Assembly: GCA_020002185.1 (NCBI GenBank)
Contig: CM034533.1
Location: 37,060,833 to 37,124,832 of the forward strand
DNA: 64,000 nucleotides
Source of the DNA: Paraescarpia echinospica
Taxonomy: Eukaryota; Annelida; Polychaeta; Sabellida; Siboglinidae
Direction of reading: 5' to 3'
The notes under the pieces are model-generated. The model saw only the letters and a program-made list of their open reading frames with translations, had not been told where the DNA came from and made no database searches. Both the position numbers and the translations under genes were made by a program. Within the stretch, counting starts at the first letter, position 1, and each line of letters opens with the position of its first letter. Shown piece after piece: positions 1 to 64,000 of the stretch.

Positions 1-795
1 GCTGTGAAGCGCATACAAGCATGTGTCACTGAAATACAAGCTTGGATGCGCATTAATAAACTCAAACTCAATGCTGACAAAACAGAGGCTATTGTGATAT
101 GTTCGCCGCACATCAAGAACAAACTTTCTATGCCGCACATAGAAGTTGCCAATAACATCGTGCCTACTTCCACTGTGGCCAGGAACATTGGTGTTTTCTT
201 CGATGATGCCCTAAACATGAACAACCATGTACACTACATGTGTCGTGTAGCATATTTCCATCTACACAGCATTGGAAGAATTCGAAATCTTCTAGATAGG
301 AAAACGACAGAGATGATGGTGCATACTTACGTGACGTCTCGTCTTGACAATGGAAATGGCCTTCTTTACGGGATTTCTGACCATCTCCTCACCAGACTCC
401 AGAGAGTGCAAAATGCTGCAGCCCGTCTCATAACCAAAACTAAGACGCACGACCACATCACTCCTGCTCTAATTGCGCTTCATTGGTTGCCGATTAAACA
501 GCGCATCGAGTACAAACTACTCCTGCTTACGTTCCGCAGTTTGCATGGCACGTGTGCGTCGTACCTAGCGGACCTGCTAACTCGACACCAGCCCACTCGC
601 ACGTTACGCTCCGCCGACGCTCACCTGCTCAAGGTCCCGCGCAGCAAGCTTTGTACTCAAGGCGACAAAGCTTTTTCACGCGCCGCGCCACGCCTCTGGA
701 ACAATCTGCCCCTTGCCATGCGTGCTACAAACTGCCTCATCGTGTTCAAGAAGCAACTAAAGACACTTCTTTTTAAACGTGCTTTTTCTCTTTAA
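1..795 (+). pseudogene. 3' end of an L2/CR1-type non-LTR retrotransposon (reverse transcriptase C-terminus), cut by the window edge
   Basis: An open frame runs from the left edge to a TAA at about 793. It encodes the part of a non-LTR polyprotein just after the polymerase core: NKLKLNADKTE (the segment following the catalytic YADD), then a thumb region with LQRVQNAAARLI and LHWLPIKQRIEYK, and the terminal FSRAAPRLWNNLP segment that closes L2/CR1 open reading frames. The protein would help copy the element's own RNA into DNA at a nicked target. No interruption is visible in about 260 codons, but the catalytic core and endonuclease lie outside the window, so intactness is unknown. The downstream (ATT)n tail supports an L2-like assignment. 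A host gene is excluded by these family motifs. Confidence 0.88.
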
Positions 796-1120
796 ATTAT
801 ATGTGTGGACAGTGGCGAACTCCGGACTTTTCAATATCTACATTTAACTATTATTATTATTACTCTCTCTTAATTTGTCGTTTTAATTAGTATTAGTATT
901 ATTACTATCCGCATCTATTTACTATTGATATGTATATGTATGTATATGTTAATGCTTTTATTTATTTATTTTATTTATTTATATATGTTTATTTTATTTT
1001 ATAATCTTAATAGCTACATGTCATGTTTTTAGGATTGTAATGCGCCTCTGAATGGTAGTAACTGCCAGATTTATGGCGCAGAGAAATGCAGTAAATTATT
1101 ATTATTATTATTATTATTAA
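796..1120 (+). repeat. 3' UTR and (ATT)n tail of the L2/CR1-type element
   Basis: AT-rich untranslated DNA follows the stop codon and ends in a GGCGCAGAGAAATG-like stretch and then an (ATT)n run at about 1,094-1,120. The second L2-type element near 10,720-10,755 ends the same way, with GGCGC then (ATT)n. Short ATT tails of this kind are typical of L2/CR1 3' ends. No clear target-site duplication can be assigned because the 5' end is off the window. Confidence 0.75.
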
Positions 1121-1716
1121 TTGCACTGTAGACGTGTGTATTTAGTGCGGCTTTTTTATATTGTGTTTGCCCATTAAAATGTTCTGAATCAATACAAACA
1201 ACCTGTTTGTTGCAATGTATCCAAACTTATTTTTAACAATCAGTGCTGCAATACTGTGTGATGCAATAACATGTTTAACTGGTGCACTTCCAGGCATACC
1301 CGTATAGCTATGAAAGACCTTAATGTACAAGACTTAGACATAATCATTAAATACGTTGAGGAGAATTACACCTACTTCCAACGCAAACCATTGTTTGGTC
1401 AATGTACTCAACACAGCTAAAACATTTGTTGCAAAAGAGCCTGGTCAAGTAATATTTGTGTTGATATAATTATCAAAATATAATGTGGATTATATTTTAT
1501 GACGTTGCGGACATACGAAATATAATTTGGCACCTGATGTCCGTCACATGCAGAAAAATGCACATCGGTTGCTCTTTTAAAAAAGCTGTATCAGTTGTGA
1601 TTTGTATCTGAACTGCCATATTTGTATACTCAGATTTTTCCACTGTGGAAATGAGCATGTTAGAACACATTTTTTCACCAAAAATAGAGTATGGGAACTT
1701 TTTCTGCGGCCACGTG

Positions 1717-1762
<46 letters not shown>

Positions 1763-2151
1763 TCCTGCAGCATTCACAGACCAAATATGCATAACGCGCT
1801 GCCTTAGACAGACAGCTGTTTTAAACAGACAAAAGCCGTCTGCTTAAAGTTTTGAGCATTGGTTCCATGGATAATGCGTTTTCAGAGGTCGATTTTAAAG
1901 ATCATATGCAAAGGTTTCAGAAAATTACATACGTGATAACACACTGTTGTATTATGAATTTGCATTGCACAAAAACATTATTTTATTGGTTAATCCTTCA
2001 CAAATTGCGACGTCATTTTGGCTATAACTAGCATTGCAACACATAGCAAAGCACCAGCGTTTCTTAAAAGCTAACGTGTCACTGTGGAATGCAAAATGCT
2101 GAATTTGGGTGTGAAATAAGAGTGTAATGATTGATTAAGCTATTAAAATAC

Positions 2152-2154
<3 letters not shown>
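1121..2154. other. Non-coding stretch with (TA)n tracts
   Basis: No coding signal is seen on either strand. A pure (AT)n microsatellite of roughly 44 bases lies at about 1,718-1,761. A second (TA)n tract at about 2,157-2,180 abuts the left end of the giant palindromic element. The rest is AT-rich and unassigned. Confidence 0.6.
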
Positions 2155-2182
<28 letters not shown>

Positions 2183-2249
2183 GTAGTAGTAATGTAGATG
2201 GTGCAGCATGTATGTTTGGATTCGGAGTAGAGGAAGAGGGAAAAATAGT

Positions 2250-3030
2250 TCCGTTAAAAGATAGGGAAATACCCGGATGTTGACGTCATTTGTACTTGCT
2301 CCAGTCCAACTCTAATCCAAATTGGACCCATTTCGTATAGGTCTAAAAGGGGTAAGTCGGACTTTAAAAATAGGGCAAAACGTCAGTTCGATTCATTGTA
2401 AAGGTATACGACGACTTTTTGAAATCGAGGTTCCAATTTACCCCTACATTTTTAGTCCTTCAAACCCCATGTTAAAACATAGCGAAATTTACCTATATTT
2501 TTATTTTTCGAGGGTTCGATTTGCCCCAAATGTCTTCAAAAAAAACTGTCCTACCAATTTTTCCCATGTTAAACGATAGGGAATTTCCCCCATGTTAAAA
2601 AATACGTACTAAACTCCATGTTAAAGGATAGGAGATTCCAATTTACCCCAAATTATCCTCTGAAACCTGACCTACCAATTTTCTCCATGTTAAACGATAG
2701 AGAATTTACCCCATGTTAAAAGATAGGTGTTAAACCCCATGTTAAAGGATAGGAGCTTCCAATTTACCCCAAATTATCCTCTGAAACCTGTCCTACCAAT
2801 TTTCTCCATGTTAAAGGATAGGGAAATTTGTCCCATGTTAGAAGATAGGTCATCTTCTCCATGTTAAAGCATAGGAAGTTTCCCCATGTTAAAGGATAGG
2901 AGCTATTATCGTAAATGTATACGACGATATTTTGACTTGGAGGTCCCAGTTTACCCCTACTTGTTTTACCCCTACATAGCCCATGTTAAAGCATAGGGCC
3001 TAAACCTCATGTTAAAGCATAGGCCGACCT
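2250..3030 (+). repeat. Interspersed short-unit array, consensus about CCATGTTAAAGGATAGG
   Basis: A core of about 17 bp (CATGTTAAA followed by A or G, then ATAGG or CATAGG) recurs more than a dozen times, separated by variable linkers such as GAATTTACCCC and AATTTACCCCAAATTATCC. Units occur in tandem pairs. The same unit appears inverted at 13,565-13,990, and also at 5,870-5,955, 29,830-30,025 and 34,515-34,715. It behaves like a module of the palindrome arms. Confidence 0.85.
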
Positions 3031-3194
3031 ACAACACATAACCAGTGCTAAACAATGACCTACAAATCTGTAAAACACCGACATACATCATAGGTCAGAC
3101 ATATAGACTAGTGTTATTAGGTAGTGTTTAAATTCGTGTCTCTTATAAAACCCGTACTCGAGACGTGTCTGGACATGTTTGTTTGTTGCGAGCG

Positions 3195-3620
3195 TGCGCA
3201 CCCTGTATGACGTCATCAAACTGCTACGCGCAGTAATTTTGTACACGAGGTGATTTGGTCAAACAGGTAGTGATTTGGTTAGCCATCGTTTTGAACTTGC
3301 GCGCTTGGATATAACTCCATCATGTGACGTCATGGTCAGTGAGTGACGTCATGGTTCGCGCAGTAATTCTATACGCGAGGTGAGTTGGTCAAGGATGTAG
3401 TGATTCGGTTAGACATTGTTTTGAACTTGCGCATATGCAATGTAATCTCACCATATGAAGTAATATAGTGACGTCATTAAACTGGCACGCGCAGTAATTT
3501 TGTACGCGAGGTAAGTTGGTTATACAGGTAGTAATTTGGTTAGCCATCGTTTTGAACTTGCGCACTTGAATATAACCCCCATCATATTATGCTATGGTCA
3601 GTGACGTCGTGTTATAGCGA
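3195..3620 (+). repeat. Three tandem units of about 130 bp carrying CRE-like TGACGTCA sites
   Basis: Each unit contains TGACGTCA, then CGCGCAGTAATTTTGTACGC, a GTGATTTGGTTAGCCAT segment and TTTTGAACTTGCGC. TGACGTCA is seen near 3,208, 3,326, 3,343 and 3,470, with a TGACGTCG variant near 3,602. The exact 8-mer is the consensus for CREB/ATF-type bZIP factors. Whether anything binds here is unknown. Confidence 0.7.
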
Positions 3621-5504
3621 GTGGAAAATTCCCCTGTAAAATTTCAGAAGTTTCTTTGGTAATTTTTCAGCACACTACAAAACTGACGCTACAAACTAAC
3701 CGGTATAAACTGGTATAAACTTGTAATGAACGCTCTGTGTGTTGGAAGAACAGCCGGGTGTTGGTATATAACATTTATACTTACCAGCCGTATCTCACTT
3801 GAGTCGCCACTTGAAAACTGATTCCAAACTGGTTCCAAACTGTTTTGAAGTGATACTCCCTGTGCAATGTCGATTCTCGGTGACCTTGACACCAAAGTTG
3901 TCAAACATATTGTTTGAAACAGGAGCATTACAAAGTGAAGCGATATGATAGAACAGTACATGTGTATTAGCTATCATTTGTAAGAACTATATCGAACACT
4001 GGCTATAAACAAACCGGTATTATCCTTTGACCTGTAACATTAGCTAACATACGACAGTTGTACTTACCAGACTTTGTATCAATATCGAAATAGTTAACAC
4101 TCTTTTGTGAGAAGGTGGTTGGCTCTGAAAAGAACCGTTTAAATCAAAATAAACCTTCAAAAACAACTAAAACTCCTAAAACGTTACGTATGCTCCAAAA
4201 ACAGCAACGAAAGGCGCCAAGAAGACCTCCAACGCTTCAAAAACAGCCACAAAAGGGGCAAAATAAGTCGTTACGAGACGAACGAGAACGAATAAAATAA
4301 TGCACCTGGTAATGTGTATAATTTTTTTTTATAGCAGTTCGATGGAACATAAAGGTCACGTGGGTGTGCCGAAAGATTATGGATTGTAGGATAGTACATT
4401 AAGGTCACGTGGGCGTGCCGAAAGATCACCGACTTCAGAGTACAAACTACACATGCGCAGCTGGTAGATTAGAAAATTCAAGCACGGACTGCAGAGTAAA
4501 ACCCTCTTTCACCACAGACACATGACACTATAATGCAATCCGGTATAAACTGGTAACCAAGACTCTATGTGTTGGAAAAATATCCGTGTATTTGCCCCGT
4601 GTTAAAACATAGGGAATTATAAAACAGTTACTTATCTGCTAAATTAATCAAACTACCTGCTATCTGTGTAATATTTTGATCAAACCCTTTGTCATGTAAA
4701 CAAGAAGGCCTCCAAAAGAAGCGTTAATAGGTGCCAAGAATACCGTTTAAAGCATACTGAAGACACCTGGTAATGTGTATCATTTATTTTTATAACAACT
4801 CGACGGAACGTAAAGTTCACGTGGGCGTGCCGAAAGATTATGGATTGTAGAGAATATAGTTAGTGAATGTGCCGAAAGGTCACGTGGGTGTGCCGAAAGA
4901 TCACCGACTTCAGAGTACAAACGACACATGCACAGACGATAGATTAGAAAATTCAAGCACGGACTGCAGAGTAAAACCATCTTTCAACACACACACATCG
5001 TACTGTAAGCAAACTGGTTCCAAACTGATTTGAAGTGGTATTCCCTGTTCAAGTCTCATCTGTGTTTCATCTGCATCTAGAGATCAACAGTAGTGTTTCA
5101 ACCTTTTATCATGCTATCATTCTTAATCCACACGTATGTACGTATGTAAAGAAGTAAACACAATCGACGCGCTATGCGCGAGACACGATGTCAACTTGGT
5201 GGCCTTGACACCAAACTTATCGAATAAAGAATTGGTTGGAAATCTCTTTTTTGAATCAGGCGCGTAACAAAGTGAAGCGTTATGATAGAACAGTACAGGA
5301 ACATAATATCCTTACAGATAAGATGTACCAATATTTATATAGTTTACCGTATTAAGGGTCAAGTGTACAAATGCCCATTAGAACGTTTTTATCTTTATTC
5401 CACACTGTAGTGTTTAAAATCTTGCTTCTTCGGTAAAACCTTTCAAACTCGCTTCTGCCGTAAAACTCCTAACCTGGTATCAGCCTAGTGCTAATAGCCT
5501 TACA

Positions 5505-5668
5505 ATTTACAAGGCAATTGACCAAGATACACAGGTAAATTCAGGCAAATCGACCAAGATTTCAGACAAATTCAGGCAATCGACCAAGATTTCAGACAGA
5601 TTCAGGCAATCGATCAATATTTCAGACAAATTCAGGCAATCAACCAAGATTTCAGGCAAATTCAGACA
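5505..5668 (+). repeat. Minisatellite of about 30 bp, unit like GCAATCGACCAAGATTTCAG
   Basis: About five copies of a unit built from AATTCAGGCAA and TCGACCAAGATTTCAGAC run up to the start of the GT tract. The inverted counterpart at 7,056-7,510 holds roughly fifteen copies, so the two arms differ in copy number. The shared 5' edge CTAATAGCCTTACAATTTAC (about 5,495) pairs with about 7,515-7,535. Confidence 0.8.
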
Positions 5669-5692
5669 GTGTGTGTGTGTGTGTGTGTGTGC

Positions 5693-5727
<35 letters not shown>

Positions 5728-5790
5728 TGTGTATGTGTGTGTGTGTTTCCGTGTGAGTGTGTGTGTGTGTGTGTATGTGTGTGTGTGTGT
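5668..5790 (+). repeat. (GT)n microsatellite, left partner of the core
   Basis: Imperfect GT repeats of about 120 bases. They are mirrored by the longer (CA)n tract at 6,545-7,055 on the other side of the core. Cysteine/valine-rich open frames across it are artefacts of the dinucleotide repeat. Confidence 0.9.
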
Positions 5791-6545
5791 ACTAACTACT
5801 CTATCGTCGACACACTTCCGGGAATGTTAGAACTCTATTACAGTCACATGACTTGAGGTGTGACCCTGTGTTAAAAGATAAGCCGTTTTCTCCATGTTAA
5901 AAGGTAGGAGGTTGTCCCATGTTAAAGGATAGGCCATTTTCTCCGTGTTAAACGTTAACTCGATGTATCGTAAAGGAATACGACGACATTTTTAGTTTGA
6001 GGTGCCAAACATCACATACCTTCATGTCAAGAGACGATCATCTGTTCCGATTCACGTCGAACGAGGCGACCATAGGACTCGTATGTGGTATCGCTTCTTT
6101 TAACGGAAAACATATGTATATGAAGCAGCCGTCTTTACAACGTAACAATTCCATATTTTCAAATAGTGCGAGCGACCAGATACGTTATGACCTTCTCGAG
6201 AGTCGAAAAAGGAAAGACCAGAATCGTCGGAAGCACGGTATATACAGTAGTTTTCGGCATCATCTCATTTGCCTAACCAATCAGACCGAACGTACATCAC
6301 GTGACTTCCCTTAACACAAAAAGTGTGCACGTTCATGAAACAGGTGAGTGACGTGTGATGGCCCCAACGGATAGCAATGTAACTACTCAGAATAACGCCA
6401 TCTATTGGCCATGACAGATCTGTATTCGTCGACACACTTCCGGAAATGGTGAATCCGTAGAGACCGGCATAACAGGTCGTCATGACATTCAAGTAACTTC
6501 CGGTTCGACGTTACTTCCGACGTAAAGGCCCCTAGAAGAGACCGC
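5791..6545 (+). other. Core of palindromic element 1, including a segment conserved in element 2
   Basis: This unique segment lies between the mirrored GT and CA tracts. A stretch at about 6,003-6,250 is nearly identical to the complement of 31,345-31,590 in element 2. It is open in one frame in both (RDDHLF, then LVCGIASFNGKHMYM, then KRKDQNRRK) with no insertions or deletions over about 80 codons. By eye, more of the differences would change amino acids than not, so coding selection is not demonstrated. A direct repeat of CGTCGACACACTTCCGG occurs at about 5,806 and 6,428. No known protein family was recognised. It may be a cis-acting or regulatory core. Confidence 0.65.
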
Positions 6546-6650
6546 CATGCACACATACACAGACACACACACACATACACACACACTCACACAAACACAC
6601 TCACACACAATCACACACAAACGCACATACACACACACACACGCACACAG

Positions 6651-6684
<34 letters not shown>

Positions 6685-7017
6685 ACTCACACACACACAC
6701 ATATACCCACACTCACACACACACAAACACACTTACACACACTCACACAATCATAAAGACACACACACACACACTCACACAGACATACACACACACACAC
6801 AACACACACACTCACACACACACACTCACACACACACTCACACATACACACACACATACACACACTCACACACACACATACACGCACACACTCACACACA
6901 CACACTCACACACACCCACACACACTCACACACACACATACTCACACACTCGGACACTCACTCACACACACAAACACACACACAAACTACACACACACTG
7001 ACGCAGACACACACACA

Positions 7018-7055
<38 letters not shown>
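6545..7055 (-). repeat. (CA)n microsatellite, right partner of the core
   Basis: About 510 bases of imperfect CA repeat with interruptions such as CTCACA and CATACA. It is the inverted counterpart of the shorter GT tract at 5,668-5,790. Threonine/histidine-rich frames on + and Cys/Val-rich frames on - are repeat artefacts. Confidence 0.92.
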
Positions 7056-7059
<4 letters not shown>

Positions 7060-7535
7060 CTGAATTTGCCTGAAATCTTGGTCAATTGCCTGAATTTTTA
7101 TGAAATCTTGGTCGATTGCCTGAAATCTTGGTCGACTGCCTGAATTTGACTGAAATCTTGGTGGATTTGCCTGAATTTTTCTGAAATCTTGATCAATTTG
7201 CCTGAATTTGCCTGAAATCTTGGTCGATTTGCCTGAATGTGCCTTAAATCTTGGTCGATTTGCCTGAATTTGCCTGAAATATTGGTCGATTTGCCTGAAT
7301 TTGCCTGAAATATTGGTCGATTTGCCTGAATTTGCCTGAAATATTGGTCGATTTGCCTGAATTTGCCTGAAATATTGGTCGATTGCCTGAATTTGTCTGA
7401 AATCTTGGTCGATTTGCCTGAATTTGTCTGAAATCTTGGTCGATTGCCTGAATTTGTCTGAAATCTTGGTCTATTTGCCTGAATGTACCTGTATATCTTG
7501 GTCAATTGCCTTGTAAATTGTAAGGCTATTAGTAA
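7056..7535 (-). repeat. Minisatellite of about 31-33 bp, inverted partner of the 5,505-5,668 array
   Basis: About fifteen units of a TTGCCTGAATTTG plus CCTGAAATATTGGTCGA pattern. The array ends in GTAAATTGTAAGGCTATTAG, which mirrors about 5,495-5,515. Because the unit lacks stop codons in one frame, a 157-residue repetitive open frame exists on the - strand. Nothing supports it being a gene. Confidence 0.85.
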
Positions 7536-7835
7536 GGTTCCCAACGTAATATTGCCATTGATTATCGCCAAACCACTCTTTAATAACCTAGAAATTTACA
7601 TTATTTTAGTACAATTATACAGTTTTATAATATTTTATTATTTTCAATTATTTATTATTTTTATGAGATATTATCATTTTATTCTTCACCATTTTGAGGA
7701 AAGACAATGTCACCAGCATTTTTATTGTGTGTTTTATTTTTATCCTGTTCTGCTGCTTCGAGATGTCACGATTTTACGCTGTGCAAGCCACTTAGTCCCC
7801 AGCGGTCGGCTGTCATTTGAACAGTTTCTCAGTAC

Positions 7836-8960
7836 ATGAGAACACAACATTCCTTGTCACATCTTCACAGTTTGCCATGTCTTAATCTTTGCTTTAATAG
7901 AAAGTTACTGCCAATCCCCCGCTCTAAGCCAACGTTTAAATTGGCAATTATTTCACTACTAGCAGGAGATGTAAGTCTTAATCCTGGACCTGCTATCAGG
8001 CGCAATATTCGAGTAGCCACCACTAACGTTCGATCTATCCGAGACAAAACAGCCTCGCTTACTGATTTATTAACTTCCAAGACAATAGACATCCTTGCAG
8101 TCACTGAGACCTGGCTCAGACCACATGACACAGCTGCATGCATTGCGGACATTTCTCCTTCCAGTTTCACCTTCCATCATCGCTCACGTTCAGTTGGTGG
8201 TGTTGGATTTCTCGTCTCAAAACAGTTCAAAGTTAATTTGCATTCAAACCCGGATTACTCCAGCTTTGAGGCCATCTGTGCCGAAATTTCCGATTCATCT
8301 TTCTCTGCTTATTTTGTGTGCATTTATCGCCCTCCAGGACACCCTGCCCATTTCTTTGAAGAATTCCAGAATCTACTTGAAAATCTGGCAACTATTTATT
8401 CAGAATTTTATATACTCGGTGATTTTAATCTTCATCTGGACACACCTTCATCAACAACAAGTACATTTAATGACATTCTGGCATCCTATGACATGAAACA
8501 ACATGTTACCTTCTCAACACACATACATGGCCACTGGCTCGATCTCTTAATCACCCGTTCAGATTGTAACAATATTCAGACACCTACTGCTTCAGATGGT
8601 TTTTCAGACCACCACACTGTCATTGCTGATCTCAAAGTTCCTAGAATTCCCGTAGAGTCCAAACACAATGTGTTTTACCGACCGATCCATAAGATTGACA
8701 TTGCCGCATTAATGACAGACATCCTTAAATCCGACCTCATCAGTAACCCCAAAGAACATCTGTCAGTTCTGTGTCGACAGTACTGTCAAGTACTCAAAGA
8801 TTTACTTAATAAACATGCACCCCTGAGATCTAAATCTGTGTTCCAAAAGCCACATGCTCCATGGATGACTCCTGAAATTCTACAATCTAAAAAGCGCCGG
8901 CGCTATCTTGAACGTGTATGGCGCAAACCTCACGCCTTTGGACAGATCACGATATTCTAA
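7836..8960 (+). pseudogene. ORF2 N-terminus: 2A-like peptide and APE-type endonuclease
   Basis: Residues 45-52 read DVSLNPGP (7,968-7,991), preceded by hydrophobic FKLAIISLLAG. This is the arrangement of 2A-like ribosome-skipping peptides known at the start of CR1/L2 ORF2 proteins. The endonuclease follows: VATTNVRSIRDK, LAVTETWL (catalytic Glu), GGVGFLV, VCIYRPPG, LGDFNLHLD (Asp and Asn of the active site), and the closing SDHHTVIADL. It would nick target DNA for target-primed reverse transcription. The ATG at 7,836 overlaps the stop of a 118-codon upstream frame as ATGA, but that frame begins inside the minisatellite and is probably chance. The frame shifts near 8,930, so the polyprotein is broken. 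Confidence 0.85.
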
Positions 8961-9252
8961 ACAGTGTCACTACTGCAACAGACAAATGGCCAAAGCTAAA
9001 TCAAATTATTACACAAACATGGTCTCGAGTAACTCTGATAACCCACTTCAGCTATGGAACTGCATAAATCATATTTTACACAAACGGCCGCCTCCATCTC
9101 TACTTGGTCATGTGTCAGTCAAATCTCTGTGTGACTCGTTTTCTAGTCATTTCAAAGATAAAATAAGTCTTATACGTTCTGTTTTTCCATGTCACACTTT
9201 AAATACAGTAAATGTGGCTCCCACAAGTAAATTCTCCACTTGTATTGTTTGA
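8908..9252 (+). pseudogene. Linker between endonuclease and reverse transcriptase (frame-shifted)
   Basis: The frame contains KAKSNYYTNMVSSNSDNPLQLWNCIN, then SVKSLCDSFSSHFKDKI and IRSVFPC. This is the typical connector upstream of the RT domain in L2/CR1 proteins. It joins the preceding endonuclease frame by a shift near 8,935 and the following RT frame by another near 9,230-9,250. The reading frames overlap at both ends. Confidence 0.75.
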
Positions 9253-10072
9253 GCCAGCCACATTTGATGAAGTGAGGAAAATAATAATGTCCTCCCCAAA
9301 TAAGTCATGCGATCTCGATCCATTACCAACCATACTACTAAAAGCATGTCTTGACTCTTTACTTGGTACAATAACGAATATCATAAATATATCACTAAGT
9401 TCGGGTAAATTCCCAGATGATTTTAAACATGCTCATGTAAATCCTGTTCTCAAGAAGACTTCTCTGCCAAAAGATGATTTCAAAAAGTATAGGTCAATTT
9501 CTAATCTTAGCTTTATTTCTAAGATACTTGGGAAAGTCTTAGCAAGCCGTCTAAGGCGTCATATTAGCTCAACTTGTTTATCCAGTGTGCTCCAATCAGC
9601 ATACAAACAATTTCATTCTACAGAGACTGCTCTCCTAAAAGTACACAATGATTTTATATTAAACATTGATAAAGGCAAAGTAACTGCACTTACCTTGCTT
9701 GATCTGTCTGCCGCCTTTGATACCATTGATCACAACACTCTTGTGAAACGTTTATCAATGTGGTATGGCATATCTGGCACAGCACTGACCTGGTTTTCTT
9801 CATATCTAACCAATAGACATCAATGTATAAAGATAGATAATTACTTTTCAACCTCACTCCCCACTTCATGTGGCATTCCCCAGGGTTCCGTTCTTGGGCC
9901 TTTGCTTTTCACTCTCTACATTACGCCATTCAGCTCTGTAATCCAAAGTCATAACTTGGATCATCACCTTTATGCAGATGACACACAGATCTACATTTCC
10001 TTGGCCACGACCGATACAAGTCACTCTCTAAACCGACTCAACGATTGTCTCCAAGATGTTTTTTATGGATGA
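9212..10072 (+). pseudogene. Reverse transcriptase palm of the L2-type element
   Basis: Motifs appear in order: SCDLDPLPTILLK, VNPVLKK, YRSISNLSFISKILGK, SAYKQFHSTETALL, LLDLSAAFDTIDHNTL (motif A Asp), SCGIPQGSVLGPLLF (motif B), and HLYADDTQIY (catalytic YADD at about 9,970). All catalytic aspartates are present. One more frame change at about 10,050-10,072 separates it from the downstream segment. The pattern fits L2 rather than RTE or Jockey. Confidence 0.9.
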
Positions 10073-10608
10073 CCGATAGTAAATTAAAGTTAAATGCAGA
10101 CAAAACTGAATTCCTCATCATTGGTACTCCAATGCAGCGAGGTCAACTTAGCAGCATATTAGATTATTGCAATTCCCTCTTTCATAATATTGCTACCAAG
10201 GATATTGCAAAACTACAACGCGTCCAAAATTGTTTAGCAAGGGTAGTCACACAACCTCCTCGATTCTCCCGCTCAGTGCCACTTCTAGAATCACTGCATT
10301 GGCTCCCCGTGCGATATCGCACTATGTTTAAGATCTGCACAATCACCTACCAAGCCCTTTCATCCAAACAACCTAGTTATTTACATTCAATGCTCACACC
10401 GGCTAGACAAGCCAGACAACTTCGATCGTCTAGTTCGAAGTTGCTATCTGTTCCTAGAGTTAAGACAAAGGCTGGAACTCGAGCTTTTTCAGTTGCCGCG
10501 CCAACTATATGGAATTCGCTTCCCGTTAATGTTAAATTAGCAGAAAATATTGTTACATTTCGTCGTCACCTCAAAACCTATCTTTTCAATATTGCCTATC
10601 CTCCCTAG
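10045..10608 (+). pseudogene. RT C-terminal domain with an internal deletion
   Basis: It starts with DSKLKLNADKTEFLIIGTP, then jumps straight to LSSILDYCNSLFHNI. The region normally between them (about 100 residues, as in the homologous frame at 60-400) is missing. It then continues with KLQRVQNCLARVVTQ, LHWLPVRYRTMFKI, FSVAAPTIWNSLPV and a short terminal helix. The junction at about 10,140 is in frame, so this looks like a clean deletion. Confidence 0.85.
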
Positions 10609-10755
10609 CTTCCTAGCACATCCATCCATTTGTTGACGACTTTCGCCTAGCACACGAGTACGAGAATGCTTAATCCTTTGTTTTTGGTGCGCCACTGAGC
10701 TCGGATTGTCTGAGGATATTGGCGCTTACGAAGTTATTTATTATTATTATTAACG

Positions 10756-11114
10756 TATGCTTTGCATTACACTATGAAAAAAGACACAAGATGAGGTTTG
10801 CACCTTTTATTCATGTACACAAACGTATTTATATGTCACACTCCATAACTACAAGAACCAGAGATAAGACATTGATACAGAGTCTTGCAAAGTTTAATCG
10901 TGTACAAGACAAAAGAAAGTTCTTTACAGATCACCCTCCATTACTGTCAGAACCATATGTTTCATAGTGTTTCGGCACTGTTTCGAAACGGATTCTTGCA
11001 ACCAAGTATTGATATTACTCAACTGTTCGACACTTTATGTATGTATCTATGTATGTATGTATCTATGTATATCTATATGTATATATATATATATGAGTTC
11101 GTTTTCAGTTACCG
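10756..11114. other. Unassigned segment between the L2 tail and the right arm
   Basis: This stretch has no counterpart in the left arm and no supported gene. It ends in a GTATGTATCTAT-type short tandem repeat (about 11,035-11,095) just before the arm resumes at CCAGGTTAGAAG. It may be original palindrome DNA lost from the left side, or a further small insertion. Confidence 0.5.
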
Positions 11115-14100
11115 ATGCCAGGTTAGAAGTTTTACGACAGAAGCGAGTTTGAAAGGTTTTACCGAAGAAGCAAGACTTTAAACACTACAGTGTGGAATAA
11201 AGATACAAAACGTTCTAAAGGGCATTTGTACACTTGACCCTTAATACGGTAAACTATATAAATACTGGTACATCTTATCTGGAAGGATATTATGTTCCTG
11301 TATTGTTCTTTACTTTGTTACGCGCCTGATTCAAAAAAGAGATTTCCAACCAATTCTTTATTCGATAAGTTTGGTGACAAGGCCACCAAGTTGACATCGT
11401 GTCTCGCGCATAGCGCGTCGATTGTGTTCACTTCTGTACATTCGTACATACGTGTGGATTAAGAATGATAGCATGATAAAAGGTTGAAACACTACTGTTG
11501 ATCTCTAGATGCAGATGAAACACAGATGAGACTTGAACAGGGAATACCACTTCAAATCAGTTTGGAACCAGTTTGCTTACAGTACGATGTGTCTGTGTTG
11601 AAAGATGGTTTTACTCTGCAGTCCGTCCTTGAATTTTCTAATCTATCGTCTGTGCATGTGTCGTTTGTACTCTGAAGTCGGTGATCTTTCGGCACACCCA
11701 CGTGACCTTTCGGCACATTCACTAACTATATACGCTACAATCCATAATCTTTCGGCACACCCACGTGACCTTTACGTTCCGTCGAGTTGTTATAAAAATA
11801 AATTATACACATTACCAGGTGTCTTCAGTATGCTTTAAACGGTATTCTTGGCACCTATTAACGCTTCTTTTGGAGGCCTTCTTGTTTACATGACAAAGGG
11901 TTTGATCAAAATATTACACAGATAGCAGGTAGTTCGAGTAATTTAGCAGATAAGTAACTGTTTTATAATTCCCTATGTTTTAACACGGGGCAAATACACG
12001 GATGTTTTTCTAACACATAGAGTCTTGATTACCAGTTTATACCGGATTGCATTATAGCGTGATGTGTCTGTGGTGAAAGAGGGTTTTACTCTGCAGTCCG
12101 TGCTTGAATTTTCTAATCTACCGGCTGCGCATGTGTAGTTTGTACTCTGAAGTCGGTGCTCTTTCGGCACGCCCACGTGACCTTAATGTACTATCCTACA
12201 ATCCATAATCTTTCGGCACACCCACGTGACCTTTATGTTCCATCGAACTGCCATAAAAAGAAATTATACACATTACCAGATGCATTATTTTATTCGTTCT
12301 CGTTCGTCTCGTAACGACTTATTTTGCCCCTTTTGTGGCTGTTTTTTAAGCGTTGGAGGTCTTCTTGGCGCCTTTCGCTGCTGTTTTTGGAGCAGACGTA
12401 AGGTTTTAGGAGTTTTAGTTGTTTTTGAAGGTTTATTTTGATTTAAACGGTTCTTTTCAGAGCCAACCACCTTCTCACAAAAGAGTGTTAACTATTTCGA
12501 TATTGATACAAAGTCTGGTAAGAACAAATGTCGTATGTTAGTTAATGTTACAAGTCAAAGGATAATACCGGTTTGTTTATAGCCAGTGTTCGATATAGTT
12601 TTTACAAATGATAGCTAATATACCTGTACTGTTCTATCATAACGCTTCATTTTGTTACGCTCCTGTTTCAAAAAATAGGTTTGACAACTTTGGTGTCAAG
12701 GCCACCGAGAGTCGACATTGCACAGGGAGTATCACTTCAAAACAGTTTGGAACCAGTTTGGAATAAGTTTTCAAGTGGCGACTCATGTGAGATACGGCTG
12801 GTAAGTATAAATGTTATATACCAATACCCGGCTGTTCTTCCAACACACAGAGCTTTCATTACAAGTTTATACCAGTTTATACCGGTTAGTTTGTAGCGTC
12901 AGTTTTGTGGTGTGCTGAAAAATTACCAAAGAAACTTCTAGAATGAAATTTTACATGGGAATTTTCCACTCGCTATAACACGACGTCACTGACCATAACA
13001 TCACATGATGGGGGTTATATTCAAGTGCGCAAGTTCAAAACGATGGCTAACCAAATTACTACCTGTATAACCAACTTACCTCGCGTACAAAATTACTGCG
13101 CGTGCCAGTTTAATGACGTCACTGTATTACTTCATATGGTGGGATTACATTGCATACGCGCAAGTTCAAAACAAGGTCTAACCGAAGCACTACATCCTTG
13201 ACCAACTCACCTCGCGTATAGAATTACTGCGCGTACCATGACGTCACTCACTGACCATGACGTCACATGATGGAATTATATCCAAGCGCGCAAGTTCAAA
13301 ACGATGGCTAACCAAACCTGTTTGACCAAATCACCTCGCGTACAAAATTACTGCGCCTAGCAGTTTGATGACGTCATACAGGGTGCGCACGCTCACGCTC
13401 GCAACAAACAAACATGTCCAGACACGTCTCGAGTACGGGTTTTATAAGAGACACGAATTTAAACACTACCTAATAACACTAGTCTATATGTCTGACCTAT
13501 GATGTATGTCGGTGTTTTACAGATTTGTAGGTCAATGTTTAGCACTGTTTATGTGTTGTAGGCCTATGCTTTAACATGAGGTTTAGGCCCTATGCTTTAA
13601 CATGGGCTATGTAGGGGTAAAACAAGTAGGGGTAAACTGGGACCTTTACGATAATAGCTCCTATCCTTTAACATGGGGAAATTTCCTATGCTTTAACATA
13701 GAGAAGATGACCTATCTTCTAACATGGGACAAATTTCCTTATCCTTTAACATGGATAAAATTGGTTTCAGAGGATAATTTGGGGTAAATTGGAAGCTCCT
13801 ATCCTTTAACATGGGGATTAGCACCTATCTTTTAACATGGGGAAAATTCCCTATCGTTTAACATGGAGAAAATTGCTAGGACAGGTTTCAGAGGATAATT
13901 TGGGGTAAATTGGAAGCTCCTATCCTTTAACATGGGGTTTAGCACCTATCTTTTAACATGGGGGAAATTCCCTATCATTTAAAATGGGGACAATTGGTAG
14001 GACAGTTTTTGAAGACATTTGGGGCAAATCGAACCCTCGAAAAATAAAAATATAGGTAAATTTCGCTATGTTTCAACACGGTATTTGAAGGACTAAATAT

Positions 14101-14386
14101 GTAGGGGTAAATTGGAAGCTCGATCTCTAAAAGTCGTCGTATACCTTTACAATAAATCGAATTGACGTTTTGTCCTATTTTCAAAGTCCAACTTACCCCT
14201 TTTAGACCTATACGAAAAAGGTCCAAGTTTGATTGGAGTTGGAGTGGAGCAAGTAAAAATGACATCAACATCCGGGTATTTCCCTATCTTTTTAACATGG
14301 GAACCGGAACTACTTTTCCCTCTTCCTCTACTCCGAATCCAACCGTACACGCTGGACCACCTACATTACTACTTATATATATATAA
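11115..14386 (-). repeat. Right arm of palindromic element 1
   Basis: Reverse complement of the left arm, module by module: the inner edge at 11,150-11,240; E-boxes at about 11,690-11,770 and 12,170-12,230; a region matching the GGTATAAAC block at about 12,840-12,890; CRE units at about 12,960-13,390; the TTTAACATGG array at 13,565-13,990; and an outer edge near 14,345. Scattered single-base differences and small indels show that the arms have diverged slightly. Confidence 0.85.
13565..13990 (-). repeat. Array of CCTATCCTTTAACATGG units (inverted copy)
   Basis: Roughly ten copies of the 17-bp unit with linkers GGGAAATTCC and GAAAATTGGTAGGACAGGTTT. It is the mirror of 2,560-3,030. Confidence 0.85.
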
Positions 14387-14698
<312 letters not shown>

Positions 14699-15163
14699 CA
14701 GAGCTTCCAAGTTGAATGAACCCAAAATAGGGAGATCTCCCTATGTTATCAAAACACAATAGGGAGATTTTACCGGTAATTTGTAAAAAGGGAACGCTTA
14801 TCGAAAACCTCCTAAGCTGAAACATACACATACCAGGAAAACCTAAAAAATGAAAAAATGTAGATGTATGGTGCAAAACTCGCCATGCAATCGTCACTTT
14901 ATTGCTTCTGCAACATAGTGTTGTAAAGTTGAGTCGCCTTTCCAACCGACTCCAGCAAACCTGGCGACATTTGCAACTAGTAGCATGCAGATGAAACATT
15001 GATTTTGCAAGCAAGCAAGGCAGCCAGGGACTGCAGTGCAGTGTTTTTAAGTTTTCGAATAAAATCGGGAGATATGTATTTAAATTCGGGAGATCGGGAG
15101 ATTTTCAAGATTCTGTCAAAATTCGAGAGATCTCCCGCCGAATCGGGAGACTTGGAAGCTCTG
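14699..15163. mobile_element. Small element with CAGAGCTTCCAAG terminal inverted repeats
   Basis: CAGAGCTTCCAAGT at 14,699 and ACTTGGAAGCTCTG ending at 15,163 form inverted termini of 13-14 bp. Subterminal GGGAGATCT and GGGAGAT motifs are repeated in inverted orientation. The CAGNG start resembles hAT-type termini, but a convincing 8-bp duplication is not visible. It has no transposase and is probably non-autonomous. Confidence 0.5.
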
Positions 15164-17800
15164 GCTTTATATGAACAAACAGGAACGTCACAAGCCCAAG
15201 ACCGAGTAGAATGTCAACAACAGAAACATGTCAACGTGTCTGTGTCAGATCGCAACTCAGTAAACTAGCCTGCATGCTAATTATTTTGGCTATGTAATAT
15301 TGGGAAAACAATACGATGTATATAATTATCAATGTGCTCCAATATTCCCGAGTCAACGACCGATCAGCGCCAAGGCCCAAATAGGTCGCTGGCCTCGGCT
15401 CAGATCAAGCATCGCCATCGGCCAGTGGCTACAGTCTACGACATAATCGACTGGCACGAACGATTAATCAATGAAGCTTCGCATGATCATATCTTCTAAC
15501 CTACAAACTAAAAAGGCAATAAAAATATCTCAACACAAACTTCTGAACCGAACTGTGTTCTTGCATCCAACTCGCCATTGTCGGTGTATCGTGACACAAT
15601 ACCGGGTGAGGGAATACCTCGAGGTATTCTATCACGGACCACTGTCGTGATCAAAAGCCTTGTCGTGCCAATAGCCCGCGTTTGCACATGGCTGCGTTAA
15701 TTGCAATTAGCGGGTATCTGATGCGGTCATTTGTTGGTGTAGTAAGTTTCTTCAGTGTTTCGGGGGGCCTGGGTTGGTCCATGTGTTCCTATGTGAGCAG
15801 CTCTCGGCTAAATATTTAATTTATGCTTGAGTGTTAAAATTTAATATGCACGTGTAAATACGTTTTAAATATTCACAATAAAATTTCATTTTTAAAGCAA
15901 TTCTATGTGTAAAATAAAGATGATTTGGAGGTACAGGTGTATTTGGCACTAAATAAAAGAGTCGTTTCGTCGTGGAGTTGATGATAAATGACATTAAGTT
16001 AATATTTAATTAGTTACATAAGTATAAACTTTGCATTTATGCATGACTATTAAATTTCGATATGGGCACATTGTAAATATGTACGTTTTGGTGTCAATTT
16101 GGAAGCATTTATATGTGTAATATATTACATATTATATTACGCAGAAAAAGTCATCATAATCATATATAATAACTTTACATTATACTATTATAGCTATAGT
16201 CCTTATAAAAAATACTGATTTTATACGAGAATATCAAAATTTCATATACATTTTTGTGAAATATATAATGTTTTAGTTGGAAATAAAATTATTTCTTTGC
16301 CTAAAATAAATATGATTTGGAGGTGTTTAGCCGTGCTGAAAGCGTCGCTGGCCAAAACCGTCATGACTGATTGCTTGCGACTGGCCATGGCGCCCTATAG
16401 TTTAACATGGAGCGAGGAATTGTGGCACGGCGAGGTTTTCTGGCACGCAACACCGGCTATGCTAAATTCGTTTTTATCACTTCTTTGACCACTCAATTGA
16501 TAACAGTACATGTACGGATATCATTAACCAAGAGTATGTCTTATGTCAGATTCGCTCCTACTACGCATTTTGTGTGATTACAAATATTGCTAAAACCGAT
16601 TAAATGTACAGTGCCGCAGGCGTAGATCATTGTACTGCGAATATCGTGTAGCCAAATTTATGTCACGCGGCCTCACAAAAATAGCAAAAACTGCACGCCC
16701 GGTTTCCTGAATTTACACAAATATCTTTGGTATTTTTTTAAATGTTATGACTAAATTAGTTAACGTTTTGTTATACCATGATTGAATATGAATAAGGGGA
16801 TAGCTATTTACCCATAAATAACGACATTGTTGAAATGTATACCACCTTTGCATCTGATCTTTAACGGTATTCCGTTACTCCGTGATCTTCAGATTTTGCA
16901 ACGGATTACCAGACTTGACGGTACGGGGATCCGGCCGGATTACCGCTATATGCTGGAAAGTAGGGGTCGATTTTAATGGTATTTCGTTACTCCGAACACA
17001 TGTCTATGTGAAGTTCGCCTTGTAGTTAGCTCAAACAAATTTGATTAAACGTGTGCGATGAATAGGGACCTACACTATTGATGGTATTGTGGCGCGCGGG
17101 ATGTGAAGTGCCAGTGGTTTCCGCGTTGTTTATTTAGCAACTCGGCCTAAGGTGTGACTGCCACAAAATCAAAGGCAAAATTGGCGGGCCGAGACATCGC
17201 GATATTGTTTGGGCAGGCAAATAAGCAAAATAAGCAAAACACATGGGCCGTATCACGGTATGATTCCACAGAGCACACATATTTTTTTGAAATAAATGAG
17301 GCAATGAATAGCCACGTGTTTTTTTATTTTACATGAATTTGACGGATTGCCAGATTTCTAGACGGATTACTGAATCTCATATGTTTTAACCTTCAAATCT
17401 ACCCCTGGTTTTACTTTAAAATTCGAAATGTTCGTATAATATATATTAATAAGCATATTCGCTTTTCAAACTATCGCGGTATGTAGGATTCGCTTATGCC
17501 ACTTCAATGATCTTTCCCGCCAGTTCTCGCCATTCGACGCGGCTGAGGGCACTCAGCATCTCGCCATCACCGCAGTTGCGAAGCTGTAACCCAAATCTAA
17601 ACAAGTCGCCGTATAGGACAATCTGTAATGTTACATATGGTCGCCCGCGAAAGCCGCCCTTATCTGGTCTAAAGTACTCGTCATTGGCAAGTTCGAGCAG
17701 GGGCGTTCGGTGGTAGACGTAACACGTGGCCGAAGAGTCGCCACCGTGCTTATCGGACCAACCGACTGAACGGCTGGCATCGACGATATAAGGTTTCTGA
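15164..17800. other. Unassigned AT-rich DNA without a supported gene
   Basis: No coding region with codon-like character or family motif was found on either strand. A single unit like the palindrome motif (TATAGTTTAACATGG) occurs at about 16,395. Repeated GACGGATTAC and CGGATTACC fragments occur near 16,900 and 17,345. It may be intron or old repeat. Confidence 0.5.
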
Positions 17801-17802
17801 TG

Positions 17803-18075
17803 TCATCTTCTGTGGATTGTGAAGGCCAACGATCGTATGCAAGTCCGGCGGTGGTACAAATCTAGCCTGTTCAACTCCGTCTGAGTCAGACCCCACGTGT
17901 CCATGTTGTAGGTCAGTACAGGCACAACGAACGATGCATAGAGCCGTAACTCTAAACTATTCTGATTTCGCCTGAACCAGACTGTCCACAGCTTACGAAA
18001 TGCTACATTTGCGAGCTGTTTATGGCGTGCCACATCCTCTGCAACTCCTAGTAGAGAACCTAATGTCTTCGTCAT
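17803..18075 (-). pseudogene. Non-LTR reverse transcriptase C-terminal fragment
   Basis: The 90-residue - strand frame has NVAFRKLWTVWFRRNQNSLELRLYASFVVPVLTYNMDTWGLT, then LDLYHRRTCIRSL. This matches the post-polymerase region of RT proteins in which LRLY, VVPVLLYG and ETW are conserved. Upstream and downstream parts are absent or scrambled. The exact clade is not assigned. Confidence 0.65.
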
Positions 18076-18234
18076 CCGCCATTCCTCCGATATACGATCT
18101 GTTTGTTTCTGGATGGCGGGAGTGGTTTCTGTTTGTATCGGATGGGCCCAATCCTGCGGACTCTATTGACAGTGTTCACTGTTAGTGACATGTCCATCTC
18201 GTTAAACAAGTCAGTGATAATCTAATCAAGTTGT

Positions 18235-18780
18235 TCACCAACTTTGTTTTTCTTTGTCTGTGATGCGCACAGAGGACCGACGGCTGTACTGTTTCAAATT
18301 GTCGACAGCTTGTTCAAGTTGTTCGATCCGTGCGTCCTTTGCTGCCAACTCCATTTGCAGATCACTAAGTCTACTGTTTATTTTGTCAGCAACCATTGTA
18401 GCAATCCGGCAAGCGAGGGCCGCGATTACACCATCGTCACTCATGGTATGAAACCACTCTGCCAGGCTGCTAGGGGATATTGTTTTAATTTCATTCAGAA
18501 AAGCACGGGAATAGCTGCCGAAGTCTTTATCATAAGCGTATTCGATGTCGAGTGACAGCCCAACTGGTTGAGAAGGCAGCTTTGACCGGAGACTTCTCAG
18601 GGGTACCTCGAGGTAGATGACAAACAGCACTGGGCTGAGGCTGTCACCTTGAGGCATGCCTATTGCATGTATAATCAGACATATTTTATGATATAAATAA
18701 AAAATTGCACACACAAAAAAGTTGGTGACTTTGAGAAAGGAGCTTGTAAATCCTATCTCTAACAATGGAGCGTTCTTCAT
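18235..18780 (-). pseudogene. Chimeric fragment: RT motif B followed by ORF1-type coiled coil
   Basis: Residues about 40-95 read GMPQGDSLSPVLFVIYLE, then LDIEYAYDKDF. This is an RT motif B and a damaged motif C with YAYD where YADD is expected. Residues about 112-181 form an amphipathic helix, ALACRIATMVADKINSRL then KDARIEQLEQAVDNLKQYSR, then RSSVRI. This resembles the coiled coil and start of the RNA-binding part of ORF1 proteins in L1-like elements. In intact elements ORF1 precedes RT, so this order implies a rearrangement or two fragments joined head to tail. A host gene is unlikely. Confidence 0.5.
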
Positions 18781-18799
18781 ATATTGCCTTTAGGATTAT

Positions 18800-18880
18800 T
18801 TATAAAATTATATATATATATATACCCAGATCACTGATATATATATATATATATATATACAATTGTAATGTCTCTATTTT

Positions 18881-18918
<38 letters not shown>

Positions 18919-18945
18919 AAAATAGAGACATTACAATTATAGCTT
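18800..18945. repeat. Perfect palindrome with (TA)n centre
   Basis: ACAATTGTAATGTCTCTATT at about 18,860 pairs with its complement ending at about 18,940, leaving a (TA)n loop. Another (TA)n run lies just upstream. It could form a cruciform, and is likely a microsatellite-linked inverted duplication. Confidence 0.75.
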
Positions 18946-18949
18946 AAAT

Positions 18950-19629
18950 ACATAAATAAACAGTTCAATAATAAGATAGAAGACACACACTGTATAAAGA
19001 ATTAAGAGCTGGATGGTGAGCAGCTCAGCAATCAAATACACCTACAAGTGTTGTAAACCGAATAAAATATTGGTTAGTTAATTAACTCAAATAACTACAA
19101 TAAATTTTCAGCATATATTAATTAATACCTAAGGCTAAGCTGTAATAACAATGTGTCAACCTTCAATCTAATCACATATTGGCTCAGTAGGTGGAATTGC
19201 AATATTGCTATTACGCGGCGCCACAGCTCAGGGAATATAGCTGTTCATTAGGAGTGGATGGCGACTACCACATCTTATATTTACTGTTCTTTGATAGAAC
19301 GTTGCACAAACTTTTCTGAAAATCTAAGTAGATAATATCTATTAGTGAACCCTCGTCTATCGACTTAGAGTTTTTCTAAAAATGTGTAATACATGACCCC
19401 GATTTTAGGAATCCAAGTTGAGATACTTTTTTATTTATGCTTAATATATGCTTAACAAGGACGTAGACTATAACTTATAATCCTTAAATAACCGTTACAA
19501 TGATTTACAAATCATTGATATTAAACTCACTGGTCTGTAATGATATGGGGAACTCAACATTGGCTGGATTAGCCTGGTAGATCACATGTAACAGTTATTA
19601 GCCAGAAGACAATGGTATTATCAACCTAC
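18950..19629. other. Intron-like region with a degraded CR1 scrap
   Basis: The region is AT-rich. At about 19,500-19,540, TTACAAATCATTGATATTAA then CTCACTGGTCTGTAATG resembles the CR1 reverse-transcriptase segment at 23,015-23,060, so this is an old CR1 fragment. No other gene evidence was found. Confidence 0.45.
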
Positions 19630-19768
19630 CTTGTCTATACTTTGTGTAGTGTGTACAAACTGTTCAACCAGATTCTTGGCTGTTTCAAAGTAAGGCACCA
19701 TTCTCTCAGAGCAGTCAATGGCTATAATAATGTTCTTCGAGACCATTGTAGCCTTCACGTACCAGGGT
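19630..19768 (-). CDS. Internal exon of a VWA-domain protein (alpha2/delta or CACHD1-like)
   Basis: On the - strand a CTCTTTGCAG acceptor precedes 139 bases that end in GACAAG with a GTAGGTTG donor. Read in the phase that leaves one leading base, the exon encodes PWYVKATMVSKNIIIAID, CSERMVPYFETAKN and LVEQFVHTTQSIDK with no stop. A PWY motif just before a beta strand and the MIDAS start of a von Willebrand A domain is the signature of voltage-gated calcium-channel alpha2/delta and CACHD1-like cell-surface proteins (Cache plus VWA). The MIDAS consensus DxSxS is DCSER here, so the last Ser is replaced and metal binding may be altered. The exon is 1 mod 3 long, so the previous exon must supply two bases. 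Flanking exons were not found; long repeat-filled introns or a stranded fragment are both possible. Confidence 0.7.
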
Positions 19769-20229
19769 CTGCAAAGAGGGCATATGCTTAAGACACATGT
19801 ACATTGCGCAGAGAAACAACACTAGTACTACAAAAAGCAGGTCAACGTTAATAAGTACACATACTTCATTGCACATCACTGTAATAGGTATACTACGAAC
19901 GAATCATGTAGAACACTTTAACGATTACTAAAGCTGAAAAAGAGCGTACATTGTCATAATTCCATATTTGAGATGGGTGGGTGGCAGAAAGTGGGATTGG
20001 CCTGAAATTACTGATGTACATGGAAAACACATTACTATCACACAAATTATGTGAACAGAGAGACTTATATAGAAGTGTGGATGAATTAAATGTATGCGAA
20101 TCTTCTTCACTTGAATGCCTGGAATAAGATTATACTAGGAATTAATACATCACGCAAAAGAAAACAGTGATACAAATGCAAGACTAGTTTATCTAAAGTA
20201 GTATTATCTCGTAAAAATTGCAAAAGTGA
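19769..20229. other. Intron-like sequence upstream (on -) of the VWA exon
   Basis: No further exon or repeat is recognised. It ends at the 3' terminus of the CR1 copy. Confidence 0.4.
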
Positions 20230-20299
20230 GTCTGTTATGGAATAAGATGGAATAACAAGATTGCCACCCAGAGAATTAACTCTAGATGATAGGTGGACA

Positions 20300-21118
20300 A
20301 GGAAGCCTTTTGGCTTATCGAGAGTCCAACCGTTTTTATTGATGTGTATCCAGCCATTCTGAGGTGCGTGTCGATTTTATTTTTAAACATACTCACGCTA
20401 CTAGCAGCATGTAATCTGTTCCAATAATGTATAGTCCTTTGTGAAAATGAGAACTTTCTTATATATAATCTACACTGCTCCTTTACTAATGTAACTTCAT
20501 GTCCCCTACTCTTTCGATTTTTCTAAACTGACAAAACATATTTCTATAAATATTTTCATAACCACTCAATATTTAAAAAAAACTTCTATCTCATGTACTC
20601 TCAATCTCGTGGTCTGTAGTGTTGCCCAACCACATTCTTTTATGCGTATTTTATTACTAAGATCTCTCAGTTTTTGTATCATTTTAGTCGCTCTCCTCTG
20701 TAATCTTTCTAACATATTTATGTTTTTCTTGCGACCATATGGCCTCCACGCTTGTATACAATTTTCTAAATGAGGACTAGCTATTGTTTTGTACAGTGGT
20801 ATTGTTAGTTATGTTTCCTTATAGGCTATATTTCGCCTAATTAATCCAAGGATTGGATTTCCATTGGAGCTGCAATTCCGCACTGCCCTAAAACTTTCAT
20901 ATCAGCACTAATTGTTAACCCTAGGTCCTTTTCTTTTATAGTAGTACATAGTACAGTACCCCCCATTGTGTATTATACATCTTCGTTCCCATGTCCTGTG
21001 TGGAAGCATTTACATTTTTCCAAATTGAACATCTGCCATTTTTTTTGTCAGACCAGTTGATCAACTTGTCAAGATCATCTTGTAAATGCTGTCTATCTCT
21101 ATCTCCCCCAACCAGCAT
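20300..21118 (-). pseudogene. CR1 copy A: RT C-terminal region and 3' end
   Basis: The translation gives DRDRQHLQDDLDKLINWSDK, then after frame changes the equivalents of LTISADMKV, GLIRRNIAY, LENCIQAWRPYGRKKNINM and LERLQRRATKMI. These match copy B at 37,040-37,450 position by position. The fragment is non-functional. Confidence 0.75.
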
Positions 21119-22545
21119 GCCATCCTCCGCCCGAGGACGGATCTGAGCAGCTGGGAAGCGGCACCCTTCCGCACACGACAGCCGCCTGCCTGCCGCTCTC
21201 CAGCCGTTGTTGACCCAGTGACATTTGATTGTGTGGAACCTTGTTATTTATGCATAAAACATTAAATAGAATGTGAGGCAGAATAACCTGATGTCATGAT
21301 TGTGGCCACCCTATAGACTATGGATGACGATGATATGATGAGGATGAATGTGTCTCATCAACAACAAATACTGTCTCCTGTGCTGCCTGTTCCTATTTGT
21401 TATTTTGACAGGGTAAATGTGTTATGGATGAAGTGCTTACGCTAGGCGCCGACTGTCAGTTTATAGCCCACACAATTTCATTTATGTCGCAATTTACTTT
21501 AGTTTAGGGCTACATAAAACAGTTCCAGGTTTCTCATCAGAATTTTATTAATATGTAAATGAGGGGTTCGATTTATGGTAAATGTGTGTATGTTGATCGT
21601 GATGACGGTATTAACAACTATCAATGCAACTCATCGTCAACAATTAAAAACTTAAAAGTCTCAATATGTCTACTGAATGTATTTCTTAAAGTAGGCACAT
21701 TCCTTTGGTTTGGTGTGAAATATAGTTTTGTATTTTTGCGCAGCATTACTGCATACATATTTAATCAAAGGGTTAAATTATATTTTAAAATAAAGTTTTG
21801 TGGAAGCTATTTTAAAATTGTTGTGCAGATGAGAAACCGGGAATTTATTTTATAAAAGTAAAGTAAAATGTTTTATGTGACCTTATTGTGAGACAAAATG
21901 TGTTTAATATTTTACATATTTTATAGATACTCTGCATTGTACAATGCGGTACTTTCATTGAACTAATTACATATTTGTACGTTAATATTCCAGATGCTGT
22001 CAGAAAGAATGATGTGGCAACATTACCTCTGACTACAACATCAGGAGAACATTCGAAAATATTCCAAGACTGCCTCTGGCGGGAATGGTGTTAGACAGCA
22101 CCGGGTGACAAATGCAGCTGGATGTAGCAGAACAGAGTTTATGGACAATAATATATAAGCAGCCTGTTTATAAACTATTTGAGTTGTCATGTGCCGCACG
22201 AATCAATTAATTGCAACTTGCTTTTTGATTTTCTTGTATTAAAGGAAATATAAACAAAGCATTAGCTAAAATCCGTTTTCCATGTGTACACAAAGTTTAA
22301 CATTGTATGTAACATTCTAGAACAAAAAAATACAGAAAATACATTTGTAATGTTCAAGTTATACGACCAATACACATAAGTGTATGTGTATAATTTGGTC
22401 TTATTACTTGAAAACACACGCAATACACACATTTAACAAAATTAGGCACAGTCGGCATTTGATCGGCTAACCATCGGCAGAGTATCGGCATCCGACTATG
22501 AGCCGCCCTCGGCCCGAATGTCATGTGCCGCATGAATCAATTAAT
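21119..22545. other. Insert splitting CR1 copy A, with a candidate terminal exon on +
   Basis: This block interrupts the CR1 copy. TCATGTGCCGCA followed by CGAATCAATTAATTG near 22,188 is repeated near 22,521. At 21,994 an ATATTCCAG acceptor-like site opens 33 codons ending in TAG at 22,092 (VATLPLTTTSGEHSKIF, then QDCLWREWC). It could be a terminal exon, but there is no partner exon or recognised family. Confidence 0.35.
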
Positions 22546-23620
22546 TGATCTTATCCTCTGGTACTGGCAGTGAACTGATATCTTCCCTGGTAAACACCGA
22601 ACCAATGTACTCATTCAGGTCTTCTGCCATTAAGAATCCCCTGATATTATATTTTCTTATTAATCTAAATATATATATATATATATTAAGAATAATATAG
22701 GTCGCAGTACTGATCCCTGTGGTACCCCACTCAAAACTGATTTCCAATTTGAAGCCTCCCCATCAACTACTACCCGTTGTCTTCTGCCAATCAGCCATTT
22801 TTCTGTCCAGTTAGTTATACCAACCCCTATGCCATGTACATTTAGTTTAAGCAGTAATCTACTGATAATCCCTCGTCTGATCACTAAGTGATGTCTTCCA
22901 AAAAACAAAAAATTTTCCCATGCATGACCTCGCTTTTAGAAACCCTCGTTGAGATGGGTTTATCAAGTTATGTTTAACAAGAAAATCCACCATGTGATAT
23001 TTAATTAATCTCGCTGATAATTTGCATATCACCGATATTAAACTCACCGGTCCGTAGTTCTCTGACTTGTTTATAGTACCCCTTTTAAATAACGGTATAT
23101 AATGTTTGCTTCTTTCTATTATAATGGAACCACTCCCTCGTTTAATGACAAGTTGAAAACTGTTGCATGCGGTATGCTAATTTGTTCTACAATTTCCAAT
23201 AATTGTATGGGTGGAATCCCATCCACTCCAGGTTTATTATTATCCTTCATTATTATTGCCCTTACTTTCTTAGCTACCATTTCCGGGGTTACAATTAACT
23301 GTCCTAAATAGTCTGATTCCGCCCCCTTGATCTTATCCTCTGGTACTGGCAGTGAACTGATATCTTCCCTGGTAAACACCGAATTAATGTACTCATTCAG
23401 GTCTTCTGCCATTAAGAATCCCCTGATATTATATTTTCAGCACTATCTTATAGAGGACCGACCTCATCATGAACTTGGTGTTTCCTCCGAACAAATGCAT
23501 ACAACTCTTGCTGCCATGTTTTATATTACAAGCTAATTTTGTTATAGCTTCTCTTTGAATTTCAAATTTTAGTTGTAGCTTGGTTAAGTGCTTCTTTATA
23601 AATAGTGTAGTGTTCGTCAT
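22546..23620 (-). pseudogene. CR1 copy A: reverse transcriptase palm fragments
   Basis: In - strand order the fragments are: AEDLNEYINSVFTREDISSL and LGQLIVTPEMVAKKVRAI, then DNNKPGVDGIPP (the RT entry motif); ICKLSARLIKYHMVDFL with NLINPSQRGFL; and IISRLLLKLNVHG with GVPQGSVLRPILFLIY (motif B, with R where copy B has G). After this the sequence dissolves into a (TA)n run where the FADD motif should be. Several frame changes separate the pieces. Confidence 0.8.
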
Positions 23621-23830
23621 TTTACTGCGTCTATATAACTACCACATCATTTTTGTTTGTACTAAATTGTTCTAATGGCTTCTTTCGATAAGTGTTTCTT
23701 TCTGGACCGTTTCCCTTGTTTTTAATGGAACAAACTTATCGACTATGCACTCAATTTCACTTCTTAACATATCCCTGCATTATGCTGCTGCCTTATTCTT
23801 AAATGTGCTATTCCAATCTATCTTTGTTAA

Positions 23831-24478
23831 CTATTTCCTCATGTCCTTATATCTTCCTTTGTGGAACTTTCTACTGTACTGCTTTTTATGATTCTTTGCT
23901 GATTTTACTTTGGTGGTACAATGTATCTGGTTGTGATCACTATTCCCAAGTGGCTCACATATCTTGACATTGTCAACTAAGTCACTCTGTGATAACAAAA
24001 CTAAGTCTAACACATTTTCTCCCCAGGTAGGTTCTAGCACACCTTGAGAAAGGAAACTATCCTGTACTAAAACTAAAAACTTGTGTTCCTCACTCTCTGT
24101 ACTCTGTAGAGATTTCCATTGTATATGTCCATCGTTAAAATCCCCCATAATAATAAAATCCCTTTTGTTCACTTCCCTAATAGCGTTTTGTACTGTTATT
24201 TCCTTCAATGCTTATGCCTGGACTTCTATAAACTAACCCAACCGTTAATGTCGAGTTTCTTTTCAAACAGCTTCTTTGCAATCTGCTTCTCTTTCTAATT
24301 TGATTTCATAAGCCTGGATAGATTCTTTAATATATAAAATAACTCCACCTCCCCTTCTTCCTATTCTATGTTTCCTAAACATTTCACGGCCTGTCAGTCC
24401 CAATTCGGCATCTGATATATCGGTGGTGGTCCATGATTCGGTTTTACCTATTATGAGAGGGTCAATATCTAAAACCAT
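23831..24478 (-). pseudogene. CR1 copy A: APE-type endonuclease
   Basis: Two overlapping frames give IDPLIIGKTESWTTTDISDAEL (catalytic Glu in TES), then GRRGGGVILYIKESIQA. After a break comes RDFIIMGDFNDGHIQWKSL (MGDFN), VLDLVLLSQSDLVDNV and GNSDHNQIHC (catalytic SDH). The domain is recognisable end to end but broken around 24,210-24,260. Confidence 0.85.
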
Positions 24479-24590
24479 AATGTTTAGTTAACTTCTTTTG
24501 TTTAATGTCCTTGCATTTAAACAAACGCATTTATATCCAGCTTCAGAACAGTTTTCCAGGCTGTTCATTGCTGATTTATTTGTGCTGTCT

Positions 24591-25297
24591 TTATCTATAC
24601 CTCCAGTTTCGGGCCTCTCTGTGAATCCCCGTGCGCATCTTGTTTAAATAAATGTAACGTATCCCACTGTTAACGGATCGCAGCAGGTTCTCTGAGAAAG
24701 CTGCTGCCCCCTTTTCACTTAGATGGAGGCCAAATCTCACGTACATATCTTCCCTTTTAACGAAACATCTCCTTAAATATATCATTCTCACCCCCTCCTC
24801 TTCACAAATCTGCTCAACTAATGTATAGATTGCCATCCTCTAGCAGTTTCTATATTTTGCCCCCTTCCTCCCATTACGGACAAAATTCCTGATTGAACAA
24901 TCTTTTCTACCCTTGTCTGCTTTAACTTCCTGACTAACTGTCTGTACTTCTGGATTATTCCGGTTGTCCCCTCCCTCTCTGCATTATTTGTGCTTACATA
25001 TAGTAGAATGATCCCTCCTTACCCAGGACCCATCACTATCTCTACCCTTTCTGTTATAAGCTTTATCTTGGCCCCTGGTAAGCAAACTACTATGTCTTCT
25101 CCTTCACTAAGCGTCTTGTCTGTCTTTCTCATTAAAGAATCAGCCATGAATATTCTCGTTTTTCTCCCCACCCTTTCTATCACTACCTCAGAGTAGCTCC
25201 TTTGTTGTTTTCCACTCGTTTCTTTGCTGTCATCTCCCTCTGTATCCTTCACCCCAACGTTAACTCCTGTCTTCGTTCCCCTGTGCGGCCCCTTCAA
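24591..25297 (-). pseudogene. CR1 copy A: ORF1 with SGNH-esterase-like domain
   Basis: The frames give YSEVVIERVGRKTRIFMADS, then EGEDIVVCLPGAKIKLITER, and after a gap YLRRCFVKREDMYVRFGLHL then SEKGAAAFSENLLRSV. ORF1 proteins of the CR1 clade are known to carry an SGNH/GDSL-type esterase domain, with the Asp-x-x-His pair in the DGLHLS motif. Here the motif is FGLHLS, so the Asp is lost. The middle of the domain, including the expected VGTNN block, is out of frame. Confidence 0.7.
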
Positions 25298-25640
25298 CAG
25301 TCTCCTTGGCTTCTCTCACCTTACCACCTGCCTCCTTGTCTCTATTGTCACTGATCTCTCTAGTCTCATCATCTGGGTGGACCTTGTCCAAGTCACCCTT
25401 CCCTGTCATCATCACAATCAACTTCTTCAGCTAGTCTACTTCTGCCAATAAACACTCCAACCTCTTGCAACCTCGACACTCAAAGTGAAAACCATCCATC
25501 TGCACCTCCTTCCATGAATGCTCACACCTCGACTTTGCAAAGTCTACCCAATTATCGCATTTTTAACATGTCAATTGTTGACTGACTAGCCTTTATATGC
25601 CGTTTGCACGGCGCCATAGTTCTGTTTCCTGTGTACTACA

Positions 25641-26180
25641 GCACATTTTATGTTACAGCAGATTTGTACTTAAACAGCTAACTAGCTACACTATCACAAA
25701 TGCTAACGTTACCGGTAGTGTCACTAGTGACCTAATTTAGGTTCGAGGCTATGTTTGGCGGAGATAGATCGTAGAAATTGGTGGTGCAGAAAAGTTGATA
25801 AACAAGTGGAATTACTGATTGATTATTCTTGCCTTAATATCATTCATAAAGTTGCAGTAAACATATATTGAGCAGCAGTTGTGCTTAAAATTAGTTATTT
25901 AAAGTATTTTAGAATTTTACTATAGTGAGTGATAATAGGGTAACTTTGTTGTAAAGTTGTAAACAAGATTTAACAAACCTGATTATGTGGTAGAATATAT
26001 AGGAGATAAAGTAACAACCATCAAACTACTTACATAAGATAATATCTCTGTAAGCCAGTAGTTGCTAGATATTTTGATTAGGTAGCATTGTTGTTAAAAT
26101 TAAGCAAGGCCGATAGTCGGGCGGCGTAACCTAAATAAATAAAGCAGCCTAACGTAACGTTATTGATTGTATTTAAATTA
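25641..26180. repeat. Spacer between head-to-head CR1 copies; inverted copy downstream of copy B
   Basis: The segment 25,785-26,075 (TGGTGCAGAAAAGTTGATAA, later TTATTCTTGCCTTAATAT and ACTTACATAAGATAATAT) is matched in reverse complement at about 37,950-38,145. Copy B is therefore bracketed by inverted spacer sequences. No gene is seen. The two 5' UTRs (about 25,620-25,740 and 26,180-26,320) are themselves inverted repeats of each other, containing TAACGTTACCGGTAGTG and its complement. Confidence 0.6.
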
Positions 26181-26329
26181 GGTCACTACCGGTAATGTTA
26201 ACGTTCGTGATAGGATAAACAGGCGACTGTGTAACTGAAATCTGTAACATAAAGTATGCTGTAGTACACAGGAAACAGTTTTTATAAAGACTAAGTTAGT
26301 TAAGTTATTAAATAAATTCTGATAGGGAT

Positions 26330-27010
26330 ATGGCGCCTTGCAAGCGGCAAGTCAACGCAAAGCGACACTTGGTGTGCGATCACTGCCACAGCTGGGCAGA
26401 TTTTGCATTGTCCGGCTGTGGGAAGTCATGGGCAGAAACCATGGAGGAAGGATTCACCTTTCAGTGCATTGGGTGTTGGAAGGTGGAGTGTCTGCAGAAG
26501 GAGATAGTTAGGTTGACAGACATTGTGAAGGGAATAGAGATGGGAAGTAGAAAGGAGACAGGTCGAGTGGACAGAGACGACAGGGAGAGAGGTGAGAATA
26601 CTGCAAGACTGAAGGAGAATAGCAGTGGCAAGAAAACTGAGAAAAGGAGATTGACAGGAGGGAAGGTGATTGGAGGGGAAGAAATTGGAAAATCGACGAC
26701 AGAAAACGTGACAAACGTGAAGGTGACAGGGGAGAAAGTGACCGTAGAGAAGGAGGGAGGGAAGATGGGACGGGAGAGGAGAGAAGAAAATGAGATGGGA
26801 GGAAAGATGAAGGGACGAAAGGAAGTGAGAGCAAATGTAATAGGAGAGAAGTCAATAAAACGGACGCTGACAGGAAGAAAGGTGACAAGAGAAAAAGCGA
26901 CAGGAAAGAATGGATCGGAAGAGAATGTGACAGGAGAGAAGACGACAGGGGGAAAAGACAACAACCACACAGATGCAAACGGAAGAAGGAGCTACTCTAA
27001 GGGGCAATGA
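26330..27010 (+). pseudogene. CR1 copy B: ORF1 N-terminal half (zinc-finger-like plus basic repeats)
   Basis: It begins MAPCKRQ with a good start context. Cys/His residues follow, VCDHCHSW then SGCGKSW and FTFQCIGC, as in the PHD-like N-terminus of CR1 ORF1. A long Lys/Thr/Gly-rich stretch is built from VTGEKVT and TGRKVTREKATG repeats. The stop at 27,008 overlaps the next ATG at 27,007 (ATGA). In copy A this junction (QQRSYSEVVIERVG) is continuous, so the stop here reflects a frameshift or small deletion, not a natural two-gene arrangement. The likely role is nucleic-acid binding in the element's RNP. Confidence 0.7.
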
Positions 27011-27537
27011 GGAAAGAGAGGGTGTTTATGGGCGACTACATGATGAGAAAGACGGACAAGACACAGGGCCAGGGGAAGGACGTCGTTGTTTGTCTACCGG
27101 GGGCGAGGATTGAACATGTGACTGACAGGGTGGAGAAGGTATCGGGACATGGCAAGGGAGGGTCTATACTGGTACATGTAGGAAAAAATAATGCAGACAG
27201 GGAGGGAACAACTGGGATAGTACAGAAGTATAGACAGGTAGTGAGGAAGCTAAAGAAGACAAGAGTTGAACAGATAATTTCGTCATGAATTTTGCCAGTA
27301 ATGGGAGGAAGGGGGGCAACGTATAGAAACTGCAAGAGGATGGTGATCAATGCACTAGTTGAGCAGATGTGTGACGAAGAGAGCGTGGGATTCACAGATT
27401 TGCGGGGTTACTTTGTTGGGAGGGAAGATATGTACATGAGAGATGGCCTCCATCTTAGTGGAAAGGGGGCAGCAGTTTTCTCAGAGAACCTGCTGCGATC
27501 TGTTGACAGTGGGACAGGTTGCATCTATTTAAACTAG
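27007..27537 (+). pseudogene. CR1 copy B: ORF1 SGNH-esterase-like domain, one in-frame stop
   Basis: The sequence runs DVVVCLPGARIEHVTDRV, GGSILVHVGKNNADREGTT (the GTNN-type block, here GKNN), VEQIISS, then a TGA at 27,286. It continues in the same frame: ILPVMGGRGATYRNCKRM, GREDMYMRDGLHLSGKGAAV and FSENLLRSVDS. DGLHLS holds the Asp and His of the esterase catalytic site, and both are intact. The single TGA and the Thr-to-Lys change in GTNN argue for decay. The family role (lipid or ester hydrolysis in CR1 ORF1) is known; its function in transposition is not settled. Confidence 0.75.
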
Positions 27538-27599
27538 ATTCGCAGTGGGGACTCAAACAAAAGCCTGAAACTGGAGGCATAGATAAAGACAAATAAATC

Positions 27600-28308
27600 A
27601 GCAAAGAACAGTCTGGAAAACTCTTCTGAAGCTGGATATAAATGTGTTTGTTTAAACGCAAGGAGTATAATAAACACAAGAAATGAACTAAACATTATGG
27701 TAGAAGATATTGACCCTCACATAATAGGTATAACCGAATCCTGGACCACCACCGATATGTCAGATGCCGAATTGGGACTGACAGGATATGTAATGATTAG
27801 GAAAGATAGAATAGGAAGAAAGGGAGGTGGAGTTATTTTACATATTAAAGAATCTATCCAGGTTGAATAAATAAAATTAGAAAGAGAGGCAGATTGCGAA
27901 GAAGCTGTTTGGTGTAACATGGTTACAGGAAACTTAACGTTAACAGTTGGGTTAGTTTATCGAAGTACAAACATAAGCATAGAAGAGAATTAAAAAATAC
28001 AAAACGCCATAAGGGAAGTAAACAAACGGGACTGTATTATTATGGGGGATTTTAACCACGGGCATATACAATGGAAATCTCTACAGAGTATGGGGAGTGA
28101 GGACCACAGGTTTTTAGTTTTAGTTCAATATACTTTCCTTTCTCAACATGTGCTAGAACCAACCAGGGGTAAGAATGTGTTAGACAGAGTTTTGTCCCGA
28201 CAGAATGAATTAGTTGAAAATGTCAAGATATGTGAGCCACTGGGGAATAGTGATCACAACCAGATACATTTCACCATCAAGATAAAATCAGAAAGAGTAG
28301 TAATATAG
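27600..28308 (+). pseudogene. CR1 copy B: APE-type endonuclease, interrupted
   Basis: Frames include VCLNARSIINTRNELNIM, IIGITESWTTTDMSDAEL, GRKGGGVILHIKESIQ, then a stop near 27,868. VTGNLTLTVGLVYRSTNI and another stop near 27,990 follow, then CIIMGDFNHGHIQWKSLQS, NVLDRVLSRQNELVENVKI and GNSDHNQIHFTIK. The catalytic landmarks (TES, GDFN, SDH) are all present. The domain ends abruptly at about 28,305, where the palindromic element begins. Confidence 0.85.
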
Positions 28309-28309
28309 G

Positions 28310-28470
28310 TTAATCAGCGGGGAAGAGATCCGTTTTTCCGTCGTTGGAGTGGAGGTCAAAGGTCAAGTAACCGGATGTAGGTCAAGGTCAAAGGTCAAGG
28401 TAAAATACCCGGATGTAGGTCAAATGGCGCCCCCTGGCGGATAGGTTGTGAACTCAAACAGTGTCCCCAA
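28310..28470 (+). promoter_or_regulatory. Nuclear-receptor-like direct repeats (AGGTCA) at the unpaired left end of element 2
   Basis: AGGTCAAAGGTCA occurs at 28,353-28,365 and again at 28,385-28,397. The second is preceded directly by another AGGTCA at 28,379. Two AGGTCA half-sites spaced by one base form the DR1 consensus bound by RXR/HNF4-type receptors. The block repeats ACCCGGATGTAGGTCA-like units. A match to consensus is all that is shown; binding is not. Confidence 0.4.
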
Positions 28471-28662
28471 GCGGATTTTTTGGGAACCAAAATAGTTCAA
28501 GTAGCGTCCCCTAGCGGGTTTTTTTGGAACTAAAATAACAAACCCTGGTGGGTAAGTCGTGAACTACAAGTGGTGCCACCTAACGGACAAGGTTTGGACT
28601 AAATGTAGGAGTACTGCCTAATTTGGTACGTCTTATTTATGGTAATTGGCGCCCCCTGGCGG
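28426..28662 (-). promoter_or_regulatory. CTCF-like motifs in the left arm of element 2
   Basis: GGCGCCCCCTGGCGG occurs at 28,426-28,440 and 28,648-28,662. Its complement, CCGCCAGGGGGCGCC, fits the conserved bilaterian CTCF core. Weaker relatives (AGCGTCCCCTAGCGG and a shorter form) lie between. The right arm carries one degenerate copy on the + strand at 35,568-35,581, with one G fewer. Left and right motifs therefore point away from each other. Occupancy is unknown. Confidence 0.4.
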
Positions 28663-28739
28663 ATAGGTTACGAACTGAAAGAGAAGTACAAATAACTCCC
28701 CCTGCCGGATTTCAGTGAACCAAATATCGATACGGCTTA

Positions 28740-29835
28740 AGTTCGTGTCTGTTGTTTCTTTTTTGTCTTTTTACTATAAAAATAGGTCAAAGACGTCATT
28801 AAATAGGTCAGTGACGTCGTTATATAGGCCATTGCGCATGCACAATGGTGTCTTTTCTAATGTCCCTTAGGTTGTCGACCATTTGTTTAGGTGTAGGCCT
28901 CTCTAGCCTATACATTTACAACTTTAACACAGGTTCAATCCCGAAGAATATATAGAGAGAACTAATAAAATAAGTCAAATTATGGCATATCTGATCACCA
29001 TACAGATCTACGACCCACCCATCACCCTGTTTGTAAATGTTTGCCTATCAATTCTCTTATTACATGCATATTGCGTACCTATGTATGTTATTAATGGCAG
29101 ACGTGAAGTGATTCCTGAACATATAACATTCTTTGAGACATCTTTATCAACAAAACCATGGTCTCGCAATACTTTAACATTCATCAGTGCTATAGTTTTT
29201 AAACAACGCTACAGTTTTACATAGGACATTTGCACTTACCACAGTTGATTACCCGGATGCAAGCTGGTATGAACTTGTATATAGCGGTGGTCTACCTGGG
29301 ACGGTTGGATTCGGATTGGAGGAAGAGGAATGGATCCCCCTGACGGATAGATCATGAACTACAAACATCATCCCTGACGGATTTCAGTGAACCAAATATC
29401 GATACTGCTTAAGTTCGTGCCTCTTGTTTCTTGTTTCTTTTGTTACTATAAAAACAGGTCAAAGACGTCATTAAATAGGTCAGTGACGTCGTTAAATAGG
29501 CCAGTGCGCATGGGCAATGGCGTCTTTTCTGATGTCCCATAGGTTGTCGACCATTTGTTTAGGTGTAGGTCTCTCTTAACCTATACATTTACAACTTTAA
29601 CGTAGGTCCAAACCTGACGAATCGGTAGAGAACTAGTAAAATAAGTCAAATTATGTCATTTCTGGTTACCATACATATCTACGACCTTCCCCTCACCCTG
29701 TTTGTAAATGTTTGCCTATCAATGTCTTTTATTACTTGCATACATCGACTGCTTCCTGTATTAACAAAGAGGTATTGGTCAATGTGTGTGTACTATTTCG
29801 TCTCTGTCATCAGCTCTAGCAAGCTCCCATGTTAA
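28740..29835 (+). repeat. Two tandem units in the left arm of element 2, with a conserved short hydrophobic frame
   Basis: Two related units start at about 28,740 and 29,400, each with TTCGTG, GGTCAAAGACGTCATTAAAT, an NRF1-like GCGCATG palindrome and GTCGACCATTTGTTTAGG. The second contains a 60-codon frame (29,653-29,835; VTIHIYDLPLTLFVNVCLS then LLPVLTKRYWSM) that recurs in the right arm (34,707-34,889) with a handful of changes. The first unit has a diverged version at 28,982. There is no evidence of expression. Confidence 0.55.
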
Positions 29836-30025
29836 AGCATAGGGAGTTTCCCCATGTTAAAGCATAGGGGCTAAAGCCTATGTTAAAGCATGGGGAATTT
29901 ACCCCATGTTAAAGGATAGGGGCTAAAGTCCATGTTAAAGCATAGGGAATTTTTCCCTTGTTGAAGCATAGGGAATTTTCACCATGTTAAATGATAGGGA
30001 ATTTTCACTATGTTAAAGCATAGGG
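29830..30025 (+). repeat. CATGTTAAAGCATAGGG array, element 2 left arm
   Basis: About nine consecutive copies with GGAATTT or GGGCTAAA linkers. It is mirrored at 34,515-34,715 and homologous to the arrays in element 1. Confidence 0.88.
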
Positions 30026-30663
30026 AGTTCGAGACGTGTCTGGACATGTTTGTTTGTTGCGAGCGTGAGCGTGTGCACCCTGTATGACGTCACCAAACTG
30101 CTACGCGCAGTAATTTTGTGCGCGAGGTGAGTTGTTTAAGCAGGTAGTGCTTTGGTTTGCCATTGTTTTGAGCTTTCGCACTCGAATATAATTCCATCAT
30201 GTGACGTCATGATGCAGTGATATCATTAAACTATAAAATGCTACGCGCAGTAATTTTGTATGCGAGGTGAGTTGGTCCAGCAGGTAGTGATTTGGTTAGT
30301 CATTGTTTTGAACGTGCGCGCTTGAATATAACAATTAGGTCGTAATCAGAGTGATTTGGTAATGCTATCATTTGATGACATCAACAGTGAGTTCAAATTT
30401 CCCTGTAAAATTTCATTTTAGAAGTTTCTTTGGTACTTTTGTCAAGACACTTCAAAACCGACACTACTGTATGCTATTATGTCGCGGAGATGTGTCTGGA
30501 CATGTTTGTTTGTTGCGAGCGTGACCGTGTGCACCTTGTATGACATCATCAAACTGCTACGGGCCGTAATTTTGTGCGCGAGGTGAGTTGATCAAACATA
30601 AAGATCCATTAGAACGTTTTTTTATCTTTATTCCATACTGTAGTGTTTAAAGTCATGCTTCTT

Positions 30664-31096
30664 CGGTGCATACAACACACACACAACATACCCAACACAC
30701 AGCATACACAACACACACAACACACAACATACACAACACACACACACACAACATACAACACACAACATACAACTCACGCACACACAACATACCCAACACA
30801 CAGCATACACAACATACACAACACACACAATATACACAACACATACACAACACACACAACATACACAACACATACACAACATACAACACACACACACACA
30901 GCATACCCAACACACCGCATACACAACATACACAACACACACACAACACATACACAACACACACAACATACACAACACTTACACAACACACACACAACAT
31001 ACACAACACACTCAACACGCACAACACACACACAACACGCACAACACACACACAACACGCACAACACGCACAACATACACAATACACACAACATAC

Positions 31097-31127
<31 letters not shown>

Positions 31128-31340
31128 CATACCCAACACACGTCATACACAACACACACAACATACACAACACACACAACACATACACAACATACAAACA
31201 CACACACACACAACATATCCAACACACAGCATACACAACATACACAACACACACAACATACACAACATACACAACACACACACACAACACATACACAACA
31301 CACACAACACACACAACATACACAACATACAACACAACTA
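30664..31340 (+). repeat. CA-rich short tandem repeat (ACACAACATACACAAC type)
   Basis: About 680 bases of irregular CA repeats with AACATAC interruptions. It is the inverted partner of the longer tract at 32,370-33,875. Long Thr/His or Cys/Val open frames across it are compositional artefacts. Confidence 0.92.
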
Positions 31341-32007
31341 TTGTATATGCCGCGCTTCCGACGATTCTGGTCTTTCCTTTTTTGAATCTCGAGAAGGTCG
31401 TATCGTGTCTGATCGCTCGTACTATTTGAAAATACGAAATTGTTTCGTTGTAAAGACGGCTGCTTCATATACATATGTTTTCCGTTAAAAGAAGCGATAC
31501 CACATACGAGTCCTATGGCCGCCTCGTTGGACGTGAATCCGAACAGATGATCGTCTCTTGATATGAAGGTATGTGATGTTTGGTTCTTGTCGCTCGTTGA
31601 TCTAAGTGTTTGGTGTTTCGTTTGTCCGACAAGTTTGGTTCTTGTCACTCTTTGATATAAGTGTTTGGTGTTACACAGATGTCGTAGTGAGCGTCAGGAC
31701 AAGTGATTTCAGCAATGTAGCGTTTGTCGACAGTGCACATCGACTGAGGACACTGTGTCGTTTCAAGTTGCCTCGATGTGTGAAATGTCTCTTGCAATCT
31801 GAGTACTGGAACGCTGCACGTGACGATGCTGATGATGTAGGCTTGATGGTAGCTGGTAGACTAGTCCATAAGCTCATGATGTACGTGTTTACTGTTCAAA
31901 TGTAAAGAACGGAATGGTTCTTGGAACACGTAGTCTCATGCGATGTCTCGTCCGTAGTCTCGTGTAATGTCTCGGCCGTAGTATCGTGCGCTAAGTTTGG
32001 TAGAGAT

Positions 32008-32009
<2 letters not shown>
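31341..32009 (-). other. Core of palindromic element 2
   Basis: 31,345-31,590 is the reverse complement of the element 1 core segment (6,003-6,250). It is open on the - strand for about 80 codons (HTFISRDDHLFGFTSNEA, then GLVCGIASFNGKHMYM). Beyond it, about 31,590-31,690 holds two copies of TTGGTTCTTGTC with AAGTGTTTGGTGTT, and 31,690-31,990 is unique to this copy. No product is recognised. Confidence 0.6.
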
Positions 32010-33875
<1,866 letters not shown>

Positions 33876-35763
33876 ACCGAAGAAGCATGACTTTAAACAC
33901 TACAGTATGGAATAAAGATACAAAACGTTCTAATGGATCTTTATGTTTGATCAACTCACCTCGCGCACAAAATTACGGGCCGTAGCAGTTTGATGATATC
34001 ATACAAGGTGCACACGCTCACGCTCGCAACAAACAAACATGTCCAGACACATCTCCGCGACATAATAGCATACAGTAGTGTCGGTTTTGAAGTGTGTTGA
34101 CATAAGTACCAAAGAAACTTCTAGAATGAAATTTTACAGGGAAATTTGAACTCACTGTTGATGACATCAAATGATAGCATTACCAAATTACTATGATTAC
34201 GACCTAATTGTTATATTCAAGCGCGCACGTTCAAAACAATGACTAACCAAATCACTACCTGCTGGACCAACTCACCTCGCGTGCAAAATTACTGCGCGTA
34301 GCATTTTATAGTTTAATGATATCACTGCATCATGACGTCACATGATGGAATGATATTCGAGTGCGAAAGCTCAAAACAATGGCTAAACAAAGCACTACCT
34401 GTTTAACCAATTCACCTCGCGCACAAAATTACTGCGCGTAGCAGTTTGATGACGTCATACAGGGTGCACACGCTCACGCTCGCAACAAACAAACATGTCC
34501 AGACACGTCTCGAACTCCCTGTGCTTTAACATGGTGAAAATTCCCTATGCTTTAACATGAACTTTAGCCCATATCCTTTAACATGGATAAAATTCCCTAT
34601 GCTTTAACATGGACTTTAGCCCCTATCCTTTAACATGGAGAAAATTCCCCATGTTTTAACATAGGCTTTAGCCCCTATGCTTTAACATGGGGAAACTCCC
34701 TATGCTTTAACATGGGAGCTTGCCAGAGCTGATGAGAGAGACGAAATAGTACACACAAATTGACCAATACCTCTTTGTTAATACAGGAAGCAGTCGACGT
34801 ATGCAAGTAATAAGAGACATTGATAGGCAAACATTTACAAACAGGGTGAAGGGAAGGTCGTAGATATGTATGGTAACCAGAAATGACATAATTTGACTTA
34901 TTTTACTAGTTCTCTACCGATTCGTCAGGTTTGGACCTACGTTAAAGTTGTAAATGTATAGGTTAAGAGAGGCCTACACCTAAACAAATGGTCGACAACC
35001 TATGGGACATCAGAAAAGACGCCATTGCCCATGCGCAATGGCCTATTTAACGACGTCACTGACCTATTTAATGACGTCTTTGACCTGTTTTTATACTAAA
35101 AAGAGAAAAAAGAAACAAGAGGCACGTCTGCCATTAATAACATACATAGGTACGCAATATGCAAGTAATAAGAGACAATGATAGGCAAACATTTACAAAC
35201 AGGGTGATGGGTGGGTCGTAGATCTGTATGGTGATCAGATATGCGATAATTTGACTTATTTTATTAGTTCTCTCTATCTATTCTTCGGGATTGAACCTAT
35301 GTTAAAGTTGTAAATGTATGGGCTAGGAGAGGCCTACACCTAAACAAATGGTCGACAACCTAAGGGACATAAGAAAAGACACCATTGCGCATGCGCAATG
35401 GCCTATTTAACGACATCACTGACCTATTTAATGACGTCTTTGACCTATTTTTATAGTAAAAAGAGAAAAAAGAAACAACAGACACGAACTTAAGCCGTAT
35501 CGATATTTGGTTCACTGAAATCCGGCAGGGGAAGTTATCTGTACTTCTCTTTCAGTTCGTAACCTATCCGCCAGGGGCGCCAATTTTCATAAATAAGACG
35601 CACCAAATTAGGCAGTACTCCTACATTTAGTCCAAACCTTGTCCGTAAGGTGGCACCACTTGTAGTTCACGACTTACCCACCAGGGGTGTTATTGTAGTT
35701 ACGAAAAAACCGCTAGGGGGACGCTACTTTGAACTATTTTAGTTCCCAAAAAATCCGCTAGGC
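33876..35763 (-). repeat. Right arm of palindromic element 2
   Basis: Reverse complement of 28,468-30,660: inner edge AGAAGCATGACTTTAAACAC at 33,880, CRE units at about 33,950-34,470, TTTAACATGG array at 34,515-34,715, then two tandem units of about 370 bp (34,720-35,500), each with a GCGCAATGG palindrome, and a CTCF-like motif near 35,575. It stops at about 35,763, about 160 bp short of the left arm's outer end. Confidence 0.85.
35382..35401. promoter_or_regulatory. NRF1-like perfect palindrome
   Basis: CCATTGCGCATGCGCAATGG is a 20-bp perfect palindrome containing TGCGCATGCGCA, the full NRF1 consensus. Degenerate copies are at about 28,830, 29,505 and 35,022-35,042. Each is linked to nearby TGACGTC motifs. 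It is reported as a sequence match only. Confidence 0.4.
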
Positions 35764-35789
35764 TAGCCTGGAATAACACACTAAAAACA

Positions 35790-37746
35790 AGACGGCAACA
35801 GAATGCTGGAATATATTAAAGAGTGAAATTTAGTGCATAGTCGATAAATTTGTACCCTTCAAAAAACAAGGGAAACGGCCAAAAAAAAAACACGTATCGA
35901 AAGAAGCCATTAGAATAATTAAGTATAAACAAATGATGTGGAAGTCATATAAATGTACTGAAAATGATGAAGACTACAACATTTATAAAGAAGCACTTAA
36001 CCAAGCTACAGCTGAAATTAGAAATTCAAAGAGAAGCTATGAACAACAATTAGCTAGTAATATAAAACATGACAGCAAGAGTTTTTATGCGTATGTTCGA
36101 AGCAAACAGAAAGTTCAAGATAAGGTCGGTCCTCTAGAAGATAGTGCTGGAAATATAATATCACAGGGATTCTTAATGGCAGAAGACCTGTATGAGTACT
36201 TCAGTTCAGTGTTTACCAGAGAAGATACTAATTCACTGGCAATACCAGAGACTATGTTCAAGGGGGCAGATTCAGACTAGTTAGGACAATTAATTGTAAC
36301 CCCAGAAATGGTAGCCAATAAAATAAGGGCTATGAATGATAATAAATCACCTGAAGTGGATGGGATTCCGCCCAAACTACTATTGGAAATTGTAGAACAA
36401 ATTAGCGTACCGCTTGCAACATTTTTCAATTTTTCATTAGAAGAGGGAGTGGTTCCTTTAGAATGGAAAGAGGCAAACATATTATACCGTTATTTAAAAA
36501 AGGTTCGAGAAACAAGTCAGAGAACTATAGACCAGTGAGTTTCACATAAGTGATTTGCAAATTATTAGAAAGTCAAATTAAAGATCACATGGTGGATTTT
36601 CTTGTTAAACGTAACTTGATAAACCTATCTCAACATGTTTTTTTTTAAAGCGAGGTCATGCTTAACAAATATGTTATGTTTTTTGAAGACATCACAAAGT
36701 AGATAGATGAGGGATCACCAGTAGATATCGTCAACTTAGATTTTTTAAAAGCTTTCGACAAAGTATACATCAAAGCTTATTGCTTAAACTAAAGGCCCAT
36801 GGCATAGGAAATGGTATAATAAACTGGATATAAAAATGGCTGATTGACAGAAGACAACGTGTAGTAGTTGATGGGGAGGCTTCAAACTGGAAATCGGTAT
36901 TGAGTGGGGTACCACAGGGATTAGTACTAGGACCTATATTATTCTTAATATATATCAACGATTTGGATGATAAAATAACAAGCAATGTGCTGAAGTTTGC
37001 GGATGATACAAAAGTGTTTAGAAGGATTAAAAGTGATGGAGATAGACAACGTTTACAAGATGATCTTGACAAATTGATCAAATGGTCTGAAAAGTGGCAA
37101 ATGCTGTTAAATTTTTGGAAATGTAAATGCCTCCAAGCAGGACGTGGAAACGAAGAGGTAGATTATACAATGGGGAGTAATGTACTAAGTACTACTGTAA
37201 AAGAAAAGGGCTTAACCATTAGTGCTGATATGAAGGTTTCAGAGCAGTGCGCAATTGCTGCTTCAAAGGGAAATCAAATCCTTGGATTAATTAGGCAAAA
37301 CATAACGTATTACGAAAAAGAGCTAATAATACCGCTGTACAAAGCAATAGTGAGGCCTCATTTAGAATATTTTTACAAGCGTGGAGGCCACGTCGGAGGA
37401 AGGACATAAATATGCTAGAAAGAGTACAGAGGAGAGCGACTAAAATTATACAAACACAGAGGGATCTTAGTTTCGCCTAAAAGAATGTGGTTTAACAACA
37501 CTAGAGACCAGGAGATTGAGAAATCAGATAGAAGTGTTTAAAATATTGAATGGTTATGAAAATATTGATAGAAATATTTTTTTCTCAGTTAAGAAAGATA
37601 GAAGGACTAGAGGACATGAATTTACATTAGCAAAGGAGCAGTGTAGATTAGATATAAGAAAGTTCTTATTTTCACAAAGGACTGTACATGAATGGAACAG
37701 ATTATCTGCTGATTGTGTGGGTGCTAGTAGCGTGAATATGTTTTAA
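35790..37746 (+). pseudogene. CR1 copy B: reverse transcriptase and C-terminus
   Basis: Motifs in order are: RNSKRSYEQQLASNIKHDSK and AEDLYEYFSSVFTREDTNS; after a stop at about 36,280, LGQLIVTPEMVANKIRAM and DGIPPKLLLEIV; then frame changes to VDIVNLDFLKAFDKV (motif A), SGVPQGLVLGPILFLIYIND (motif B, 36,897 onward) and LKFADDTKVF (catalytic FADD, about 36,996). DRQRLQDDLDKLIKWSEKWQ, SADMKVSEQ and the terminal RTVHEWNRLSADCV follow. All catalytic aspartates survive, but at least four frame interruptions make it inactive. Confidence 0.85.
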
Positions 37747-37900
37747 AATAAAATCGACACATACCTCAGAAGGGCGGGATACACATAGATAAAAGGGCCG
37801 GACTTTTGATAAGCCAAAGGGCTTCCTTGTCCACCTGCCACCTAGAGTTAATTCTCTGGGTGGCAATCTTGTTAAATCTTGTTAAATACAATAAATTACG

Positions 37901-38380
37901 CTAGAGTCCCTTATTTGTATGACTGCTAACCAAAGTAGCTAGCAGGTTCTGGCTTACTGAAATATTATCTTATGTAAGTAGTTTTAAGTTTGTTATTAGA
38001 TTAAGGTGTTCTAAAATACGTTATCTGTCTAACTTTAAGCACAACTGTTACTCAATATACGGCTACTGCTACATTATGAATAATATTAAGGCAAGAATAA
38101 TGCTTATTGATCAATAATTCCATTCGCTTTTTAACTTTTCTGCACCACCATCTCATAAAAACATAAAGCAGCAAAGTTTGGTAGGAAATATTAGTATAGA
38201 GAAAAGTTTTATAATTTCATATTTGTAAAATTGTACATGTTCCACTAAACGATTATCGAACCAATTTGCATTTTCAAATTCATGACGCCACCGCTAGGAT
38301 GCGTTTTAATTATCTTGATAGCCAGGAGTGATATAGTCCTGCCGCCAAACAGTGATTTTAAGCTGAACCGTGCTGTGGAA
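37901..38380. repeat. Inverted copy of the CR1 spacer, then unassigned DNA
   Basis: 37,950-38,145 is the reverse complement of 25,785-26,075 (landmarks GCAAGAATAATGCTTATTGA and GTAGTTTTAAG). Beyond about 38,150 nothing is recognised. Confidence 0.6.
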
Positions 38381-39130
38381 AATAACCAATGTTCTTGCAG
38401 GTCAGAAACAGCATGATGCCCAAGTAGCACCCTTGAGGAATTTGAAATATTTAAGATGGTCGCCAATAGGTTAAAATATATTGTAGAATTGACTATAATT
38501 TCCATGCTATGCCCCGTAGTACGCACTGGTTGGGGATTGAGTAAATGTTTTTGCGTGCGAGGATTCCAGTGGGACAACTAGTGGTAGTGTATACAATGTG
38601 TTCAAGGGATAATCCAAGATGGCAGCCAAAATCACCACTATTACTGTGTGCATATATACGTTATAATAAATTCGATGTTGTGGCTTATGCCACATAACAC
38701 AACTGATTACATATGCAGGAGGTCTACTGATTCAGAATATGCATGAAGCCACTCATTGAGGAATTTGAAATATTCAAGATGGCCGCGAATAAGTGAAAAT
38801 ATGTCGAATTGTTCATAATTCTTATACTATACCACCAAGATAGTTAGTTGTTGTGTCTAAAACCATGTATTTACAACGGGGAATTCCAATTGGACAACTT
38901 GTGGTAGCAGTGTATGACAACGATACATATATATAATTATATTATATATATATATATATTATAATCCAATATGACTGTCAAAAGCATTACTATTACAGTG
39001 AAAATATAAGTTATCATAAACTCAATGTTAGACTTATGCAACGAATGACTACATAGGCAATATATATATGATTAGAAATATTATGCATGTTGCCACCCTG
39101 GCATCATTGCGGAATTCGAAATATCCAAGA
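38380..39130 (+). repeat. Degenerate tandem units of about 330 bp containing AAGATGG (YY1-like) motifs
   Basis: GAGGAATTTGAAATATT plus AAGATGGTCGCC occurs at about 38,436, GAGGAATTTGAAATATTC plus AAGATGGCCGC at about 38,758, and GCGGAATTCGAAATATCC plus AAGATGGTTGCC at about 39,109. Between them a second sub-unit (TCCAAGATGGCAGCCAAA near 38,609; TCCAATATGACTGTCAAA near 38,965) is followed each time by ACTATTAC. AAGATGGC resembles the YY1 core. No coding function is seen. Confidence 0.6.
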
Positions 39131-39349
39131 TGGTTGCCGACTGGTGAAAACAACGACTCCCTCTGGTATAATGACTAGGAGAAATGACTTCGACAACGAA
39201 TTCTGTGGGATTTTCAAATACATGTAACCGAATGTTCGGAAATGAGCACGTTTGACGTTTCCCATTTGCATTTCGCTTTGCAATCTTTGAGAACTACGTT
39301 TCCCATTTGATAGTCGGCATGCTATCACTGTGTTAGCATCCGTAATTTT

Positions 39350-39390
39350 GATATACGGAAACATATTTTTGAATCATGTGATATATATTG

Positions 39391-39423
<33 letters not shown>

Positions 39424-39700
39424 AACACTATCTACCGCATTGCCTGTACAGTGCCTCATAATACCGCATTACCTGTACATATGTAATGACGACTATTACA
39501 TAAATTTTCACGATCGAATATGAACAAATTATGAGCAGTATAATTTCAGTTGACTATTTATATCAATCTAGGTGCACGTTTTTGGTTTCAATTCCATATT
39601 AATAAGTATTCTAATGTTGATGTACAGGTAATGTTATTTTAATTAAAACCATATTAGCTGTACAGCTGTTTATGTACAGGCAATGTGGTGATTTTAAGTA
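39350..39700 (-). repeat. Dispersed repeat with CGCATTACCTGTACA motifs (copy 1)
   Basis: ACGGAAACATATTTTTGAATCA is followed by a (TA)n tract and ACCGCATTGCCTGTACA / ACCGCATTACCTGTACA. The whole block is matched in reverse complement at about 63,760-63,945. Further TGTACAGGTAATG and TGTACAGGCAATGTGGT motifs lie at about 39,624 and 39,673. Confidence 0.65.
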
Positions 39701-41134
39701 TATAAACTTACAGCCAATGAGCGGCCACTGGCTGACCTTTTATGACCTACGACACAGTGTTTCATGAAAATAAATGGCGCCGGTATTTTATGTAGTGTTG
39801 CGCGAAACTGTACTTGTTTACACTTGAACCCTTATAAAAGTCGACTAAGTTTTACCCCGGCATTAAACTGCCATGCTAGTTACACAACTTTAATGCTTAC
39901 TGCGTGTAATATGTGTGAGGTAAGCAGCAGCCGAGAGCAACTGCGTTACCGACACTGACACTTCGGCGTCGAACTCGAAGGCCGACAGTATTTAATATAA
40001 TTCCCGATCAACAAATCCCGTGGTCCTTCAGGATTGTCATTACTTTAGTCTAGAACGAGCTCGTATTGATTTATGTTCGACAGTTTTAATCATATATCAA
40101 TATTATTCTTGAAAAATTGTCAATGGCATATCTATATCGACTGTAGGCTACTAGCCTTAGAACACTAGGAGTCGGACGCACGCTTTTCGACACAGCCACA
40201 CCACAGGCGTCTTTATTCGCGAGTTGGAATTTGTTGGTCTAATTTTTTAAGTAACCCACTCACAACAATAGTTTGCACAACTTTGACGGATTAGTTATTC
40301 AATATTTAGTACATAAATAATCTTACGGACGAATTGGTGCAGGTTTTTATTAAAACAGCATAACACATTAGGACGCACGATTCAATACCGTACATGGCTC
40401 ATGGGTGGGGGGGGGGCGAATTGGAGTATCCTAACAAGCACTATTTCACTCTAATCCTTATTTTGTATATGTTCTACTGGTCTTTTTGTGTTGATTAAAA
40501 TTAAAATAAACCTGATATTTATGTTACGTAGCATAACAGTTACTGTGAATATCTTGATATAATAAAAAGTATACACAATTGACTAATTATTACAGGATCT
40601 ATTAATAAACTGTCATCAACATTTAAATGTCTGCTTCGATTTGCTTAAGATCAGGCCACAAAAATGTGATTAACAAATAATTTGATTAATATTAAGTCAC
40701 ACCTCATTGCAACATTGTATTATACATGGACTGTAGAAGGCATATCTGTGTTATATAAAAACAGTCATCAACACTTTTTGTAAATAAATACATTTATTAA
40801 GATACAAAATAATATATGTGCATACATCTCATTTATTCAGAACATAACTTCACACATAATTAAAGTATTTGTCCCAGTAATACAAGTGTAGGCATTTCTA
40901 TATTTAACACACCAGTATGTTTGTCCATGCAGTCTATAAGACCGAAATGTAATGGCTACTGCAGTATACATATGAAACAATCTATTGCAGCAACTAGCAC
41001 CATTTCGATAAAACAACAAAGACAAGATAGACATATGGAATAGACTTCATTTGGGGAGGGCCTGTCCGTTTCATGAGCGGGGGGAGGGAGGGGTGTGCGC
41101 GTCAGTTTGTCTGCAATATATTGATTATCCAGTG
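39701..41134. other. Unassigned DNA
   Basis: No supported gene was found. A run of eleven G at about 40,407-40,418 and a purine-rich GGGGGGAGGGAGGGG at about 41,080 are the only notable compositional features. Short frames here lack motifs. Confidence 0.5.
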
Positions 41135-41945
41135 GGCATACAACGTTGGTACAACGTCGATTAGTGGTTGGATATACGTTGCGACGTCGAAAACCATACA
41201 TACAACGTCATTACAACGTCTGATCGTCAACGTTGTAACAACATTGAAATATGACCTTGACACGACGTTGATATCAAGTCGACAACATAACCCGACTTCA
41301 TTACAACGTTTGGTCATCAACGAAATACGGACGTTGACATCCGTACAACGTTGCAATCAAGTCGACAACCCAACCAACTCGATTCATGTCATGAAAACAA
41401 CGTCTTTATAACGTCTTGCCATCGACGTTATAATGACGTGGGTGATGTGACGTTGATACAACGTTGTAAATAAGTCGACAACCTAACCGGACGTCTTTAC
41501 AACGTCTGGTCATCAACGAAATACGGACGTGGAAATGTGACATCCGTACAACGTTGCAATCAAGTTGACAACCCAACCAACATGATTCATGTCACGAAAT
41601 CAACGTCTTTATAATATCTTGCCATCGACGTCATAATGACGTGGGTGGTGTGACGTTGATACAACGTTGAAATTAAGTCGATCAACTAACCCGACGTCTT
41701 TACAACGTCTGGTTGTCAACGAAATACGGACGTGGAAATGTGACATCCGTACAACGTTGCAATCAAGTTGACAGCCCAACCAACTCGATTCATGTCATGA
41801 AATCAACGTCTTTATAACGTATTGCCATCGACGTCATATTGACGTGGGTGGTTTGACGTTGATACAACGTTTAAATCAAGTCGACAACCTAAACCGACGT
41901 CTTTACAACGTCTGGTCATCAAAGAAATACGGACGTGGAAATCTG
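41135..41945 (+). repeat. 203-bp satellite, about four monomers, rich in AACGT
   Basis: The marker CGTCTTTATAACGTCTTGCC recurs at 41,401, about 41,604 and 41,807, giving a 203-bp period. Within each monomer ACAACGTTG, TCAACGAAATACGGACGT and GTTGACAACCCAACCAAC recur, and there is a half-unit substructure around ACAACGTC. The first monomer is diverged and the last is truncated. Palindromic AACGTT and ACGT cores are dense. Confidence 0.88.
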
Positions 41946-42119
41946 ACATTTTGAAGTAGTCGCCGATCAGGATAATGACTGCAAGTGTACCAACTGTAAC
42001 CTTTCGTCATAGTATAAACTAAGAGTGGCGAGGATGCCGTTTACGCACGGCCCTACATCACCGAAACGCATCGCGGTAATTATAATTTAACGCAGCATTA
42101 TTAGCGTCAAGCATATATA

Positions 42120-42964
42120 AACTACTTAACAAAATAAAGTTATAATTCTCTTAAATGGCATATATTATAATATGTGGGGATTGCACCTCAAGATATTTGG
42201 TATCAAAGGATGCAGTGATCAAATATGGATTAAATGAATGCAACCAAGCAGAATTTACACCATTATCTGCATGACCAGAATGGGGTATGTACGGGGGGGT
42301 CTGGTCCCCAAAGTGGCACTTTTTGCACACTAGGGATAAAACACTCAGAATGGTCTTTGAAATAATTTTATTGCGCACATTACATCAATAACGAGTGGGT
42401 CCACCAGCTGTAGCAATGCACGACTCACATCTACAGCGTATACTGTTTACCAAGCGCTGTACACTGTTTTGAGGCAACCTGTTCCACTCTTTTTGTCGTA
42501 CACCAGTCTGCAATTGTCCAATTGCCCTACCACGCTCTAAACTGGACAGATGTGGCGTGATTGTTATCACACAGATTATTCCAGAGCAATGTCTCAGAGA
42601 CCAGTACATATGAATGACATTATGAACCATTGTGTAAACTAGTGCACACATGTTAATGTTTTGCATGAGTAATCCCATTCAATGGGGGAACTTCATTGTC
42701 CAGTGGCAGTGGTCAAAGGATCATTAACACTAGCTTGTAACAAATGACTGCAAAAGTTGTGAAAGTGCCACTTTGGGGACCAGACCCCCCTGTACATACC
42801 CCATTCTGGTCGTGCAGATAATGGTGTAATTGCTGGTTGGTTGCATTCATTTAATCCATATTTGATCACTGCATCCTTTGATACCAAATATCTTCGGGTG
42901 CAATCCCCACATATTATACTATATGCCATTTAAGAGAAATATTACTTTCTTTTGTTGAGTAGTT
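42120..42964 (-). mobile_element. Internally deleted Tc1/mariner-like element with long inverted repeats
   Basis: The inverted repeats of about 210 bp (42,120-42,330 and 42,757-42,964) begin AACTACT and are flanked on both sides by TA, the Tc1/mariner target duplication. They share TTAAATGGCATAT, TGTGGGGATTGCACC and GGGGTCTGGTCCCCAAAGTG-like landmarks. The interior of about 430 bp encodes two joined ends of a transposase on the - strand. With the catalytic middle missing it depends on transposase from elsewhere. Confidence 0.82.
42385..42570 (-). pseudogene. Tc1-like transposase remnant: N-terminal helix fused to C-terminal end
   Basis: The - strand frame reads PHLSSLERGRAIGQLQTG, the first helix of the paired-type DNA-binding domain of Tc1-like transposases. 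It then runs directly into KEWNRLPQNSVQRLVNSI and RCRCESCIATAGGPTRY, their usual C-terminus. The DDE/D catalytic region (normally about 250 residues) is absent. The join is in frame and the stop follows TRY at 42,385. Confidence 0.8.
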
Positions 42965-44046
42965 TATGTTGCCTAAAAGAATGGTATCCATATAACTGCA
43001 AACTTCCGAGTTCTGAAATAAATTCAGGAGAATGTCAGGTTCAAGTACCTCCAGCTGTATGCTCATGCCCCACTGCTCATGCGAAGCTGCATATGTCGAG
43101 TACTCTTATAATTTATTGGCAGGCATGTATGCGGGACATTTTTCTGACGTGTCACGTATATGTCTTATCTATCGGTTATAAGTCCTATGCATGTAATCTG
43201 CCTTAGTAATGTAACATATTCATGATATATATGTACACTAAATAATAAGTCACTGGAGTATACATGCAATACACAAATATGTTCTGTGTTTCACTGTTAT
43301 CTATCAGTTTCCCGTCAATGGTACTGTTGTTTTGCTATATTTAAAAAAATGTTTTTGTTGTTGAAATCCTTTCATTGCTCAATCTTTTTACGGGGTGTCC
43401 GTCTCGTACGTCTATGATCATTATCCTTAAACTGTTGAAGTTTATTAGTAGAACAGGATCAATCAACACAAAACGTGTAACTTTAATACATAATATATAA
43501 TTACCACCCTAAATAGTGAAATCATTAATTGCATACCTTATCACATAGAGATGGTAACAACATAAATCTACTACACAATTGCATTTTTTGTTTGCATCAG
43601 CGTGGAAACGATGACAGTAGTATGCTATATTCAGTCACAGTAACATGCTTATTGCAGATCACTTGCTGAATCAATTGACATTCACAGTTGTAACTTAACA
43701 CGCCTGTTGCTGTATTCTGGTATGAATCTATGCCTATTTTCTGCAAAGAAGGTATGGTCAAACATGTAGTGAAGCTCGCGTCAGAAGCAATACTAATTAC
43801 ATGTTGTGCACTTTATGTTCTATCACTCATCTAGTTTGTCAGGCATTTGCATTTGAGAACTACATTAGTCAGTCTGTATAACCAAACATTTTATGTAATT
43901 CAAGTACTTTTATTCCTTATACCTAATCAGTGTATAAGCTCTAGAATTTCTATTTAATTATTTTCCTAGCACATTCTTAATACAAAAGGAAAGACAATGT
44001 TGTGTTTCTTTTTGCTTTCGCTAAGATCTAACAAAAAAGTTTGCAT
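42965..44046. other. Unassigned DNA
   Basis: AT-rich, with no motif-bearing frame or repeat recognised on either strand. Confidence 0.5.
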
Positions 44047-44420
44047 ACCATCAATGTCATCATGACTTGTATACCATAAATACCAGCATGGCTAGCATAC
44101 CCTCAATACCACCATGGTTTGCATACCATTATGGCTTGCACTCCACCAATACAATCATTGTTTGCATACCATCAATACCACCATAGCATGCATACCACCA
44201 GTGCCACCATGGCCTGCACACCATCAATAAAATCATGGCTTACATCAATACAATCATGGCTTGCTTATCATCAATACCACCATGGCATGCATGCCATCCA
44301 TACCATCATGGCTTGCATGCCATCTATATTGCCATGGATTGCATACCATCAATACCACCATGGTTTGCATACCACTATGGCTTGAATACCATCAATATCA
44401 TCATGGTTTGACTACAAATC
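44047..44420 (+). repeat. Minisatellite, unit about CATACCATCAATACCACCATGG plus CTTG
   Basis: About fourteen degenerate copies of a unit of about 24-27 bp. The unit lacks stops in one frame, giving a repetitive His/Met-rich reading (HQYHHG, MACTP). The translation is not supported by any family. Confidence 0.85.
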
Positions 44421-44889
44421 TGTTGTTAAACAAAAATGTCTTTTCTTTATTTCTGTTGCATCATGTGTTTGGTGTTGTTTAATGTTGTCTTTATTATGGT
44501 CCAACTCTGTCCTGTTTGAAGGCTTCCATCTCTATTTTCTGTTGAAAGAAATATTGGTGCAACAATTGAGCAAAAACAACAGTTGTTAGAGTAAATCAAC
44601 AACACACAGTGTCATCTTGTATGGTTTGCCTAAATACAAATTGCATCACTGCAAACATTTAAATACATAGTATTGTTTAATCAGTCAAACCATCATTCAG
44701 TGTAATCTTCCATTATATATTTTAAGAGTAACAATTGTGAAGCAGATGTATATCATCAGATCCATTTATGCATCATTAAACTTTACGGTGCAGTATCCTT
44801 ATCACCAAGATCAATGCAAACCGTTGGTAGAATGTTTTTCCTGTCTGATATCCAAGAAATAAATGTGTGTGAAATATTTAAAATGCCAG

Positions 44890-45015
44890 CATGAAACTTT
44901 ATTGTAGTGGTTATTTTATTAACTTAACGTAGTGGTTATTTTATTAACTTAAACATTGCATTTTCTATTTTATTAACTTAACGTAGTGGTTATTTTATTA
45001 ACTTAAACATTGCAT
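44890..45015 (+). repeat. Short tandem duplication around TAGTGGTTATTTTATTAACTT
   Basis: GTGGTTATTTTATTAACTTA is present three times and a related TATTTTATTAACTTAACG once more, with AAACATTGCATTTTCT linkers. This is a recent local duplication. Confidence 0.75.
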
Positions 45016-46189
45016 TTTCTTCACATTATTATAATAAACTTGTGTCTAGTTTAGAGAAAAACGCTTGGGGCCAGACCACTGTTAGCCTTCCTGTTGTGTT
45101 GCAATAACATAGTACCTAGTAACTGCTGATGTTTAAAATTTGTGGGAAATGAATGCAATAGATCTAGCAGGTTGAGTGTTAGCATGTATTGGCAGTGAAA
45201 TGATGCACATTTGGAAGAGTGTAGTTGGTGTAGTGATTTTTGCAATTTTTTTTACATGACACACGTGCGTGCAGGAAATCATGTCTATTTTGGTAAATAT
45301 TGATGGGCACCGAGCATGGATGTGTTTTAAAAGAGCTGGAGGTACATGATTTTGATGACGTTTGACCAGTATATGATTTCTGAAATTTCAGATTTTTGAA
45401 AAGTGGAAAAGCTAACAGTGGTCTGTGCCTTTCTTTGTTGTATACAAGTACAATAACTAACCAGGTAATCGTTCTTCATCAGTCATACTATTTTCAATGT
45501 ATGATGTGGTTAGCATGGTGTCCTCCTCACTCCACCATGTGTATGGCCGAAGCTGGAAGGGAAAACAACATTTTAAAATATACCTGTGGGAAGCATCTTA
45601 CAATTACTTCAATGTATTTAAATGTATTTTGGCATTGCAGATCCACACAAATTTTGCATCTTCAATCGATGGTATTTTAGGCCTTTTTGCATGCCTATGC
45701 TGCCATTTTAGTTTATAAATGTCCTTCAATCCATATTATTTATGTTACATAATATTCCATATATGTCATAATAGTTATTATCCGATTAAAGTGTAAAATA
45801 TAAAAAACTAAAGTGATCAAAGATCATGTGGCTTACACTCTTAGCCAGGGGCATAGCTAGGATTTGTATAAGGGATGTAGTGGGGTAAGATTGGTTGTCC
45901 AAATGTGGATTTTCAGCTTTTTCCAAAATGCAACATGTTTAAGAGGTTTTAGATGATCAATATTTGACATTTCAGATGAATACACAGTTGAAGATGCTCT
46001 GTAATGTCACACGTTGGTCAATTTATGTCATGTGTAATTTGGACACTTCATATAAAGATTCACTATCAATTGAAGACATTATAATCACCTCTCTACTGCT
46101 CTGGTTGCAGTTAATTTGTGGCAATCGAAGACATCCCAAAGCCTACAAATGTTATGCGAACACATTTTAGTATTATACAAACACATGAT
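45016..46189. other. Unassigned DNA, one inverted motif pair
   Basis: CCAGACCACTGTTAGCC near 45,070 and its near-complement AGCTAACAGTGGTCTGTG near 45,410 form a distant inverted pair. Some short + strand segments follow acceptor-like sites (for example 45,272 and 46,104), but none has a partner exon or recognisable product. Confidence 0.4.
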
Positions 46190-47059
46190 AGACATTAATA
46201 CATTATTTATATTCTGCTACACAGAAAAATATTCATAGATTACAGGTGCCTGGGAAAAGACACTTGAAATGTAAATTTAGAAAATATTATTAACACCTTG
46301 TGACACAAAATCTCTGCCTTCAAATTGATTTGTTCAACTAAAATATAACAGTATGCATTGACATTTGTTCAATCTGTTGTTGCTATCTTTTCGGGTTCAT
46401 GTTTTAGTGGCTTGAACAGAAGTAGCCATGGAGAATCCGGAACAAAATCCAATAGGATACATTACTGTGGACAAAACACCACAATATAAAAAATCCCACA
46501 ATGTTGAAAGTGCACAAATCTTGCGACAAAATGAAATGTGTTTAGGTCTGGGGTCAATTACATTACAATGTAATGTATTACTACTACTTAGCTTCCTTCT
46601 GATTACTATTACATGCTGAAAAAATGCATTATTTATATGCATTGTTTATATGTTTATATGCATTCCTGCTATGATTTATTTTAGTGCAAAATTCTACAAT
46701 TAAATATCAATTTTAGTGCAAGCCAACCTACTCTAAATAAGGCAGAACACAAGAAAAGCAGCCTCTATATAGCACTGCATAACTAAATTAAATACACGAT
46801 TATAGCATGTAATGTTACAACAGTTCCCTGAGTAAACCACAGGTGCAATTCTCTTGACTGTAGTTGTTAATCACTGTGTTGTAATTGCTTTAAAAGGTGT
46901 ATGCCTACCAAAGTTGTTAAGACTTCAATAAACATTTGATTTCAGTATGGTTGTATGAATAACCAGCTGGAATAGATAGTGAATGATGTACAGTAAATAC
47001 CAACCATGTTTTGTAGAGATGGTCTTAAAGTTGTCGTTATCAGCCCCAACTGTCATCAC

Positions 47060-47094
47060 CAAAGCGTTTCTTCAAGTTCACTGGGAAATTTCTT
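47060..47094 (-). CDS. Candidate host exon 3 (35 bp)
   Basis: On - a CTGACATTTCAG acceptor precedes AAGAAATTTCCCAGTGAAC, and the exon ends CGCTTTG before GTGATGAC. In phase 0, as required by the exon at 47,710-47,748, it reads KKFPSELEETL plus two bases. It is short, but phase continuity with two other exons raises confidence. The next exon toward lower coordinates was not identified. Confidence 0.4.
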
Positions 47095-47709
47095 CTGAAA
47101 TGTCAGGAGCACTAATCATAATGTTGTTTATACGGTATTACATCAAGCAGAGAACACCAGTCATAATGGTGTTTATATGATATTATATTATGCAGAAAAC
47201 ATTGCTTTTATAAAATGCATGTACTTATAGGTTGCTCTTGCGATATGACAGACAATAGCTGCTGAATAGCAGGTGTTACAAATAGTCTGATATCAATCAA
47301 TTTGATACAATTTTACCTTATTTTTTAGATTCTGCAAACAGAAAAATGTATGTAGGTTAAGATGCCCGGGAAGACACAATGCAAATTTAGTCTACAGTGG
47401 CTGCTATATTTTTGAATTACCTCTGTCAAATTTGAATAGAGGTTATGTGGCCATGGAAAATCTGGGACAAAATCCAATTTAGGATAAATTCTTATGGACG
47501 AAACACCACAATGCACAATTCCTGCAACAACATTTAATTAGTGAACATTATTTTCTTGAATTCATATAAGTTGATAGTTTGAGGTAAGAACTATTTACAA
47601 AATAAAAATCAATTTGTCTTGCCATTGTCTGTACTAATGTACAGTTAATATATAAGTTGTCCAGATACCGGCCATGGGCACTGAATCTGTAGAGTAAATT
47701 GTAATTTAC

Positions 47710-47748
47710 CTGAGAATCTTGTTTTCTTTTAGCAGCACTTTCCTTCAG
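47710..47748 (-). CDS. Candidate host exon 2 (39 bp)
   Basis: A strong - strand acceptor (TTTTGTTTTATTGCAG) and donor (CTCAG then GTAAATTAC) enclose exactly 13 codons: LKESAAKRKQDSQ. Charged, lysine-rich and stop-free, it looks like part of a nuclear protein. The phase (0 in, 0 out) fits the exons on either side. Product not recognised. Confidence 0.55.
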
Positions 47749-48200
47749 CTGCAATAAAACAAAAATCTCAGTGATATAGTGGTTCATATATGTTATACTT
47801 TTATTGAATATTTGCAAAAATAAAATTGATTGAGAATTGAAAAAGATACATTTGCTTTTAAGTCAAGTTTCATATAAAGTACAGGTTCATATGCAGGATC
47901 GTTTCTGCATAAGTATAATGACCCCCCCTGTATCTCAATACAATGTTTTTTATGTGTGCACACAAATAATAATTGTATAACTCAATGACACTTCTGAGAA
48001 AGTACATTAGTTATGCTACTAGAGCTTATTTAGCAATATCTTAGATAAACACATTCATACTAGTTATACATGCCTGCAGCTGATATTAATCATAGTGCAA
48101 GCTAATTTACTTTGAACTATGTTAATGTTATGTATGAACAGGAAAAAGGCAGCCTATATAACACCACATAATTACCATCACTGTTCTAGGTAGACCCGTA

Positions 48201-49640
48201 GATGCATTTAAAGGGGGCTCTAAATGTAGGAAACTCTGGATGGGATAAGCAATCTATGGACTAAGACAGGCTATGGATTTCTTATGCCAATAGTTCTGTG
48301 CCCAAAGTTATGACTATGTCTAAACATAATATATCAACTGTCTGTATCACATGAAGTCATGTATAAGTATATAGTTAGTATAAATCATGCAGGCATGGCC
48401 AATATCCATACAAATAGGACACAGGCCTAGGCTTCGCATGAAAGGTAACGTCTGTATGATATAGCCATAGACCTGCCATGGCAATTTCCTTGCAAGGCCA
48501 AAGCCTGGCACTGCCAACTTTACAGGAAAGGGCAAATTTAAAAACAATGCAGTACAATTTATACGGATAGCAGCCTACGGATATGGGCCACATAGCCATA
48601 AGGGGATGGGGCATGTCAATGGCTTGAACCTTGGCCATTCATGGTCAGTCATGGATCAGGGCACGGGCATGGATGATGACTCATGCCTGGATATAAAATT
48701 ATATACTTTATAAATGTATTGTACATATCCTATTATTATTAGCATTATGTTAGTACGTCTACGTGAGGGGTAAAAGTAAAGACGAGGCCTAGCCGCGATT
48801 TTATCTTCACGCCGTCTTTACCTTTGCCCTCTATGCTCACGGCCCCACGCTACGGCTATACCTATGGCTTATGGATATGAATCTGCCCGACAACACTCCA
48901 CTAGAGTAGACTACAGTCTATCCCTTGACTACAGACAACAATCAACACTGCCAGCAACAATGACAACAGACAGTGTCATTCACTGATTCAAATGAGCCTG
49001 CCTTGAGTGAGATAACACAACGTATCCAGAGAAGGTTATGCCCTAACTCCCTAAGCCAAAACCCAACTGCTAAACACAAAGACAGTTAGTTGCTGTGGAG
49101 TGTGGCCTTTGAACTAGTATAGCTATAGTTTGTCCATATATTTCGGTCTTAATGTTGATGAACGGTGAACACAAAAATTGAAAATCGAACATATTTAATG
49201 CACCAAACAACAAATATACACCGATAATATAACAATAACATAATATCTTCTCAGCTGGTGTCGACCCAACCTTTGCCATCTGCACCCATTTCTGTTCAGA
49301 AAAGTAATATTTTATTTTAAAGTTAACTTTGAGAAATAATATATTCTGTCAAATATTTAAAATATCACAATGTTATGATCTATGCATCTATATAATATTG
49401 CTTTACTGCGTGGTTAACTTTTGTAACAACATTTATTTGTGCAATATTTGCAACACACTAACAACCGTACATAATCAATTTAGATAATAAAATAATTCCT
49501 CTCACAAAATAACATAAATGACTGGTTGTTTCTAATGCAGCAGCTTAATATATAAGTTAACAAATGTAAATTACACAAGCAGTCATATTAACAGGTATGA
49601 ATGTTTAAATCACTGATACTGTTTCACTTACAATTTTGTT
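48201..49640. other. Unassigned, intron-like DNA
   Basis: No supported gene or repeat was found. Several CATGGCCATG-like motifs recur at about 48,400-48,680, giving short frames without family features. Confidence 0.4.
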
Positions 49641-50104
49641 CAACTATTGTGACGTCATCCAACGGAATTTGTGAGAACTACGAAACGCGGACTATATCAC
49701 TTTGAGCCAGCGTAACCTAGGCTGTTGTTATTCCTTCGAGTTTTGTATTCGAAACCGGAATATGTACACTTATGTGTTTTCTAACGATGTGACAACTACA
49801 TGTAATTAGCAACATGTCTTCAATGCTCTTATCGGACAGCCAGACAACGATCGCGAAACGGTTTACGTTAGCGCCTTCCGCTCGCGTATCCGTTACGTAG
49901 GTTGACATGAGGTACCACGGGCGCCATGACACATCGTAGCTTGCGCCTTTCAAAAATCCTGTCATAAATCCACCAAAATAAATGGATACCGTTGCCGAGA
50001 AATCATGTTTGTTTCAAAATATCGCCAATAAAGTCAGTATCATTTATGGTGTTTCAGAGAAACGACAACACGTGGTTTATGAAACGGCAAATGACAATGT
50101 ATGA
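49600..50104 (+). promoter_or_regulatory. Possible promoter and first exon: CRE site and 40-codon frame
   Basis: TGACGTCA lies at 49,650-49,657 in a locally CpG-richer stretch. Downstream on + an ATG at 49,982 opens MDTVAEKSCLFQNIANKVSI, then IYGVSEKRQHVVYETANDNV, ending at TGA 50,102. The composition is protein-like, and GTATGA at its end could be a splice donor. On - the strand leaving the CRE contains ACAAAATT before GTAAGTG, a possible non-coding first exon. Either direction, or both, could be transcribed. Product unknown. Confidence 0.3.
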
Positions 50105-50769
50105 TCTGTTATTACAGACTCGTCGCGGTCGCCAGCGGGCGATCGTACATATGATAATGTGTCAGTCGCCAAACAAAAAAACCAGTCGCATATGCGACCA
50201 ATTCAGTCGCAACTTAGAGGGCTGCAGTATAACGTAGATGTATATACATGTATATCTCCCGCACGTGACCGAGAAATAAAAACTATTGCCGGATTTTGCG
50301 GTAGTCCGATCGAATTTCTGGTAGGCTTCGGACTACCGGACTGCCGCTATTTCGAACCCTGATTAAGGGTTATGATGGAAGTAAAATGTTGACATGTTTA
50401 CTGTTCACTTATTGCACCACGTCTTGCATTTAGAGGAATAATTATAATAGAAAAAAACATGTTGTGGCACATATTTTTAAATACATGCATTGATGAGAAA
50501 CTGGCAATTACTTTTATGTAGCCTAAGAATAACTAATTTCAATTAACTTTCTGCTTATATAAAACAACTGCAAAAAAATATATATCCATACAAGGCACAG
50601 ACTCCGCATGTGACAAATGTTTTGGGAAGGAGAATAGTGTTCTGTTTCTGGTACAATACACAGAATCTACTTTTAGAGGATAGTCTCAAGGGCCCTTCTC
50701 AAAACGACATCACTAGATAGTGTAAACATTTTGCATTTTGGGGGGCTGTGTCAGCCTTCTTCTGATGTG

Positions 50770-51010
50770 ATGTTGAGTTACCACAAGGACAAAACTTGTC
50801 TCCTTTGTTATTTGCTATTTACCTAAATGATTTTGAACACTGTTAGTCATAATTATAAGGGACTTGACGTGGCAGCTGGTGAAATTTACAACCTTAGTGA
50901 TGATTATGTAGACATTTTCTTGCAAATGTATGTTCTACTATATGCTGATGATACTATAATGATTCAATCAAATACAGATTTCTTGTATATAGCGGAACTA
51001 TGTCAACTCT
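50770..51010 (+). pseudogene. Reverse transcriptase fragment (motifs B and C)
   Basis: ELPQGQNLSPLLFAIYLNDF (motif B region) is followed after a frame change by MYVLLYADDTIMIQSNTDFL (motif C with catalytic YADD). Only about 80 residues of a non-LTR element remain. The clade was not assigned; the QGQNLSP form differs from the CR1 and L2 copies in this window. Confidence 0.75.
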
Positions 51011-51284
51011 TCTAATGGTTGACATGTGGTTGTTTCAGGATGACCCATTAGAATGTAGGCACAACTGTCCAGGGGTCTAGACGGTGCTGTGTCTGTTGAC
51101 CCAAGCCTCTGCCAGTGACCAATTACAGATTAGTCACACTTTCACCAGCCAGCCACAGTGAGGTGTGACAGATGTTGTGGGAAAAGGGATTAGTTGAACA
51201 AAAGGACTGGAAGCATGATAGATCTGCTGCTACAGTAGACCATTTAGTTAGCAAATTTAGCATTTTAGGGGACGTTTGGAGCCT

Positions 51285-51790
51285 TTAGAATGATTAAATC
51301 AAATACAGATTTCTTGTGTACAGTGACATTACCACATGAAATGTCTATGCAAAATTAGAGAAAAAGTTACTTAACTTTTTGAAAAAATAGACAAAATGTG
51401 AACATTTACCAGTTTTGGGGGTCGTTTTTGGGGGGTCATTAGGTGCCCTTAGAATGATTCAATCAAATACAGATTTCTTGTGTACAGTGACATTACCACA
51501 TGAAATGTATATGCAAAATTAGAGAAAAAGTTGCTGAACAGTTTTTGAAAAAATAGACAAAATATTACATTTTTCAAGTTTTGGGGTCCTTGGAGGCCCT
51601 AGGGAGGCCATTGAATGATTCAATCAAATACAGATTTCTCGTGCATAGTGGCTGTGCCCTAAGATATATCTATGCAAAATTAGAGAAAAAGTTGCTGTAC
51701 GGTTTCTGAGATACGGCAGCTAACGGCGGACGTCGGACGGCGGACGCAGAGTGGTGGCAATAGTTCTTTGGACCTTCGGCCAAAGGACTA
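51285..51790 (+). repeat. Tandem repeat of about 162 bp seeded from the RT fragment, with hairpin-like end
   Basis: TGATTCAATCAAATACAGAT (or a one-base variant) starts units at about 51,291, 51,455 and 51,616, and the same string first occurs at about 50,963 inside the RT codons after YADD. Each unit continues with GTGACATTACCACATGAAAT and ATGCAAAATTAGAGAAAAAG. The last unit runs into GGCGGACGTCGGACGGCGGA and a TTTGGACCTTCGGCCAAAGG hairpin, then CTAAAAAC, a tail style seen in dispersed invertebrate repeats. Confidence 0.75.
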
Positions 51791-51873
51791 AAAACAAAAT
51801 GTACATTTTGAAAATATTCCGTATAATGTAAGCAGGCTTCAATAAGTTCAGATAACACAGTAACACTACTCAC

Positions 51874-51926
51874 TAGATATCTTCTTTGCCTTTTGCTCGG
51901 AAGGATGTTACCATCATCGGCCTTAC
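51874..51926 (-). CDS. Candidate host exon 1b (53 bp)
   Basis: The - strand acceptor TGCCTCTCTCGTGTTTTAG and donor TATCTA then GTGAGTAGT enclose 53 bases. With two leading bases completing a split codon it reads KADDGNILPSKRQRRYL and ends at a codon boundary, in phase with the 39-bp exon. The KRQRR stretch resembles a nuclear localisation signal. The two other frames are closed: one contains a stop, and the other hits TGA at the start of the next exon. Confidence 0.5.
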
Positions 51927-52595
51927 CTAAAACACGAGAGAGGCATAAATAGAGGTAGCAATCTACATGTACAATTAATGTACTAACTAAGCATTGTTGT
52001 TTGTTTTCCAGAATCTAACTTAATGCTTTGAACATTCAGAAGTTGGAATGTCCAAGAAATATATTTACGAAACACACCATTGTTTTGGAGACAACTGGAT
52101 ACATCACACAGTTCAGTTAATTACAAATAACACAATAATGTTTTAATTTAATTTATTTTATCACCTTGAACTAGACTTGATAAAGTTCGATGCAGGATTA
52201 ATATTTTAATAGACAATAGTATAAGTGATACATATTGAATAAAGCAGCTATTATTCCTAACAGGGATTACTTATTTAAATTGTTCTAGTTTACATGATAT
52301 TCAGAACAAGTGACACATTTCAGTTCATACAATATCCAATACCGTACAGCGAAAATGCTTCCAAAAAGATGCCAATGGCAATGCAGCGTCAACGACAACA
52401 TTTCACACATGTCACATCCTTTTATATGATAAAGTTAAACACACTATATATGCCGAATGTCAGTGTCGCGATTGTTGTATTTTAAACAACGCATCGCAAA
52501 ATTTCATAAAACTGACACAATACCGCATTGTTACTGAATTTCGTGATGCACGAACTTGAGACAGTCGAGTCTAGTATGTAAATGATAAGCTGTAC

Positions 52596-52830
52596 CTGTG
52601 CCATTGTCACTGTGTGACAGTGTGTCAGTGTGTGGGTGGTTTTCTCGGCTTCTTCGATAAAATCCGCAACTTTCTCAACTCAACTTCGTCGCTCGGGTGC
52701 ATATTCTGTCGTGCTACCATTTTTGCTATCTGTCTGTAGTAGTTTAGTCAAATTGTACAGAGAATCATCCACGATCAAACTAAATCAATATTTGAAATGA
52801 GAGCTTTGGCAGCAAGACGCTTCCGCCATT
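52596..52830 (-). CDS. Candidate 5' exon of the - strand host gene
   Basis: A donor CACAG then GTACAG sits at 52,595/52,596. Upstream on - are GAAAATGGCGGAAGCG (an ATG in a YY1-like context, about 52,832), a second ATG (AAAATGGTAGCACG, about 52,720) and ATGGCACAG at the exon end. The only frame that connects to the downstream exons is open from a TGA near 52,680 (RRSRENHPHTDTLSHSDNGT), without its own ATG. Either an intron within this block is unrecognised or the start lies elsewhere. The coding start is therefore unresolved. Confidence 0.35.
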
Positions 52831-52900
52831 TTCTTCACGCGTGACTTAGATTCGGACGCATGCGCAAAATTCGCGTATGAAATATATACGAACGACACTC
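52800..52900 (-). promoter_or_regulatory. Promoter-like block with NRF1-like and YY1-like motifs
   Basis: GCATGCGCA at 52,858-52,866 is an NRF1 half-to-full match, and AAAATGGCGG overlaps the first ATG of the candidate - strand gene. The surrounding CpGs are denser than in the flanking DNA. This is the common architecture of housekeeping promoters. Inference only. Confidence 0.35.
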
Positions 52901-53748
52901 TGGACGCGGTAAATTTTAACCAAAACACAAAATACGTAATGTTCTCTGTTTTATTCGCACAACGCTTCACTGATGGTAGTAGTTTGCAAACGGGATCGAG
53001 GCTGGTGGCGCGAACAGGAAAATGTTAAATCATCCTACATTAATCTTATTATTTTACTTGTTTTTAATTTGATTTATATTACGCCGGTAAGGTGATCGAT
53101 AAGTGCTATTAGTTGGCGTCCTGTGACCAACACAAATACTAAAAAACACCCATTTCTTTCTAAAACGAACATTATTGATCAAGACACTGTATTATCGCCC
53201 AGTAAAGAACTGGGCCCGTATTCTCGAAGAAACAGATTTCGTACGTAAGAAGTTGCGCAAATATGGCGAATTATTTCTTAGCTGCGAAATTTCGCAAGTT
53301 GGTATTCTCGAAACGCTTACTAATTTTCGCAGGCAGCTAAGAAATTCGGAACTTGCGTACGAAAATCTCGCGAGGGTTTGCTTGCGTTGCAACGGATACA
53401 GTCACTGATGTATTGCTATGTTTTACCGTTTTAACGCTGTTCATGCGTTCCTGGCGGTGCATTAAAAAGAATAATGTACACAAATGTTCAAGGGAACCTT
53501 GTGACTAATCAATATAGCTACTATACAAAAGATAATGTAGCATTGCCATTGAGATATGTTGATGCTTAGGTAATAGTTAATGGGCTTAACGCCAGCGAAG
53601 CATTTGAACGGAAATGAGACACAAAACGCAAGCAATTGGAAGGATTAACGCCAAGCCTCAAGCCTAGGGCTAGGCTAAGCGGCTTAGCCTAAGCCTAAGG
53701 CTAAGGCCAAGCCAAGGCAGTCAATGTTTACATTACAGAATTGGGAAT

Positions 53749-53859
53749 TTGATGCTTCGTCGACGTATCATGACTACACTGTTACATAGTACAGTTAGAA
53801 GACACCACCTGCGTATGTGCGTGTGTGATGTCGATTACTATTCAGATGACGCGCCGAAG
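53749..53859 (+). other. Possible first coding exon on +
   Basis: ATG at 53,770 opens MTTLLHSTVRRHHLRM, then DVDYYSDDAP, ending at GAAG before GTGAGA. It has a reasonable donor but no recognised partner. It is inside the transposon-like unit, so it may be an exon of that element. Confidence 0.2.
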
Positions 53860-54966
53860 GTGAGACTTAGTTTGATCACTCGGTGTTTCTTGCGCTCGGC
53901 TAGCGCACATTTCATGACCGTCCATGGCATGACGCTCGTCTGTGACTAACTTGATTAAGACTAAGTCAGTCAAACTCAAACATCAAAGTTGTAACTTAGT
54001 GAGACGTAACCGGAAACAAGGTCAAAGGGGCATGACCAAGGAGGCATATGTCTTCCATTTCCAGATCAGGATTTGATTTGTGGTTTGTTGTAACTTGTAA
54101 TGTAGGTTTTACATAGTTATAGTACTGACTTGTGGCTGTGCAGTTGTTTTAAATATTCATTTACACTAGTACTTGGCCTATGGCGTGTATTTGTTAACTA
54201 ATTACGTGCTACATTGGCATATTAAGCCTAAATACTATTGAAATTAAAATGGAGATTTTTCGGTAAATGTATAAGATATTTGTGGATTTATTATGTTGTG
54301 CCAATGCGTATTTAAGCACAAAGCATCATAGGATAAAACTTGTTGACATTTATACATCCACTCCCTGTACAATTGTTCAAATTTGGGCCTCCATAGACTA
54401 CCCACTCTGGATCCGCCCCTGAATATGGACTATGTTAGATCAGATGTGTTTATGTATAGGGCTAAGGTAGTGAGGAATAAAGATTATCAAAGAACAGTAT
54501 TTCATGTACCCAGTGCATAATGACATAAAAATCAATGCAATACACCCTATTTGCTACAAAACAACTACAATGACATTGTCTGTACTTACAACACACATCC
54601 AACACAATCTACCTAATAACCATGATACAACACCCAAAGACTAAAAACCAGTGGGAATGAAAGGTAAGTTACAACATGTGGTCATGGTATGATGAAATAT
54701 ACACGATAGTGTACTCTATCAGTGGTGTTGTTGTCTGGTACAGCCTAGTTTTTTTTAGATGTTATAACATTTTATAAATAGTGGGTAGTAATACTAGTAT
54801 CTACTTTGCCCGTGTATTGTATAGACACTAGAGAGTACAACTATGCATAATATGTCTACATTTATTATGTATGTTTTATGTATCGCCAGTAGCACAGTGA
54901 AATATGGTGTGTCTAATAAGGTTCTATTTAAAAATGAAACGTAACATATTTATGATGTGCTTTCAG

Positions 54967-55160
54967 AAAGAAAACTGATGGACTGGAATGACTGCTGCAT
55001 CTTGAAATTAAAAGATGCAAAATGATACAACTGGACACGGTGCAGCACCAAGAAGATAATGTAGCTGCAGAAAAGAAAAATCTAAAGTGGCTAAACAATC
55101 TGCGAATCATGCATAGCCTGTGCTGCTCCATGTATTGGTGCTGCAGTGACATCAACATTT
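54967..55160 (+). pseudogene. Fragment resembling the coiled-coil tail of Myb/SANT-like transposon proteins
   Basis: After a GTGCTTTCAG acceptor-like site the frames give DWNDCCILKLKDAK and, one base shifted, MIQLDTVQHQEDNVAAEKKN then LKWLNNLRIM, ending in TAA at about 55,158. Lys/Leu/Glu-rich helices starting with ILKLK are common at the end of Harbinger-associated DNA-binding proteins. The similarity is weak and by memory of the pattern only. Confidence 0.3.
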
Positions 55161-55169
55161 AATTGCATT

Positions 55170-55926
55170 AACATCATGTTCTGCAATGCTCTGCGTGGAT
55201 GTGGCACATTTCTTCTCTACTGGTAAAAGCAGTATGTTAGCAATCTTTTTATACTGATTCAGTTTTTACATTTTGTAAAACAACTACAAGGTCAAAATAA
55301 ATGTCATGTCTTCTGTTGGTAAGTCGGTTTGGTGAACAAAGAAATTGGATTATTGGCACCTGGAAAATAGGATGTGCCAAACATAGTAATTTTATATCAG
55401 CCCCGTAATTGTCATAGTCAACAATATTTTCCATTTATGACTACCTAGAAAATAGAAACGGACACTATTTATTTCTCCGTAACTATGACTGCTAGGTTGG
55501 CATGTGTGTATATATTGTTATATCTGAGGTTTAGTGTATATGCACTATTTTATGACCAAACTTATTTCAACAATACAGGTGTACTCACACATTATATTTA
55601 CAACTGTCATGTTATTTTGTAGACACAAAAGTAGGTGTATTCAAACATATTATATGTAATATCGTAGTATATATATATATATATATTTAATTTTATATAC
55701 ATATATATATATTAAATATACATCATTATCATTTACATTATAATAGTTACATATTTATTTTGGATGGTATTGTCAAATCTTGAATAAATTATGCAATCTA
55801 TTACGGGTTGTCTTAATATTGATGCACTTAATCTAGCATATCCCAAGCAGCATATATATCTGAAAGTGGCAGCCAAGCTTACTTACCTATTAATTTTATG
55901 TAGATGTGGTAATGTACATATGAAAC
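55170..55926. other. Unassigned DNA before the LTR
   Basis: AT-rich, with a (TA)n palindrome at about 55,670-55,715. No gene is supported. The last five bases, GAAAC, are the upstream target-site duplication of the LTR element. Confidence 0.55.
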
Positions 55927-56098
55927 TGTAATGTTTGTGGCAGACACTTGTGCAAATACTATACACAGCTTATACACAACGCATTTGTGTGACATGGACT
56001 ATCACTGTCTGTCTGTCTGTGTGTCGCGCTGATACGAAATAAACATGTGCACCACTGTCACTTGATAATTACATCTATAGTTATAGTAGAACATAATT
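55927..56098 (+). repeat. 5' LTR
   Basis: It starts TGTAATGTTTGTGGCAGAC and contains GAAATAAACATGTGC (possible polyadenylation signal) and a GTCTGTCTGTCTG run. Its last two bases read TT where the 3' LTR has CA, so the terminal dinucleotide is altered. Confidence 0.92.
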
Positions 56099-59000
56099 GG
56101 CGACGAGGATAGCATACATTGGTCAAATAGAGCCATACGACGGCAGTAGTGACTTGGAAGCGTATTTGGAGCGGCTAGAACTGTACTTCGTTGCAAACAA
56201 TGTTGGTGCAGTGGGCAGCGGCGTGGACGAATCTGTGAGAGAGGCCGCCGACACGAAGAAAGTGGCTACACTACTCACACTGGTAGGCCCGGAAACGTAT
56301 CTTCTTCTTAAAAGTCTCGTCAGTCCTCAAAGACCGGCAGAGTTGTCGTTTGAGCAAATAACTGAGAAACTAAAAAGCCATCTGAAGCCAAGTCGGCTTA
56401 CAGTGGCGGAAAGATTCAAATTCCACCAACGCAACCAGAAAGAGGGCGAGGGGGTCGCCACATTTGCGGCAGAACTCCGGAGGCTCGCATCCACTTGCAA
56501 CTTCGGGGAATTTCTGGCCGAGGCATTGCGAGACCAGCTCGTGTGCGGCATCAAAAGCGGCAGCACTCAGCGCAAACTACTCAGCGAAGATAGATCGTTC
56601 GAGCAGGCAATGCAGATGGCGCTGGCGAACGAAGTGGCGGAGACCGAGGCTAAACAGATAGCCCCCCGACACAGCTTCGACTGCACTAAAAGTACAGTGA
56701 GTGTAGTGTCAAACCGGAAAAACAGAGAGAAAAGGCCAGTTCCGGCCACCGCTAGGTCTACGACACACACGCGTGGCTACGACAAGACAACTCAGAAATT
56801 GTGCTACCGTTGCAACGGCAACCACACGCATCAAGAGTGCAAGTTTAAAGATGCAACTTGTCATTTCTGTCAAAAGAGAGGTCACATCATGGCGGCATGT
56901 CGCAAGAAACGCGGCGAAACTCATCTCGTGAACACCACTCAGGACAGAGCTGAGTACTGTCTGTACAACGTCAAGGGGGATCACACGTCACAGCAGCCTA
57001 TTGAGATAGGAGTGCACATGGACGGTAAAGCAGTGAGAACGTTGGTTGACACGGGGGCAGGAGTCTCCATAATCAATGAGGCGACATATCACGGGTTGCG
57101 GTCGCCACCCCCAAAGCTACAAACAGTGGACATCAACTTGACCACTTATACGGGTCAGTCTATTCCGGTGCTGGGACAAATAGAGGTCGTCACCGAATAC
57201 AAACAGCAGTCGGCACATGTGCCAATTGTGGTGGTGTCTGGCGCTCGGCAGAATCTCTTGGGCAGAAATCTACTGTCGCAGTTGAAGCTGGACTGGGGCG
57301 AGATCATGCTCGTTCGCGACCTTGACCCGGTGCATACCAGACTGATGGCGGAAGTGCCAGACGTGTTCGCTGAGGGGCTGGGCAAGCTGAAAGAAATGCA
57401 GGTGAAGTTCAACGTGAAAAGCGATGCGATTCCACGTTTCTTCAAGGCCAGACCCATTCCTTATGCCCTGAAGGAGAGAGTCGAACATGAAATAGACCGA
57501 CTGCAACAGGAAGGCATCATCGAGCCAGTCCAGTTCTCAGAATGGGCGGCACCGATCGTTCCGGTCCCCATGTCCAACGGGCAGATAAGGATCTGCGGTT
57601 ATTACAAGGTCACGATCAACAAAAGTGTGGTAGAAGACAAATATCCGCTACCACGGGTTAACGATCTCTACGCCAGTCTGGCAGGAGGAGAGACGTTCAC
57701 AAAGTTGGACTTGAGCCATGCGTATCTTCAACTTCAGCTCGACGAAGGGTCACGTGACTACGTTACGATCAACACGCACAAGGGACTCTTTAGATACACT
57801 CGCTTACCGTACGGCATATCGGTGGCGCCATCGATATTCCACAGAGCTCTCGAGTGTGTGCTTGCTGGCATACCACGGGTATGCATCTTCCTGGACGACA
57901 TCCTCGTCACGGGGAAAACTCGAGATGAACACGTGGCGAATCTCCGGCTGGTCTTGAACCGGCTGGAGCAAACAGGGTTGAAGCTAAACAATAAAAAGTG
58001 CGAGTTCTTCAACGAGGCAGTCGTATACCTGGGCCACAAGATCGATCGAAATGGCCTGCATTCCACAGACGAAAAGGTCACGGCGATTCAAGATGCGCCT
58101 AGCCCAACGAACGTGAAAGAACTACGTTCGTGGCTTGGCCTGCTCAACTATTATGGACGATTCCTGCGCAACTTGTCGACAAAGCTAGCACCTCTGCACA
58201 TTCTACTCAGAAAAGAGACGAAATGGCGATGGGAGAAGGAGCAAGTCAGAGCGTTTCAAGCGGCGAAGGACCTGCTGCAGTCGGAGTCCCTACTGGTGCA
58301 CTTCGACCCCGACAAACCTCTTCTGCTCGCATGTGATGCGTCGCCGTACGGGGTGGGCTCAGTCCTGTCGCATCAGATGACGAACGGTTCGGAGCGACCG
58401 ATCGCGTTCGCATCTAGGAGCTTGTCGCCTGCGGAAACCAACTACTCGCAACTCGAAAAAGAAGGTCTCAGTTTGGTGTTCGGGGTGACAAAGTTCCACC
58501 AATACCTATACGGTATGACCTTCGTTCTCATCACCGATCACCGACCTCTGGTGGGGCTGTTCAACGAGCAACGACCGATACCTCCGCAAGCGTCGGGTCG
58601 ACTTCAGCGTTGGGCCCTGACATTGGCAGGTTACGACTACGTCATTCGTCATCGGAATGGCGATGCGCACGAGAATTGCGATGCTCTATCGCGACTACCC
58701 CTACCTACGCAGAACGCTGAGACGCCTGCTCCTGCGGAGTACATACAGCTCATAGAGCAGCTGGACGACTCGCCGGTGACGTTAACGCACATTAGAAACT
58801 GGACACGACGTGACCCAGTATTGTCGCGAGTTCAACGCTACGTGTTAACAGGCTGGCCTGAGGGCGACCTAACAACACAGCAATACCACAGAGTGCGCGA
58901 TGAGCTGAGCACGCACGATGGATGCGTGATGCGGGGCATCCGAATAATTGTGCCAGAGCCTGGGCAAGCCACTATGCTCCAACTCTTGCACAGCAGCCAC

Positions 59001-60071
59001 AGCGGCGTGGTGAAGATGAAGGCGTTAGCGCGGTCATACATCTGGTGGCCAGGCATCGATCTTCAGATTGAACGTATCGCGCAGCACTGTGGTCAGTGCG
59101 AGGAAAACATGCGTCAACCGACCAGAGCGCCACTTCGACCATGGTTGTTCCCACAGGAACCGTGGTCACGTGTGCATCTAGACTACGCTGGCCCCATCGA
59201 GAACAGGATGATCCTCGTGGCAGTAGACGCCTACTCGAAATGGATCTCCGCGATGGTCGTACGCTCATCGACATCGGAAGTGACAATCGAACAATTGCGG
59301 ATGTTATTCGCAGAACATGGACTGCCAGAAACTATCATTACTGACAATGGCACGTGCTTCACTAGTGCTGAGTTCAGGCAGTTTATGAAAAAAAACTGCA
59401 TTCAGCACATCACCTCGCCAGCCTATCACCCATCCTCGAACGGGCTCGCTGAACGGGCAGTACAGCTCGTGAAACGAGGATTGATGAAAATGAAGGACGG
59501 TTTGATGGAGACATGGTTGACTCGTTACTTGCTGACCTACCGAGTGACCCCTCACAGCACTACCGGAAGCTCCCCGAGTAAACTACTGAAGGGGCGGCAG
59601 CTGCGAACGCTTCTAGACGCGGTGCAACCGAGCGTCGGCAGAAAAGTGCACCAATCGCAGAAGATGACTGATTATTACAACCAGAAATCGAACGAGAGAT
59701 GCTTCAGTCCAGGCGATGCGGTTTACGTAAAGAACCACGCTGATCATTCGCCCAAGTGGATTCCTGCAGTTCTGAAAGAGCTACACAACGACGTGCTGAT
59801 ATCGGAGGCACCCGACGGTCGCCACTTGAGGCGTCATCGAAATCACGTGCGTCTGCGACATGCGGACGCGGCGGACGATACGGTACCCGCAGACATCCCT
59901 GCTCCAGCCGCGATCCAACAATCAACCGAACGGGACATTGAGCGTGTAGACGAAACGGCGGAAGCCGTAGCTCCTGTACCTGATGGCAGCGGCGTCCACT
60001 CGCCAGTAACGCAGTCGGCTGTTCGCAGATCGGAGAGAATCCGGAAAGCTCCAGACCGATTATCTCTCTAG
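56097..60071 (+). CDS. Gag-Pol polyprotein of the Ty3/gypsy (Mag-like) element
   Basis: Counting from the TTG at 56,097: gag with a capsid-like helical region (1-205); two zinc knuckles, C236-x2-C-x3-H-x4-C248 and C255-x2-C-x4-H-x4-C268; aspartic protease with DTGA at 318; reverse transcriptase with FLDD at 598-601; RNase H with CDAS (Asp 747); and an integrase with an N-terminal HSSH...CGQC finger and D1029, D1083, E1119 spaced 53 and 35. The CX2CX3HX4C knuckle and single fused frame fit the Mag clade. There is no ATG before residue 177, a TAA lies immediately upstream of the TTG, and the start falls in the primer-binding site, so initiation must be non-AUG or the original start is lost. At residue 502 the usual Asp of the ICGDYK-type RT motif is Tyr. 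Otherwise no frameshift or stop is present. Confidence 0.93.
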   Translation: MATRIAYIGQIEPYDGSSDLEAYLERLELYFVANNVGAVGSGVDESVREAADTKKVATLLTLVGPETYLLLKSLVSPQRPAELSFEQITEKLKSHLKPSRLTVAERFKFHQRNQKEGEGVATFAAELRRLASTCNFGEFLAEALRDQLVCGIKSGSTQRKLLSEDRSFEQAMQMALANEVAETEAKQIAPRHSFDCTKSTVSVVSNRKNREKRPVPATARSTTHTRGYDKTTQKLCYRCNGNHTHQECKFKDATCHFCQKRGHIMAACRKKRGETHLVNTTQDRAEYCLYNVKGDHTSQQPIEIGVHMDGKAVRTLVDTGAGVSIINEATYHGLRSPPPKLQTVDINLTTYTGQSIPVLGQIEVVTEYKQQSAHVPIVVVSGARQNLLGRNLLSQLKLDWGEIMLVRDLDPVHTRLMAEVPDVFAEGLGKLKEMQVKFNVKSDAIPRFFKARPIPYALKERVEHEIDRLQQEGIIEPVQFSEWAAPIVPVPMSNGQIRICGYYKVTINKSVVEDKYPLPRVNDLYASLAGGETFTKLDLSHAYLQLQLDEGSRDYVTINTHKGLFRYTRLPYGISVAPSIFHRALECVLAGIPRVCIFLDDILVTGKTRDEHVANLRLVLNRLEQTGLKLNNKKCEFFNEAVVYLGHKIDRNGLHSTDEKVTAIQDAPSPTNVKELRSWLGLLNYYGRFLRNLSTKLAPLHILLRKETKWRWEKEQVRAFQAAKDLLQSESLLVHFDPDKPLLLACDASPYGVGSVLSHQMTNGSERPIAFASRSLSPAETNYSQLEKEGLSLVFGVTKFHQYLYGMTFVLITDHRPLVGLFNEQRPIPPQASGRLQRWALTLAGYDYVIRHRNGDAHENCDALSRLPLPTQNAETPAPAEYIQLIEQLDDSPVTLTHIRNWTRRDPVLSRVQRYVLTGWPEGDLTTQQYHRVRDELSTHDGCVMRGIRIIVPEPGQATMLQLLHSSHSGVVKMKALARSYIWWPGIDLQIERIAQHCGQCEENMRQPTRAPLRPWLFPQEPWSRVHLDYAGPIENRMILVAVDAYSKWISAMVVRSSTSEVTIEQLRMLFAEHGLPETIITDNGTCFTSAEFRQFMKKNCIQHITSPAYHPSSNGLAERAVQLVKRGLMKMKDGLMETWLTRYLLTYRVTPHSTTGSSPSKLLKGRQLRTLLDAVQPSVGRKVHQSQKMTDYYNQKSNERCFSPGDAVYVKNHADHSPKWIPAVLKELHNDVLISEAPDGRHLRRHRNHVRLRHADAADDTVPADIPAPAAIQQSTERDIERVDETAEAVAPVPDGSGVHSPVTQSAVRRSERIRKAPDRLSL

Positions 60072-60163
60072 AACTGTCTTGTAGCCCTGGGCATAATAAT
60101 CCCTGGTACGACAGCGTATCCTTTGTCTGTTTCACAGTTAGCAAAATAACTGGTGCGGAGGAC

Positions 60164-60335
60164 TGTAATGTATGTGGCAGACACTTGTGCAAATACTATA
60201 CACAGCTTATACACAACGCATTTGTGTGACATGGACTATCGCTGTCTGTCTGTCTGTGTGTCGCGCTGATACGAAATAAACATGTGCACCACTGTCACTT
60301 GATAATTACATCTATAGTTATACTAGAACATAACA
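60164..60335 (+). repeat. 3' LTR
   Basis: TGTAATGTATGTGGCAGAC to AACATAACA, followed by GAAAC (target duplication). It is nearly identical to the 5' LTR. Confidence 0.93.
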
Positions 60336-61440
60336 GAAACATTAAATACATTTGGCAAAACCTGTGTCCCATGGCCATGATAAATAATAAAAGAAAAATT
60401 AAATATGTTTATAAAAAGAAATAATGTCCTTTTTACTCATTTTTTTACATTAATATATCGATTTTCATGCCATCGAATTAATGACTGCAATACTGTGGTC
60501 TTCGGAAAAAAGAAATTGTGGTTTCAAGTGTAGTTAAACGTGTCAACATAAATTGTAATTATGTAGCACGCAGTCAATCTATAAATTACTGCGGTGAATT
60601 ACTAATCGGTCCCGTTTGTTGGCTGGTCCCGCTTGTTTACTTTTTATTGTGGAATTTTGCATTGGCTAGCAGTGTAGGCGCGGCGCTGCTGTCAAAGAAA
60701 GTATTTATGCAATTTCAGCGGTCAATACAAATTGACAAACATACATTAGTGTAATTAAATCACACACAATTTACTAATGTGTTTTTGCGACGTTGTAACA
60801 GCAAATAACTGAGAAATCTCCATCTCAAAGCAATACCACAAAACAAAACGTTACGAAAAAGTTACGCGACCTCTTGCGTTGGCCATATTTGCGAATGTTC
60901 GTATCGTAAATGTTTCGAGAATAGCACTTGCAAAAAAATCGTAACTTACGCTCTTTTGACGTCATTTGTACGTAAAAATGGCGCTAAGAAATTCGTATGT
61001 CGTTCGAGAATACGGGCCCTGGTAACCAAGGTCCAAGGCGCCTATGATCCGTTAATCTACATGCAAATCGGTTAAAATACACTGAGACTGGTACATATAC
61101 ATAGGAATTAGTTAGTTAGCTTGGGTCTGCCGAACATGGCCTCGTAAATGGTGCTGCTCTTTGTGCGCCCAGTGTAGGCCCTGGGACTCTACATTTCCAT
61201 TTCAAGTCTTTCTTCTACACTTTCTACTATTTTGCACATAGCAGTACCATCCATACTGTAGCACTTCCTGACTAACAGAAATACTAGGTTTTACATTTAC
61301 AGGATGTTTTACTTGAGTGTTGTTTTTCTCATGGTTGTATTTGTAGAGATTAAAAATAGTACGAATGACTGTTATGCAACTTCACATGAACTTTCTGTAA
61401 ACACATCAGGATCGATTTCTCTCATCAGACATCAAGGCAT
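60336..61440. other. Right flank of the transposon-like unit and 5' region of the next retrotransposon
   Basis: 60,840-61,018 is the inverted terminus described above. 61,019-61,440 leads into the 2A-PHD element and is probably its 5' UTR or flank. No separate gene is supported. Confidence 0.45.
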
Positions 61441-61469
61441 TGTCCATCAACTTGCTGCATAAACCAAGG

Positions 61470-62024
61470 ATGTCCAGAGTAAACCCCAACAAATTCCCAT
61501 CATACTTTATGCTATATCTTCTTATACTGGCAAACGATATTGAATTAAATCCCGGCCCCAGAGCACCCAAGTACCCTTGTGGTGTTTGCCAAAAAACAGT
61601 AACATGGAAACAGAAAGCAATTTGTTGCGAATCCTGCAATACTTGGTTCCACACGCAATGTGAAAATGTCAGAGACACAATATATGAAACGATGCAAAAC
61701 ATCAACACATCATGGAATTGCCTAAAATGTGGAATGCCTAATTTCAGTAGTAACTTTTTCAATTATGACGACATTGAACTTTCTGAAAATATATATCAAC
61801 ACATCTCTCAATCAAATGATGCCTCCATTCAACTCCCTACAACACCAGCAGGGTTAGGAACTCCACTACATACATCATCTCCTTCGAATCAAAGGAAACA
61901 GCACAATTACCGTCATACTCCTAACACTAAAAAAACATTGAGAATCATCAACCTAAATTGTCAATCACTAAAAAACAAAAAGCATAATTTCTTTCACTCA
62001 TTGATAGCTCCAAACCAGACATAA
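61470..62024 (+). pseudogene. ORF N-terminus: 2A-like peptide plus PHD finger
   Basis: The first ATG is at 61,470. Hydrophobic FMLYLLILAN leads into DIELNPGP (61,536-61,559), a canonical 2A-like motif at which the ribosome is expected to skip before the last Pro. The PHD finger follows: YPCGVCQKTV, ICCESCNTWFHTQCENV and WNCLKCG, a C4HC3 arrangement. The linker is Ser/Thr/Pro-rich and leads into the endonuclease start (RIINLNCQSLKNKKHNF). The frame closes at TAA 62,022. PHD fingers bind histone tails, so a role in targeting is plausible but inferred. Confidence 0.82.
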
Positions 62025-63287
62025 TTATTGGCACTGAATCCTGGCTTAGCAATACCATATTAGATTCTGAATATTTCCCAGATAAATTCAATGTATATAG
62101 AAAGGACAGAACAGAGAAGAGGAGGGGTATTCATTGCAATACATTCTGACCTACTTAGTGAAGAGGAATTTGAATTAGAGACAGACTGCGAAATCATTTG
62201 GGCTAAGATTAGCATAGCTGGTAGTAAATTACTTCATATATGTACCTACTACAGACCTGACGTAAATGATGAACACAGCATAGAACAATTTGAAATATCT
62301 CTAGGCAGAGTAAATCAAAAGCAACACTTATTCATTGCAGGAGATTTTTATTTTCCTGGATGGGACTGGCAGAATGGAATGTTAAAACCAAACTGCCAAA
62401 ACGTACTACTTCATAATAAATTTCGAAACATTCTAGATGACCTTGGTTTTATCCAGATTATAGACAAGCCAACAAGGGGAGAAAACACTATAGACTTAAT
62501 GATCACAAATAACCCTATCATGGTCAACCGAACAGAGATATTACCAGAAATCTCAGATCATGACTGTTGTTACACAGAGCTAGATATACACCCAATGAAA
62601 CACAAACAGAAACGTAGAAATATTCCCCTTTTCATTAAGGCAGACTGGGACAAATTTAGAAAACATACGAAAGATGTAAGCAAAAATCTTCAAAATTGCT
62701 ATGAACACATGCTTCATGGTCAAACACTAGAAACTGTTTCACAGGTAAAATATCTTGGTATAACCATAACCTCAGATATCCGGTGGAATGCCCACAAAAA
62801 TAACATTTGTCTAAATGCAAATAGATCACTAGGCTTCCTCCGCAGAAATCTCAAAGTTCCGTCAATTCAAATAAAAACTCAGGCCTACTTCACCTTTGTC
62901 AGACCCATCGTGGTGAACAGCTGTACTGTCTGGGATCCCTATACCCTTACACAAATAAACAAACTAGAAATGATTCAACGCCGTGCATCCCGATATGTCT
63001 TATATCGTCACCACAATACCTCCAGTGTAACATACATGATCCAGACATTAGGATGGAGATCCCTATTAGACAGAAGAACCGATGCAAAACTATGTATGAT
63101 GTACAAGAGAGCAAATGGCCTAGTGGGTATACCAGCAAACCAATACCTTATTCCTGTAAATGTAGTCACTAGAAAACAACATTCCTTATCTTACCTTATC
63201 CCTCACTCCAGATGCAACTACCTCTTGTATTCTTTTTTTCCCCAGTACCATTCAACTTTGGAATTCCCTCCCTCTATATATTGTTAA
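62025..63287 (+). pseudogene. APE endonuclease fused in frame to RT C-terminus
   Basis: IIGTESWLSN (catalytic Glu) precedes the long frame. The frame continues EKRRGGVFIAIHSDLL, LLHICTYYRPDVND, LFIAGDFYFPGWDW (GDF with Tyr where Asn is usual), ENTIDLMITN and EISDHDCCYTELDI (catalytic SDH). Then KADWDKFRKHTKDVSKNL passes straight to VSQVKYLGITITSDIRWNAH, IQIKTQAYFTFVRPIV and LEMIQRRASRYVLYRH. The join near 62,690-62,740 deletes about 400 residues of polymerase yet keeps frame. The terminal STIQLWNSLP segment lies in another frame after 63,230. Confidence 0.85.
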
Positions 63288-63350
63288 TCAGAACAGCCTG
63301 GATGCGTTTAAAAGCAACATGCAGACTTTGCACTACCGTTTTAGACGTTA

Positions 63351-64000
63351 ACAAGTTCTTCTGCACGTATTTCTGTTTATTTACACGATCATTTGTGTTC
63401 TTATATATTGCACTCTAAAAACAAAACAAAATTTCCTGTTCGCGTGCCATGCCACGCACCGCCTGTATCTTCAGCATGTTGAGGCTAGGCGTGTATTGGA
63501 AGAAGACCATGCGATCTAATCTCAAATATACACTCGATTAAAGCTAGCATAACACCATTTATGATAAACGTATATGTACAGGCAATGTTCGACACAAAAA
63601 GTATACGCTCACAAATTTCCAGTTCGTGTAAATATAAAATGGTACGCTATAACACACACTGCAGAATTTCCCAAAATAACACCCACTTAATGTATGTGAC
63701 TAACAAAAACGTCAGTATCTGCACGAGAGAAATGTGTGTGGAATGTTAAAATATTGTCTGTACACGTATATGTACAGGTAATATAAATGTACAGGCAATG
63801 CGGTGATTTGTGGCACTGAATGTACAGGTAATGTGGTATTTACACTTATATATATATATATATACTAGATGATTATATATATATATATATATATATATAC
63901 AAGTGTATATATATTAGATGATTCAAAAATATGTTTCCGTTTACATGTAATTTAAAATGCTCAAATTGTACGTAGTATAGTAATTTTCCGTCGATGACGC
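63351..64000. repeat. 3' flank, then dispersed repeat with TGTACAGGTAATG motifs (copy 2)
   Basis: From about 63,570 TGTACAGGCAATG motifs begin (63,574, 63,770, 63,788, 63,824). A block ending GATTCAAAAATATGTTTCCGT at about 63,917-63,938 matches 39,355-39,480 in reverse complement, including its (TA)n tract at about 63,848-63,900. No gene is supported. Confidence 0.6.

Follow-up and report, generated by a model that had tools for sequence, protein, structure and literature searches.

The window, that is, the whole 64,000-nucleotide stretch of Paraescarpia echinospica DNA analysed here, contains two giant palindromes of one plan, with mirrored arms around a core in both (arm alignments of 95.6-96.4% identity), as the first-pass annotation had recognised; their ends are corrected to the tips at 2185 and 14373 for copy 1 and at 28296 for copy 2. 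Copy 1 spans 2185-14373, and its arms (2171-5481 aligned with 11114-14385) are 96.4% identical, differing at 118 of 3250 aligned sites. Its outer left arm (2185-5481, plus strand; 96.4% identical to 11114-14373) begins with the tip AGTAGTAATGTAGA and carries the subterminal motif AATACCCGGATGT at 2268, and its inner left arm (5491-5668, plus strand) is a 30-bp minisatellite mirrored at 7354-7532 with 94% identity. The core (5791-6549), which over positions 5869-6549 matches that of a complete genomic copy at 90.5% identity, lies between a GT tract (5669-5790) and a CA tract (6550-7056). The right arm contains an L2 retrotransposon insertion (7533-10756, plus strand, edges inferred), the ORFs of which (7821-10605) have RVT_1 and endonuclease matches in Pfam. 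That copy 1 hosts an L2 had been noted before; the L2 does not, however, account for the entire non-mirrored insert (7533-11113), because positions 10757-11031 (minus strand) are a relic of the end of exon 2 and the 3-prime flank of a gene found in fuller copies, gene 2 below (83% amino acid identity over 36 residues, E = 4e-14; 91-94% DNA identity to the C5 element). The mirror arm (11114-14373, minus strand) has its subterminal motif at 14268-14280 and its tip, AGTAGTAATGTAGG, ending at 14373. We rejected a core ORF (5955-6311) as a gene: it has no relative, the 248 bp of core shared with copy 2 show no codon signal in any of six frames, which marks the core as non-coding, and the homologous core block of the complete copy has no frame of 90 or more amino acids.

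Copy 2 extends from 28296 to about 35766, and its arms align in two parts, 28467-29105 with 35123-35762 (95.6% identity) and 29416-30668 with 33876-35126 (95.8%). The left arm (28296-30668, plus strand) starts with the tip AGTAGTAATATAGG at a break in a CR1 element and has the subterminal motif at 28404; it alone retains a 310-bp block (29106-29415, plus strand), containing a piece resembling the copy 1 tip; in the right arm this block has been removed by a deletion at a CGTG microhomology (4 bp). Here the core (31339-32006) is flanked by a CA tract (30669-31338) and a TG tract (32007-33875), so that the mirrored dinucleotide tracts of the earlier description are present around each core; its segment 31339-31583 is common to copy 1 (inverted) and to the C5 element (90%). 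It also holds a relic of the start of a second gene of the fuller copies, gene 3 (31674-31895, minus strand), with the C2H2 finger FQYSDCKRHFTHRGNLKRHS, a weak zf-C2H2 match and 74.5% DNA identity to the C5 element, the intact form being present in L060. The right arm (33876-35766, minus strand) is truncated at its outer end, where the tip has been lost with about 170 bp of arm and about 77 bp of CR1. The two parts of the CR1 target (27043-28295 and 35769-37874, both plus strand) can be compared with an uninterrupted paralogue at 20253-25132 (minus strand), and this empty-site comparison bears out the claim that copy 2 sits inside a CR1. Both palindromes share a 26-bp repeat, CATGTTAAAG, with 42 sites at up to two mismatches against 0.02 expected, together with a 131-bp repeat, a 60-bp inner module and the 248-bp core segment (93% identity, opposite orientation). 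With regard to the rest of the window, its L2 is 54% identical to an Apostichopus L2 record, a Gypsy ORF is 58% identical to Asterias, and selected longer ORFs outside the elements gave retrotransposon domains, a PHD finger and otherwise weak matches below cut-off in Pfam; Rfam and tRNA searches over the window gave no match.

The tip AGTAGTAATRTAGG and the subterminal motif AATACCCGGATGT were defined from the window alone, and they mark the termini of genomic relatives: the pair occurs 56 times at its natural spacing in the species' own 1.08-Gb assembly, the reversed control never. That search also gave eight additional pairs of tips that face each other (C1:36757206/36764764, C4:60166049/60174412, C5:72404944/72418137, C8:9645388/9655555, C8:64144912/64157022, C14:33239536/33250146, C215:28237/44177 and C231:5395/20805). 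Comparison of insertion sites, which the first-pass annotation had suggested, gave elements starting with AGTAGT and ending with ACTACT, with a clear 6-bp target duplication in five of the nine for which both tips were read (exact repeats of cataaa, gacgta, ggttaa, tgtaac and taccct). The other four have no clear duplication: tatata and cacgtg are uninformative, window copy 1 gives no clear reading and C7 has none. This count excludes the tips in C1c, C3b and C1b and the neighbouring tip of C14, where the two tips come from different elements, and leaves out weak tip-like matches (four mismatches) in C4, C8, C4c and C4d. Measured elements are 4.2, 6.6, 10.1, 13.9 and 15.4 kb long, copies range over 4.2-18 kb, and at least 150 full-length scored matches to gene 2 are present in the assembly. 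It is well supported, then, that the window palindromes belong to a mobile modular family, as the shared tips, the duplications at five genomic copies and the gene 2 matches all indicate. The possibilities that only two copies exist, or that the arms are products of assembly, had been named as fatal to the idea of a mobile modular family, and neither holds.

Fuller copies contain a predicted small ORF (ORF 1), a two-exon zinc-finger gene (gene 2) and a C2H2 gene (gene 3), the product of which has a predicted C-terminal domain of unknown type; the window copies retain fragments only. C1a and C9 each have gene 2 in the two arms, and in C5 both arms carry it together with ORF 1. Among the matches listed, neighbouring genes less than 20 kb apart are convergent in 18 of 23 pairs for gene 2 and 14 of 18 for gene 3 (excluding row 145, the second piece of one match), and 8 of 18 gene 2 pairs have equal scores, against a random mean of 0.54. 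Also among the matches listed, exon 2 of gene 2 lacks a stop in 134 of 150 and gene 3 in 117 of 145 rows, counts that are biased toward intact copies because the listed matches are the best scored. Between C14 and C1a, gene DNA is 93.2-93.6% identical as against 80.7-89.7% for the arms, and exon 2 of gene 2 has a dN/dS of 0.65 with little third-position excess, which indicates weak coding constraint. Pfam scans of family ORFs found no polymerase, integrase, ATPase, capsid or known transposase, nor any MULE, FLYWCH or THAP domain; PF03175 has only three weak matches in the whole genome, and no listed family match lies less than 20 kb from any of them. Likewise, no transposase matched gene 2 in Pfam, NCBIfam or PDB sequences, or gene 3 in Pfam or PDB sequences. 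No relative was found in viral contigs (for two patterns from the arms, one from the core, gene 2 as single sequence and alignment, and gene 3), in phages (core) or among PDB sequences (exon 2 of gene 2, and gene 3), and nine genome-contig matches to an 18-base motif, all single short bacterial or archaeal ones, were taken as chance. Hence the earlier statement that these palindromes have no recognisable transposase stands for the window copies and the family ORFs scanned, whereas fuller relatives do carry predicted zinc-finger genes; the arm motifs that it likened to regulatory DNA are found upstream of such genes.

How do palindromes of this size stay symmetrical? The arms of each window copy are about three times more divergent at the tips than inside (copy 1, 43 of 547 outer versus 75 of 2691 inner sites, 0 of 1000 shuffles; copy 2, 11 of 75 versus 69 of 1813, 10 of 1000 shuffles), as would be expected if arms copy each other. 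Furthermore, C9 has a CR1 mirrored in both arms. Since the two arms show no excess of long identical runs, the case for copying lies in the tip gradient and the mirrored blocks, which could also stem from a palindrome born once the blocks had been gained, or from copies exchanging tips; gene conversion as the sole source of arm identity is thus a candidate explanation. Mirrored gene sets with less similar tips offer a system for studying how giant palindromes are maintained.

Our main reading, to which we give a probability of about one half, is that the two palindromes are relics of high-copy palindromic DNA transposons, the fuller of which carry predicted zinc-finger genes, often with a set in each arm, and that they were probably inserted by an integrase of Maverick/Polinton type. 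Such an integrase is likely because of the AGTAGT/ACTACT ends and the 6-bp duplications; the putative helper is not seen, as the scanned ORFs contain no integrase and the genome only the weak PF03175 matches. Probably acting in trans, it would recognise the tips, and perhaps also the AATACCCGGATGT site next to them; to judge from end sequence and duplication length, it would join the tips to a 6-bp staggered cut. In fuller copies an arm comprises a promoter-like region (TGACGTCA, CACGTG, TATA), the small ORF and the two-exon gene, with gene 3 reaching into or adjoining the core, and the arms, convergent in their observed layout, are predicted to be transcribed toward each other. Repair copying one arm onto the other likely keeps them alike; it would also transfer inserted blocks, genes and even a CR1 to the matching place in the opposite arm, the tips being less corrected. 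The window copies would result where the genes were lost while arms, tips and core persisted. Given how many copies are open, the family could still be mobile and could make up a sizeable part of the genome. More tentatively, it might represent a new transposon class, in which palindromes with a gene set per arm, Maverick-type ends and 6-bp duplication are kept symmetrical by arm copying and depend for mobility on proteins of unknown fold.

It is possible, if doubtful, that the family is instead self-sufficient, the product of gene 2 or gene 3 being an undescribed transposase that makes 6-bp duplications, with ends that resemble those of Mavericks by convergence. The many open copies, the better conservation of gene DNA than of arms and the want of a resident Maverick polymerase beyond the three weak matches would suit it, against which stand the fruitless transposase searches with both genes, the weak coding constraint and the bias of the listed matches toward intact copies. 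That these are ordinary MULE or P foldback elements appears improbable: the architecture is the same, with long arms that are repetitive inside, a middle domain and non-coding derivatives, but duplications are 6 bp where readable, against 8-10 bp for Tetris and 9 bp for Tm1 in the available parts of their descriptions, and the ORFs scanned lack the expected MULE, FLYWCH or THAP domains. Large palindromes can also arise through repair, and that of C9 extends about 404 bp past both tips, as though the host had made an inverted duplication in place and the palindrome itself had never transposed. This, too, we consider improbable, for fixed tips, subterminal motifs and 6-bp duplications at unrelated sites, like the uninterrupted CR1 paralogue, indicate insertion of units with fixed ends, and C9 may have inserted into a target that was itself palindromic. 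Finally, the near-perfect mirroring of module order might evoke an assembly artefact from mirrored reads, a notion with practically no chance of being correct, because arms with about 4% divergence, indels and insertions on one side only are too different for it, and arm segments at other loci are about 83-98% identical.

In comparison with known systems, for which we rely on the available portions of the published accounts, this is by structure a foldback family, its middle domain lying between long inverted arms that contain tandem repeats, with Maverick-type ends and its own genes of unknown type. The first-pass annotation had contrasted it with foldback arms made of simple tandem repeats, a generalisation that fails for Tetris and Galileo, the arms of which have several domains. 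Tetris has modular arms (flanking, outer and inner domains) with tandem repeats and a non-coding middle, as in our palindromes, but its arms reach 1.7 kb at most, and it has 8-10 bp duplications and, as far as its description was available, no genes, and it is ascribed to the Mutator superfamily (PMC4079207). The arms of Galileo grow by recruiting inner sequence into both TIRs, and the footprint of its transposase (+63 to +80), which has further sites inside the arms, is comparable to our subterminal motif; it differs in its P-element transposase and TIRs of up to about 1.25 kb (PMC3573991, PMC3688188). Tm1 shares foldback-type composite TIRs with repeated motifs, its arms being 93% alike on average, but has 9-bp duplications and a Phantom/MULE transposase (PMC3169594). 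No MULE or P transposase, including the THAP type of Galileo, matched the ORFs scanned (part of the copies read), and the five clear duplications fall short of the 8-10 bp of MULE-type foldback elements. The sea-urchin TU elements, compared by description only, are also modular, of foldback type and from a marine animal, and have shorter arms than ours.

Judged by its ends and target duplication, the family is closest to Maverick/Polinton rather than to the usual foldback superfamilies. In the available account, vertebrate Mavericks have (AGT)2//(ACT)2 or (AG)3//(CT)3 termini, 6-bp target duplications, TIRs that measure 46-1447 bp, a total length of 12.7-24.6 kb and a set of eight core genes, including polymerase, integrase, ATPase and capsid (PMC8097293). 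The palindrome family has the same (AGT)2//(ACT)2 ends, 6-bp duplications clear in five of nine elements and some large copies; it differs in arms that reach several kb, in sizes down to 4.2 kb and in having none of those core genes in the ORFs scanned. Foldback elements have previously been traced to MULE and P transposases. If they do form a new transposon class, these would be the first linked to the world of Maverick/Polinton integrases, either as parasites of Mavericks or as a branch lacking capsid and polymerase. The link to Maverick-type ends would mean that foldback architecture can be reached by an unrelated route, and that Mavericks have dependants of a new kind.

Both giant palindromes that the first-pass annotation had claimed are present in the window, copy 1 at 2185-14373 and copy 2 at 28296 to about 35766. 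The mirrored arms of copy 1 show 96.4% identity at aligned sites (3132/3250), and two arm parts of copy 2 show 95.6% and 95.8%. The claim that the copies share one plan holds for repeats of 26 bp and 131 bp, for an inner module of 60 bp, for the mirrored CA/GT tracts and for a 248-bp stretch of the core, which lies in opposite orientation in the two copies, but much else is unlike: with E values up to 1e-3, 29% of the left arm of copy 1 and 36% of that of copy 2 match the other copy, the shares matching their own mirror arm being 100% and 83%. The reported insertion history is borne out, since copy 2 does lie inside a CR1 element, of which an uninterrupted paralogue is found at 20253-25132, and copy 1 does contain an L2 element, present on one side only.

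The left break of copy 2 in the CR1 is AGTAGTAATATAGG, a sequence that with one change also forms the outer end, or tip, of both copy 1 arms. A subterminal motif, AATACCCGGATGT, lies slightly inside each of the three tips, at distances of 83, 93 and 108 bp, and has no other exact occurrence in the window; when at most two mismatches are allowed it has ten matches, of which nine are within the elements, with 1.2 expected across the whole window. Stray pieces outside the elements, at 16393-16410 and 60956-60971, are similar to the 26-bp repeat and to the subterminal stretch TGACGTCATTTGTAC, and are perhaps relics or chance. A separate MITE-like hairpin (14374-14700; arms AAAGTGATTTTGTGGAAGCACAGTGC..., AT/TG centre) adjoins the right tip of copy 1. 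Elsewhere, the window holds a Gypsy polyprotein at 56097-60071, open over 1324 aa with protease, RT, RNase H and integrase, the searched region of which is 97% identical to a protein in another assembly and more than 60% identical to no named protein. At 41490-41900 there is a tandem array whose units, each about 203 bp long, contain GACGTC sites; no relation to the palindromes is apparent. At 61401-63287 a PHD-finger ORF precedes an endonuclease-like ORF; this is probably another LINE, and it has an ELNPGP motif that we take to be 2A-like.

The 1.08-Gb assembly containing the window (3111 contigs) was searched with a 1-kb arm probe, as the annotation had suggested, and gave at least 99 listed matches (best 40 of 1955 first-look candidates scored). 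Tip and subterminal motif end many of the relatives read, mostly 91-93 bp apart; genome-wide, this two-part pattern has 56 exact matches versus none when read backwards, and a version with a shorter gap has 11 versus none for its control. On contig C1, two same-direction tips 5.5 kb apart (C1:2791514 and C1:2797060, read as L026) have identical flanks, and the pair is a tandem segmental copy. Within the window no target duplication is clear, because copy 2 has lost its right tip to a deletion and copy 1 was inserted into an AT repeat. Of nine elements with both tips read, five have an exact six-base duplication, namely cataaa (15,417-bp element), gacgta (4,173 bp), ggttaa (6,585 bp), tgtaac (13,891 bp) and taccct (10,145 bp). 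The flanking bases of the C9 and C4 elements, tatata and cacgtg, are uninformative as they are self-complementary, the C7 element has no 6-bp duplication (ggttta vs agctta), and window copy 1, in its AT repeat, shows no clear one.

How do the arms remain so similar? Divergence between them is concentrated outwards, at 43/547 outer versus 75/2691 inner sites in copy 1 and 11/75 versus 69/1813 in copy 2; the change-point score was reached by 0 and 10 of 1000 shuffles, respectively, and by 0 and 2 of 1000 once repeat zones were masked. Without the tips and 26-bp repeat zones, divergence is at an equal level in both copies (71/2437 and 44/1489). Moreover, blocks that are unlike between the copies are nevertheless mirrored inside each, and in the C9 element a CR1 portion is mirrored between the arms at 94%. 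From this gradient and the mirrored blocks we infer that the arms copy each other, and that such copying less often extends to the tips. The palindrome could instead have formed after the blocks were gained, or tips could have been exchanged among copies; long identical runs between the arms show no excess. The one-sided features look recent: the L2 of copy 1, a 310-bp deletion and the lost right tip in copy 2, and the single CR1 elements of C1a and further copies. CR1s occur in or beside several family members (L018+L019 on C9, L020+L021 on C4, L022+L023 on C1, L028 on C13, L031+L038 on C8). The C9 palindrome (L039+L018+L019+L040) extends about 404 bp past both tips into mirrored flanks, as if its target were itself palindromic.

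The proposed search for a longer, transposase-coding relative yielded relatives with predicted genes. ORF 1 is a 79-aa frame in the C14 copy with a PLDLS motif, which may be of CtBP type. Gene 2 is predicted to encode 363 residues in two exons; exon 1 has a C2H2 finger as well as a zinc ribbon (Pfam matches mostly under cut-off), and exon 2 is conserved and contains cysteines and histidines. Gene 3 combines a C2H2 finger with a conserved C-terminal domain, which matches no Pfam family above cut-off and which may resemble unknown Maverick-type proteins. The window copies retain fragments only: 10757-11031 comes from the end of gene 2 and 31674-31895 from the start of gene 3. Stops are absent from 134 of 150 listed exon 2 matches (best 150 of 2787 first-look candidates) and 117 of 145 gene 3 rows (best 144 of 7444 scored), best-scoring lists that are hence biased to intact copies. 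The exon 2 acceptor is kept in 14/15 copies and a donor was found in 13/15, but a dN/dS of 0.65 and a small third-position excess indicate weak coding constraint. Paired with C14, C1a and C9 give dN/dS of 0.48-0.72, and between C14 and C1a gene DNA is 93.2-93.6% identical, other listed segments 80.7-89.7%. Some gene 2 copies (C12:58200625, C10:38434769 and others) have frames of 367-457 aa that stay open across exon 2; in these the intron may be readable or absent.

The 10.1-kb element C5:20681881 has ORF 1 and gene 2 in both arms, facing each other, with a frame break in one of the copies of exon 1, while gene 3 extends from one arm into the core; C1:40760355 (15.4 kb) and the C9 element have parts of gene 2 in both arms, and the 4.2-kb C14 element has a single gene 2 between arms below 1 kb. 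The gene search gave no match in C5:45501763 and the C8 element. Among the matches listed, 18 of 23 neighbouring gene 2 pairs within 20 kb are convergent, one is divergent and four lie on the same strand, and scores are equal in 8 of the 18 convergent pairs versus a random mean of 0.54; for gene 3, 14 of 18 pairs are convergent (144 of 145 listed rows used).

No report of this palindrome family was found in the open-access literature, the scope of our search. A Maverick/Polinton-type helper integrase would act on the family, as its ends suggest. That the family itself encodes a transposase of unknown type remains a serious rival, because PF03175 gave only three weak matches across the genome (best 91 of 338 candidates scored). 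Target duplications are 8-10 bp in Tetris (PMC4079207) and 9 bp in Tm1 (PMC3169594), whereas those of the present family are 6 bp where clear. Vertebrate Mavericks are reported to have end motifs (AG)3//(CT)3 and (AGT)2//(ACT)2 with perfect 6-bp duplications, and AGTAGT...ACTACT equals the second of these motifs (PMC8097293). The family is thus a foldback in structure and Maverick-type in its ends and target duplication, while by genes, size and arm length it is not a Maverick.
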